A stretch of 64,000 nucleotides of DNA from Malania oleifera (Eukaryota; Streptophyta; Magnoliopsida; Santalales; Ximeniaceae), in contig NC_080420.1 in assembly GCF_029873635.1 (NCBI RefSeq), positions 55,451,457 through 55,515,456 on the forward strand, read 5' to 3'. Shown here piece by piece: positions 1 through 64,000 of this stretch. Positions within the stretch are counted from its first letter, which is position 1, and each line of letters starts with the position of its first letter. The translations under genes were made by a program, and so were the position numbers. The notes under the pieces are model-generated. The model saw only the letters and a list, made by a program, of their open reading frames with translations, had not been told where the DNA came from and searched no databases.

Positions 1-2119
1 ATTATTATACCATCTCCTCAGATAGAACTATAATCCAAAACTCTAAACATTTATATACATAGATCTAGACTAACACTTACTCTATCTGTAATATCTACAC
101 CCCGTCCCTGAGCTCCCAAGTCTGGTTACCTGGTGATCTTGAAATGTTGAAATATTAATGGGGTGAGACACCTCCCAGTAAGATGGAATAAATTAGTGCC
201 AGTGTGTGGCAATGAGTTCATATATATATATACACGTATGATTCAACTCTTAATTGACTTAAATGAAATAGTAATTTAAACTATACTCATACCTATACAA
301 TTTCATAGCACATATTTTCAGTTCATAACTCGGCTCTAAAGCCCTATACATATAAATTGCAAGTTACATGATCTGTACACATATAAATCATTTGTTGAGA
401 TTGAGGCATTTCGTACCGCTGTCTCTCAATCCAGCCATTCATACTCAGTCCAAAATTCGGCTTAATAGCCTTATGCATATAAAACCACAAGTTATATGAT
501 ATGTACACATATAATTCATTCGCTGAGATTGAGGCGTTTCGTACCACCGTCTCCCAATCCAGCCATTCATAATCAGATCACAATTCGATTAATAAGCCCT
601 ACGCATAATTCCACAAGTTACATAATCTACACATATATTAATATTCACTACATGATTGAGGCGTTTCGTACCACCATCACTCAATCAACTAATCATACAT
701 TCATTTTCCATGATTGAGGCGTTTCGTATCACCATCCCTCAATCAGCTATTCATACATTACACTCGCTGAGTTTGAGATGTTTCCTACTGCCATTCTTCA
801 AACCAGCCATTCATACCCATACCTTAACAAACAATAATATGTTTTGGTGAGAGTTTTTGTCGTGTGGTTTTATTCGCAAGTTTCGGTTATCCTAAGCGTA
901 ATTTGTGTGTTATCGTTATTATTAAATATATGTTTCATGTTTTATATTTTGTCTGATTTACATTATACAATTTGCATGTAAGGTGAGGGTTTCTAAATAT
1001 ATTCGTAAGTGATAATGGTACAATGTCCAGTCATTCACAGGAATACAACATACTATCATACTCTAACTTTGTATAAACTACTGCCATACCAGTTCTATAT
1101 AGAATAATATCATGTTGTAACTTTGTCATACAACTACTTTGTGTTAAACACTATCAAATCATTCTTCTATATCCAACACTGTCATATCATTATGTTGTAT
1201 TAAACACTGTCAAAACATTATTCTATATTAAACATTATCATTTTATAACTTTGTATAAAAACACGATCATATCATTATTCTGCATTAAATATTGTCATAT
1301 AATATCAACTACCATATCTACCATACTCCCAACGTTCCCTGAGTCCGATATAAAACATGCATTGCTCTATATCCTCATAAAAGGTACTAACAAGCTTACT
1401 TTAACTGTAACACAGTTATTTTTTATGCCCCACAATTTAGATGATAATTCATATTACAATTTTTGCACCATCATATCGTTACTATTCTGTATCAATCCCA
1501 TGCCACACAATTTGAGTATTACTTCATAATATAAAAATTTACCTAGGATAACCTTATTTTTCTATTGAAAATAATGGTATAACAAACTCTAAGGTTTTAC
1601 TCAACTTCAAAATACCTGTTTCCCAAAAATATACCTATACCAATCATAATCCAAAATTTCCATATGCCTAACCTTTTAAAAAATCACGTATAACATTTAT
1701 GAACTTAAAACCTTAGTTTGTAAATGGTTTAATCTTAGAAAATAAGTTGTCCTAATTTATTCCCTTACCAATTTAACGAAGAAATGCCTAGAAGGATCCT
1801 AAACCAACGCATGTGGCATTCAGAGCACCAAATCCTGCATTTATATATTTTAATATAATCAGTTAAATCCTGGAATAATTTCTATCCTCACATGCCTAGG
1901 ATTACACACTCCCATTAACCAGTTAAATTATAAAAACAACAGACATAATCCATTTTTCTTACCTCAACTTTGGAGTGGTGCCTAAGATCCCCAAACAGCT
2001 AATTTGCTCCAATTAAACTGCAGAGAAACGTTGTCAGGACCTCAAAATGATGTTCCTCCTTCAATTCAGGCTTATACCGGGTAAGAAATTGAAGAGAGAG
2101 GAAGAGAGGGTTGCAGCCC

Positions 2120-2166
<47 letters not shown>

Positions 2167-2448
2167 AATGAACTTTTTCTTCCAAAAAAAAAAAAAGTGT
2201 TTGAACCTATTTATAGGTGGTTGTCCCTGGATAAAACCGTTGATGGTTTCCCTGAAACAATTAGAAACCGACAGTTTGATTTTTAATCAAACCCATTTTT
2301 ACTGTTTTACCCTTACCCGGCCATGGTAACTCAAAATCGTCGATGGTTTTCTAAGCTCATCCAAAACCATCGACGGTTTGGCCTGTACCAAACCAAATTT
2401 CCTCTTTTCTTTATTATTTTTATTTTTACTATTTTCTGGGTCTCTACA
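1..2448 (-). repeat. Element A 3' LTR (left copy, truncated by window edge)
   Basis: Position 20 onward matches the other LTR from about 6107, including the GAAGTGTCTCACCC-like block (here on the minus strand at 160-182) and a set of degenerate ~150-bp subrepeats beginning GATTGAGGCGTTTCGTACC (about 395, 528, 655, 712 and 768). The outer end reads TGTAGAGACCC on the minus strand and is bordered by a purine-rich tract. It contains a GA microsatellite (2122-2160) and copies of a TCGTCGA-type word near 2336-2378. Confidence 0.8.
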
Positions 2449-5282
2449 TTCTCCCATCCTTATAAAAATTTCATCCTTAAAATTTGTCGATCAATACTTA
2501 TACCAACAGAATTTTCCTTGGTACACAATTCTCAAGAATATCTTATCCTAATACAATGGAGATCGATTCCATCGACCATACAATGCTTCATATGGCACAA
2601 TCTCAATATTGGCCTGGTACCTATTGTTATAGGCGAACTCTACTAATGGCAGGTACTAAATCTAGTTTGCCCCAAAATCCAACACTTAAGCCAGCAACAT
2701 ATTTTCTAGTATCTGGATTATTCTCTCTGTCTATCCATCAGTTTGGGGGTGAAATACTGGCAGTAACCCCATTACAAAATCCATGATGATGTGCTCCCAT
2801 CACGCTTCCGCTACACCACTCTAATGCACAACTTTTCCCTGCTGACATATTAGACACTACTCTATGTATCAGGAAATTTCTTTCTTTATATTATTCCACC
2901 AAAAAAATTCCTGCAAATCCCGATACATTTTGGTGCTTCTCGAACTCACTGAATAAATAAAACGATATGCCTCTAAATTTCAATGCATATTCCATTGTCT
3001 CCAATTTCAAAACAGGTATGGAATAACTCTTCCCATACTCCTTGAGTACCTGAGAAACTTATGCCACAACCTTCTTCTATTGTATAAAAAGGCATCCAAG
3101 CTCCTTTTCGAACCGCATCACTGTAAATCACAAAATTGTTTCCCCCTGAAAGAATTGTTAGTATTGGTGCAATGATGACTCGTTGCTTTAACTCCTATAA
3201 ATTTTGTTCACATTCATTTGTCTATTCATACTTCACATTTTTCCTCGTTAACTTGTTAGAGAACCTAATAACTTAGAAAACCTTTACATGATTTGACAAT
3301 AATACCCTATCAAACCCAAGAATCTTCTGATCTCATGAACGTTTTTTAGTTTCGTCCAATCCATTACCACCTCTATCTACTTAAGTCAACTGAATATTCT
3401 CTTATCTTGACCTTCACCTGATGATACACAGTTCGAAGTTTGATTTTTGGAGAAGACTTGTGTTCTAGAAGTAGGTTAAACAAGTCATTTATATAGAGTA
3501 TTAGGTACTTGTTCTTAACTGTCACCTTACTTATTTCTTGATAATTGATATACATCCTCAACAACCCGTCTTTTTTTCAACAAACAAAACCAGTGCTCCC
3601 CATGGTGACACACTAGGTCAGATGAATTCTTTATGCATTGACTCCTATAACTGATCCTTTAAATCTTTCCAATTTTATTGGAGTCTTAAAGATTGGTGCC
3701 GGGATATCTTCCAACTTTTAATTCCTCCTCCTGGCACTTCCTTCATATAGGTCAGGTACACCCCAGCATCTCACCGAGGCAGCCTCCTCGCTTGATTAGC
3801 TAACAACATCTATGGCAAGGCACGCACGCACGACACAAAATTATGTACTCCTACTCCCTTGATTGTCTGACCACCACTTCCTTTTTTATAACAATCAATA
3901 CTAGCATAACCAAAAGTTAGCCAGTCCCTCCTCAAAATCATGTCAAACCCATGTATATAACAAACCATTAGATTAGCAAGTTGCGTCCTCCCTACAATAC
4001 TAATTGGATAATCCTTGAGAAACCCTTTACAAACTGCAATAGTTCCTATCAGTGTGACCATAGATAAATTTTTATTTAACAGCTAAGCTTCTATCAAACA
4101 CAATTCGATATATTCCTGAGATATAAATGAGTGTGTTACCCCGGAATCAAATACTACAATAGTTTTATTTGAGAATAATAAAACATTACCTGTTACCACG
4201 TCATTTGAATTGTTTGCTTCTCCTAGTGTAAGAGCATAGACTCGCGTTGGGGCGGTGCTCCTCTGATGGCTATCTCGAGATACCTGACTATCCCCCCAGA
4301 ATTTTCTAATAAGGATTGCATTGATTAGCTGCGCATGACAGTCTCGTGCAATGTGGCCAGGATGACCGCACAAATAACATACATTCGTTCTAGCCCGACA
4401 TTTCCCTGGATGTCTCCTTTTACACTTGGGACAAAGAGGGCGTAACGGATTACCCTGCCCTGTTCGATTCCCTATCTCAGATCTCTGGCCCATATTATTT
4501 TTATTTCTTTTCCATGAACTCTGATTCATATCGGCTTGGAAACCAAGAGGCACATGCCTCTTCCCCTGACTTTGTAACCCTGCATATCTTTACCGACTTG
4601 TCTCTGCTACTGTGGCTTTATCCACCAGTTCCAAGAAATTTTGCACTTGTAAGACCACCACCTACTTATATATCTCCTATCTCAGCCCCCTCTTGAAGCT
4701 TTGCACCTTTCTAAATTCGTTAGGAATCATAAATGGGGCAAAATAGGATAGCTCCACAAACTTAGTGGCATATTGTGGCATTGTCAGATGGCCCTGAGTC
4801 AAATTCAAAAAATTCTTCCATCTTAGCATCTATAACGGAGGTGGGGAAGTAGCAGTCGAAAAAGATCTCCTTAAAATGTCCTAGGTCAGTGTTACTGGTA
4901 CTGGCCTCTGCTCCTCTAGGAGCTTCACCATTAACCACCATCGCTCGACCTCACCTGTCATCTTAAACGTAGCAAAAAGAACTTTCTGTTCATCAGTGCA
5001 ATGTAGCATTGACAGTATCTTCTTAATCTCTCGTACCCAATTCTCTGCAATAATTGGGTCGACACTTCCTAAAAAAGCTAGGGGATTCATCCGAGTAAAC
5101 TACTCTATGGTGCACCCCTGATCAGCAAGTGGGAAACCTTATCCCCTAAGGTTCTGTGCAATTTCTGTCATGACCTGCTGCACAACACTATGCAGTACTA
5201 GATCTGAATCACTACCACCCTTATTGGAAGCCCCCACATTGTCACTACTCCCAACATTTGCATTGTTATTCCCAGGGTCCAT
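2449..5282 (-). pseudogene. Element A gag-pol remnant
   Basis: The gag start is the Met at 5282 (MDPGNNNA...). Gag continues through 5090-4881 and 4553-4083 and contains a CCHC zinc knuckle (CYLCGHPGHIARDC, about 4337-4378), followed by an aspartic-protease motif DSGVTHSF (normally DSGATHSF) near 4120-4160. Below 3810 only short RT, RNase H and integrase fragments remain, in several frames with stops. RNase H sequence passes straight into an integrase-type segment near 2940, showing an internal deletion. I find no RT catalytic YxDD and no chromodomain. It cannot encode a working polyprotein. Confidence 0.8.
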
Positions 5283-5812
5283 CCTAAAAATTGGATAGAA
5301 AACAATCTTAAAACTCCAATACCTTAACATCACAATTATCAAACTAAAAAAAAACAATTTAACATCCATGTTCTTAAGGTAAGCCTTAACACACAATTCA
5401 GTCACAAAATCGTCGACGGCTTGTACCTGTCACATAAAATCGTCGATGGTTTGGCCCAAAAATCTTAACTATCCTCCTTCTTAGATGCCCTTAGCTATTT
5501 TAAGGACCAAACCCTAAATCCAAAGAAATTATAACCTATCCAACCAACTAACATCTCAAGTTCTAGTCCCTCTGCACAGAAACAAAACCCATCAAAGGTT
5601 TGCCATAATTTTCCTAAAACCGACGTCTCAGGAAAATCATAGAAGACCATTAATGGATTTCTACCTCTAGGCTACGAGACAAAACCTAAAATTTCAACTT
5701 ACTTAGGATATTCCATTTCACTATAAATCCTCTACCAAATCCACCATACACTCCCATCACCACTCATTCCTATACTCTGGTAGTACTATCAATTAAAGTC
5801 TACAGAACCTAA
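5283..5812 (-). other. Element A leader between primer-binding site and gag
   Basis: Untranslated leader of element A. It has no convincing coding content but contains two copies of an AAATCGTCGA(C/T)GG word near 5405-5455, matching words in the LTR. Confidence 0.5.
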
Positions 5813-5832
5813 CAACCCAGGCTCTAATACCA
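5813..5832 (-). promoter_or_regulatory. Primer-binding site of element A
   Basis: On the minus strand the sequence reads TGGTATTAGAGCCTGGGTT, close to the TGGTATCAGAGC site that pairs with initiator tRNA-Met in plant LTR retrotransposons. It lies about 8 bases from the LTR start at 5841. Confidence 0.75.
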
Positions 5833-5840
5833 GATTCTAA

Positions 5841-8800
5841 TGCCCTAGAAAATATATGCTGATATAATAATATTCATAATAATACACCATCGCGACATCT
5901 CTGATACCATACTTTTACATTCCTTTTTTTTTTCTTTCATTTTAATCACAACACACGCGCGTGTGCGCACGCGCACACACACACACACACATATGATAAT
6001 ATAAATATTACATCTGCCCATTCACTGCCTGCAAAAGCAAAAATAGACCTATCCATAACTGTACATACCAGAGTACTACCTCTCAACCATTACTATACCG
6101 TTTCCTTAGACAGAACTATAATCCAAAACTCTAAACATTTATATACATAGATCCAAACTATTTATATACATAGATAAAAACTAACACTTATCCTATCTAT
6201 AATATCTACACCCCATCCTTGAGCTCCTAGGCTTGGTTACTTGGTGATCCTGAAATGTTGAAATATTAACAGGGTGAGACACCTTTTAGTAGGACAAAAT
6301 AAATTAGTGCCAGTGTGTGGCAATGAGTTTGTATATATATGTATGATTCAACTCTTAATTAACTTAAATGAAATAGCAATGTTGGCCTTACAAGGCTTAA
6401 AATCTTGTTATCTTGTTTTGATGCTAACAAACAAGTGGAATTTAACATATTTGTGTGAGTAATGTTATTTCAGGGCTCACATATGAGAAAGTAAGGTTAA
6501 AGTGCTCACAAGGATCAAATGAAGCTTAAATGAGTCAAAGCATGGATTTGAAGATGATATATTAAACCTTGAAGAATATGAGGTCATGCATGATTTGTTG
6601 AAAGCCAAGGAATGTTTAAAGTCAAAAGAGCCAAAGAAAAGCAAAGTGAGAGAGCTAAAAAAATATTAAAGCTTGAAGACCAAGAAAGGGCCAAAGCAAG
6701 CATGAAGACTTGAGCGTTTAGAATGTTAATGTCTTAGAAGTCTCATGTAAGTGCTTTAATGTTTAAAATATCGTTTGAAATATTTTGAAACTCTTAGGTT
6801 AACTTCTTGGACCTAGATACCTTTTAACATACTTGGAAAATATTTTTATAAGGTTGAAAATTATTTTAAAAAGGTTAGAATCATTTTTGAAATGAAAAAT
6901 ACCAAAAAGAGTTTTTACCAAATGCTGTCAATTTTTATACATCTGCATTGAGGTGTATTTTTCTCTATCAAAAACTCTTTATTTTAAAAAGTGTTCAACA
7001 TAAAAGTTATAGAATTTTCTCGTAGCTTTCTTTTGACACCAAGAACACCTAATTTGGAGTTATACATAAAAGTTATGTCCAAAATACGAAAGCGGGGTCA
7101 CAACTGTCAGTCAACCGAACACTGTTCACACGAGGCACTTCAGCTGACTGAATAGCACACAGAACCACTTCATACCACCGAAGTGTAACTTGAGACGTCT
7201 GAAGAATAACTTCAGATGACCGAAGATTAAGTTCAGTCATCTGAAGATTTTTTGCTAAATTTTTTAAAGAGGCAGAACCACTTCAGACGACTGAACCCGA
7301 AAGTTCAATCATTTGAACACTGTTAACGGTCATATTTTTTAAAAGATTTTAAATTCAAACTCATATTTTTTGTGCTCCAAACTTTCTAAAAACTTGGGAA
7401 ATTATCTAAGGAAACTTTTGCAACAAGGAAACTTGTTTGAAAGCCTATAAATACATGATTTTGCAAATCAAAACACACCAAAAATTGAAAAATCTGTTTG
7501 TGAAGCTGAAAGCACTCTTGTTTTTACAAGTTCTCTTGCTCACTCATTGCAAAACTCTTTTGCTAAGATATTCTGAAGTGCTAATCCTTCCTCCTCTGAA
7601 TTCGTACTACTAATCCTAATCTAAGAAGGATATTGGTGAATTCTACACTTGAACTTCATTCTATTTCATATTGATATTTTACATTAAAGTATATAGTGTT
7701 GAACTTGTACTAACTTGCTCTTTTTAGAGAGTGTTTCTTGTACACAGCTATTCTTTTTATTTTTCTTGTAGATTGATGATTCCAAGTATTGTTTGGATCG
7801 TTGGCTAAGCAAGGGGATATTGCTTAAAGGGGCGGGCTCTAGCCTAAAGGAGTGACCGAACGAGGGGACATTGTTTGGAGAGGCAGGCTCTAGCTTAGTG
7901 AAGGAGTTTTTGAGCGTGGGGTATTGCTTGTAAAGGTTTTGTTCCACCCGTCAACATAATAGGTTTAGTGAATCCTTTGGTGGTTTGCCAAAGGTGAGGA
8001 CGTAGGCTAGGTATAAGTCGAACCTCGTAAAAATCTTCGTCTCACTCTCTCTTTCCCTATTCTTTATTTTCAGTACATATTTAAATTGTGTGGAGGGTTT
8101 TAATTTGAAAATCAAGTAAACCTTAAAGTTTGATTTTGATATAGGTTGCGAAAACCAAAAGGGAGTACATTGGTTGAACCATTCTTTGCAGAAACCATAT
8201 GGGAGTATGTTACTTGGCTAAACATCCCAAAGATAAACTAACTTAAAAGTTTATTTGAATTTTGAAGTTTGGAAAGAGCAATTGGATCTTATATTGAACA
8301 TCACATTGAAGAAGCATTTTCATATATACAGGGCTTTGTTCAAACTCGCATTTACTACAGGGCTGAACATAATACAAAAGTTGAAAGTTACATATACCAT
8401 TAATATATTGTGATTCTATGGTATAAAGCTTGAGATTGAGTGAACTGTGTTTATATTTCAGAAGGTGCTAAATCTTGAATGATTTCATAAATCTAATTGT
8501 GTTGAAGTGAATTTATTGTTTAAGAGAAACCAAGTTATTGTCTGATTGAAAAAATAGATAAACAAGTCAAAGAATTGGTTAAATATTAAAAGGACTTTAA
8601 AGAACTAAAAATAAAGTTTTAAAAGCCAATTCACCCCCCTCTTGGGAAGCTATTCCTAATTTCAAGTAATTTAAACTATACTCATACCTATACAATTTCA
8701 TAGCACATATTCTATTTCATTTCATAACTCGACTCTAAAGCCCTATACATATAAATTACAAGTTACATGATCTATACACATATAAATCATTTACTAAGAT

Positions 8801-9358
8801 TGAGGCATTTTGTACCGCCGTCCCTTAATCCAGCCATTCATACTCAGTTCACAATTCAGCTTAACAGCCTTATGCATATAAAATCACAAGTCATATGATA
8901 TGTACACATATAATTCATTCGCTGAGATTGAGGCGTTTCATACCGCTGTCCCCCAATCCAGCCATTCATAATAAATTCACAATTCGGCTCATAAGCCCTA
9001 TGCATAGTTCCACAAGTTACATAATCTACACACATATTAACATTCACTGCATGATTGAGGCATTTCATACTTTTGTCTCTCAATAAGCTAATCATACATT
9101 CATTTACCACGATTGAGGCGTTTCGTACTGCCAACCCTCAATCAGCTATTCATACATTACACTTGTTGAGTTTAAGGCGTTTGGTACCGCCATCCCTCAA
9201 ACCAACCATTCATACTCATACCTTAACAAACAATAATATGTTTTGGTGAGCGTTTTCGTTGTGTGGTTTTATTCGCAAGTTTCGGTTATCCTAAGCGTAA
9301 TTTGTGTGTTATCGTTATTATTAAATATATGTTTCATGGTTTAAGACTATATGTTTCA
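5841..9358 (-). repeat. Element A 5' LTR (right copy, interrupted and truncated)
   Basis: Matches the left LTR in two blocks: 5841-6379 and 8665-9358. The interruption is a copia solo LTR. The match ends at 9358, where element B begins; the remaining part of the LTR (equivalent to about 940-2448 of the left copy) is not found beyond B. An alternating CA/CG tract lies at 5949-5990. Confidence 0.8.
6380..8664 (+). mobile_element. Copia-type solo LTR inserted in element A
   Basis: A 2285-bp block absent from the left LTR of element A. It begins TGTTGGCC, ends TTTCA and is flanked by a 5-bp duplication with one mismatch (AGCAA left, AGTAA right). Near its right end it carries, inverted, the GGGGGTGAATTGG block shared with the LTRs at 13391-15628 and 32311-34168, which sets plus orientation. 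Between 7100 and 7330 it has repeated palindromic words such as CTTCAGACGACTGAAC and TTCAGTCATCTGAAG. No protein-coding domain is visible, hence a solo LTR rather than a full element. Confidence 0.75.
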
Positions 9359-11487
9359 TGTAGCGACCCGATAATTTAAACTGCTATAAATATAGAAATG
9401 CTCTCTGATACCACGTCTATATATAATATATTGCAACCCGCCCTAACCAGGGAATCCTGAGTGCACCTGTCATTATTGGAATTAAAACCATACAATGGAA
9501 GATACTAAAATATCCAAACCACTTTACCAGAGTTCTAACTATTCCCCAAATACATATATACAACTACCTGTCTATATAATATAGCCCCTAAAAATAACAA
9601 AATGAAACCACTGGTGACTCACCAGCTCTGTTTATCACCCCCAAAAGGTAATTCCTGCCCATAGTAAGTTAGGCACGATTCCCTGAACGACCTGAAAATG
9701 ATTTGTATAATGGGGTGAGACACTTTTCAGTAAGACGAATTATATTATCATCAGTGTGTGGCTAGCAATGAGTTCCCATGTGAATATAAATCTTCCATTA
9801 TTTAACTGTATATGAAATGACATTTTAAAACTGTACTGCACTGTATATCTAAAAATAAATAATTTTAAAATAAAAAAAATTGTCGGCTTAACATGACCCA
9901 TTTATAGTAAATTTGCCCATATATGCATAAAAGACACAACTGGACTGATAAATTAGCGTCCTCATGCTATCACATACTCATACGACATGCTTGCCCCCAT
10001 GATGGGTTGTGCGGCCCGAAGGCTGGACTCAACTCCCAGCTGGCCGACCATAGTTGAGTAAGAAATAAGGTTGTAAGTACGATTGTGCCTACCTATGGTC
10101 ACCTGGAATTGCCTCGGATAGGGCCCCCTGGCACTAACCTCGGGGTAGTACTACGACCTAGGTCTCCAATCGACTATCCCATATCACACTTCCATGCTCA
10201 TGTGATTACACTCACTCCCAACATATAGCTACGATATCGTGCTCATAACATCATATTTCATATCCATAGGGTTTTAGAACCATTTATGGAAATTTATACG
10301 ATAAAAATTGTATTATAACTCATTTTGTATAAAACTTGACATTCTGTAAAACCTAGCCCCCGACTGTTATATCAAAACTCAGCCCCCGACAGTTATATCA
10401 AAACTTGACCCCCGACTGTTATATCATATTGTATTATATTAGTAAAAACATTCTGCCCAGATATTCCATTTAAAAACTGTTCTTATGCCACACAATTTTC
10501 ATCTAATAACCATAAATAAATAAATTGACGGGAAAACATACAAGTTGCTGAAAACAGGGTCTGAGCATTTCCATGGTTTTATTTAACTCAAACTACATAT
10601 TTTATAAAAAATTGGAGATTTCAAACCAATCATGTTAGTTTTCCTAAAAAAACGTATAAAACTCCAAATAACCTTTTTCATATACCTAATTCGTTTAAAA
10701 AACCATATATACCGTTTCTATAAATATATATTGCAATTTAATCAGTCCATAATTAAAAAAATTGACATAATATAATCCGCTTACCCGTTTTCCTAAAATT
10801 ACGCCTGTAGAGATTCTAAATTTTGTGCCTACGACGCACACACAAACCCTGAATTCATAAATCCTTGTTTAATCAACTCAACCCCAGGTAAAATACTATT
10901 TTAACATTCCTTAGGGCCACAAACTCCAAATAAATTATTAAACTTCCAAAAATATCAAATGTTCTAAATTCCCTAAACCTTACCCTAGTCTTGAGGTGGT
11001 GCTTGGAAAGCCCAGCTCAAAAATCCACTCCACTGGACTTGTAGAGAAATGCTCATAGATCCTCGTGGTGACTTCCGATCATTGATTCGAGCGACGAACG
11101 CCAAGAAATCGAAGAGAGAGGGGATGGGAGTTCATGGGCTTAGAGAGAGAGAGATATTTCATTTTCAAAAAAAATATCTTCTTTAGCTTCTTTTATAAGC
11201 CATTGACCCGACCAGCTTCATCGATGAAAAGGAGCATTTGTCAACGAGTTGCAGAAGCACATTCGTCAATGAAAGAGGGGTTCGTCAACAAACCTTAAGT
11301 CTGATATTTACCATCTCTCGGGATTTCTTTGTCGATGACGCCTGAACTTCGTCGACGAGTCACAGAAGGGAACTCGTTGACGAAAATAGGGGATTCGTCG
11401 ACAAGTCCTACTGCTTTGCCCTTTAAATTTTCCTTAATTTTTTTTCTTATTTATTTTCTTTTTATTTTTTGAGTTTGGGTTTCTACA
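9359..11487 (-). repeat. Element B 3' LTR, complete
   Basis: Runs TGTAGCGACC...TTCTACA in the plus direction, 2129 bp. It contains the conserved GAAGTGTCTCACCC block on the minus strand (about 9712-9734), three near-copies of a ~30-bp word at 10345-10432 (AGCCCCCGACTGTTATATCA type), and several TCGTCGACGA-like palindromic words at 11210-11402. It is bordered on the right by a polypurine tract. Confidence 0.85.
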
Positions 11488-11500
11488 ATCTCCCCCCTTT
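11488..11500 (-). promoter_or_regulatory. Polypurine tract of element B
   Basis: On the minus strand it reads AAAGGGGGGAGAT, directly abutting the 3' LTR. This is the expected plus-strand primer of a retrotransposon. Confidence 0.8.
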
Positions 11501-11841
11501 ATAAAAATTTCATCCTCGAAATTTGCTAATTGTTACCAATCACATCCTTAACTCACAATCCATCTCTATAGAAGAGTTGTTAGTAGCCCACATAGCGTCC
11601 CTGTCCCAAGTTTATTAATTACCCTCACTTATGGCTAAGGAATACCATGATTACACACAATGTCTTGAGAGATTACACTATCCTACAAAACTCTCCCAAA
11701 GACCATTCAAATATGAAACTGAAAATAACTAACAAAACTAGAAAGCCTATCTTATCTAACCTGCAAACAAAAACATTATTTACTTGTGTTGTCGTACTGA
11801 ACTGTCCAGTACTAAGTTTCTCTGAAAATTTGTGGGTACTT

Positions 11842-13390
11842 CTAGTATATTTTTGTCTCTAACTCCCAAGAAGCTTCCTCAACTGCATGATTCCACCACA
11901 ACACATTCACTAACTGTATGTCCTTAGTGCGCAGTTTCTGTATTTGCCAATCCAGAATCTGAACTAGTACCTCTTCGTATGCCAGAGCATCCTCGATCTC
12001 CAAAGGTTCATAACTTATCATGTGCGAAGGATCTGGCATGTACTTCCTTAGCACTGATATGTGGAAAACATTATGAACTCTATACAACGCTGGGGGTAAT
12101 GCCACTCGATAGGCAACTAGACCAATCCTTTCCAAGATCTTGAATGACCCAATGTACCTAGGACTTGGCCTTCCTTTCTTCCCAAACCTCATCACCCTTT
12201 CATCAGAGCAATCCTAAAAAATAGCATATCACCAATCTCGAACTCTAGTTCCCATCGGCGAGTATCAGCATAACTCTTCTGCCAACTCTGCGTTGTTTTA
12301 ATCCTCTCCCTAATGAGCTCAACCATTGTAAAGGTATGTCGAACTAGTTCCGACCCCAAAATTTGCCATTTACCGACCTCTTCCCAATACAATGGAGATC
12401 GGCACCTCTGACCATATAGTGCCTCATACGATGCTATCCTAATACTGACCTAATAACTATTATTGTATGCGAACTCTTTTAATGGTGGATATTTAATCCA
12501 ACTACCCCCAAAATCCAGTATAGACGCTCGCAGCACATCCTCTAGAATCTGAATGGTCCTCTCTCATTGGCCATCGGTCTACGGGTGAAAAGCAATACTG
12601 AAAGCGAGTTGAGATCCCAAAGCTTCCTATAATCTCTTCCTAAATCAAGAAGTAAACCGCAGGTCCCTATCTGAAACGATAGACACAGGCACCTTGTGTA
12701 GTCTGACTATCTCGTACACATAGAGCTCTGCCAGCCTATTCATGAAATAATTGACTTTAACCGGGATGAAATGGGTAGTCTTCTTTAGTCTGTCAACAAC
12801 TACCCAAGTAGTATTCTGTCTATGAAGTGCTAATGGCAATCCCGTGACAAAGTTCATGAAAATGTGCTCTCACTTTCACTTAGGAATGAGAAGTGGTTGC
12901 AACGGCCCTAAGGCCTCTGGTGCTCGACCTTCACCTACTGACATGTTAAGCGCTGCTCACCAAAACGGGCGATCTCTGTTTTCATGTTAGACCTCTAGAA
13001 AGATTCCTGCAGATCCTTGTACATCTTTGTGCTCCTTGGATGCACTGTATATAGAGAGCAATGTGCATCTTCCAAGATGGTTCATTTAATCTTAGCGTCA
13101 TTCGGTAAGCATATCCTGGTGTGAAATATCAACACCCCGTCATCTAAGACATTAAAATCTGACTTCAACCCATATTGTACTCTACTCACAATCTCTACCA
13201 GCTCTACATCTATTGTCTGAACTGTCTTGATCCTTTCCTGTAAGTTCGGTTGCACTACCAAGCTAGTAATGAATGTCTGGTGACTTCCTTCCACTAACTC
13301 CATACCCAACCTTTCCAGGTCCATCCTGATCTGATGTTGAACTCCAATTGCTGAGACTAACGCAGCCACTGACTTCCGACTTAAAGCATC
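11842..13390 (-). pseudogene. Element B integrase and chromodomain
   Basis: The segment resumes at DALSRKS (the RNase H end, right at the solo-LTR boundary). It contains an integrase zinc-finger/core region (FVTGLP...WVVVDRLKKTTHF, 12857-12645) and an integrase C-terminal segment at 12392-12192. The final open stretch (12195-11842) has a GPFKI-like motif (YIGSFKILERIG), the RVHNVFHISVLRKY motif and then a chromodomain-like end finishing VEEASWELE. A chromodomain is the mark of chromoviruses and is thought to steer integration to heterochromatin. Several stops and frame changes show it is dead. Confidence 0.85.
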
Positions 13391-15628
13391 TATTAGAATT
13401 GGTGTATTCCCAAGAGGGGGGGTGAATTGGAAATTTAAACTTTTCCCCTAGGTTAATCTATCCAATGGCAATATATACACAACCTAGGGTTTGTCTGTGC
13501 AATTTCCAAATGCGTAGATACATATGAGTGGAAATTAAATCAAACGCATCATTCACACCATAACATACATGTGCGGTAAATATAAAGTGTAGAAATATAA
13601 ACAAGGCACATGATATGTTATTGGGGTTCGACCAACTGTGCCTACATCCTCGCCTCTAGCTCGCAAGCCCGAGGATTCCACTAATAGCTCACTTAAGGGT
13701 GGAGCAACACCGATTACAACCAGATCAATTAGAATAGGGCTGACCTCAACCTTAACTAGGTCAATTAGCGGGGCTGACCTCAACCTACACGCCTTAACAG
13801 GATAACGCATCTAGCTTTCCTAACCGGGTCTAACCCAATCCGGGACTATTCCAAGGCTAATCTCCCTCTTCAGGCCCGTGTTTGGAAATACAAAAAATGT
13901 GTATATAATCAAATGGTACAGTGATTGTGCTTTTGTGTAAAGCAGATGTGTACCCAAATACACGCAACTACAAACACCACAATATGATTTAATATGTAAG
14001 CTCAATGTGGTCCAGTATCTCAACTCTTAAATATATATGTTTACTATCAGTGAAATAAGTGCGTTAGAGTATCAATCAAGCAATCTTTGTATCACAAAAT
14101 ATTCAGCAAATAAGTTCACACAAAGATGTCGAGTCTCAAGTATTTCAATCAGCAGGATGTCTCAAGCATGTAAGTATCAAATGATGTATATGCTTGGTTT
14201 GCAAAAGATGTGTACTCTTTGTATTCAGCAAATAATATATGAGTGAGTGAATATTGCAATAAAGATCACTATCACACAAACAAATATCTCTTCAAATATT
14301 TTTCAAGATAAAAGCACAATAGATATTTGAAAATATTTGAAGAGTTTTTGCAATCCGAAAACAAATACAAACTCCTCAAGATATTGCAATGACTATGCAA
14401 TACTCAGAAGTTTTATATAAGTCTTCTTAGGAGAGACTTATTAACAAAGTCTCCTAAGAACACTTAGATTTAGCTCTTGTAAAAATCAAATCAATCTAAT
14501 CAGAATGGGAGAGCAAACCTTTCTAATCAAGCACTCAATCAACTTACAGAGAGTTTGAGCAATAAGAGAAGGTAAGTATGAGTGGTTGTGGCTTAGATAT
14601 GAGTATTATAGGATTTGGAAATTCTAGAGAATTTCTCCTAATCAAAGTGGCTAATCTCACCCTAATTTTCACAAATGTTCTTATATATATAGACATGGGA
14701 AGAGATATGACCGTTAGGGACCTATTGGGTATTATTAGGAAAGTTTAATGACTTTTCAAATATTTTAACCCTATTTAAAAGATGTTTAAATGCGGTAAAA
14801 ATCAGGGCAACCCGAGAGGTCCGGTCGACCAGAATAGTTTCGGTCGGCTAGATCTTATATGGTTCGGTCGACCAGGGCATATTTGAACTGAATGGTCGGT
14901 CGACTGAAAGTGTCTTTCCAAAGGTGATTTTCCATTTTATTGAGGTTGGGTCGACCAGGCCATTTTGAGATGGCTAGTTTGGTCGACCAGACCGTTGGGA
15001 TTTTTCCCAAGGACCCTCGGTCGACCAAGTAGTTAGAGTACAATCAAATGGTCAAATTGTTGACCTAGGGGGTTTCGGTAAACCGAGGCTTTTTGAACTA
15101 CTTTGGTTCGGTCGACCAGGGCCTTGGTCAACTATTGACCTAGGTTTGTTTCGAACGACTAGGGCAAAATGAACTGCCTTGGCCGGTCAACCGAAAGTGT
15201 ACAAAGTGTGCATTTCGGTCTCATTTCAATACACATTCACCCTATTCAAGTATATCAATCAAAGGTGTAATGGTGTGTGTCCTTAAGTCATTTTTGTCCA
15301 TAATAAAGACACCGAAAGAATTCAGTGTCAGTCGACTTAAGGCCATTCTAAGGTCATTTTTGGTTTACAGTTTGTTTGAGCTTACGTATTATCATGCATG
15401 TGATGTGTATGAGCTTATTACAAACCAGAGCCCTAATTACTTTTATAGACCAATTTTTACAAATGAAATATATTACAACACTGAATCTAAATTGGTCTTC
15501 AGGCTTTTACTTGCTTTGTGCCCATCTTGATCTTAACAATCTTAGTTCCTACACAAAACCTCAAACACCCATTAGATACAATGAGTATTTGTCATAATCA
15601 AAACCGGGTGTGACCTATAAGGTTAACA
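13391..15628 (-). mobile_element. Copia-type solo LTR inside element B pol
   Basis: Inserted precisely between the codons for ...NVVAD and DALSRKS of element B RNase H. On the minus strand it starts TGTTAACC and ends near the GGGGGTGAATTGG block (13418-13430). The outer TG has changed to TA at 13391. Flanks GCATC and ATATC look like a diverged 5-bp target duplication. It carries six exact copies of GGTCGACCA (14823, 14866, 14948, 14981, 15019, 15110) plus variants. It has no coding domains; it belongs to the SIRE-like LTR group but differs from the LTR of element G. Confidence 0.8.
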
Positions 15629-17008
15629 ATATCAGCTACCACATTAGCTTTTCCTATGTGGTAACTGATGGTACAGCCGTAGTCCTTTATCAACTCAAGC
15701 CACCTCCACTGCCTCATGTTCAACTCCTTCTGAGTGAAAAAGTACTTAAAACTCTTGTGATTAGTAAAGATCTCACACCTTTCACTGTACAGGTAGTGCC
15801 TCCATATCTTTAATGTATAGACTATTGCTGCCAATTCCATGTCATGCATTGGATAGTTCTTCTCGTACTCCTTGAGTTGGCGAGAAGCGTACGCGATAAC
15901 CTTTACCTACTACATTAAGACACACCCGAGTCCTTTCTTTAATGCGTCACTATAGATTATAAATCCACCATCTCCTGATGGAATGGTCAACACTAGGGCA
16001 GTAACTCGTTAATACTTCAATTCCTGATAACTCTATTCGCACTCACTAGTCTATTCAAACTCCATGTTCTTCCTCATGAGTCGTGTCAGCGGACCTGATA
16101 GTTTAGCAAATCCTGCTACGAACAGATGGTATATCCTGCCATATTCAAGAAACTTCTAACCTCATGCATGTTCTTCGGTCTTGCCCAATCAACTACCTTT
16201 TCTATTTTACTCGGGTCCACTAAAATACCTTCCCTGGACACTACACGTCCCAGAAATGCCATTTGCCCTAACCAGAATTCGCATTTCTTGAACTTCACAA
16301 ACAACTTCTTTTCTTTAAGTACCTCGAGTACCAACCTTAAATGAGTTGCATGCTCCTCAGGACTCCTCGAATAAATCAGGATGTCATCGATGAATACAAC
16401 TACTAGCTAATCTAAGTACTCATGGAACACCCTGTTCATTAGGTCCATAAATACCGTAGGAGCATTGGTCAATCCGAAAGGCATTACCAGAAATTCGTAG
16501 TGGCCATACCTAGCATGGAAGGCCGTCTTTGGTGCATCCTCTAATTTAACTCTCACCTGATGATACTCAAATCACATATCAATCTTGGAGAAGACCTGTG
16601 TACCCTGTAACTAGTTAAACAAATCATCAATTCAGGGTAACAAGTAATTATTCTTAAATTTAACTGAAGTTATCTCTCTGTTGTCAATGCACATCCTCAT
16701 TGACCCATCCTTCTTCTTTACAAACAACACATGCACTCCCCAGGGTGATACACTTGGTCTGATAAACTCCTTGTCAAGAAGTTCTTGTAGCTACTCCTTT
16801 AACTCCTTTAATTTAGCTGAAGTCATTCTATATGGAGCCTTAGAAATTGATGTTGTCCCTGGAAGCAACTCAATGGCAAACCCCACCTTGCAATCAGGAG
16901 GTAATCCCGGTAAGTCCTCTGGAAAAACATATAAGGACTCCCTCACCACGGGATATCCTCCAGCTTAAGTTCTTCCCTTGGTGCCTCTTTCAGAAATGCT
17001 AAGTACCC
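15629..17008 (-). pseudogene. Element B reverse transcriptase and RNase H
   Basis: Reading right to left it shows the RT segment with the FIDDIL form of the catalytic YxDD (about 16380-16400), the thumb/connection motif ([14 protein letters not shown]...RSFLNMAGY, 16334-16116) and the RNase H segment ([20 protein letters not shown]..., 15849-15629). Stop codons and small shifts occur throughout. The RNase H end is cut by the solo LTR and continues at 13390. Confidence 0.85.
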
Positions 17009-17401
17009 CTAGCACCCCTCTAGAAGTAGCCTCATTTCTTGAATAGCTGAAAGGATCCGTGGTGTAGAGCGCACACATGACCCGACAAATATAAACTCCT
17101 GCTCCCTAGGAGGTTGGAACACTACTTCCTTCCTGTGGCAGTCTATACTCGCATAGCTAGTTGCTAACCAATCCATCTCCATAATAATATAAAAGTCATG
17201 CATGTCAAAGATAATCAAGTTAGTAGGCATCATTCTCCCTTGAATCTTTACTGGACAATCTTGGATCACTTTACTACACACTACCCCTACCCCTATTGGT
17301 GTGACCACCTCTAACTCGGCATCTAACGATTGTGTTTCTACCCCACTCAATTTGATGAACTCCTGAGAAATAAAAGAATATGTCAAACCTAAGTCAAACA
17401 A
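17009..17401 (-). pseudogene. Element B protease region
   Basis: Aspartic-protease-like stretch. The usual DSGATHSFIS catalytic motif appears as FDLGLTYSFIS, so the catalytic Ser-Gly context is altered (DSG to DLG). The later motif (MDWLATSYASIDCHRK) matches the conserved GMDWL..HHASIDC block of Tekay-type elements. It is probably inactive because of the active-site change. Confidence 0.8.
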
Positions 17402-18528
17402 TACAATGACTTTATTTTAAAGAACGTAAAAGTTACCTGTCACCACATCTCTTGCATTCTTAGCGTCTCCAGGAGTCAAGGAATACACACGTGCCTGAGT
17501 CATACCCCTCTGGTAGTTTCCATGTGGTTCCTGGTTACCTCCCTGATACAACTGCTATGAAGGTGGGAAATTCAACATTTCGTTGCAATCTTGTGACATA
17601 TGTCCAGGCTTATTGCACCGAAAACAATCACCCGGTCCGCCCCTGCACTCTCCCGAATGCCACTTGCCACACTTAGGGCAAACAGGGTGTGATAAGGTAC
17701 CCTGAAATGATCTACCACCCATATCCTGTCGCTGACCTCCGTTGTTACCATACCTCCTCCAAGAACGCAACTTTGCACTCGTATGTGAACTAAAAGGCAT
17801 CAACCTCTTCTTCGGGTTCTAAACCTCCACATCTCCTTGTAGACTCGTCTCTGCCATAGAGACCTTATCCACCAGTGTAGCGAATTTCTGCACCTGTAAC
17901 ACAGCCACCTACTTTATAATCTCCCGTCTCAGACCCCTCTTGAACTTCCAAACCTTTGTGTACTCATCCGATACCATGTAAGGAGCAAAACGTGACAGCT
18001 CCATAAATCAGGCGGCGTACTACTGAACAGTCAGTTGTTCCTAAGTAAAATTCATGAACTCCTCCGCATTTGCTTTCTTGACAGAGGTTGGAAAATACTG
18101 ATAAAAGAAAACCTCTTTGAAATGGCTCTGCGTTATCGCCATCAATACCAGTCTTTGCTCCTCTAGTAGCTTTATCGCTTTCCACTATCTCTCGGCCTTT
18201 CCAGTCAACTTAAATGTGGCATAGAGCACCTTATGCTCATTTGTGCATTGTAGTACGACCAAGATCTTTTCAATTTACCGAATCCAATTCTTCGCAAGAC
18301 TCGGGTTGGTACTTCCTATAAAGGTAGGAGGCTTTAGGCTAGTGAACTTCTTGATAGAATCTCCTAGTTTAGTAGTGGGACGATCCTGCCCTCGAGAACT
18401 CCGCATAACCTCGGCCACAAACTGCTGGGCGAAATCATGAACCGCGACTGTAGAATCACTGCCACCCTCATGGGTAGCCCCTCACTGCTACTCCCTTCGG
18501 CGATAGCGTTATGGCCCTTGGGATCCAT
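17402..18528 (-). pseudogene. Element B gag remnant
   Basis: Starts at the Met codon at 18526-18528 (MDPKGHNAIA), as in element A. Near 17600-17690 it has a cysteine-rich segment with a CCHC zinc knuckle (CFRCNKPGHMSQDC), the nucleic-acid-binding part of gag. The body is broken into short frames by stops. Confidence 0.8.
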
Positions 18529-18911
18529 CCTGAAGATAGAACCAAAACAAATTTAGAATTCTAATATCCTAACATATCTGGTGCAATTATAACACTAAAA
18601 TATTCACTTTAAATAAACTCCAATACCGGCCTAAATCTTCTCCCCTAATTTACGACATACTCTACCAATTCCATATTCTCGTTCTAGTTTTCAAGTTCCT
18701 ACCCTTCCACTCAGAAACAAAATCGTCGATGGATTGTCGCGGTTTTCTGAACCCGTCAACTGATCCAGAAAAACACAAAAGTTCGTCAAGAAATTTCCGC
18801 CTTCAGGCTTACGAAGCAAAACTCAAAATTCCTATTATACTCCTTCCTATCCTCATCCTACTTAAACCTATACTTTGGTAAGATCATACGACCTAGTTTG
18901 CAAAACCTAGC
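18529..18911 (-). other. Element B leader
   Basis: Untranslated leader between gag and the primer-binding site. It contains AAATCGTCGATGG-type words (about 18719) similar to those of element A and no other recognisable feature. Confidence 0.5.
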
Positions 18912-18930
18912 AACCTAGGCTCTGATACCA
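18912..18930 (-). promoter_or_regulatory. Primer-binding site of element B
   Basis: Minus strand reads TGGTATCAGAGCCTAGGTT, a standard initiator tRNA-Met site, two bases from the 5' LTR. Confidence 0.85.
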
Positions 18931-18932
18931 CT

Positions 18933-20517
18933 TGTAGCGACTCGACAATTTAAACTGCTATAAATATAAAAATGCTCTCTAATACCACATCTATATATGT
19001 ATATAATATATTGCAATCCGCCCTAGCCAGGGAATCTCGGGTGCACTAGTCATTACTGAAATTAAAACCATACAACTAAAGATACTAAAACATCCAAACC
19101 ACTTTACCAGAGTTCTAATTGTTCCCCAAATACATACATACAACTACCTGTCTATATAATACAACCCTTTAAAATAACAAAATGAAACCACTGGTGACTC
19201 ACCAGCTCTGTCTATCACCCTCAAAAGGCTAATCTCTGCTCGGTAGTAAGCTAGGCATAGTTCCTTAAAGGACCTGAAAATGATTTATATAATGAGGTGT
19301 AAGATGAATTATATTATCATTAGTGTATCGCTAGCAATGAGTTCCTGTGTGAATATAAAACTTTCATTATTTAATTGTATATGAAATGACATTTTAAACG
19401 ATATTGCATTGTATATCTAAAAATACATAATTTCAAAATAATAAACTGTCAGCTCAACATAACCCATTTATAGCAAATTTTCCCATACATGCATAAAAGA
19501 TAACCTAGAATGATAAATTAGCGTCGTCACGCTATCACATACTCATACAACATGCTTGCCCCCATAACGGGTTGTGCGGCTCGAAGGTTGGATTCAACTC
19601 ATAGTCGGCCAGCCATAGCTAAGTCAGAAATAAGGTTGTAAGTACAATTGTACCTACCAATGGTCACCTGAAACTGCTTCGGATGAGGCCCTTCAACACT
19701 GACCTTAGGGTAGTACTATGGCCCAAGTCTCCAATCGACTATCTCATATCACACTTCCATGCCCATGTGATTGCACTCACTACCAACATATAGCTACGGT
19801 ACCATACTCATAATGTTGCATTTCATATCCACGGGGTTCTAGAATTATATATGGAAATTTAAGCAATAAAAAATGTATTATAACTCATTTCGTGTAAAAC
19901 CTGACATTCAATAAAACCTGGATCCCAACGATTATATCAAAACTCGGCCCCTAGCCGTTATTTCAAAACTCGTCCCCCAGCCGTTATATTATACTATTTA
20001 ATATCAGTAAAAACATTTTGCTCAGATATACCATTTAAGAATTGTTCTCATGCCACACAATTTTCATCTAATAACCATAAATAAATAAACTGATGGGGAA
20101 ACGTACACGTTGCTGAAAACCGGGTCTAAGCATCTCTAGGGTTTTATTTAACTCAAACTATATATTTTATTGAAAATAGGAGATTTCAAACCAATCACGT
20201 TAGTTTTTCCCAAAAATGTATAAAAGTCCAAACAACCATTTTCATATACCCGATTCGTTCGGAAAATCATATATACCGCTTCTGTAAATATATATTGCAA
20301 TTTAATTGGTTCAAAATTCAAAAACAACTGACATAATATAATCCTCTTACCTATTTTCTTGAAACTACGCCTGTAGGGATTCCAAAAGTGTGCCTGCGGC
20401 GCTCACACGAACCCTGAATTCATAAATCCTAATTTAATCAACTCAACCCCAAGTAAAATACTATTTTAACATTCCTCGGGCTCACAAACTCCAAATAAAT
20501 GATTAAACTTCCAAAAC
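18933..20517 (-). repeat. Element B 5' LTR, truncated
   Basis: Starts TGTAGCGACTCG and matches the left LTR to about 20517 (AAACTTCCAAAA), corresponding to about 10953 of the left copy. The last ~535 bp are missing. In this copy the conserved GAAGTGTCTCACCC block has a short deletion (about 19297). Confidence 0.85.
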
Positions 20518-20680
20518 ATGGAGAGTGTGGTGTGGCAGTCGATTGGGCCAGTGAGAAGGGTAGTTTTGCCGCCTAGCGTCCGGACCAAGAGAGGCAAGCC
20601 AATCGTACTACAAACACGTGGTTACATTATTTTGATCTAACAGGGTAGCCCAACCGCGGTTTAGATCCAGCCCTTGGGTT
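20518..20680. other. Unassigned junction sequence between elements B and G
   Basis: These 163 bp match neither the B LTR on the left nor the G LTR on the right, although both LTRs are truncated exactly at its borders. It is visibly more GC-rich than the flanks (for example GCCGCCTAGCGTCCGGACC). I see no ORF, TIR or tRNA-like structure. It looks like filler captured during end joining or the remnant of a third element. Confidence 0.6.
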
Positions 20681-22518
20681 AGAATTTAAATAAAACAATT
20701 TAATTAACACCACATGCACCAGAAAGCAGTAAAGTAAAAGTGACACACAGAAATATTATTGAGGTTCGGCCAATTACCTACGTCCCCGCCTTGGCTAATT
20801 AGCACAAGGATTACCACTATAACTTGCTCACTTTAATGGGTGGAGCAGCACCTATACAAACCAGGTCAATTCAAGGGGCTGACCTCAACCATTACAACAA
20901 TCCTTACTAGGTTAGATTACCGCCCCCTCAGGCCATGCCTAGAAACACTCAGATTTTACAATCAAATGGTACAAATAAAAGTGTTTTCAAGTAAAGCAGA
21001 TTTGTACCCAAATATGCACAATCACATACGCATCAATAGCATGGATATATTGTAAGCTCAGTGATGCAAGATTTGTTCAATTATTACTCTACACAGTATA
21101 ATCAATATGAAGCTCAAGAGTATTCAACACAATACAATCAGTATGATGCACAAGAGTATTCAACGCAAGTAAAGTCCTGGAATCTAAACAAGATATTTCA
21201 GTAGCACATCAATATTCCAAGTAGGCTAAACATATAATCAAACTAGTTCCAAAGTGGTTTTCCTCAATGAAATATGCACAATACTAGTTTGAAAAAATAA
21301 CTTGCTTGTTTGAAAAACCTTTGCACACCAAAAGTAAAGCTTTTGGACACTTGCAATGGAATGCAAATATCCTAAGCTTTCTTGGTTTAATCCCACACGA
21401 GATTTATAATGGGGAAATCTGTGGGATAAACCTAAGCTAAACTCTCAAAGAAATAATTTCAAGTACACATACAAGAGGGAGTATTAGCAAAGAATAATAA
21501 TCACATAAGCACAAGAGAAACTCTCACACTCTCTGATTTTTCGAATGGATGCAAGATATGGGAGTATTTGGATAAAGGAAGATTTTTCAATAGAGAGAGT
21601 TTTTGGTTAATCACTTTTTGCTAATTGCTTGCTAATCATGCAAATGAAGACATATTTTATAGCCACGTGAAAAAATATAACCGTTCGGGATATAATGGGT
21701 ATTATTAAAAGAGTCCCAAAGGATTAAAATCCAATTAGCCTGAAATAACCCTGTTTTACCGCGGTTAAAATAATTTTAACTGGGCGAGGTTCGGGTGGCT
21801 AAACCTTGGTTCAGTCACCTGATCAGACACAGTTCAAAAATTTTTTCAATTAAGTTTGGTCACCCGGATAAAGGTTCGACAGCCCGAATCAAAGTCAGTA
21901 GCCATGCTTCGTGACTTCGGGTGCCCGATCAAATTTTTGATGGCCCGAAGACAGGTGTTCGGTCGCCTGGGGATATAGTTGAACTAAAACCATAGGGCGC
22001 CTGAGTTGGTGAACAGTCCCTTTCGAAGGGTTTGGGTGCCCGGGGAAGATGTGTGCCTTTGAGGTTCGGTCACCCAAGGGCTAGTCAACATTTTGACTTT
22101 CAAATTTCGGGCGCCGAAGGAGTTTTGTACTCCAAAGGTTCGGTCGCATGACTCCTCTAATCTTGCTTAGATTTGTCCAATTTTAAGCACAATTATAACA
22201 CACTCATATATTTTATGCTATGTGTGTGAGTATTGGAGCCTAAGGTCTTGCTATGGTCTAATTGAGCTTACGCTATAACTTGTATGCATGATGTGCATGT
22301 GATAAACATACAACCACTGCCTATGTTACTATTACAGACCCATATAAATTATTACAGACCAATATGAATTACAATTATAAATACAAGTCTTCATGGTCTT
22401 GTTGTTTCTTCAAGCGTCCTTCCTTAGGATATTTATTTGAACCTGCATAAGCACTTGACAATCATCAAATATCAGTATTTGTCATTATCAAAACTAGGTG
22501 TGACCTATGAGGCCAACA
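20681..22518 (-). repeat. Element G 3' LTR, outer end missing
   Basis: Matches 32441-34168. The first ~130 bp present in the other LTR (32311-32440) are absent and replaced by the junction sequence. Relative to the other copy it has ~100 extra bp near 21900-22005, apparently deleted from the 5' LTR. It has many TTCGG(T/G)CGCC-type words at 21785-22145. Confidence 0.85.
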
Positions 22519-22532
22519 TTCTCCCCCTTTTT
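22519..22532 (-). promoter_or_regulatory. Polypurine tract of element G
   Basis: Minus strand reads AAAAAGGGGGAGAA immediately before the 3' LTR start TGTTGGCC. Confidence 0.85.
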
Positions 22533-23099
22533 GATGATGACAAATACACCAAGCAAAAATTGGCTATAGCTTAAAGAAGCTCCCCCTAACAATATACATC
22601 ATATATTTAACCCAAGTTTTTGCCCTACATCTCGCCCTTTTGGCAACAGCAAAAAGGGTCATAGGAGTGAACACTTTAGGCAATGGGTAAGTGTTACGTT
22701 TATATATTAGAAATTTTGAAAAGATTTGAAAAAAATTCGACAGAGTGTTGTTTGTAAATCGGACTTTCCAAAATAATGCCTATATAAAATGTAACCCTTT
22801 TGAGTTTAAAATTCCTAACAGTTTATCCAAAACTACTCAAACAATTCAGTATGGACCAACAATTCAAGTAAATGTTTCAATATCATTATTAAGTGGACAA
22901 AAGAGTTGTGCATTACTAGTAGTAAGCAATATGCATTACACGCAATAGGATCATGCTATAGATATAAGATATGTGCACACAATCAATAATCAATATTCAC
23001 AAAGTCTAAGGGAAGGAAACAAATCAACAATGAAATTGGTTGCTAAGACTTGTTAAATTTCAATTAAGAGCTCCCCCTAAATTTATGCAAACTATGAAA
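22533..23099 (-). other. Element G 3' untranslated spacer
   Basis: AT-rich sequence between the end of RNase H and the polypurine tract. No coding domain seen. Confidence 0.5.
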
Positions 23100-24974
23100 C
23101 ATCTAAAAAGCTTCTCTACTGTGCATTAGACCTAACTCACGTCTAATTTGAATGAACCTATCCTCAGGAAGTGGTTTAGTGAATATATCCGCTCATTGTT
23201 CATTTGTGCATACGAACTCAAGAGTCACATCTCCTTTTTGCACATGATCACGAAGGAAATGATGTCTAATTTCAATGTGTTTAGTTCGTGAATGTGAGAT
23301 AGGATTTTTAGAAATGTTGATTGCACTAGTATTATCTCATTTAATTGGTATTGTTTTATAGTGCAATCTGAAATTCCCAAGTTGTTGTTTCATATAAAGA
23401 GTTTGGGCACAACAACTTCCAACCGCAATATATTTAGCTTCGGCTGTGGATAAGGCAACTGAGTTTTGTTTATTGGAGAACCAAGAAACAAGAGATTGTC
23501 CTAAGTAATGACAAGTGCTGCTAGTACTTTTCCATTCAACCTTAATACTGGCAAAGTTAGCGTCAGTATAACTAACAATCTCAAAAGTAGTACACTTAGG
23601 GTACCACAAGCCTAACTCTATAGTCCCAACTAGATACCTAAGGATTTGTTTGATAGCTTTTAAGTGAGATTCCTTAAAGGTAGCCTGAAACCTAGCACAA
23701 ATACACACACTAAATATAATATCAGGCCTACTAGCAGTAAGATAAAGAAGACTCTCAATCATGCCATTATACTATTTTACGTCAACAAGAATTCCTTACT
23801 TATCTTTATCAAGCTTAATGGAAGAGTTCATAGGTGTACCAAGAATTTTGCAATCTTCCATATTAAATTTCTTTAGCAAGTCCCTAATATATTTAGATTG
23901 GCATATGAAAGTTCCATGTTTGGCTTGTTTGATTTGCAGCCCTAAGAAGAAACTAAGTTCACCCACCATGCTCATTTCAAATTCGCTTTGCATGCATTTG
24001 GCAAACTCATTACACAATTAATCATTAGTTACTTCAAAAATGATATCGTCCACATAAATTTGAACAAGAAGCATATCATCATTTTTGGATTTGATGAAAA
24101 GTGTAGTGTCAATCTTACCACGAGTAAACCCATTTTCTAATAGAAAATCGCTAAGCCTCTCATACCAAGCTCTAAGAGCTTGTTTCAATCCATACAAGGC
24201 TTTAGACAACCGGTAAACATGATCTGGATATTTATGATTTTCAAAACCGGGTGGTTGTTCTACATATACCTCTTCATTAATGTAGCCATTTAGAAACGCG
24301 CTTTTAAAACCCATTTGAAACAATTTAAAGTTTTTATAAGTAGCAAAGGCAAGTAGCATACGAATGACTTCTAACCTGGAAACATGAGCATATGTTTCAT
24401 CAAAGTCAATCCCTTCCTACTAGTTATACCCTTGGGCAGCTAATCTAGCTTTATTCCTAGTTACTACCCCATTCTCATCTTTCTTATTTCTATACACCCA
24501 TTTTGTTCCAATAATTGATTGATCATTAGGCCTAGGAACTAGAGTCCACACTTTGCTTCTTTCAAATTGATTAAGTTCTTCTTGCATGGACATCACCCAA
24601 GACTCATCCTCTATGGCTTCTTTAATATTTTTAGGTTCTTCTTGGGATAAGAAAGCGAAGTGATTTACTATATTTCTCAAGGAGGATCTTGTGGCTACTC
24701 CACGGGATGGTTCGCATATGATTTGATCTATAGGATGATTTCTAATGAATTTCCAATCTCTAGGCAATTCGTGATTTTAATTTTCATTATCTTCAGGTGA
24801 TTTTTTATTTGCTTCCTGATTTTTACTTGCATTGTTTTCAATAGACATTTTTTCTAAGCATTTTCTAATACCAATATCATCTTCATAATCTTTATTAGAA
24901 AATGGATTAGATTCATCAAACACAACATGAATAGATTCAATTACGGTTAATGTTTGTTTATTAAAAACCCTATA
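23100..24974 (-). pseudogene. Element G reverse transcriptase and RNase H
   Basis: The RT begins in the 24767-24420 stretch (WVMSMQEELNQFERSKVWTL... TKWVYRNK), continues at 24359-24018 with AFLNGYINEEVYVEQPPGF and the catalytic YVDDI, then 24017-23796 (FFLGLQIKQ) and the RNase H at 23762-23337 (SYTDANFAS, STAEAKYIA). An ADIFTKPL-type motif ends the protein near 23170. At least three in-frame stops (for example after QGYN, after EVTND and after KLDKDK) break it. Confidence 0.9.
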
Positions 24975-25120
24975 TGTAACGACCCAAAAAAATAAAAAAA
25001 ATAAAAAATATATTAATTAAAAAAAATTATTATTAATAATTAATTAATTATTATTATTAAGAAAATTAATTAAATTAAGAAACTAGAGGATTGTGGATAT
25101 ATATATATATATATGTATAT

Positions 25121-25165
<45 letters not shown>

Positions 25166-27700
25166 TATATGATAAGGTTAAAGAAAGGATAAAGGAAAGA
25201 AAAAAAAATAAAAGAAAAAGAAAAAGAAAACTTAGTGTTTAAGTTTTCTATTGGAACAAAACAGAGGGAAAGAAGAACATTAAAAACAAAATTTCACGCG
25301 CTGCAGCAGGAAAGAAAGAGAGAGAAAGGGAAAAAAAATTAAATATATTCTCTCCACTCCTCTTCTTCTATGATTTTGCGGCCGATTCTCGCCCAATTGG
25401 AAATCTGAAGATACCACCGAACTCCATTCTTCACCACTGACATATCTACCGAAGTGGATTTGTCGTAGGAGTAGCGTGGACATATCTCCTGGGGTAAGCC
25501 AAATGGGCGATCAGACACCACTGATTACGCACCGAAACTGCGTAATTGGACGTTTAACCCGAGCTTTACGGTTTATATTTTTAATTAAATATCTAAAATT
25601 GTCCAATATTTTAATAAAATGCCAAAATCATCATTCTTGAACTTTATTGCACTATTTATGAAGTTTTGGTAATTTTTTGTCGCAGGAAAATTCCCGGGAA
25701 TCAAAAACGATACCTATTCATATTTTGTGCATAACTTTTCCATCCGAGCTCCGATCAAGACGATTCAAATTTTTGGAGAAATAGAAAAGGATTATCTACA
25801 ACTTTTGTGTTTTGAGTTTTGTGAGATACAGGCTCCAAAAGAGTCAGATTTGCAATGAACAAAGAATGAAAAAAATGAAAAAATATAGCAATTCGGGTTT
25901 CCTATTCAGGTCTAGGGCTTTCCCCCTCTATCCTATTTAACCCTTCTCTTTCTCTTCCTGCATAGGCAGCCCCCATGGCTCCCCATTCTCCTCTTCTCCT
26001 TCCTCTTCTTCTTCTTCTTCTTCTTCTTCTTTAGTTTGTTTTTTTTTTTTGTTCTTTTCAATTCTGCTTCTCTCCCCTTGTCTCTCTTCCTTCCCTTTGT
26101 CTTTCCTCCCTCACTCTCCCCCTTTCCTCTGTTTCTCTTGGCCTCCTCTGCCCTTTTGCAGTATGGCCAGCCTCCTCCACCATCTTCAGCAGTCCCCAAG
26201 CACAGCAGAACACTAGCCGACTCCATAGCAGGACCACCAAAGCGCAGCAGCAACTTCTCCAGCACAGCAGCAACTTCACGGCTCCGTGGATTTGTTTCTC
26301 TCTCTCTCTTTTCCTTTCTTTCTTTCTTTTATTTACTTTTCTTTGAATCTTAGAATATTGAAAAAAGTTTAGTTTTTTTTTAATGTTATTGGAGTTTTCT
26401 TTCTTTTTGTTTAAGTTGAGTAATGTTGAGTATTTCATTATTGTTAAATTAATCTCTTTGTTTATCTAATTGATAGTTATTTTAATTTAGCATTCTTAAT
26501 TAAATTCAGATATTTTTTTTGTCGAAATTCGATTTAGTTAGGGTCTATGATTAGTAAAGGTTGTGTTTTTATTGTGTCCCGTTATTGTTTACGTTTTTTT
26601 AAATTTCCATTGAATTCATGTTTGCATTTAAATTGTGAGTCTTGATTTGATCTCTTAATTGCGCTAAAGGTTCGAATTTTAGTAGGTTCGGTTTTTTTTT
26701 TAGTATGTGTCTAGTTTAGTTTCCATTGTGTGTTTTTAATTCCATATTCTAGGTTGCCATTTTTAATTAACGCGTGTCCTAGTGTTTCCTTAAGTAGACT
26801 AGGGTTCTCATTATTGTTATTTTAATTCCATGTTTAAAGTTTTCATTTTTAGTTAGAATGATCTAGTGTTTCCTTAAGTAGACGTAGGGTTTCTATTCTT
26901 ATTTTCTTTTATTTAGTGCATGTTAATTTTAAGGTTTAAATTGCGTGTCATTTAATTTGTCACAAGTGAAATTGAACCATCTTGAAAAACCCGAATCTGA
27001 ACTGAGTTCAATGCATTTTTAATTTCGATTGGAAGAACGTAAAATCTGAGATTAAACGCATTCCCTGAGGAGACGATCTAGCCCTTGGGCTTAATATTAC
27101 ATGATAGAACTCCTATACTTGGGATAACTTCCGAGCTGCTCATTTTTCGAGTGAGTCAACCACCACGAGAATCTAGGGATGATTCTCTACAAGTCTAGCG
27201 GAGCGAAATTCTCATGGGGTCGTTGTAGGAATAACTCCAAAACTAGGATAAATGGGCTATTTAGAAATTAATTGGTATTTAAGTATTATAAATTAGGAAA
27301 TGTTAAAATAATATTTTATTGGGGTTGATTTGATTGAATCAGGGTTCGGGTGAGCGTCGAGGGTATAAGTTTGGGAGCCCTGCAAGTGTAATTCAGAGAA
27401 TCAGGTAAGGGGGAATAAAATTATATCAGTATTTTATTAAAGTAAACCAGTTATTTATAAGCATACGAAATTTTATTATTTATCTATATAATTTTCAGAA
27501 CAGCCTGATTACTAGGAAAATGATGATTTTGGTTTAAGGTTATATTTGGGATAATTGTTTATGATATTAAATTCGTGTGACATGAGAGTAATTTTTCCTA
27601 ATAAATTGAATATAAATTGTTGTGGCATTTGGGTTTGCATGTGGGGATGTTTGGAATAATTATGACATGATGAATGAATTGTTATGTTTGATTCCTATGT

Positions 27701-27824
27701 GGAAATATATTGATCTGTGGGGATACTGTGTGGAAATGTATTGATCTGTTGGATTACTGTGTGAGAATGTATTAATCTGTTGGATTCCTGTGTGGAAATG
27801 ATTTAATGTGTCTGTGTGAACTAA
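27701..27824 (+). repeat. 31-bp tandem repeat, 4 copies
   Basis: Copies start at 27701, 27732, 27763 and 27794, each with GGAAATGTATTGATCTGTTG or a variant. The field lies inside solo LTR C. Confidence 0.8.
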
Positions 27825-28030
27825 CTGTGTGGTTATTTGTATGCATCTCAATATAACGTTGGCATGAGGAGGTTGTTATATTGCCTAGATGTAAATCATG
27901 ATATGACGTTGGCAGGTCGAGGAGCTTGTCATATTGTTATTTATATGGGGTAGGACATTGGCAGGTCGAGGAGCTTGTTCTACTGATGTACGATGGGTAG
28001 GTCATGGGGATTGGATATTGGTGAATAATG

Positions 28031-28350
28031 GCACCTGTGTAGGCCATGTTATATACCCTGTGTGGGTAGTGGTGCCTGTGTGGGCCATGTTATATCTTGT
28101 GTGGATAATGACGCCTGTGTGGGCCATGTTATATACCATGTGTGGGTAGTGGTGCCTGTGCGGGCCACGTTATATCCTGTGTGGATAATGGCGCCTGTGT
28201 GGGCCATGTTATATACCCTATGTGGGTAGTGGTGCCTGTGTGGGCCATGTTATATCCTGTGTGGATAATGACACCTGTGTGGGCCATGTTATGGACCCTG
28301 TGTGGTTAGTGGTGCCTGTGTGGGCCACATGTAGATAAGAAGTACGTAGG
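28031..28350 (+). repeat. 40-bp tandem repeat, 8 copies, in 80-bp dimers
   Basis: Monomers start exactly every 40 bp (28031, 28071, 28111, 28151, 28191, 28231, 28271, 28311) with a core of GCCTGTGTGGGCCATGTTAT. Odd and even monomers differ consistently (TATACCCTGTGTGGGTAGT versus ATCCTGTGTGGATAATG), so the higher-order unit is 80 bp. There are no unique spacers, so this is a minisatellite and not a CRISPR array. Confidence 0.9.
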
Positions 28351-28530
28351 TGCCTGTGTGGGCCACGTACTGACATGTACGCAGTTGCTCTATGTGGGCC
28401 ACGTACTGAGGACATTGGAAGATGAAGTATGAGATGCATGATTCCTGTGTGGATGTGTTGTGCGCATGTGAATTTAATTATAACATAAAAATAATGGTAT
28501 AGCATATTGTGAATGCATATGTGTGCATGC

Positions 28531-28822
28531 GGCGAGGTAAACAAACCACCGGAGGCTTGCTGAGAAAGGCGAGTGCTCTGCTAGGTAATTTCTTGGTATC
28601 AGTGCAAAAGGATGCTACTTGTATGGGCGGGTAGACATCCCGATCCTCAGAAACCTTCGCCTTTAAAATAATAAAGATGTGTGTACTGGCGGCGAGGTAA
28701 TACTTCACCTAAGGGCTTACTGAGTAAGGTAAGTGCTCTGGTAGGTAGTTTTTAGTACCAGAGTAAAGGGAAGTTACTTGTATGGGCGGGTAATCTTTCC
28801 TATCCTTGGGGACTTTCGCCTG
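28531..28822 (+). repeat. ~160-bp direct duplication in solo LTR C
   Basis: Two diverged copies begin GGCGAGGTAA at 28531 and 28691, and both include ACTTGTATGGGCGGGTA and end with TTCGCCT. Confidence 0.8.
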
Positions 28823-29338
28823 CATAAAAATTATGTACTTGTGCATATTGGATGTGTGTATGATATTAGATGTTAGGGATGTTATTAATAGTATATTTTC
28901 TCAGTTGTTATTGATATTATATGAGAAACAGTTTATTTTGATATGTAAATATTAAAATTCAATTGTCACACACTGTTATAATTTATTTCACCCTTACTGA
29001 GAAGTGTCTCACCCTAGTGGATTAACAATTTTTCAGGTTCTTCTGGAGACCGAGTTTGAAGGCCTAGGATGAGACTGTTTGTGGTAGTTTCTTTTTGGGG
29101 TATTGTGAGATACTGATATATGTATAGATATATTTGTACGAGATTACGTTTTAAATACTAGTTGTGGAGATAGATATTTGGATGTTGTAGTGTTGGTTTT
29201 TCGTTGTTATATAGAACTCTGGTATTTATTTGAGGTTATTTATTATGTTTCGCTGCGTGCATGATAATTATGGTATCAGATGCAGGTGATTGGAACACAT
29301 GGCACCCGGGCCCCACTTGGTGGGTTCGGGGTGTCACA

Positions 29339-30566
29339 CTATATGCTTTGCTATTGAGTGCATAACCTAGGAAAATGCCTTCATCGGATTTAAAATCAAA
29401 TTTTCCTAAGTGTTCATTATCCTTAAGTACAAAGCATTTACAACCAAACATGAGAGTAGGAAATATTAGGCTTACGATTGTTTCATAATTCATAAGGGTT
29501 TTATTAATCGAAGGTCTAATCAACACCCTATTCATAACATAGCATGCAGTATTAATGGCCTCGGCCTAATAATATTTAGGTAAGTTATGCTCATTTAACA
29601 TAGTTTTACCCATTTCTTGTAGTGACCTATTATTTCTTTCTACTACACCATTTTGTTTAGGTGTCCTAGGTGCAGAGAAGTTATGTGATATGCCCTCTAA
29701 GTCACAATATTCCTCTATGCCTTTATTTTTGAATTTCATGCCTCTATCACTCCTTATGTGAGTTATTTTATATCCCTTTTCATTTTGGATTCTCCTACAA
29801 AGTTTGGTGAACTATTCACATGATTCATTTTTATGTGCAAGAAACAACACCCATGTGAATTTAGAAAAGTCATCCACAATTACAAAAGTATAAGATTTAC
29901 CACCAAGACTTTGCACAGAATTAGGTCCAAACAAATCTAGGTGAAGCATCTCTAAAGGTCTAGTAGTAGATATGAATTTCTTTTTCTTAAAACTAGATTT
30001 TGTTTGCTTACCCATTTGACATGCATCACAGATTTTATCCTTACAAAAGACATCTTAGGCAAGTCTTTAACTAATTCTTTTCTAACAAGTTTAGACAATA
30101 AATGCATGCTAGCATGTCCTAGACGCCTATGCCATAACCAACTAGCTTCATTTATAACAGAAAAACATGTTACTTGTTGTGAAACTAAATTATCAAGAGA
30201 GGTAGTATAAACATTTTCATGTCTATCAGCAGTGAAAAGCACTTTGTGATCCATTTTATTTTCTACTATGCATTTGTCATTTTCAAAAGATACTTTGTAT
30301 CCTATGTCACAGGACTGACTTACGCTAAGTAGATTATGCTTCAACCCATCAACTAACAAAATATTGTCAATAGTAAGAGAGAAGTTCTTACCAACCTTAC
30401 CTACCCCAATGATGCGTCTTTTGGCATTGTCGCCAAATGTCACATAGCCTCCATCCTTGGGAATGATTGAAGTGAATTTTCCCTTATCGTCGGTCATGTG
30501 CCATGAGCATCCGCTATCCAAGTACCACCTGTCCTTGGAGGAGGACGACCTTAGGCAAACTTGCAA
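29339..30566 (-). pseudogene. Element G protease and integrase
   Basis: The 30566-29952 stretch has the copia protease motif (WYLDSGCSWHMT, catalytic DSG) and the GAG-pre-integrase motif (WLWHRRLGHASMHLL). Integrase core follows at 30015-29812 (LHLDLFGP...YTFVIVDDFSKFTWV), overlapping in another frame because of a frameshift, and continues at 29535-29344 (GCKCFVLKDNEHLGKFDFKSDEGIFLGY). The downstream part is separated by solo LTR C and resumes at 24974. Confidence 0.88.
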
Positions 30567-30572
30567 AATAAG

Positions 30573-32159
30573 CTAAGTGGTTGATGTTGGTCCCCAAGTT
30601 TTGTTAGGTTTACGGGGGTTAGTAGCCGGATCTCCCTTAACTACCCATACTTTCCTAATTCTAGCATGCTTATTTCTAAGTGGACAATCAAATTGAATGT
30701 GACCAATCTGTTTACATTTAAAGCATCTTAATCTACACTTAGGCTCTTTAGGAGGAATATGAGATTTTGACTCATGTGTAAAGTGTCCTAAGTAAAGATT
30801 AGGTTGTCTAACATTTTCAATACCATTAAAACCACCACCCTCTTTACTTAAGGAGTTTCTTTGGGCACCAAGTAGTTTTTCAAAATTGTTTTTGCCCTCA
30901 GTGAATTTAAAAATGATTTTGGAGTTATCCTCCAATTTCCTTTCAAGCTCAACAACAATGACATCTTTTTTTTTTTTTAAATAGAAGCATGAGAGGTTTT
31001 TGTCATATTAAACAACTTTGATCAATTTTCACATTTCTTTTTCAAATCATTATTTTCTTTGGTCATTTTTCCAAACAATTTAGAAATACGAATATATTCA
31101 AACTGTAATTCCCTAAATGTAGGCATGCAATCACAATCACAATCATCAAATGAACAGTATGAAGACAATGAACTAGAAGGCAATACCTGATCCTCATGTG
31201 CCATCAAGCATAGATTAGTGACCTCCGAGTCACTGTGATCTGATTTTGAGTTGCTGCTACTGAGTTTGTCCCATGAAGTCCCGACCTTCATGGCTTTCTT
31301 CTTTTTCTTAGCCTCCATCTTCAGCAGTGGGCAATCAAGTTTGATGTGCCCCCACCTTGTTGCAATCATAGCATGTAGAAGCATTTGATTTTTCTTTTCT
31401 TTTGCTGGACTCTCCCTTCTCATTAGTAAACTCTCTGTATTTTTTAAAGGGGTTCTAGTTCTTCTTGAAAAAAATTGCTAAATTTTCTAGTTAGCATAGC
31501 CATTTCATCATTAGTGTTAGATTCACTACACTCACTAGATGTGTTAGTGGAAGCTTTCAATGAAGTAACCTTCTTAGTCCTACTATGCTCATTAAGTCTC
31601 TCGTTTATGCTCAATTCATATGTGATCAGGGAACCTATCAATTGATCTAAGGTCATGGTCTTAAGATCTCTACCCTCAGCAATGGCCATAACCTTGGCTT
31701 CCCAAACATGAGGTAAGCCTCTAACGATTTTCTTAATCATCTCATGTGTGGGATAGGTCTTTTCGAATGCATGCAATGAGTTTATGATGTGTGTGAATTT
31801 GGTGTACATGCTCTGAATGGACTCACCTACATTCATCCTAAATCCTCATACTCACTGGTCAACATATCTAGCCCACTATCCTTCACGTCTCTAGTACCCT
31901 CATAACTAACCTCTAACTTATCTCATATTTCTTTTGTGGTAGAACATGCCATAATTCTGTTAAATTCATTCACATAAAGACTACAATATAAAATATTCAT
32001 GGCAGTGGCATTAAGACTAACAACTTTCATATCATCATCATCATACTCATCCTCAGTCTTAGGAACCCTAACTGCACCCTCTATTTTCATAGGGACATAG
32101 TTTCCCTTAGAGACGATCTTCCACACCTTCCAATCAGTATTCTGAAGGTAGATACACAT
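30573..32159 (-). pseudogene. Element G gag
   Basis: Segments at 32159-31923, 31836-31444 (UBN2-type gag: FTHIINSLHAFEKTY...IVRGLPHVWEAKVMAI), 31423-31022 and 30935-30573. The last has a CCHC zinc knuckle (CFKCKQIGHIQFDC). Frameshifts separate the pieces. Confidence 0.85.
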
Positions 32160-32292
32160 CCTCTGTTTCTAGAAGGTGTAATTAACACCACTGAAAATAG
32201 GAGATCGTGTGAAAATGGTCCCTCAGGGAAAGGGGTCACGGTGCTATGAGTTAAATCTGATCTTTTTGCAAAATAACAACTAGTCTATGCAA

Positions 32293-32310
32293 CGTGGCTC
32301 TAATACCAAT
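32293..32310 (-). promoter_or_regulatory. Primer-binding site of element G
   Basis: Minus strand reads ATTGGTATTAGAGCCACG, an initiator tRNA-Met type site, directly beside the 5' LTR end. Confidence 0.85.
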
Positions 32311-34168
32311 TGTTAGCTTTACTGTGATTCCAAGAGGGGGGGTGAATTGGTATTTTGAAATTCAATACCTAGGTGAATGTTCTAACACCAGTGTGTTCAC
32401 AACCTTAAGGACAATCTAGTGCAACTAAAGTAAATATAGCAGAATTTAAATAAAGTAATTTAATTAATGCCACATGCATAAGAAAGCAGTAAAGTAAAAG
32501 TGACACACAAAGATGTTATCGACGTTCAGCCAATTGCCTACGTCCCCGCCTTGGCTAACCAGCACAAGGATTACCACTATAACTTGCTCACTTTAACGGG
32601 TGGAGTGACACCTATACAAACCAGGTCAATTCAAGGGGCTGAACTCAACTGTTACATCGAGTTGGATTACCGCCCCCTCAGGTCACGCCTAGAAACACTC
32701 AGATTTTACAATCAAATGGTACAGATAAAAGTGTTTTCAAGTAAAGAAGATTTGTACCCAAATATGCATAATCACATACGCATCAATAGCGTGGATATAG
32801 TGTAAGCTCAGTGATGCAAGATTTGTTCAATCAGTACTCTACACAGTATAACCAATATGAAGCTTAAAAGTATTCAACACAATACAATTAGTATGATGCA
32901 CAAGAGTATTCAACGCAAGCAAAGTCCTGGAATCTAAATAAGATATTTCAGTAGCACATCAATATTCTAAGTAGGATAAACATATAATCAAACTAGTTCC
33001 AAAGTGGTTTTCCTCAATGAAATAGGCACAATACTAGTTTGAAAAAATAACTTGCTTGTTTGAAAAACCTTTGCACACCAAAAGCAAAGCTCTTGGACAC
33101 TTGCAATGGAATGCAAATATCCTAAGCTTTCTTGGTTTAATGCCACACGAGATTTATAAAGGGAAAATCCGTGGGATAAACCTAAGCTAAACTCTCAAAG
33201 AAATAATCTCAAGTACACATACAAGAGGGAGTATTAGCAAAGAATAATAATCACATAAGCACAAGAGAAACTCTCACACTCTTTGATTTTTGGAATGGAT
33301 GCAAGATATGAGAGTATTTGGATAAGGGAAGATTTTTCAGTAGAGAGAGTTTTTTGTTAATCACTTTTTGATAATTGCTTGCTAATAATGCAAATGAAGA
33401 CATATTCATAGAAAGGTGAAAAAATATAACTATTTGGGATGTAATGGGTAGTATTAAAAAATTTCCAAAGGATTAAAATCCAATTAGCCTGAAATAACCC
33501 TATTTTACTGCGATTTAAATAATTTTAACCGGGCAAGGTTCGGGTGGCTGAACCTCGGTTCGGTCGCCTGATCAGACACTATTCAAAAAGTTTTTCAATT
33601 AAGTTCGGTCGCCCAAATAAAGGTTCGGCAGCCCGAATCAAAGTCAGTAGCCAAGTTGGTGAACAGTCCCTTTCGAAGGGTTCGGGCGCCCGGGGAAGAT
33701 GTGTGCATTTGAGGTTTGGTCACCTGAGGGCTGGTCAACATCTTGACTTTCAAAGTTCGGGCACCCGAGAGGTTTTGTACTCCAAAGTTTTTGTTGCCCG
33801 ACTCCTCCTATCTTGCTTAGATTTGTTCGATTTTAAGCACAATTATAACACACTCATATATTTTATGCAATGTGTGTGAGTGTTGGAGTCTAAGGTCTTG
33901 CTATGGTCTAATTGAGCTTACGCTATATCATGTATGCATGATGTGCAGGTGATAAGCATACAACCACAACCTAGGTTACTATTACAGACCCATATAAATT
34001 TTTACAGACCGATATTAATTACAATTACAAATATAAGTCTTCGTGGTCTTGTAGTTTCTTCAAGTGTCATTCCTTGAGATATTTATTTGAACCTGTATAA
34101 GCACTTGACAATCATCAAATATCAATATTTGTCATTATCAAAATCGGGTGCGATCTATGAGGTTAACA
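32311..34168 (-). repeat. Element G 5' LTR, complete
   Basis: 1858 bp, TGTTAGC...GTTAACA in the plus direction. GGGGGTGAATTGG block at 32338-32350. TTCGGTCGCC-like words at 33538-33790. Immediately right of it, GATATTTTTCTCGAG is the truncated 5' UTR of an exon-1 array unit, so G inserted into that array. Confidence 0.9.
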
Positions 34169-34346
34169 GATATTTTTCTCGAGAAAATTTTTGAATTTTA
34201 GGTTCAAATTTTCTTAAGAAATGGAGCGAGCTTCTTCTTGTTCGGGTTTTAAAAGAGGAATCTGGGTGCTTAGTTGGACAAAGAAAAAAAATAAAAAAAG
34301 GAGACATCAACGTAGAAGTTTTCAAATGTATTTTGATTTGGTTTTG

Positions 34347-34685
34347 AAACTTCTGTAATACATTCGGTGTTCTTCTTCGACAGCTACGTAAAGACTTCTT
34401 CCCATTTTCCCCCAAAAGGTGTGAAAACACTTTTTTTTATAATCAGAGACTCCAGCATCAAGCCGATCCTTCAAATCTTCATGAGCGGCACCAACTCTGG
34501 AAGTTGGAGGACTGAGGGTATCCTCTAGCTTCCAGAGTTGGTGCCGCTCATGAAGATACAAAGGATCAGCCTGAGCCTGGAGTCTCTGGTTATAAAAAAA
34601 AAAGTTTTTCACACCTTTTGAGGGAAAATGGGAAGACGTGTTTACGTAGCCGCCGAAGAAGAACGTCGAATGCATTACAGAAGTA
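34347..34685. repeat. Palindrome (foldback) of array unit 1
   Basis: Two arms of ~165 bp (34347-34511 and 34521-34685) around a ~9-bp loop. Both arms carry AACTTCTGTAAT..CATTCG at the outer end and CCAACTCTGGAAG near the centre, in opposite orientation. RNA from either strand could form a long hairpin. Confidence 0.85.
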
Positions 34686-34873
34686 TCAAATTAGCATCTT
34701 CATTTAAACAACCCCCTCTCCCCCAGTTTGGGGAACCCTGCAAAGAACTAAATGCAACAAAATTTTCAAAGCTTCCTTTCCCTCACTTCTTCCCTTTTTT
34801 TGTTTGTTTGCAAAATTTTCCCAACAACCAAATGGAGACAAATTCTAAAAATATATATAACAAAAAATGGTAC

Positions 34874-35122
34874 CTCTAGGAGCTTCGCAGCATACTTCGA
34901 TATGCCATCGAAGACGAGGACCAACATATCCCTGGTCGATCCCATATCGCGAATTGACTTTCCCAGAACTCGAACGTCCAATAGAAATTCATTGCCATAG
35001 AGAAGACTCACATACACCTCTTTTAGTTTTTGAGATGCCAAAACTCCATTGGGTTCAAAAGATCCAAGAAATACCACCAAAATCAATACTAAAAGCGAAT
35101 TGCACAAATTGGACGGTTTCAT
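34874..35122 (-). pseudogene. IPUT1 exon-1 copy 1 (open)
   Basis: 249 bp, 83 codons, beginning [20 protein letters not shown] and ending AAKLLE, followed by a GT donor as in the functional gene. Against the functional exon it has eight substitutions (P33L, A36V, T39S, D44N, G49D, T60M, S71F, V74I). No later exon of the gene follows on this strand, so it can make at most a signal peptide and the first strand of the GT8 fold. The open frame runs on into intron sequence to 34766. Confidence 0.9.
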
Positions 35123-35312
35123 TGTAATTCAAGTTCAAAATTGTGATAATTTTCTCGAGAAAATTTTTGGGTTTTGGGTCAAAATTTTCTCGAGAAAAGG
35201 AGCGAGCTTCTTCACATTTGGGTTGTAAGAGAAGAATCTAGGTGCCTAGTTGGGTAAATAAAAAAAAAAAAACGTCGTCATGGAAATTTTCAAATGTATT
35301 TTGATTTGGATT

Positions 35313-35665
35313 TGAAACTTCGGTAACACATTCGCTATTCTTCTTGGGTGGCTATGTAAACACTTCTTCCCATTTTCCCTCAAGAGGTGTGAAAACATTT
35401 AAAAAAAAAAAAAAAAACTTAGAGACTCCAGCCTCAGGTCGTTCCTTCGGATCTTCATAAGCGACACCAACTCTGGAAGCTAGAGGATACCCCTAGTCCT
35501 CTAGCTTCTAGAGTTGGTGCCACTCATGAAGATCCGAAGGATCGGTCTAAGGCTAGAGTCACTGAGTTATAAAAAAAAAAAGGTTTCCACACCTTTTGAG
35601 GGAAAATGGGAAGAAGTGTTTATGTAGTCGCCAAAGAAGAACACCAAACGCATTATAGAAGTTCC
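35313..35665. repeat. Palindrome of array unit 2
   Basis: Same foldback as in unit 1, with arms meeting near 35485-35500 (ACCAACTCTGGAAGC...GCTTCTAGAGTTGGT). Confidence 0.8.
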
Positions 35666-35854
35666 AAATCAACATCTTCATTTAAACAACCCTCTCCCCT
35701 TGGCCGGGGGAACCCGCCAAAGAACTGAATGCAACAAAATATTCAAAGCTTCCTTTTCCTCACTTCTTCCCTTTTTTTGCTTGTTCGCAAAACTTTCCCA
35801 ACAATATAATTGAGACATTCTTAAAATATATATATATATAACCAAAAATAGTAC

Positions 35855-36103
35855 CTCCAGGTGCTTCACAACATACTTTGATATGCCATCGGAAACAAGG
35901 ACCAACATATCCCTGGTCAATCCCGTATCGCGAATTGACTTTCCTAGAACTCGAATGCCCAATAGAAATTCATCGCTGTAGAGAAGAGTCACATACACCT
36001 CTTTTGGTTTTTGAGATGCCAAAACTCCATTGGGTTTAAAAGATCCAAAAAAACCCACCAAAATCAATACTAAAAGCGAATTGCACAGATTGGACAGTTT
36101 CAT
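35855..36103 (-). pseudogene. IPUT1 exon-1 copy 2 (open)
   Basis: 249 bp, open for 83 codons with a GT donor at its end. Twelve substitutions against the functional exon (P3L, V17G, L19F, E23K, A36V, G43S, V50I, S62L, V74I, A78V, A79V, L81H). A36V and V74I are shared with copy 1, suggesting the two copies share an ancestor after splitting from the present gene. No downstream exons. The frame continues to 35678. Confidence 0.9.
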
Positions 36104-36296
36104 CGTAATTTAAGGTTTGATTGGGGATAATTTTCCTAAGAAATTTTTTGAATTTTGGGTCCAAATTTTCTCGAGAAAAGAAACGAGCTTCTTTGCGTTT
36201 GGGTTTTAAGAGAGGAATCTGGGTGCCTAGTTGGACAAAGAAAAAAAAATAGGAGGCGTTGACATGGAAATTTTCAAATGTATTTTGATTTGGTTT

Positions 36297-36516
36297 TGAA
36301 ACTTCTGTAATGCGTTCGATGTTCTTCTTTGGTGGTTACGTAAACACTTCTTCCCATTTTTAGAGTTGGTGCCACTTATGAAGATCTGAAGGATTGACCT
36401 GAGATTGGAGTCTCTGGGTTAAAAAAAAAAAAAAGTTTTCACACCTTTTGAGGGAAAATGAGAAGAAGTGTTTACGTAACCACATAAAAGGAACACCGAA
36501 TGCATTACAAAAGTTT
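36297..36516. repeat. Palindrome of array unit 3, left arm partly deleted
   Basis: The left arm stops at about 36360 (CCCATTTTT) and passes directly to the right arm (AGAGTTGGTGCC), losing ~120 bp. This explains the shorter spacing between copies 2 and 3. Confidence 0.8.
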
Positions 36517-36664
36517 CAAATCAGCATCTTCATTTAAACAATCCCCTTCTCCCTATTCAAAGCTTCCTTTCCTTCACTTCTTCCCTTTTCTTGCTTGTTG
36601 GCAAAACTTTCCCAGCAACCAAATTGAGACAAATTCTTAAAACATATATAACCAAAAATAGTAC

Positions 36665-36912
36665 CTCCAGGAGCTTCGTAGCATACTTCGATACGCTATC
36701 GGAGACGAGGACCAACATATCCCTGGTCGATCCCGTATTGCAAATTTAATTTCCCAAAACTCGAACAACGAGTAGAAATTCATTGCTGTAGAGAAGAGTC
36801 ACATACACCTCTTTTGTTTCTGAGATGCCAAAACTCCATTGGGTTCAAAAGATCAAAGGAATACTGCCAAAGTTAATACTAAAAGCGAATTGCACAGATT
36901 GGACAGTTTCAT
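36665..36912 (-). pseudogene. IPUT1 exon-1 copy 3 (frameshifted)
   Basis: 248 bp. One C is missing after the codons for Gln-Lys at residues 31-32 (AAACCAAAAG has become AAACAAAAG), shifting the frame. The GT donor is kept. Start codon at 36910-36912. Confidence 0.9.
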
Positions 36913-37118
36913 TATAATTCAAGGTCGGATTGGGGATAATTTTCTCTAGAATTTTTTTTATTTGGATTTTGGGTCCAAATTTTCTTAAGAAAAGGAGCGA
37001 GCTTCTTCGCGTTTGGGTTTTAAGGGAGGAATCTGGCTGCCTAGTTAGACAAAGAGAGAAAAAAAAAAAACAGAAGATGTGGACGTGGAAGTTTTTAAGT
37101 GTATTTTGATTTGGTTTT

Positions 37119-37300
37119 GAAACTTCTATAACGTGTTCGGTGTTCTTTTTTGGCGGCTACGTAAATACTTCTTCCCATTTTCCCCCAAAAGGTGTGGAAA
37201 CCTTTTTCTATTTTTTAGTAACCCAGAGACTCCAGAGGCCGATTTTTGAATCTTCATGAGCGCACCAACTTTAGAAGTTAGAGGATACCCCCAGTCCTCC
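37119..37300. repeat. Half palindrome of terminal array unit
   Basis: Left arm only, ending at the palindrome centre (CCCCAGTCCTCC); unrelated promoter sequence follows. This marks the right border of the array. Confidence 0.75.
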
Positions 37301-37792
37301 AAGAGTGGCAAAACGAGTGGACGGGCTGGTCCGGACGAGTCGCCAACAGACCGAGTTATAAACAGATGGGTTAATATTAAATGGGCCACTTACATGACCA
37401 ATAAGCAAAGAAAGCAGGCGGCGCATGATCAGTAGGGCAGTCAAAGATAATTCATCAGCAAGATCGGAGTGGAAACAAAAAAAAAATTATAGAAAATAAA
37501 AATAAATAGAGGTAGGGATATAGCAGAAAGTTGGACTACTTTTCGATTTCTCTGTATCAAGCATTTCTGAGGACAAATGGATTGACCCTTTATCAAATCG
37601 GAGAAAGGCGGGAGAGACTACTTGTTCGCAGGCAGCAGCGCACCAGCAGGAGGGAGGCAGCCAGATGAGAGGATTGAGAGGGTGAGAGGAGAGTCGACCG
37701 TGACCCGCCGCGACGTGAGAGAGTGAGAAGATTGGACTCAAAATCCAAAAATTTTCTCGAGAAAATTATCCCCAATCCGACCTTGAATTACG
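37301..37792 (+). promoter_or_regulatory. Probable IPUT1 promoter and 5' UTR
   Basis: Unique sequence between the array and the start codon. It contains a TGGGCC box (37382-37387, within AAATGGGCCACT), typical of constitutive plant genes, and an AT-rich TATA-like stretch near 37495-37508. From about 37738 the sequence is shared, inverted, with the array copies, including the 14-bp palindrome TTTTCTCGAGAAAA (37752-37765). The transcription start cannot be fixed from sequence. Confidence 0.5.
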
Positions 37793-38041
37793 ATGAAACC
37801 GTCCAATCTGTGCAATTCGCTTTTAGTGTTGATTTTGGTGGTATTCCTTGGATCTTTTGAGCCCAATGGAGTTTTGGCATCTCAGAAACCAAAAGAGGCG
37901 TATGTGACTCTTCTCTACGGCGATGAATTTCTACTGGGCGTTCGAGTTCTGGGAAAGTCAATTCGTGATACGGGATCGACCAGGGATATGTTGGTGCTCG
38001 TCTCGGATGGCGTATCGAAGTATGCTGCGAAGCTCCTGGAG
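37793..38041 (+). CDS. IPUT1: IPUT1 exon 1 (residues 1-83)
   Basis: Start codon, signal/anchor segment rich in Leu and Val, then [18 protein letters not shown], the first beta strand and helix of the GT8 fold. Phase 0 donor GT at 38042. Copied three times in inverted orientation at 34874-36912. Confidence 0.95.
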
Positions 38042-41000
38042 GTACTATTTTTGGTTATATATATTTTAAGAATTTGTCTCAATTTGGTTGCTGGGAAAGT
38101 TTTGCCAACAAGCAAAAAAAGAGGAAGAAGTGAGGGACAGGAAGTTTTGAATATTTTGTTGCATTCAGTTCTTTGCTGGGTTACCCGGCGGCACCCCACC
38201 CCCCACCTCCCCCCCCCCCCCCCCCCGGGGGGCAAATGAAGATGCTGACATAATGAGTTATGCTTGGCAGAGATGATTTGAGGTTTTAGTAGATCTCTGG
38301 ATATTTTAGTACTATATTTTGAATATATTCTACAAAACTTGGTATTACTCAGATTTTAAGTTAGTTTCCATTTCTTATTGGCCTTTTGAATTATGCAGGC
38401 TGATGGGTGGATCGTGGAGCATATTAGTTTGCTGGCGAACCCAAATCAAGTGCGTCCAAAGAGGTTTTGGGGTGTCTACACAAAGCTTAAAATATTCAAC
38501 TTGACTAAGTACAAGAAAGGTAATCTTTTTTTTTTGGCATTAATTACTTGTTAGTTGGCGAAAAGAAGAGGAAAAGATTGTGAATGAAATTTGGAATTAT
38601 GTGTTTTTGCTTTTTGGTTCCAAAGATTAAAAACCCCATCATTACCACCATGACCAAGGGTTATATCTCACTTCAGGAAGATGGCTGTATGAATCTCTTT
38701 TTGTCATTCTGCCCATTGATCTATATTGCAACTGTCCATCTATCTTCAACTACTTACTAATGATTATGGATATGTTCATTCCTTTATGTTTTATAGCTAT
38801 ACTGACCACCCTTTTTAACATTCTTATTCAAGCTATGTTCACATTTAGAACGTGTTGTTCTTATGTTGCCTAACACTCTAGTCCATATAATGTGGTTGTT
38901 ATATCTTCTGGCTTAAAACCAAATTGAATTTTTTAAGTCCTCATTTCTCCCCCTGGTCTTTGTTCAATTATCCTTTCCCAAGTTCTATTTTATGGCTCAT
39001 AAGTTTACTTCCACAACAATTGTTGCAATTTTGAATGTCTCCTTCATTTTTTATATAATCCCCAGTTCATATAATAATCTCCTTCAATCAACCATATTAT
39101 CTCATTTTTTTACTTAAGCATTTCTAAACTTCTATAGGGATCCATCAAGTCATAAAACTTTTGCATCTCTCAATTTTTTTTGCTGCATACCTGAAAGAAG
39201 TGAATGAGTAATTTTAAAATGATAAAATAAAAAGAAACCAACCTCAAGTAAGTCATGAATGCATGATGTAGTTGTATCCTTTTGAAAAGAATCTAAGATC
39301 TCAGTTGTTTATCCAGCAGTTTCACAGCCAGCAGAGGGGCCTTATCAACTACCACAAATATGATTAATCATGCTTATTTTCTTATTCTGTAGTGCGGCAC
39401 TTGTTTTGGTAAATTGTGTTGATAAGTTACTTGGATTTTTTTTCCTGTTTCTCAGTGGTGTATCTTGATGCTGATACTATTGTTGTGAAAAGTATTGAGG
39501 ATCTTTTTAAATGTGGTAAATTCTGTGCCAACTTGAAGCATTCGGAGAGGTTGAATTCTGGAGTCATGGTAGTGGAACCTTCTGAAGTGGTTTTCAATGA
39601 CATGATGAGCAAAGTGACAACATTACATTCGTATACTGGAGGTATAACATTTAAGTACTCTTCACTTTTAATATACATATAATTATAATGTTTCTTTCCT
39701 GCCATACATGACAGGATCATTTTTTACACTAAATCAAGATCTCTTCAGTTGGAAATGACCAAGCTATTGTATATGATTAAATAAGCAATATTATTGCTGA
39801 CGCAAAGTTCCGTCACTTTTAACCAATTTATTTTGAACACGGCAGGGTTAAAATATATTTCTGTCTTAGAAATAATGTTGGCTTGAGGTTTTATAATAAT
39901 GATGCTGAACTGTTTCTGTCTGAGACAATAATCACACAATTTATTCTGAAGACGCCAGGGTTAAAAAATATTCATGTCTTAGAAATAATGTTGGTTTGAA
40001 GTTTTAATATAATGATGCTAAATGGTGTCTGTATGAGACATAATCACACCTAAAAGTGAATGAATTGTGACATCTATGTAAATCCCAAAACAATGTCCAA
40101 TTTGTGTATTTGTTGATGAGAGTGCATGCTGTAGAAAGATACCAATGATGTGTCCGTAAATACATGTTTGTGAGTGTACAGCCACACTTTTTTCCCCAAT
40201 AATGCATATACAACGATATTATTCAGATACTACCCTGTCATTCATATATTATCCAAAATATCTCACATGCTTGTTTTATGATGGTTCTGCTTTCAAAAAT
40301 AAGCTCATTGGTTTTTGAATCATGAATCATTTGCTGCATAAGGTTTGAAAAAGAGCAGGCATTCTTATTTTTTTAAGTTCTTGATGTTGCTCCCAACCCA
40401 ACCTCAACCCAATTTTTGCTAACACTCATTCATGGTTGCAGGAGATCAAGGGTTTCTGAATTCATATTACAGTGGATTTGCCAATGCGCATGTTTTTGAG
40501 CCAAATCTATCCCCAGACATTGTGAATTCTAGACCTGTTCCTGAAATGGAGCGTCTCTCTACTCTATATAATGCAGATGTTGGTCTCTACATGCTTGCTA
40601 ACAAGGTAATGATTACTGACTTCTGTTCTCATGCATATTGATCTTATAATATCACTTAATAAATAAGATTAGGTGATTAGAACAGTTCTCATCCTAGTTA
40701 TTCAAAATATTTGGTCAATATGTTAAATGCTTTGTGAAATATAATTTGTTATTTACTGCACTAGTTGTTTCTGGCTGGTTTGGTGTGCTCTGATCTCTTT
40801 CTCCTAATTAGGGAATTTTATATAATTTCTTAAATAGCTTTACTTTGTGATGTAGGATGAGAAGCAGGTATTTTGACTCAATTTTTAGGCCTATGCCAAT
40901 GATCAGGGTCAATGAATTTTTGGGTCCTAAACCTAAATGTGCTTAATTAATTTTTTATTATGTGTGTTTAGTTTGCTTGTAGTAGGATTATGTGTTTTGG

Positions 41001-43264
41001 GGGCTTGTTTGTAACGTGTTTTTGTTTTATTTTAGGGGTGTTTGTAATTTCATGTATCTATAGGGGTATATGTGTAATTTCTTGTATTGTAGGCTTTCTT
41101 ATGATAGTGTGTGAAAGCCATGTAGGAGGTTGGTTATTGTTGAATTTGAATTGAGAAGTAATGTGTGATCCCAGGTGTATCGGACTTCCTTCTTCTTCCC
41201 CTTCTCTTTTCTCTTCAATTTTTTTCTAATTTTTCCCTTGGCAGCAGATTCTTATGCTGTCTTCTTCTTCTTGTCTTTTCCATCTCTGATTTTCCTTTCA
41301 AATTTCTCCTCTGTTCTGTAGCTTCTCTCTCTCCCTGCTCTGTTTCTGATCAGAGTTTACTCCTCTCTGTTTTTTCTCTCCTCTATTCTGGTCTGCTTTA
41401 TGTTCTGCCTGCAGCAGCTCTTATTCTTCTTCCTTCTTCTTTCTTTCTTTTCTCCTCTTCTCTCTATTTCTCTTACTCAATTCTCTATCTGTTTCTACTA
41501 TTTCCTTTTCTCTATTCCTTTTTTTCCCCTGCTCATATCAGCCCTGTAATTTTTCCACTCCAGCCAACAAAAGCTGCTCGTAAGCGGTTTTGTACTTTCG
41601 TTGTTGATCTTGGTAGTTGTAGAAATTTAGTTTTTGAAGAAGTTGTGAGAAGTTAAATTTGGAGGTCTAACCTCATCCTCTTCGATACAAAATTGCTTGG
41701 GTGAACAATACCAACTTGAAGGTTCATGATTGTTGCTTGCTTACTTTCAATGTTGGTTCAGTTGTGGAGGCAGTGCAATGTGATATCCTTCCTCTCAAGA
41801 TTTGTCATATTCTCTTGGACCGTCTGTGGTTATTTGATGGGAGGGTTAAGTACGATTGATGTGAAGACTCTTATTCCCTCTCCAGTCTCCATTGATTAGA
41901 AGAAGTATAGGCTGATGCTATATTGAGCTCTTCTTCTCACCAAGATGAATTTTACCGTTGGTTCCTTTCTTATGAAGTGGGATGATCCTATTCATGAAGA
42001 TGGGCTCCTTGGTGCTTTCCCCAACTCAGTGGAGTCGAGTTCTTTTCGGAAGGAGGGAGCTTATGCAGGATGAGATGCGGGTATTTGGATGGATCATTTT
42101 GACCCAATTTGGAGGCCTATGTCAAAGTATAGGGTTAATGGATAATTGGGTACTGAACCAATTAGTTTAGTAGTTGTTGTGTTTAGTTTGCTTGCAGTAG
42201 GATTATGTATTTGGGGGCTTGTCTGTAATATTTGTGTATTTTAGGGGTGTGTTTGCGATTTCATGTATCTTTAGGGGTATATGTGTAATTTATTGTATTA
42301 TAGGCTTCCTTGTAAATAGTGTGTGAAAGCCATGTAGGAGGTTGGTATTGTTGAAATTGAATTGAGAATTAAAATGTGATCTTTCCCCCCCAATTGTATC
42401 TTCTTCCTTCTTCCCCTTCCCTTTTTTCAATTTCTTTTAATTTCTCCCTTGGCGGCAGATCCTTGATGTTGTCTGCATCATTTTGTTTTTCAGCATTCTT
42501 CTTCCTTCTTCTTCTCCTTCCCTTTCTTCAATTTCTTCTAATTTCTCCCTTGGTGGCAGATCCTTGATGTTGTCTGCATCATTTTGCTTTTCAGCAACGG
42601 AGTTTTTGTGCGGTTGGATAAGCCTAAACTTGCTTCTTATTCTATGAAGATCATAACAACATTGTTGATGTTTTTTGTGATCTGATTTTGTCAAATTGCC
42701 TTTGTTGCAAATAGTGTTAAGCAATATAATTTCATATGGGAGGTCTACAACATGTAAGATTGATTTTTCTTTGAAACTTCAAGAATTTCTACGAGCTCAT
42801 CTGATGCTCAGGCCAGGACTCATGGGTATTCAAATTTAGAGGAAAAAAAAGCTTTGGTTTTTCATGCTGTTGATGGGTTTTAGAGCATTCCTGACAGGCG
42901 CCAAAAGTCCACTCACAGTGTTGAATGGCAGAGTTCTTTGCAGGGGTCTGGTAAGGGTTGAGTCATGGCTTAAGGCAATTTAATCTGGTTTGAAAGCACA
43001 CAAGTTATTTGAAGAACGATACCTTTGCTTAGAGTTGCAATAAGAAAAGCTCTAAAAGAATTTAGGGATGGAAGTTTTTCTGTTGTGGAGAGTTCTCTTG
43101 AAGCAAGGAGTGATTCTTGGAGAAGTGGTGTGAGGGTGGCTTTTTAATGATGGAAAAGAAAAGGGTGATCAGTCAGATGAGGAGAGGAATTGGTGATCTT
43201 AAGTGGCTTAAAGGAAAAAAAGTGACTTTGTGCATGATGGCGGTGATGTAGGACAGATGTTAGA

Positions 43265-43331
<67 letters not shown>

Positions 43332-46300
43332 AATAACTATACAATAACTTGCATGTCCAGCACTTATACCACTAATACAACTAACACATATTTACAAATA
43401 AGACCCAACTAAACACATAATTACAAATACTAAATTCCCTAAAAATACAAAGAATTCTTTTCTAAACCTTCCTAAACCTACGCCAAAAATATGTGTGCTG
43501 AATGGGCGGCCTAGGGGGTACAGGTGGTCCTCCTCCATCATGGCTGAAAGGAACTCTGCTCTGCAGAGTGGGACTGCAAATATGACTCCAGCAAGTTAGG
43601 AGCGCTGTCACAAACATCATCCTTGGCAAGCCATGTAGGCGTCTAACTCGGGCTGGCCTCTCCACTGAACCAAGTAGTGATGAAAACCACTATGAGGAGA
43701 CGTCACAAACTCATCATCCAAAATAGACTCCACTGTTTCCTGTGGTCGAGAAATAGAGGGAGGCTGAGGAGCGGCTGAACCTACATGGGCATCAAATGGC
43801 AAACCAGGAGGCTCAAAAGTGCTTTGGTAAGGTGTCAAATCCTCTACATTAAAAACTGGACTAATGGTCATATGAGTAGGTAAATCAAATAAATATGCAT
43901 TAGGTCCAAGTTTCTTAAGCATGAGGAAAGGGCCAATGGCACGAGCATGGAGCTTTTTAAATGAATTTCTATGGTAGTGCTCAGGTTTTATGCGAACCAT
44001 GACACTCTCACCTGCATTAAAATCTCTGGCTCTACGATGTATATCTGCAGCAAGCTTATATAATCCATATTATTCATAGCAAGTTTTCGCCTAACTTCAG
44101 CATGCAGCTCATGAATGTGATGGACAAAAGACTCAGAAGGCTCAGAAATACAGGCATCTGGTGGCAAAGCAACAAGATCAATGGGTGCATGGGGTTTGTA
44201 ACCAAATACACACTCAAAAGGACTCTTACCTGTGGACCTATTCACAGAATTATTATTAGCAAATTCAACAGCAGACAGCACCAAGTCCCAATTGCCCTGT
44301 TTTTCTCCCACAACAGATCTAAGTAGGCCACCAAGACTACGTTCACAACCTCAGTTTGCCTGTCAATTTGAGGGTGGCATGCAGAAGAAAACAAGAAGTG
44401 AGTTCCACACAATTTCTAGTGTCTTCCAAAAGTAGCTAGAGAACTTGAAATCCCTGTGCAGAAATCACAAAGTCGAGAAAGAGCACACTAGATTGTAGAA
44501 AGCTGCACTTCTTGAGGTTAGCAAACAATTTCGCTTCCCTCAAGGTGGCAAAGACCTCATGAAGATGTATGAAATGCTCCTCCCTAGATTTACCATAGAC
44601 CAGTATATCATCAAAGTAGACCACTAGGAACTTTCCTATGAATGGCTGTAGAATATGTGTCATAACCCTCATGAAAGTATTAGGTGCATTAGAAAGGCCA
44701 AGTGGCATGACCAATCACTTGAATAGACCATCCTAGGTCTTAAAGGCTGTTTTTAACTCATCTCCTGGTCTAATTCTAATTTGGTGATACCCACTACATA
44801 GGTCAATCTTGGAGTACCAACTAGAGCCAACTAGCATGTCAAGCATATCCTCAAGTCTAGGAATAGGGAACCTACACTTGACGGTGATTTTTTGATGGCT
44901 CTACTATCCACACATCCTCCAAGATCCATATTTTTTTGGAGTTAGGAGAGCTAGTACAGCACATGGACTAAGGCTATGCCTCACAAAGCCCTTGTCAAGG
45001 AGTTCTCCTACCCGCCTATTCAATTTAGCACGCTCATTAGGGTTCATCCTATAATGTGGCAAGCTAGGTAGCTGTGAACCTGGAATGAAATCTATGGCAT
45101 GCTGAATGTCTTGCATTGGTGGTAGCTCACTAGGTAACTCACTAGGCACAACATCAGGGAACTCAACTAGCAACTTTCCTACCTCAAGTGGGCACTCACA
45201 TAAAGACTCTTGCTCCTCAGAAGGAACCTCTCAAGTGATGACAGCTAAAATGCACCTGTTTTCTAAGCTCTCGCGCTCAAAAGTCCTATGATCAAGCAAC
45301 TAAACATTTCGTTGCACTAGGGCTTGATGGACATCTTATTCCTTAACTTAGGATCTTTGGGGGTGGGCTTGGTAGGGGTCAAAATGATGTTCTTATCTTT
45401 GTGCCTAAACACATAAGTGTTTTCCCTACCATGATTAGTGACATCATGATCAAAGAACCATGGTCATCCAAACAGGACATGGGCCACATCCATCGGGAGT
45501 ACATCATAATAGACCCTATACTTGTAATCTCTCATCTAGATGGGCACAAGATACCTCTCAGTAATGGGTAGATTTGTCCTGTTTACCCAATCCACCTTAA
45601 AAGGCTGAGGGTGTCGCTCTCCTTTAAGGTTTAATCTTTGTAGAGCAGCCTTAGAGATCACATTCATGCTACTACCCCCATCAATAACAAGCTTACATGT
45701 CCTCTCTCCACAACGAATGAAAGTGTGGAAAATAATGGTCAGTTTCTACTTCTTACTATGCATGGTGGTGGATAAGACACACCTAACCACTCTAACATGG
45801 TGGTCAGCCTCCTCAATCATCTACAAGCTCCCCCTCATTTCCCGAGTACTCAACAACATCTACAACCTGATCCTCACAATTGGGCAAACCATCAGTCTCA
45901 CGCTCTAAAGCTAAAGCTTGTTGGGGACAATAGACAACATATGACCTCTAGCATGGCAATGATGACATTGCACAAATAGCTACTAGCTTGAGGAATACTA
46001 GGTCCACTAGAGCGAACAACATGATGTGACTCTATTTGCTTCGTAGAACTCTATCTAGGGGTAGATTGAGGGATGGTAGGCCAAAAGATTTGGACTAACG
46101 TGACACACTCACCTACGATAAAGACCTACGAGAGTTCTTGAGGTACCTTTCGATGGCAAGTTCCTTTTGATAGGATGCCTCTAAGGACTCTAAAGAGAAC
46201 AACTCAGCCTCTCGCTTGGCATCCTCCTTAAAACCATTCACAAACCTTGCTACAGTGTGATGTGTGACCTCAACAACATCACTCCTAAGCGTCAGTTCCT

Positions 46301-49300
46301 CAAATCGATTAATGTAGCTAGCTACAGTATTGGTTGTTTATGGTTCAAGGGCTCGTTGAACAGCTGGCTCCTAAAGGAAGGAGGGATGTATTTTTCCATC
46401 AATCGTTGTCTCATCACTTCCCACCAGGTAATAGGAGGTTCACCTAACAGTTCTAGGGTTTGTTGTACATTTTGCCAATGCTTCTTTGTCGGCCCTACTA
46501 GTTTCATCTTGGCAAACCAAACTTTATCCTCACCCTGTGTACGGTACCAATTAAAAAGTCCTTCTCCAATATCCAGTCTAAAAAGGAGCTTGGGTCGAGT
46601 TTCCCATCATGCATGCACATCCACCTTAACCTTTTTTGTCACATCTCCATAGTCTTCCCAACCCTGCCTAGGGGAATGCAGAGCATGCTTGGGGTTAGGT
46701 TTGTACCCTGCATCGTTACCTTCCTCGAACCTAGACTCTAGATTAACTTGAGGCTAGGGGGGCTGAACTAGCCTAGCGGTCTGTTTTGGAGCCTAACTCA
46801 TATTATTAGGCACTAGAGAAACCTCGGGAGTAAGAAGGATACCTTGGGCTGACCCTATTGAATATGGGGAGTCGTTAGGGTGCTTAATAGATGGCTCTAT
46901 GTCTTCCACAACAGGGTGCTTGCCTAACATCCTCAAGACTTTGTTAAAATGTTGTGTGAGGTGCTCAAACTTTTGGTCCACAGACTCATGAAGAGTGTCT
47001 AATCGGGTAGACGAGGACTGAGTGTCAGTGGGTGCAAGTTCGTTGGGGTCAATGATTTTGTTGGTGACCATGGTTAATGCAATATGCTACAATCATGTCG
47101 TGGAGGGCTAAAATTGACTATGAATGATATGAATCCTAAGATTACTACAATGCACAAACATAAAGCTATAGAATATAATGCATATGAGTGGATATGGTCA
47201 CACATAACATGGCAACATGCGATTGACTATGCATGGATTTGAACAAGGATGCAGTGATGACTTAGCTAGGGGAATGTACAGAATGAAGGGCAGTATTTTT
47301 TATTTTGATTTGATTTGATTTTTTATTTTTGAGTAATAAGAAACTTGGGAGTATGCAACTACGAATTTTCCTTAGCCGTTCAAACAATAGTCAAGAAAAT
47401 GCAAGAGTTTGTTCACCCTGCCAAGGAATTGGAGCACAATTTGAGTTTTCCATTGATTTCCAATGTTAGACCAGCAATTTCTCAAGTCCCTACTCCCCGA
47501 TTCACAGGAAAACAGATGTCAAACAGTAGTTCGAACTCGATCTGAATGCTGACGAAGCTTCAAAAGTCTGAAGTTTGCTCAGGCAGCCTAATTTTAGGCT
47601 GTATGTGATCTTAGGAATGCAAACAAAGCTTGATAACTCAATTTCTCCTCTGACAGCTTCATAATCTTAGGAGACAAGTCAAATTCTTAAAGCAGGAAGC
47701 AGTTTCTCGTTAGTCTGGGCAAAACTGGAGAACTCCAGCAACTTCCCCACGCGTGTGGCCGGTGCGTGGAGCGTGTGAGCTGCCGGCGATGGACCTCCAG
47801 CGATGGGGTTCCGGCTGGTGGTAGATCAGGGGTAAAGATTCCAGTGATGGTGGAGGTGTAGCAAAAAAAAATGCAGGAAATAGGGGATTTAGAAGGGCTG
47901 CCGGCTGGGGTAGTTTCAGGTGGCGCGTGGGGGCCAATCCCTTGTTGGTTGGGGATGATATTGTAGGGGAAGGGGTTTCGGGGGTGTCTGTCTGTGATGG
48001 TGAAGGAGGTGCTGCGAAGTGCTGCCTGGAATTTAGGGTTTTGAAACCAGTGGCACGAGTGTAAATTCCTGGAAAAGTTGCAGGCTGATGAATGCTTCTT
48101 TCTGGGATTTTTCTGCGACTTCTGACTTGTTATTGCATCAATGAAGTCTGTTAGAGTAGAATGGAGTTATGCGGTGGATGTGGTTTGAGCTTTTGAATGA
48201 ACCGTGGTGGAGATTGTTACAGGAGCTACAAATCTGATGGAAAAACTGCAACAGGAAAGTCTGGAGTTGAATGGATTAGGTTCTGATATCAATTTGATGT
48301 AGGACAGATGTTAGACTATGTGTGTGTGTGTGTGTATATATATATATAGAATTGTGAGAATTAGAAGAAGAAGAGGGAGAAGAAGTAGATAAGAAGAAGA
48401 AGAAGAGAAGCAGCAGCAGCAGAAATACAGAACAGAACAGGGGTGAGAGACAGAATTAGAAGAGAGATAGGAGAAGAAGAGGAGCAGAACCTGTGGGAGA
48501 GAGAGAGAGAGAGGGAAACTGCAATCTGATTCAAAACAATGACTATACACTAACTTGCATGTCCAGCACTTATACCACTAATACAACTAACACATATTTT
48601 TACAAATAGGACCCAACTGAACACATAATTAAAAATACTAAAATCCCTGAAATTACAAAGAAATCTTTCCTAAACTTACACCTAAAACATGTGTGCCGAA
48701 TGGGCGGCCTAGGGGGTACAGGTGGTCGTCCATCAGGCGGCTTATTCTTGGATGAGTTTTGCAAGCAGTATGGTTGCAATTTGAACTCTTTAGCAACCGT
48801 ATATGATTTCTCCCATGTATGAGAGATTCCTATGGTAGACTTGGAAGCAATACCTATGTTTGAGCAGAGGAAGAAATTAATAGAAAGAGATAGTTAATTG
48901 TCAGGTTGAGTGGCAGGCAGTTAATTCTAAAGGAGATGGTTTTTCACCTACACCTTTTTTTTTTCTTTTTTAGAGAACCCGGTTGATGAAAATGAGATTG
49001 ATTCTTAAAAACTCATGGATAAGATGATCTTGTTGTTGTCTACACTAGGAGGGCAAGAGGCTAGGTGGATTGTGGTAAAAGGCTAAAAGCTGAGAAGGGT
49101 CAAACAGAGTTGGCAAATTTGAAGTGTACTGTAAATTATGATGGAAGGTTCCTTTTACGTTTGTTTATTTTGAAAACTCCTTGTTGTCCCTTATCTTGTA
49201 TTTTTTTACCATCTTAAATAAATTTTCTTTTCCTATTAAAAGGAAAAAGCACTTTAATTATAGGAAGGATGATGAGGGTGAGCCTTGACCCAATGGTAAG

Positions 49301-52300
49301 GTTGTTACCCTAAAAGTAGCTCACAGATGCCACAGAAACAGCCTACTCAATTGTGGAGATAAGTTTGTGTACTTCCATGTCCTCCCCAGCCCCCCTGATC
49401 TAGCATGGGACATTTGTGAACTAGTTATTGCATTTTTTGGATGAAATTCTCTTATTTGGTCAAGTTCTCTTTTTTGAATAAAATTTTTTCGCATTAGTGC
49501 ATTTACTTCACAGCTCTCACTTCAAAGTACTGCTGTGGGGGCATAACCATATTTTTAACTTGCAAAATTTTGTAATTGGTATAAATCCTACTGTTTTATA
49601 AAATTCCAGTGGTGAACTTGGGTATGCCTCTGCTCCTCACCTCCTTCATCAGCCATTCTTGCTCACTTGCAACCTCCCATCTTTATACACAATTGATCAC
49701 TATCAACAAAATCACCAATCCATCCCTGCAACAGCCTAGTCAGCCTAGAAACAAATGGATCTCCATACCCACCAAATTTTCAACTGTGCTTAGTTCTCAC
49801 AATCACCAATACTGCCATCATTTCCTGGACACAACGATCGTCAATATTGCTTCTGTGAGAGTAAAGCACAACTGTTTCATCAGGAGACAGATTCAGGGTT
49901 TGTGGGATGTGATCCTGCCATAACCAATTGAAAACCCTGGAAGGGAAATTGCAGTACAAGGACACTGGGAAGTCAGAGGTACCTCCCTCACAGCAATGCT
50001 GTCTACTGATGCATGTGTGCGTGTGCGTGTGTGTGTGCAGGTGTGCACATGTGTGTGTGTGTGTGTTAGAAAGAAAGAAGTAAAGTGAGATGCATTAATA
50101 ATTAAGATTTCAAGCTATAATTCTTTGTGCCAGCCAAAAACTAATTATAATTTTGACCTAGATACAATTCTGACCCCTGATTCTGATTCCAATTTTGCAG
50201 TCCAAACACAGATGCTATTCATTTTTGTATGCTAATGGCTTTTCATAGTGTTACTTTCTAATATTTGATGCCTATAGTCTCTGTCATTGTATTTGCTCAT
50301 CACTCAAAGATATCAATATGCATTTATGTTGTTTGTACGTATCAATTTGCATTATAAGCTTATCTATATCTTCCTTTGTTGAATCCTTTATCCAGTAGGT
50401 AACATTGCATGAAGCACGGGCTGAAAAACTTTTGCAATATTTTTTTGGGAAGGAGAGTCAGTTGAATAAGTAATGAGCCCAGAATTGACTTATGCTTTTG
50501 TGTGTACTATTCTCTTCTTCCATTGATGAATAAACATTTTTTTTTTTTGCTTTAGAACTTCAAAGCAAAGCATACATGTGAAGATACAAAATACATCTTC
50601 CCTCAACCTCACCTTCAAACATATTGCTATAAATTTTTTAAAAAAATTCTCGTTAAAATTTATGTCCTTAGACAACCAAATAGACACAATACCTAAGAAA
50701 TCATGCCTTGAGGTTCCAAATTGAGAGTTCCTTTTCATTTCTTTTATTTATTCCTGCTACACACACCAAAAGCAGGGCTGTTCTCCAGATTAGTTCTGCC
50801 TTCCTTGCATGTATCTTTTTTTGTTTGTTCAAACTTCGTATCAAACATGCCAGTGACTGCTCAAGTTTGTGTTTGCTGATCCATTCCTTTCCCTGAATAT
50901 GAGTAAAAGGTGGTGTATACTGTCTCGGCCTGTGTCAATTTTGTACTTTATTCAAATCTAACTATGATGAATGATATGGATTCTTATGATGCTAGAATAT
51001 TCTTTAATGTTCTTCTTTTTTCATTTGGCCTACTTGGATTGTATTGAATTTTGTGATCATATAATGCAGTTTGACCTTTTACTAATCCTTAAAGATTTTA
51101 CAGTTCATTTAAGAATTGTTTGACTAAATATTGTGGAGACATTTCCTTTGAATTTGATGGCACATGACATGACCATTAGTGTCAAAATTTTAGTTAGAAC
51201 AAATGCAGCAGCTATTGACATCATTCATTTTAAAAAAAATTCCTTGGGCTATTCCAATAGTTATTCTGATTCTGAGTCCATTGGTGGAAATACTGCAGAC
51301 CTCGGTGCTAGTCCTTTTTTTTTTTGTTCCTCTTTTCTTTTCTTCCTTTTTTTCGTTTTTTGAAATGTTAAGAATATTAGGATATATTAGGATTTCAATG
51401 ACAGAACTACAAGAGGGACTCACTGGAGTACAATTGTCGATAGAAAACCGATACAAATCTGGCAGTAGTTGTGGAAGAGGCTATCTGCAAAATCTACAGA
51501 AGAACCAATATTCAAATAGAAGTTACTCTTAAGTCTTAACAGAAAATGTGAAACAGAGAACCACTTCTCTTTCAGCTTGTCAGATGAAGCTTCGATCCCT
51601 ATAGGGCCTTTGCATTTTCTCTCCTCTAAATTAATGGGAAAAGTGCTAAAGAAATTGCATGCCAAAGCTCCTTGTCTCTTGATCTGCATTACCCTGGCTG
51701 CCACCACCCAGGTGCTTGGGGGAATTGTATGCATGCATGCTAATGTGTCCCCTGGAAAAAACCTGTTCTGAGTCTAGTTTTTGACAAAATCAATTGATCG
51801 TTTCATGGCTAATGTAATATGATTGGTTTGGGCCTTTGATTTGCATGTACTTTGCCAGTGTATCATATTGTTCTTTTTATGTGTTGCATATGCAGTGGAT
51901 GGTAAATGAGGCAGAACTTCGTGTTATTCACTACACACTTGGCCCTCTTAAACCATGGGATTGGTGGACATCCTGGCTTTTGAAACCCGTTGATGTCTGG
52001 CAGGTATAAGCTGTTAATTCCTTCCTGTTCCCTTTCTCTTAGCTGATCAATTTCTATATGCTTGGTGGTCTATGTAATTGCTTTTCATTTTCAATTTCTT
52101 CATGTAATCCTTCCCCCTATACTCTTTAGTTTTCTCCTTCATTCTTTAATTATTTCTTCCTCCTTTTGTCGGGTTTAGTTTGTCCTGGGTTTGTGTACAT
52201 GCACGTGTTCTAGATAGACATGCAGTAGTCTATGCTGCTATTGGGTGTGATGGGGCTAGTAGCATAAATTGTTGTTTATTGACGTGGAAGGTGGTTCATT

Positions 52301-55300
52301 ACCAGTTTATATGACTGTATTATGTTTGTTGATGTTGCAGACTGTTAGGGAACAGCTTAAGGAATCTCTTCCTGGAACTGGAGGGGGCAGAAATCCTAAT
52401 GATGCTCTGCTAGTCAAATTTCTTTTTCTGCTTCCATTTATTGCTGTATTTTTCTGTTATTATCGGTCTTTTCTTCAGGTTTGCAGTGTGAGGATTATCT
52501 TGTTATTTTTTCCCTTTTTGTTAATGGTTATAAGCAAATAAATCATAGCTTTTATTTTATTAGTTAATATGAAAAAAAAATCTTGTTTTTATTGCAGGCA
52601 CGAGAATTCTTTGGCTCAATTTGTCGGAGCTCATTATGGGATCACGTTAGACACATTCACTATAAATTTAGAGCTGGTGGCACACTTGCTTATTCCAGCA
52701 TTTCTTCATCATCTGCTAATAATTCCAATCAACAGGTTATCATTTTTTTTAAGGTTCAGTAAATTGAATGTGAATAATTATTATTATTTGTTACTTCTTC
52801 TTCATTGAATAAAATGTTAATATCATCCTGATTTAACCCATGTTGCAGTAATTTCCCAACTGCCCTTTGCTACTCATATTAGTCACAGAAAATTTATTTC
52901 ATTACGTATCTTTGTATGTACATGCTGATTACAGTCTCATACTTTTTGCTAATCAGTTTTGTAACCTTTAGTTCTTTGCTCTTGTTAAAGCATGTATTTG
53001 TTGCGACTGTAAACAGTTATCTAATGGTGCGCAGTACAAGGTGCCTGCCTACTTGGGTGGTGTTTCTGTTTTTGTTTGTTTCATGGCTGCTATCGTATCT
53101 CTTGTTCTTGCACTTGCAATTGTGCCTCGTCAAGTGATGCCTTGGACTGGTTTGCTACTGATGTATGAGTGGACTTTTACACTCTTTGTTCTGTTATTTG
53201 GAGGTTATCTTTACATGATATACCACTGGGGAAAGATAATTGCAACTCAAGCAGGGTCTTTTTCGGCTCAGGCTGAATCTTCTGATTATGATTCTGGAAA
53301 AGGTTGGTGGAATTAAAGCATATATTCTGTGCATGTTGTCAAGTACACTGTATGTGTTAATTTCTTATTTATTTTGTTTTTTTTAATGGTTATTGTATGT
53401 GTAACAGGACACCAGCGACAGGTGTCATCATGTGATGTTGCTTCAGGGTTTTATTGGATGGGGATGGCACTTCTTGCTGTTGCTGCTCCTTCTTTGCCTT
53501 GTCTCTTTGGGGTCACTGCTTTGTTTATGAGGTAATTTGCTTGACAAAAGTTCTGAATTTTGGTAGCACTTTTTTAGTCGCCCGCACCCATTTGAAAAAC
53601 TGAAGATTGCTCATCAAATATTTGGTTTATACAAAGCCTTTACAGCTCCTGATTTTAATTGCTGTCAAAACATTGAAGTTTTGTTAGAGGTGACTTTCTG
53701 TGTGGCAGAGTACTGTGCTTCACTCTTTTTACTCAGTTCACCATCACATTGATGCACATATTTTCTACCATCCACTGATGGGCTAACTCTTAGAGTAGGA
53801 GAGGTATATTATCTTGAGTTCTCTAATGTTGACAATGCACAGCAAGTGCTTGCAATTAAAAAAAAAAAAAAAAAAAAGCATACATAAAAATCCTTATTAT
53901 TATCTGGAAATCTTAAATGCACCAGATTTTTGGTAACATGTTTCTTATTCTGATATTTTAAGCTAGAAAAAGAACCCAGCTTTTCATTTGTTGCTCCACA
54001 CTCCAAAGTTGAGGATTTTGCTATTATGACAATGAGGTCATCGCTGGATGGTTGATGATGAGGCGGGGTTGGTATAAAGCAAAGATGGCGAGGATTTTGT
54101 TGGTTGCTCAAGGATAGTTTTTGATGAGTCCTGCTGTTGTGTTGGTGATGGTGTGCTATTTGGACAATGGGGTTGTTACTGCAATAGTGGGATGGAGTGC
54201 ACAAACAGAGCAGCGATGGATTGGAGAAACAATGGTGGTGGTGAGCTGTATATGGCTGTGACACTGTTAGATTACCACTCCTAAAAGCTTAAGCTATTAG
54301 GTTGCTGGCCAACAATGTTTGTAAAACTCTAACAGTCCCCTGCATGTGGAGAGAGAAACAAATGATAAATAACACCTTTTACCTGGAGTGGAAAATTTTT
54401 TAACCATCACATAATAAATGCGAGCAACATGACTAGAACCATGGACCTCCTGACAATCGTAGTTTTAATACAATGGTAGACTATCAATTTACCTAAAAGC
54501 TTAAGCTATTAGGTTATGAGGCAACAATGACTATCAAGTTTTAACAGATACTAATTGTGCAAGCTTGATATATATGAGTGAGCACCAACTTCAACCCAAA
54601 AGTTTAATTCATTGCCTATTCAGCCTATCTATGTACATAAGTTACTCTTCACTTTTATTTTTCACCAGAATGTGGGACAACTTAAAACAGCATATTTCCT
54701 ACAATCTTCTTGTTGGAATAAGGGGGAGCCCTTGTGCAATGGATGGGCACCAACTTAGCCCAAAAGCTTTTAAATCTTAGGCCCATGCATTGTAAAGAAG
54801 TCACTTCTCCTCTCTCTCTCTCTCCCCTTTTTGGGATGACTCACAAGTTGATATTCCCTATAAGCGCCCACTGCAACTTGCGAGTCTTTGGCCTAGATGA
54901 TCCTTATTAGCCTTGTTCCCACACTTGGTCGTCCAAGTGGTTGTATCTCCAGAGAATTGGCTTTTATCATTGCTTAGCTAGAGTTGTGAATCATCAACCT
55001 GTGGTACCACTTTTGGTGGTAAATTGGTACATGCACATGGGTATGAAAAACTGTAAACTCCAATACTTAATAAATTCTATTACAAATAAATAGGGTTTGA
55101 ATTCCATCTATAGTTTCCTAAATTATAAAAAGACATGAAATTTACTAAGTGGCAATAATACCTAGAAAATGACAACCAAATCTAATTAAAATAAAAACAA
55201 AATCTTGAACGTTTCCTAAATAATGCATAGGGTTTTTTGGTAGCCCGTTTCTTATGATGACCCTAATCTCCCGCCCTCCTTTTTATTCTCTCATCATCGC

Positions 55301-55428
55301 CATTCCATTTTTTCAACAATTTCTTTTTTTGACATTTTTTATTGGAGGTTGAAGGTATGCATGTTTGCCTTTCCCTTATAAACACTACCAACCATCCTTC
55401 AGTAGGGTCTGTAGACTCTGTACTTAAG

Positions 55429-55477
<49 letters not shown>

Positions 55478-58400
55478 ACAAGTCATAAACCACCCTAACT
55501 TGAGGAATTCCTCCAATGATTAGAGTCCTTTTGCTTGGCACCATTCATGCTTGAGTTTCCTAGGAATTGCCTAGTTCTCCTCTTTGAGCCCTCCCTAGAA
55601 CATCCATTGCTTGTGTTCAATGCTAACTCTCCTCTTTTAGTAACTCCCTTAATGGTGATTGAAATCATACTTGTTAAGGCGCAAGGTGCACTAAGTTGCA
55701 AAGGATACCTGGATCCTAGTTGTGACTTGCACCTCACAAAGATGAGGTACACATTTAATAAATTTGTGAGCAAAATGCAATATATAATGAATTCTCAATC
55801 TGCAAACTCATTTTCATTATTATTTGAATTTACAAGTACCAAAAAATTCAATACTAGAGCATAAATGCACAGAAAATATCAATTTGGACATAAGCACACA
55901 AGAGTACCCAAAAGAGAAAAAAAATACAGACTGCCAAGTATTGTTCAATATAAAAGACAATGAACAAGCGCATGGGCCTACAAGAGTACAATAGAAAATT
56001 CGGAATTCAAAAAGCTATGTCCTTGTCATCAAGTGAGACTGAGATTATCTTTTCCTTTCCCTTCTCATCAAATTTGTTGCCTCGATTCCTTTATCTTCAT
56101 TCTTTGCACTAGCCTCTTGGCCTTCCTCTTCAATTCATTTACCACTGCAAAACTCACCAAATTTACAACACTAAATGGTATCCCGGCATCATGTATCCCA
56201 TTTGCTCTAACTTTGCAAGCCCCATCTCTTGGTTTATGCATGCCTCATTAGATGATTGCTTCTACTTACCTTCCTATGTTGAATAACTTTTCTTGGATCT
56301 AGACTAAAATATAAATCTTTAGGCTGCTTTCCTTGGATCTATAATAACTTTCCCTGTAAGAAGAGAATATGTTATTTTAATACTTATGTTGTGTTAATGG
56401 TGGTATTTTTAAGACTGTATTATTAATAATATATAATAGGGCAGACCTGGAGCTGTATGTAGACTCCTGGAAACTGCAGCTCAGTTCTTTCCTTTCTTTT
56501 TCTCTCTTTCTTCTTCTCTCCTCTATCTCTAACTTTACAACATGGTATCAGAGCATTGATCTTCAAATCTGATTTATCTTGAATTGGTTTTGATACTCTG
56601 TTTTTTGTCTTTTTTTTTTTTTTTTTTCCCTTATACTCCCCTAATCAGTCTTCAAATCTTTGTTTGTGGCTGGTTTGTGAGACATTTGAGGACACCCTCC
56701 CTATGGGTTAGGTTGTGCAGCATCCTTGGCATGAATCTTTCTTCGCCAATTTATGCAATCATGGACAATTTCCTCCAACAGATTCAGGGCTATTAAATCT
56801 TTATTCACTATCTCATTTCAAGTTATTTTAGGTTTGCCTCAACCCATTCTACTGCCCCTCAGTAACTAGCTCACTCTTCCTTACTGGCTCATGTTTGGCC
56901 TACGTTGTTGATGCCCAAACCATCTGATTCGTCCCTCGCTTATCTTTTTTTTTATAGTTTTACATTTAAGTTACCGCGAACATATTCATTCTTCATGATA
57001 AGTTCCAATAAAAAAAATTACCATACACCTTGTTGTCTTGAATACTTGGTTATCTTTATTGGGCCACTACTTCAACTAGTAGTTTTTTTTTTTGGCAATT
57101 GTCAGTCAATAACTTACAAAGCTTTCCTTGCACTGTGCATCTTGTTCTAAAATGAATCTTTGCAGCAAATCATCCTTCGTCTAATATTTTCTCAATCTGT
57201 TATTTGATCTTCTTTTGAGGTAGCTACTATCATACTAGTCATTTTGTTAACCAAGGTCCTTCTAGTAGCAATAACTAAAAGGGATTTTCTCGAAAGCTGG
57301 AAAACATTATCTTTGACATATTGATGAGCAAATATTTGATGACTGAAGCCAACTGCTTTGATACCAATTTGATGTAGTGTGCGTGGAGGAAATAGACTAC
57401 AAAATTAGGTGTAATAATTACAATTAATTACATACTAATTTAAGAACAAATAAAATGGAAAATATGTACAGAATTAATGTCCTAGAATTAAGGTAGATCT
57501 TTAGCATGATTCTCAAGGGATGGGAGATTACCCGTGTATGGTGCAAGCCACTGCAACGAAAGGAGACGATGGGAAGTCCCTTTCAGTCATGCAACTCAAG
57601 GAGGGATTGAGAAAGGGTGAGCAGACACATTTAGCCATGGTGGTGGTAGATGAAGAAGTAGGCGAAGAGCTGGTGCATACGACCATCCAAGCGGTGTTGG
57701 ATGAGTACAAGGAGGTGATGCTGAATATGTTGCCTCATGACTTGCCTTCACGACGGACTGTGGAGCATGAGATCGAGTTGTTTCTAGGAGTGAAACCACC
57801 TGCAAAAGGGCCATGTCGGATGGTGCCTCCAGAGTTGGCAGAGTTGGGGAAACAACTTGATGAGTTGGAAGCGGGATGTGTTTGCCCTTCTAAAGCACCG
57901 TTGGGAGCATTGGTGTTGTTTTAGAGAGAACATGAAGAGCATTTACGGAAGGTGTTCGACAGACTAAGGGGAAATAGTCTGTATGTGAAGAAAGAGAATT
58001 GCTCTTTGCTCAGCGGAGCAATAGATTCCTTGGTCATGTGGTTGAACAAGACCGTATTCGGAAGGATATGGAGAAGGTAAGGGCGATTCAAGAATGGAAG
58101 ATCCCCACGACAGTGAAGGAGTTGCGTTCCTTTCTTGGCCTTACTAACTATTGCAGGAAGTTCGTTGAGGGGTATTTGTGTAGAATGACTCCAATGATAG
58201 GACTACTGAAGCAGAGTTATTATTGGCCGCACATGCGTGATGATGTGGTTGATTATACCCAAACTTGTCTCACTTGCCAACAAGACAAGGGGGAGCAGAG
58301 GAAGAGTGTAGGGCTGCGGGAGTCCTTACTAGTACTGCCCAAACCGTGGGAAAGTGTCTCACTAGACTTCGTCACCAACCTGCCCATAATGGAAGATGCA

Positions 58401-59631
58401 GGGTCTATAATTGTGTTTGTAGACAGGTTTTCGAAGTGTGGTATGTTCATGGCTGCACCAAAGTACTGTTTAGCAGAGGAGATGACACAATTGTTCCTTG
58501 TGAATGTTGTGAAATATTGGGGTGTTCCCCAAGACACTGTTTGTGACCAAGACTTATTATTCACTGACAATTTCTTAATAGAACTTTTCAGGATCTTCAG
58601 TTCACATCCTGACCTCTCTTCAAGTTCTCATTGACGGACAGACAAAAAGATGGAGAGATTCAATGGGCTATTAGAAGAGTACTTGAGCCATTTCGTCAAC
58701 GACAATAAGAAGATTTGGGTGCAACTACTTGATGTGGCTCCGTTTTGTTTCAATGCCCAATGGAGCTCAACAATCAACAAGAGCCCTTTTGAGCTTGTTA
58801 CAGGCTAGCAATCGTTGTTACTTCACATAGTGGGCGAGCTGTACAGAGGAAAAAGTCCTAGGGCGTACATCTTCACTAGAGAATGGAGACAGAATGCAGA
58901 GTTTGCCCTAGCTTATCTGGAGAAAGCTTCTAAGAAAATGAAGAAGTGGGCAGATTTGGGGAGAAGACCGCAACACTTCAACCAGATGAAAGTGCATCAT
59001 ATGTTTCATGTTAGCTGCCTCAAGCCGTTCAACGTCGACACCGATGATCTGAGCAGAAGTCAATCAAATATAGCAGAGTTGAAGACAATGTCTCTTGACA
59101 GACGTGAAGTTGAAGATATCCTTGCAGACAGAGAGTTCATATCCTCAAGAAAGACGTGGCAGGAGTTCCTAGTGAAGTGTGTTGAGGATCATGCTGAAGA
59201 TCTGCCTTAATTCTAGGACATTAATTCTGTATATATTTTCCATTTTATTTATTCTTAAATTAGTATGTAATTAATTGTAATTATTGCACCTAATCCTCAA
59301 TTCACTATAAATAAACCATACTAGCCACTTTACAAGTGTGGTGGTTTTCAAACCTTATCATGGTATTAGTCTAAACGATCCTCCCTAATATCGTTTAGCG
59401 TCACAGGCACTCCTTTCTCTCGCAGCCCTAATCTTTTCTCCTCCCTCCAGTGCCACACTCCACCATTCTTTCCCAACGCCTCACTCACTGCTGCTCCACC
59501 TCCACGTACAGCAGGCCACCTCACAGCCCCCTTCCCAACACAGCTGGCCGTCGCAGCAATTTCCGGCCATCCCAGCTTCTTTGTGGCATCTTCGCCAGAG
59601 CCGTCCACGGCCTCCCCAGCCCCTGCTTCCA

Positions 59632-59678
<47 letters not shown>

Positions 59679-62430
59679 CACTGACCCTTCCCCCCAAAAC
59701 AAATCCCTAAACCCCAAATCCCTAAATCCCTTGAGTTGAGAATCCTTTGGCTGCTGAAATCACAGTTCGGAGCCCTCTGCGAGTCTTTGGTTGCTGCCAT
59801 CGCTGGCGCTTACCTTACTCAATCAATCCCAGCAACCAGCAACGGAACCCTCTGCGAGTCTTTGGTTGCTGCCATCGCTGGCGCTTACGTTACTCAATCA
59901 ATCCCAGCAACCAGCAACCTTCTCTCCCGTGCACGTGAACCGTGATTCCCTCATGATTTTCCCCTCTGTTTCTGATTTCAATCCCAGCTACTTGAGCTCC
60001 TTTGCAAACGTGATTCCTTCAGGTTCTGCATACCTTTCCGAGTGGACCCACACAGCACCTCCTGGAGCCCTTCGCGAACGTTAAGCAAGGGTGATTCCTA
60101 GCCTTTCGCCCCTTCATTCATACAGCCCCTCCTGGTGAACCTGCCAGCGATACCTCTCGGAGAATACTCTCCGTCGACTCTCCTTTACTGACGTTGCTGC
60201 AAACCATCTCGAATCAACGAACCAGTGACCAGCGAACCTGCGCCAAATCAGCGCCGTCAGCGCAGAATTTCTCGACAGCTGGAAAACATTATCTTTGACA
60301 TTGATGAGCAGATATTTGATTACTGAAGCCAACTGCTCTGATACCAATTTGATGCAGTGTGCGTGGAGGAAATAGACTGCAGAATTTGTTACGTAGAAAT
60401 CTTACAGAATAGGATAATTATGGGGACGTGGTGGAAAGGGAAAATTCTCGACCCACATTTGCATATCTCTAGGAAATTCTGAGTAGCTCAGAATTGTTAG
60501 GAAAATGGAAGGGGAAAATTCTATACTGCTTCGTTATCTTGATTAGAATATATGCAAGTACATGACAGCCTTGCACATTAAATGTGCCTAGGAAAATGGC
60601 TGTTGCTGACTACAGTTGTATTGACTTCTCTAGACTTAAAAGATTTCATAAATAACTTTGGAACTTGACTTATAAATGAACTTTTTAGATAATAAATTTG
60701 GACTTAGGAAATGACACATGACTAGAGCATAGTAATGACACCTATATAAAAATAATAAATATAATGACAGTACTGTGTCATTCTATCATCCTTTCTAAGT
60801 TTGTTTACAACATCTTGCCCTGGAACAAACTTGGGAGGTGTGAACTCCCACTAGTTTTGACTTGGGGGCATGCCATTCTAATACGATCAACGAAGTAAGA
60901 GGAAGTAAAAATGAAATGACACCTTCTAAAGGTTGTTCGGTTTGCCACATAAAAAATATTCTTGTGGAATGACATTTTTGAAAATATCATTCTTGTAAAT
61001 AGGATGCTTGACTCATGGGAATATTTTGTTTGGTTCTTGTTGTAAGATTCCCAATAATGCACATAGGATTTCCATGTCAATGTGTGGAGTGTGGTTCAAG
61101 TGTTCAACATGAGAATCATGGTAGGTATTTTAAGAAAATGACCATTATAAACCTGGCATTTGTGTAAACTAATATATGAAAAACAATTATATTATTTAAC
61201 CCAAAACCTATTAAAAATAAATATTTAATTAAATCTATATCCAAAAATTTTCAACGATTATACATTTTTTTGATAGCATTTAACAATTATAAATTTAAAA
61301 CATTTCACACTTAATAATTGATTAAATGAAATAATTAAGGGAAATATAGTGCCTAAATATTAACTATTATGTTAAAATTTATTAAAAAAGTAATAAAATT
61401 TATTTTATTTAATAAATTAAAAATGTCAATTAAAAATGTTAATTAACTATTTACACTTTTGGTAGACATTTTAAAAATAATTTATATATTTAATTAACAT
61501 TATATGTATTTTCTAATTAAAAATAAGAAAATTTTATACTAATTTAAAATATTTAATATATTTAATTAATAATTATTTTAAATATAATTCTAGAGTGTGA
61601 TTATATTATATTATAGGGGCATTGATGTCCAAAAGTAAAAATAGTAAGGGTAATTTGGTCCAAAAGGTTGGATTTTCATGGGAATGGGGTTCACATGAAA
61701 CTTACCCATGGGGAGCTGGAAATAGAATATCCATATTTTGTGGGTACCTTCTCATTCAAAAGAATGTGAACGTAGGAATAAGATGCCATGTGCTTCACAT
61801 TCTTGGTAATCTTAAGAGATGCTGTGAACCAAACGCACCATTAAGGTAAAAAGACAAGATGAAGCTGAAAGACAATCCCTCAATATTAACTTGCTAACCT
61901 TAATTGGGGCTTTAAGTATATAGAATAGATAGAGCAGTATTCCCTGTGAGCCAGATCCAGAGTATATTCCAATCTGCTGATCAAGGAAATGGATAACAGT
62001 AAGCAATGAATGTCTTTTTTTATTTTTTTCCCTTCTCTCTTTTGTAAGTTTTCATTTGTTGGAGGAAGATTTAATATTCTGAAAGGTCATCATTGTCACC
62101 ATAATCATCATGATTATTCATAATACCATTATGGCTTTGGGTAACAAGAGCTGCAAGAAGTTTATTCTTATGTATGACAGTTTCTTCATTTTGTTTTATT
62201 GGGACCAAATGAATATGCGAAAATTCAAGTTATTTGTAAGTCTGTAATCAAGCCCATTTAGCGAAGAAATGTTTGCTGGTTTCTGCAGGTTAGGATTGAT
62301 GGTTGCAGGAGGCATAGTTTTAGCATCTTTTATGACATATGCTTCAGAGCACCTTGCCATCAGATCATTCTTGAGAGGTGCTGAAGATCGAGACATGCCA
62401 CGGATTAGGAGCACTTGTTTCTTCTGTTGA
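37793..62430 (+). CDS. IPUT1: Inositol phosphorylceramide glucuronosyltransferase 1 (GT8 family)
   Basis: Ten exons join in frame: 37793-38041, 38399-38519, 39456-39641, 40442-40605, 51896-52003, 52341-52478, 52598-52735, 53035-53302, 53408-53531 and 62289-62430, giving 1638 nt, 545 residues; every intron is GT-AG. The protein has an N-terminal signal/anchor (1-29), the GT8 DxD metal site (YLDAD, 128-130), GDQGFLN (186-192), the [10 protein letters not shown] motif (252-261) and a C-terminal membrane domain with about five hydrophobic segments, ending in CFFC. This layout is that of Arabidopsis IPUT1/PGSIP6/MOCA1, about 537 residues. The known enzyme moves glucuronic acid from UDP-GlcA onto inositol phosphorylceramide in the Golgi, the first step of the GIPC headgroup. 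No disabling change is seen. Introns 4 and 9 are swollen by transposons. The start is the first Met after the conserved 5' UTR and gives a proper signal peptide. Confidence 0.95.
38042..38398 (+). other. IPUT1 intron 1 with C18G6 tract
   Basis: Contains a run of 18 C followed by 6 G (38209-38232), close to where homology to the inverted array copies ends (about 38245). The copies have a shorter purine-rich version at this place. Confidence 0.8.
38399..38519 (+). CDS. IPUT1: IPUT1 exon 2 (residues 84-124)
   Basis: Encodes [17 protein letters not shown]... [11 protein letters not shown]. Acceptor TTATGCAG, donor GT at 38520, phase 1. Confidence 0.95.
38520..40441 (+). other. IPUT1 introns 2 and 3 regions (around exon 3)
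   Basis: Intron 2 (38520-39455) and intron 3 (39642-40441). Ordinary AT-rich plant intron sequence. In intron 3 a ~110-bp segment is roughly duplicated (39839-39945 and 39955-40050: GGGTTAAAATAT...TCTTAGAAATAATGTTGG). No transposon is recognised. Confidence 0.6.
39456..39641 (+). CDS. IPUT1: IPUT1 exon 3 with DxD motif (residues 124-186)
   Basis: Contains [11 protein letters not shown], where D128 and D130 are the expected metal and UDP-sugar ligands, and [15 protein letters not shown], conserved in GT8 enzymes. Acceptor TTTCTCAG, donor GT at 39642. Confidence 0.95.
40442..40605 (+). CDS. IPUT1: IPUT1 exon 4 (residues 186-240)
   Basis: Contains [10 protein letters not shown], a GT8 substrate-binding motif, and [16 protein letters not shown]. 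It is followed by the 11.3-kb intron 4. Confidence 0.95.
40849..42600 (+). mobile_element. Element E: deletion derivative of a Ty3/gypsy retrotransposon
   Basis: Direct repeats at about 40849-41265 and 42061-42475 share GTAGGATTATGTGTTTTGGGG, GTGTGAAAGCCATGTAGGAGG and further sequence, as LTRs would. Between them a purine tract (GGAAGGAGGGAGC, about 42047-42059) precedes the right LTR, giving plus orientation. The only coding remnant is the protease. The left LTR starts TGATGTAGGATGAG, resembling the LTR start of element D. The right LTR carries an extra ~100-bp tandem duplication (about 42404-42600). Confidence 0.7.
41570..41858 (+). pseudogene. Element E protease remnant
   Basis: Reads [13 protein letters not shown], then after a frame change [19 protein letters not shown] and [20 protein letters not shown]. 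This matches the retroviral-type protease of chromoviruses (normally DSGSC.N.VS, and CDV.P...CH.LLGRPWQ.D). The catalytic Asp-Ser-Gly has become Asp-Leu-Gly. No gag, RT or integrase is found nearby. Confidence 0.7.
42601..43238 (+). other. Intron 4 sequence between elements E and D, unassigned
   Basis: No confident feature. Short frames such as [20 protein letters not shown] (about 43028) hint at old coding sequence of an unrecognised element that D interrupted, since a frame of ~30 codons reads across the D insertion site (FVHDGG then [11 protein letters not shown] at 48741). Too weak to name. Confidence 0.3.
43617..45960 (-). pseudogene. Element D pol: protease, RT, integrase end, chromodomain
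   Basis: Protease-like region at about 45720-45400 ([13 protein letters not shown]), RT at 45173-44436 ([15 protein letters not shown]..., catalytic YFDDIL near 44600), then a jump to the end of integrase ([26 protein letters not shown], 44311-43988) and the C-terminal part ([17 protein letters not shown]...SPVFNVEDL, 44000-43617) with a degenerate chromodomain (VESILDDE...YLVQWRG). RNase H and the integrase core are missing. Stops and frameshifts are present. Confidence 0.85.
46322..47071 (-). pseudogene. Element D gag remnant
   Basis: Starts [20 protein letters not shown] at 47071 and, after a frame break, continues with gag-type sequence ([20 protein letters not shown], 46507-46322), the typical retrotransposon gag domain. 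Confidence 0.7.
47072..48294 (-). other. Element D leader
   Basis: About 1.2 kb of untranslated sequence between the primer-binding site and gag. A short frame at 47937-47710 has no recognised domain. Confidence 0.5.
48741..49262 (+). other. Intron 4 sequence right of element D, unassigned
   Basis: Continuation of the target sequence interrupted by D. No feature can be supported beyond the short frame noted at 42601-43238. Confidence 0.3.
49263..49427 (+). repeat. Au-like SINE, degenerate
   Basis: GAGCCTTGACCCAATGGTAA has the tRNA-like A-box region of Au SINEs, followed by GAAACAGCCT at the expected distance. The B box is decayed and the 3' tail is not clear. It lies in intron 4 in sense orientation. 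Confidence 0.6.
49428..51895 (+). other. Right part of IPUT1 intron 4
   Basis: AT-rich intron sequence with a GT microsatellite (50013-50067). ORFs here are short and lack recognisable domains. The last ~40 bp are a pyrimidine-rich acceptor region for exon 5. Confidence 0.6.
51896..52003 (+). CDS. IPUT1: IPUT1 exon 5 (residues 241-276)
   Basis: Encodes the [13 protein letters not shown] motif that closes the GT8 catalytic domain. Acceptor CATATGCAG after intron 4, donor GT at 52004. Confidence 0.95.
52341..52478 (+). CDS. IPUT1: IPUT1 exon 6 (residues 277-322)
   Basis: Carries [13 protein letters not shown] and the first C-terminal hydrophobic segment ([18 protein letters not shown]). Confidence 0.95.
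52598..52735 (+). CDS. IPUT1: IPUT1 exon 7 (residues 323-368)
   Basis: Polar linker between membrane segments, Ser- and Asn-rich at its end ([14 protein letters not shown]). Phase 0 at both ends. Confidence 0.93.
53035..53302 (+). CDS. IPUT1: IPUT1 exon 8 (residues 369-458)
   Basis: Two hydrophobic segments ([20 protein letters not shown] and [17 protein letters not shown]) around the conserved [16 protein letters not shown] block. Confidence 0.95.
53408..53531 (+). CDS. IPUT1: IPUT1 exon 9 (residues 458-499)
   Basis: Hydrophobic segment [20 protein letters not shown]. Donor GT at 53532, phase 2; followed by the 8.8-kb intron 9. Confidence 0.95.
53532..56386 (+). other. Left part of IPUT1 intron 9 with dispersed repeats
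   Basis: Contains a 20-bp A run (53858-53877), two copies of CCTAAAAGCTTAAGCTATTAG (54280 and 54492) with related flanking text (a dispersed repeat of unclear class), and adjoining CT (55429-55453) and CA (55454-55480) microsatellites. No coding domain found. Confidence 0.5.
56387..56554 (+). mobile_element. Short LTR with primer-binding site (TRIM-like or copia end)
   Basis: A 156-bp segment TGTTGT...ACAACA (56387-56542) with 6-bp inverted ends is directly followed by TGGTATCAGAGC (56543-56554), the tRNA-Met primer site. No second LTR copy or coding domain is found downstream, so this is a truncated element. Confidence 0.55.
56555..57289 (+). other. Intron 9 sequence between LTR remnant and mosaic, unassigned
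   Basis: No coding domain or repeat recognised. The first part may be internal sequence of the preceding short-LTR element. Confidence 0.3.
57290..57369 (-). repeat. Leader segment of family X with primer-binding site (left copy)
   Basis: About 80 bp nearly identical to 60271-60349, including minus-strand TGGTATCAAAGCAG (57353-57366). It marks the internal side of a minus-strand LTR. Confidence 0.7.
57370..57517 (-). mobile_element. Chimeric inverted LTR: family X outer end joined to element F 3' end
   Basis: On the plus strand, the first ~40 bp (TGATGTAGTGTGCGTGGAGG...) match the LTR at 60350. From about 57412 to 57515 the sequence is the reverse complement of 59197-59298, that is, the end of the F polyprotein and the start of its LTR. 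The switch lies near ACAAAATTAGGTG. Confidence 0.7.
57520..59210 (+). pseudogene. Element F: Reina-like chromovirus pol remnant
   Basis: The 57520-57924 frame runs from the protease-RT linker into the RT start ([35 protein letters not shown]). The RT catalytic core is missing; sequence resumes at [20 protein letters not shown] and [19 protein letters not shown] further deletion leads to the integrase zinc finger (CLTCQQDKG) and core (DFVTNLP...[11 protein letters not shown], 58385-58455). The end (58815-59210) has HVSCLKPF and a degenerate chromodomain ([10 protein letters not shown]...WQEFLVK), stop at 59208-59210. Confidence 0.85.
59211..59361 (+). repeat. Element F LTR fragment
   Basis: Follows the F stop codon and contains ATAAATAAACC-type promoter-like sequence. 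It ends CCTTATCA just before TGGTATTAGTC (59362-59372), a primer-binding-site-like sequence. A primer site after a 3' LTR suggests a tandem or recombined copy. Confidence 0.6.
59362..60349. other. Leader-like GC-rich segment between F LTR and family X LTR
   Basis: Begins with the primer-site-like TGGTATTAG and a 9-bp stem CTAAACGAT/ATCGTTTAG (59372-59380 and 59391-59399). It has a CT microsatellite (59636-59674), a nearly perfect 75-bp tandem duplication (59773-59847 and 59848-59922) and ends with a minus-strand primer-binding site (TGGTATCAGAGC, 60335-60346). The right part is therefore the leader of a minus-strand family X element. No gag domain is recognised. Confidence 0.6.
60350..60812 (-). 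repeat. Family X LTR
   Basis: 463 bp, TGATGCAGTGTGCG...TTTACAACA in the plus direction. The left edge is set by the adjacent primer-binding site; the right edge is inferred from the CA end. No coding region for family X is seen in the window. Confidence 0.6.
60931..61842. mobile_element. Possible MITE-like element with imperfect TIRs
   Basis: GGTTGTTCGGTTT at the left and GAACCAAACGCACC at the right form imperfect terminal inverted repeats around ~900 bp of strongly AT-rich, non-coding sequence. Target duplication not resolved. Superfamily unclear. Confidence 0.4.
61843..62288 (+). other. Right end of IPUT1 intron 9
   Basis: Ordinary intron sequence leading to the TTTCTGCAG acceptor of exon 10. 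No other feature. Confidence 0.6.
62289..62430 (+). CDS. IPUT1: IPUT1 exon 10 (residues 499-545, stop)
   Basis: After acceptor TTTCTGCAG it encodes the last membrane segment ([20 protein letters not shown]) and a basic tail ending STCFFC, stop TGA at 62428-62430. The match to the conserved family C terminus is what shows that exon 10 lies beyond the transposon-filled intron. Confidence 0.95.
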
Positions 62431-64000
62431 TTGTTGGGTTAAAATGATGAGATATGAGCACCGGTTCTTCCTCCAAATTGTAATGAGTTGTAAATTATAG
62501 AAGAGCATTTTGACAGATTAGATTCATTAGAAATGCCTTTGTCCAAACAGTGCTGCAATTGTAATTGAATATATCTCAACATAAAATGAAAGGGAGCAAG
62601 GTTTGAATGGTTTTGAGATTTGTGATGTAGCGGAATATTCGTGCACCGAAGTTCTGGGTTTCTTTTGGCTACTTATTTTTGCTTTAAGTGGCTGGTGATC
62701 AGAATTTCATGGATGATCTCTGTTGCATTTCATGGAGTTTAAATATTGTATTGATTATTTCATTTCAAGTAATTATGGGATGTTTCTAACTCCCTTGTGG
62801 CACTTTGGATTTTTTTGGCCTACCTCATACACTAGACACTATAATACTTCATCTGTTTCAAGATATGCTTGTGTCTGGCATTTTATAATTTATCAGCTGC
62901 ATGTTCCATGGTTTTATCGAGTAAATTTATACATATTTAGGAAAAAGGAGGATTAGCGTGTAATTTTATATTTATGACATTTATGTTTCTTCATCTTGAG
63001 CTTGTGTTTGCAAGTTTTCATTTGCTAGATGTTACATGACAACTTGATTTATGAATGATGCTTCTCTTCTCTGTACTCCCCAAAACAGGATCAATCCATT
63101 TTATTAAGTTTGCTGTGTTTCTTACATTTGCTTGGATGGAGAGCTTCTTGTCTGAATTGTGCAATCAATTATCTTACCAACTATTTTCATACTACTGAAG
63201 ATCATGGTTCCAACATTCTGTACAGCACTTCATTTGCTTGTTTGTGTGCCAGTACTCAAATATGTCGGGCATAAGGAGGGCTGTTAGAAACTGGTTGAAT
63301 TAGGCATACTAGCAGGGGAGAGCTCAACCATTCCTCGTCGCTAATCATAAATGATCGGCAGCTGTTTTCATGGAAAACTTTTCTATTTTTTATTTCAGCT
63401 TTTCACATATTTTAACTTATCTTTTAAATTTTTTTTTAAAAAATTGAAAAATACTTGCTCTAATGACAACTTGGTGATAGCAGCTGTATGGTTATTCTCC
63501 AATGACCTTGGTAAACAGGTAAACTTCCATTGAGAGGACAAATGGAATATTGAAAATGATAATTTTGTTATTTCAAAAGCCCAGCGCTTTTGAGAAAAGA
63601 TCTTGATACTCGACTGCAAGAGGTAGAGAAAAGTACACTCTTTAGATTACTGAAGCAAGCAAGGGTGGTGTCTTTAACTAGCAACAACATAGATTGTTGG
63701 GCTTTAACTTGGGGAAAGCAAATTCATAATGCAACGACCAAACATTTTGTAAGGACATGCATATACATAGATTGATTTTAGTTATTGCTTCCTAAGCAAC
63801 TTGTATTTATTCGCAAAGGCACTTAAGCAAAATAGTGTCTAAATGTAAGATTAGTATTTGGCAAAGTATATATTTTATCATCATCCGATATGCTGAGGTC
63901 TAACTTTATAAGTATGTATATATCACAAACAGCAACTTCACCCTACAAATCAATATTTTATATATTCCTCTAAAAATGTTGCACTTGAAAAATGTAAACA
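62431..64000 (+). other. IPUT1 3' UTR and downstream flank
   Basis: No further gene is recognised. AT-rich, with a weak poly(A)-signal-like CATAAAATG near 62580. Short ORFs to 63775 show no family resemblance. The 3' end of the transcript cannot be placed from sequence. Confidence 0.5.

Follow-up and report, generated by a model that had tools for sequence, protein, structure and literature searches.

Diverged exon 1 copies in an inverted array beside the IPUT1 gene of Malania oleifera: a suggested relic of tandem duplication and inversion

The array of three exon 1 copies beside IPUT1 in Malania oleifera is real, and on balance we read it as a decaying relic and not as a dedicated regulator of its neighbour. 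We are similarly inclined to regard it as what is left of a tandem duplication of the IPUT1 5' end that was followed by inversion of the duplicated block. Positions below are those of the window, i.e. the whole 64-kb stretch of DNA analysed, in which the gene and the array consist of the following parts.

37793 to 62430, plus strand: complete IPUT1 gene, 10 exons, 545 aa, with GT8 domain PF01501
37793 to 38041, plus strand: intact exon 1, from ATG to splice donor, 99% to Malania oleifera RefSeq IPUT1
37793-38041, 38399-38519, 39456-39641, 40442-40605 and 51896-52003, plus strand: exons 1-5
52341-52478, 52598-52735, 53035-53302, 53408-53531 and 62289-62430, plus strand: exons 6-10
37732 to 37792, plus strand: 5'UTR part common to the intact gene and the copies, with homology ending at about 37725-37732
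38234 to 38248, plus strand: last match of intron 1 to the array units before divergence (15 bp, by eye)
36554 to 36978, minus strand: copy c1, running from 5'UTR past the donor into intron 1, with a stop and a frameshift in exon 1, 90% to intact
35707 to 36172, minus strand: copy c2, running from 5'UTR past the donor into intron 1, with exon 1 open, 88% to intact
34730 to 35191, minus strand: copy c3, running from 5'UTR past the donor into intron 1, with exon 1 open, 90% to intact
36985 to 37107, minus strand: upstream segment of c1
36173 to 36286, minus strand: upstream segment of c2
35192 to 35302, minus strand: upstream segment of c3
34208 to 34342, minus strand: orphan fourth upstream segment, with no exon after it
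34169 to 34207, minus strand: 5'UTR fragment of 39 bp standing alone at the left edge, 87% to 37732-37770

The ten exons have AG/GT borders and join into the 545-aa frame, and the predicted protein is 99% identical to the RefSeq protein named IPUT1 from Malania oleifera, so that the gene name given in a preliminary description of this DNA can be kept. IPUT1 is single-copy in assembly GCF_029873635.1, and an exon 1 probe found seven matches in the whole genome, namely the intact exon, the three array copies and three dispersed loci. The minus-strand array of that description is likewise confirmed, as three diverged copies within 34169-37302, head to head with IPUT1, align to the intact gene (reference 37725-38186; for c1, 37732-38153). 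The ATG and the GT donor are kept in all three; c2 and c3 are open from one to the other, in agreement with the earlier count of two such copies, and c1 carries one stop and a 1-bp deletion. Two open copies out of three are unremarkable, since in neutral simulations with substitutions but without indels, run 1500 times per setting, an exon 1 copy with 17-20 substitutions stays open in 53-46% of runs, and selection keeping the frames open is thus not supported. With an omega of 0.64 between c2 and c3, the sequences give no clear indication of protein constraint in the copies. Pairwise divergence among the copies is about 12% (K2P 0.135-0.139), which argues against any one of them being an assembly duplicate of another. 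Gene conversion between the intact gene and the copies is not supported, the longest shared runs being ordinary in all six pairs (lowest P 0.12).

The array unit measures about 980 bp and holds, in addition to what had been listed earlier, the upstream segment and an internal palindrome; the four exon 1 units, three copies and the intact one, are spaced at similar distances. A genome search with the upstream segment gave four matches, all in the array and none outside it. Every copy has such a segment and the intact gene has none, its present upstream region being of another kind. The palindromes (two full, one truncated and one half) and this upstream region are located as follows.

34343 to 34690: palindrome 1, its outer arms without matches outside the array, its centre formed by two SINE-like 3' ends in inverted arrangement
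35303 to 35676: palindrome 2, of the same build as 34343 to 34690
36287 to 36520: palindrome 3, truncated
37108 to 37302: half palindrome, stopping near its own centre, at the right edge of the array
37303 to 37731: present upstream region of intact IPUT1, pieced together from dispersed repeats
About 37303-37402, 37445-37583, 37585-37623 and 37628-37711: dispersed-repeat pieces in this region

No match to the outer arms of the palindromes was found outside the array in the genome search, and SINE-like tails elsewhere carry GAGGA-N9-TCCTC or close variants, the motif that forms the palindrome centres. The 9-mer is nearly identical, in either orientation, in the three palindrome centres compared. 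A Mutator-like reading of the 9-nt arm spacing was therefore rejected, the 9-mer belonging to the SINE-like sequence.

These parts suggest the following course of events. A SINE-like repeat within intron 1 or close to it would have become a palindrome by fold-back at a short internal inverted repeat, and the stretch from upstream segment through 5'UTR, exon 1 and intron start to palindrome would then have been amplified in direct tandem at the IPUT1 5' end, with the intact exon 1 as the last unit. The block upstream of the intact 5'UTR would next have been inverted, placing the upstream segment of the gene itself at the opposite edge of the block and leaving behind a 39-bp inverted duplication of 5'UTR; repeat debris would have filled the new junction, and an LTR element would have settled at the other edge. 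Under this model, the segment at 34208 to 34342 is the former proximal upstream region of the intact gene, and the four upstream segments can be set against three copies and one intact exon 1. The 39-bp 5'UTR piece is indeed present in inverted orientation at both breakpoints, as expected, according to one account, for inversion by staggered breaks (PMC3355041). The Drosophila inversions described there appear similar in carrying at both edges a short stretch of single-copy DNA duplicated in inverted orientation, in a gene parted from its upstream region and in repeat debris at the junction (PMC3355041), whereas the inverted block here is a small tandem array and its uninverted ancestor is inferred.

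A possible, if somewhat doubtful, alternative is that a single exon 1 copy, together with its upstream region, was inserted the other way round and afterwards multiplied in tandem, so that the intact exon was never part of the array, which would again be a non-functional relic. This needs no separate block inversion and agrees with the uniform orientation within the array. Moreover, the left edge at 34169 adjoins the LTR end at 34168 exactly, so that element G, to which this LTR belongs, may have cut a further copy; the orphan upstream segment may then belong to this fourth copy and the four-to-four count would be a coincidence. Such an insertion does not account, however, for the absence from the intact gene of the upstream segment kept in the copies. 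In all three of the dispersed loci (L005-L007, below) sequence is shared with the array past the end of the intact match, and because this upstream sequence is absent from the intact gene, it is probably the intact gene that was rearranged, the shared stretch being short (16-22 bp). The insertion also predicts copy-wide changes absent from the intact gene, but at the nine columns where the copies are unanimous against the intact gene the majority of the dispersed loci backs the copies seven times, neither base twice and the intact base never; two of the seven rest on one dispersed locus only, one is probably parallel CpG decay, and at one further column of the seven a single locus backs the intact base. 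In a maximum likelihood tree that includes the dispersed copies (about 420 columns; ultrafast bootstraps 81 and 64, the usual threshold being 95) the split that unites the intact exon with c1 has a value of 81, and the dispersed copies attach to c3. Tree support against the insertion is thus weak, and at that strength the alignment gives no sign that the intact exon lies outside the array.

The three dispersed loci are of about 1.4 kb, a size from which alone the absence of a transposase was judged, and carry IPUT1 5'UTR, exon 1, donor and intron start between terminal repeats. The terminal inverted repeat, TAGGGCTGCA, which we assign to hAT, is exact at one end in all three, with at least one difference at the other end (by eye). 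By eye, the target site duplication matches in seven of eight positions in L007 and in five of eight in L006, and none was seen in L005; a length of 8 nt is given for hAT (PMC8903248). With an IPUT1 fragment between hAT-like terminal repeats and, in L007, an 8-bp duplication with one mismatch, these loci resemble Pack-hAT elements, and the start of IPUT1 was apparently copied on two or more occasions, into the array and into the Packs. A USE-like motif lies 33 bp before TATAAA in all three, and an snRNA gene is not supported, Rfam being without match up to E 0.5 (five loci given). That exon 1 was captured in these elements, and that the array exons stand between inverted arms resembling terminal repeats, could suggest that the array units are themselves Pack-type elements which took up the IPUT1 5' end and landed beside the gene. 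We give this hardly any credence, since the outer arms and upstream segment are confined to the array, the palindrome centre is internal SINE-like sequence, and the array copies are nearer to the intact gene (88-91%) than to the Packs (68-78%, over the longer matches). Unlike Pack-TYPE transposons, the array units have neither dispersed copies nor recognised transposon ends.

With tandem duplication and inversion retained as the preferred origin, it can be asked what the array does now. The preliminary description had proposed that the inverted array silences IPUT1 by means of siRNAs; such tuning of the gene might be specific to tissue or stress. The geometry on which this was built is borne out: a plus-strand transcript across 34169-38121 would hold antisense and then sense exon 1, with inverted arms of 390 nt, ungapped and 91% complementary, and the predicted duplex energy of c3 with the intact exon is -606 kcal/mol. 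Some copy matches exactly 53 of the 290 21-mers of the intact 5'UTR and exon 1, and strong hairpins are predicted inside the array on either strand. The LTR at the left edge had been named as an example of where such a transcript might come from.

32441 to 34168, minus strand: LTR of element G adjoining the array, read as its 5' LTR, with the promoter pointing left

Pfam domains were found in four of seven minus-strand and none of three plus-strand frames of element G (ten tested), which, together with a polypurine tract on the minus strand (by eye), makes the array-side LTR the 5' one, pointing left and away from the array. The element, presumably of Ty1/copia type as named from its domains, was therefore rejected as a source of plus-strand read-through, and transcription that follows the orientation of the copies would give sense RNA. 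No target site duplication of element G was found, its left LTR lacking a clean edge. Its LTR pair differs by a K2P of 0.088, against 0.135-0.139 between copies, so that the array would be older than element G if rates are equal.

The CpG positions point the same way. None of 10 is deaminated in intact exon 1 and 11 of 27 are in the copies (P 0.018), which argues against lasting methylation of the gene, the site numbers being small and CpGs in the intact exon being also protected by selection. CpG transitions amount to 28/108, compared with 37/423 at other C/G positions. The observed/expected CpG ratio of the array (0.73) exceeds that of the LTRs (0.54-0.61) and the mean of the window (0.46), and the methylation signal is thus relative to the intact exon only. 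Synonymous non-CpG transitions are also in excess (19/99), without explanation.

For the importance of the gene product we turn to work that presumably concerns Arabidopsis. There, GIPC without the GlcA added by IPUT1 reportedly prevents pollen transmission (PMC4970446), and strong silencing of a single-copy IPUT1 would accordingly be costly. The identity of the copies does not itself exclude silencing, as PAI3, 90% identical to other PAI genes, is reported to be methylated (PMC3203196) and CHS7/8, 81% similar to CHS4, to be targeted (PMC6710647). In Arabidopsis Ws, PAI1-PAI4 consists, like the present locus, of inverted copies that share identity with functional genes, but these are two genes tail to tail in place of head-to-head exon 1 fragments, and transcription is described from a heterologous promoter that starts some 500 bp before the methylated region (PMC3203196). 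This read-through promoter contrasts with the candidate antisense promoter here, that of element G, a minus-strand element whose promoter faces away from the array. The soybean CHS I locus is also a local inverted gene cluster, with two identical whole-gene arms of 10.91 kb around 5.71 kb, and with siRNAs and a seed-colour phenotype according to its description (PMC6710647), whereas the arms here are at most 390 bp ungapped and 91% alike. A search of titles and abstract starts for "Malania oleifera" with "small RNA" found no small-RNA study in this species. Overall, the fold-back geometry of array and gene stands, while the named trigger and the silencing role are not supported, as element G points away and the intact exon has kept its CpGs; together with the lack of clear constraint in the copies, this makes a silencing locus improbable.

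As a relic, the array was probably methylated later like other repeats, perhaps by way of dsRNA formed by its palindromes. The gene, whose intact 5' end keeps its CpGs, would meanwhile have stayed open and run from its rebuilt upstream region. It is tempting to speculate, and we put this forward as doubtful, that a small inversion deprived an essential gene, present in one copy, of its proximal upstream region, and that this gene survived on a promoter assembled from transposon debris about 60 bp ahead of the start codon. The former upstream regions would persist in the array, at a distance of half a kilobase, as relics that bear hairpins and possibly produce small RNAs. If the favoured reading is true, the locus would be a case of natural promoter replacement at an essential gene through tandem 5'-end duplication and inversion, and also a natural test of why some inverted copies silence their relatives, as at PAI and CHS, and others beside an indispensable gene do not.

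The three minus-strand copies of the IPUT1 5'UTR, exon 1 and the start of intron 1 that had been reported in the preliminary description are present, head-to-head with the intact gene, and sequence alignment placed them as follows.

34730-35191, minus strand: copy c3, 5'UTR, exon 1 and intron 1 start
35707-36172, minus strand: copy c2, 5'UTR, exon 1 and intron 1 start
36554-36978, minus strand: copy c1, 5'UTR, exon 1 and intron 1 start

All three copies retain the ATG and the splice donor. In two of them the reading frame is open, as had been described, and the remaining one has a stop and a frameshift; the earlier observation of the array is correct, and the locus is richer than was described there. 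The K2P distances are 0.089-0.107 between copies and intact gene and 0.135-0.139 between copies, a mutual divergence too large for any copy to be an assembly artefact of another. The two LTRs of element G, the LTR element adjoining the left edge of the array, differ by 0.088, and at equal rates the array would thus predate this element. We read the copies as giving no clear sign of protein constraint. The omega value for c2-c3 is 0.64 (8 synonymous and 16 nonsynonymous changes), and that for the intact gene versus the copies is 0.26-0.39, a figure which includes the constraint on the intact gene itself. Non-CpG transitions in the copies are equally rare at nonsynonymous (8/165) and non-coding (10/159) positions and commoner at synonymous sites (19/99), an excess that is unexplained. 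Each neutral exon-1 copy stays open in 46-53% of cases in a drift simulation, and two open frames out of three is the drift expectation.

The window is placed at C4:55451457-55515456 within the 1.494-Gb assembly. The IPUT1 gene model (37793-62430) has ten exons bordered by AG/GT and a frame of 545 aa that includes a GT8 domain, and its product is 99% identical to the Malania oleifera RefSeq protein "inositol phosphorylceramide glucuronosyltransferase 1 isoform X2". Six residues (LSNGAQ) extra in isoform X2 are encoded at 53017-53034, apparently through an alternative acceptor of exon 8. A genome protein search, with scoring restricted to the best candidates (26 candidates, 20 matches), matched exons 2-10 at this locus only, the other matches being exon-1 copies and four GT8 relatives with 34-40% identity; within the reach of this search, IPUT1 is therefore a single-copy gene of the assembly. 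Introns 4 (40606-51895) and 9 (53532-62288) are 11.3 and 8.8 kb long and contain transposon debris, with diverged direct repeats in intron 4 (40870-41278 and 42096-42490) and, near 58.0-58.8 kb in intron 9, frames which by eye we take to be a Ty3-like integrase. Intron 1 of the intact gene contains 18 consecutive C and then 6 G (38209-38232), where the copies differ in sequence; this is possibly an assembly weakness or structured DNA.

IPUT1 exon 1 is also found at three dispersed loci, here called Packs.

L005:1230-2567, on C3: hAT-like; IPUT1 5'UTR, degenerate exon 1, donor and intron 1 start
L006:825-2116, on C6: hAT-like; IPUT1 5'UTR, degenerate exon 1, donor and intron 1 start
L007:1007-2321, on C6: hAT-like; IPUT1 5'UTR, degenerate exon 1, donor and intron 1 start

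They resemble Pack-hAT elements as presented in PMC8903248. The common unit is about 1.34 kb and 75-79% alike, with TIR-like ends TAGGGCTGCA, of which one is exact in each Pack and the other varied, and in L007 an 8-bp target-site duplication, mismatched at one position, was read by eye. Over matched stretches the IPUT1 parts share 71-83% identity with the intact gene, and the Packs go back to a second copying of the IPUT1 start, which is the older one. Downstream of the captured exon, all three carry a USE-like motif (GTCCCACATCG or close) 33 bp before TATAAA, a spacing found in plant snRNA promoters; an Rfam search of these loci found no RNA family.

The array is likeliest a decaying relic of tandem duplication followed by inversion. 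Four upstream segments were found, three preceding copies and one orphan at the left edge (34208-34342), which is followed by 39 bp of 5'UTR only. The intact gene is without such a segment; its homology to the copies ends at about 37725-37732, and the preceding ~430 bp (37303-37731) are a dispersed-repeat patchwork with 31 matches, one being self. This stretch is built from three or four different repeats, most with recurring ends. At all three loci the Packs match the array 16-22 bp past the point where the intact gene's homology ends, and the intact gene is therefore the changed one. In a maximum-likelihood tree the intact exon falls beside c1, with a weak ultrafast bootstrap of 81, rather than outside the array, and the Packs join c3 (support 64). 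At 9 columns where all copies share a base that differs from the intact gene, the Pack majority agrees with the copies in 7, has neither base in 2 and agrees with the intact gene in 0; two of the 7 rest on one Pack, one has a dissenting Pack, and an Ala/Val codon column among them is probably parallel CpG decay, since Ala occupies that position in three other plants. The 11 columns divided two against two pair the intact exon with c1 in 6, c3 in 3 and c2 in 2. Four sibling units would thus have existed at the IPUT1 5' end, one of them retaining the rest of the gene, and in a later step the block upstream of the gene-bearing unit would have been inverted. The 39-bp inverted 5'UTR overlap fits staggered breaks, a mechanism of Drosophila inversions described in PMC3355041. 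Alternatively, element G may have cut a further copy at 34168/34169 and left the orphan segment, a reading that stands because the left edge of the element is not clean and a target-site duplication was looked for and not found.

Besides the exon-1 copy, the array unit of about 980 bp holds an upstream segment and a palindrome. The upstream segment (111-135 bp) has 4 matches genome-wide, all inside the array. The palindromes (~350 bp per unit; two full, one truncated, one half) have outer arms with matches confined to the array, and an inner part found in at least 24 further genomic places (54 matches, 28 candidates). Eleven aligned loci of this inner part form a SINE-like repeat with a common 3' part and then an A-rich tail, several with a tRNA-like head containing GTTCGAGTGC. 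As a stricter scan of 21 loci overlapping in place recognised 6 distinct tails, 3 of them with heads, and 2 target-site candidates among the 3 headed loci, both short and A-rich, the repeat is graded "SINE-like" and no further. GAGGA-N9-TCCTC, the centre of the array palindromes, is present in this or a close variant form at 10/21 dispersed loci, with at least 6 distinct sequences; the palindromes would most simply have arisen by fold-back at this short inverted motif.

It had also been proposed that the array may silence IPUT1 as an inverted repeat, with plus-strand read-through, for example from the element G LTR region, as the trigger. Ten element G frames were scanned for domains, which were found in 4/7 minus-strand and 0/3 plus-strand frames.

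30576-31007, minus strand: zinc knuckle
29955-30572, minus strand: Pol_BBD and GAG-pre-integrase
24021-24416 and 24423-24776, minus strand: reverse transcriptase

Since these minus-strand domains are ordered from right to left, the LTR adjoining the array is predicted to be the 5' LTR, driving transcription away from the array, which argues against it as the source of such read-through. Element G also contains an 80-bp tandem repeat (28021-28368), and a second LTR pair in the window (9359-20516; LTRs 9359-10951 and 18933-20516) has a K2P of 0.158 and so exceeds the element G pair in divergence.

Silencing is nevertheless a fair hypothesis. The antisense and sense exon-1 arms are capable of pairing, 53/290 21-mers of the intact 5'UTR and exon 1 have a perfect match in one copy or more, and silencing is possible at such identity, PAI3 being affected at 90% and CHS7/8 at 81% according to PMC3203196 and PMC6710647, respectively. 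However, own-direction transcripts of the copies have mRNA polarity and alone cannot target IPUT1, and CpGs are kept in intact exon 1 and deaminated in part in the copies. When the intact gene, the copies and the Packs are taken as three groups, 16 CpG positions occur in two or more of them; 15 of these are retained by the intact gene, which has TG/CA at none, and c1, c2 and c3 have TG/CA at 4, 7 and 5. With sites picked from groups other than the one scored, deamination is seen at 0/10 for the intact gene (one lost through transversion) versus 11/27 for the copies (2, 6 and 3 for c1, c2 and c3; P 0.018), a contrast weakened because coding selection on the intact gene also preserves CpGs. CpG transitions in the copies amount to 28/108 versus 37/423 at other C/G positions, the cells not being independent. 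The observed/expected CpG ratio is 1.11 in IPUT1 exon 1, 0.31 in exons 2-10 and 0.46 in the window; as that of the array (0.73) is above the LTR level (0.54-0.61), its CpG decay is taken as relative only. For the silencing proposal, the trigger that it names is oriented away from the array, and the target lacks the mutational trace that would be expected. If the array is a decaying relic, the most interesting consequence is a possible replacement of the IPUT1 upstream region.
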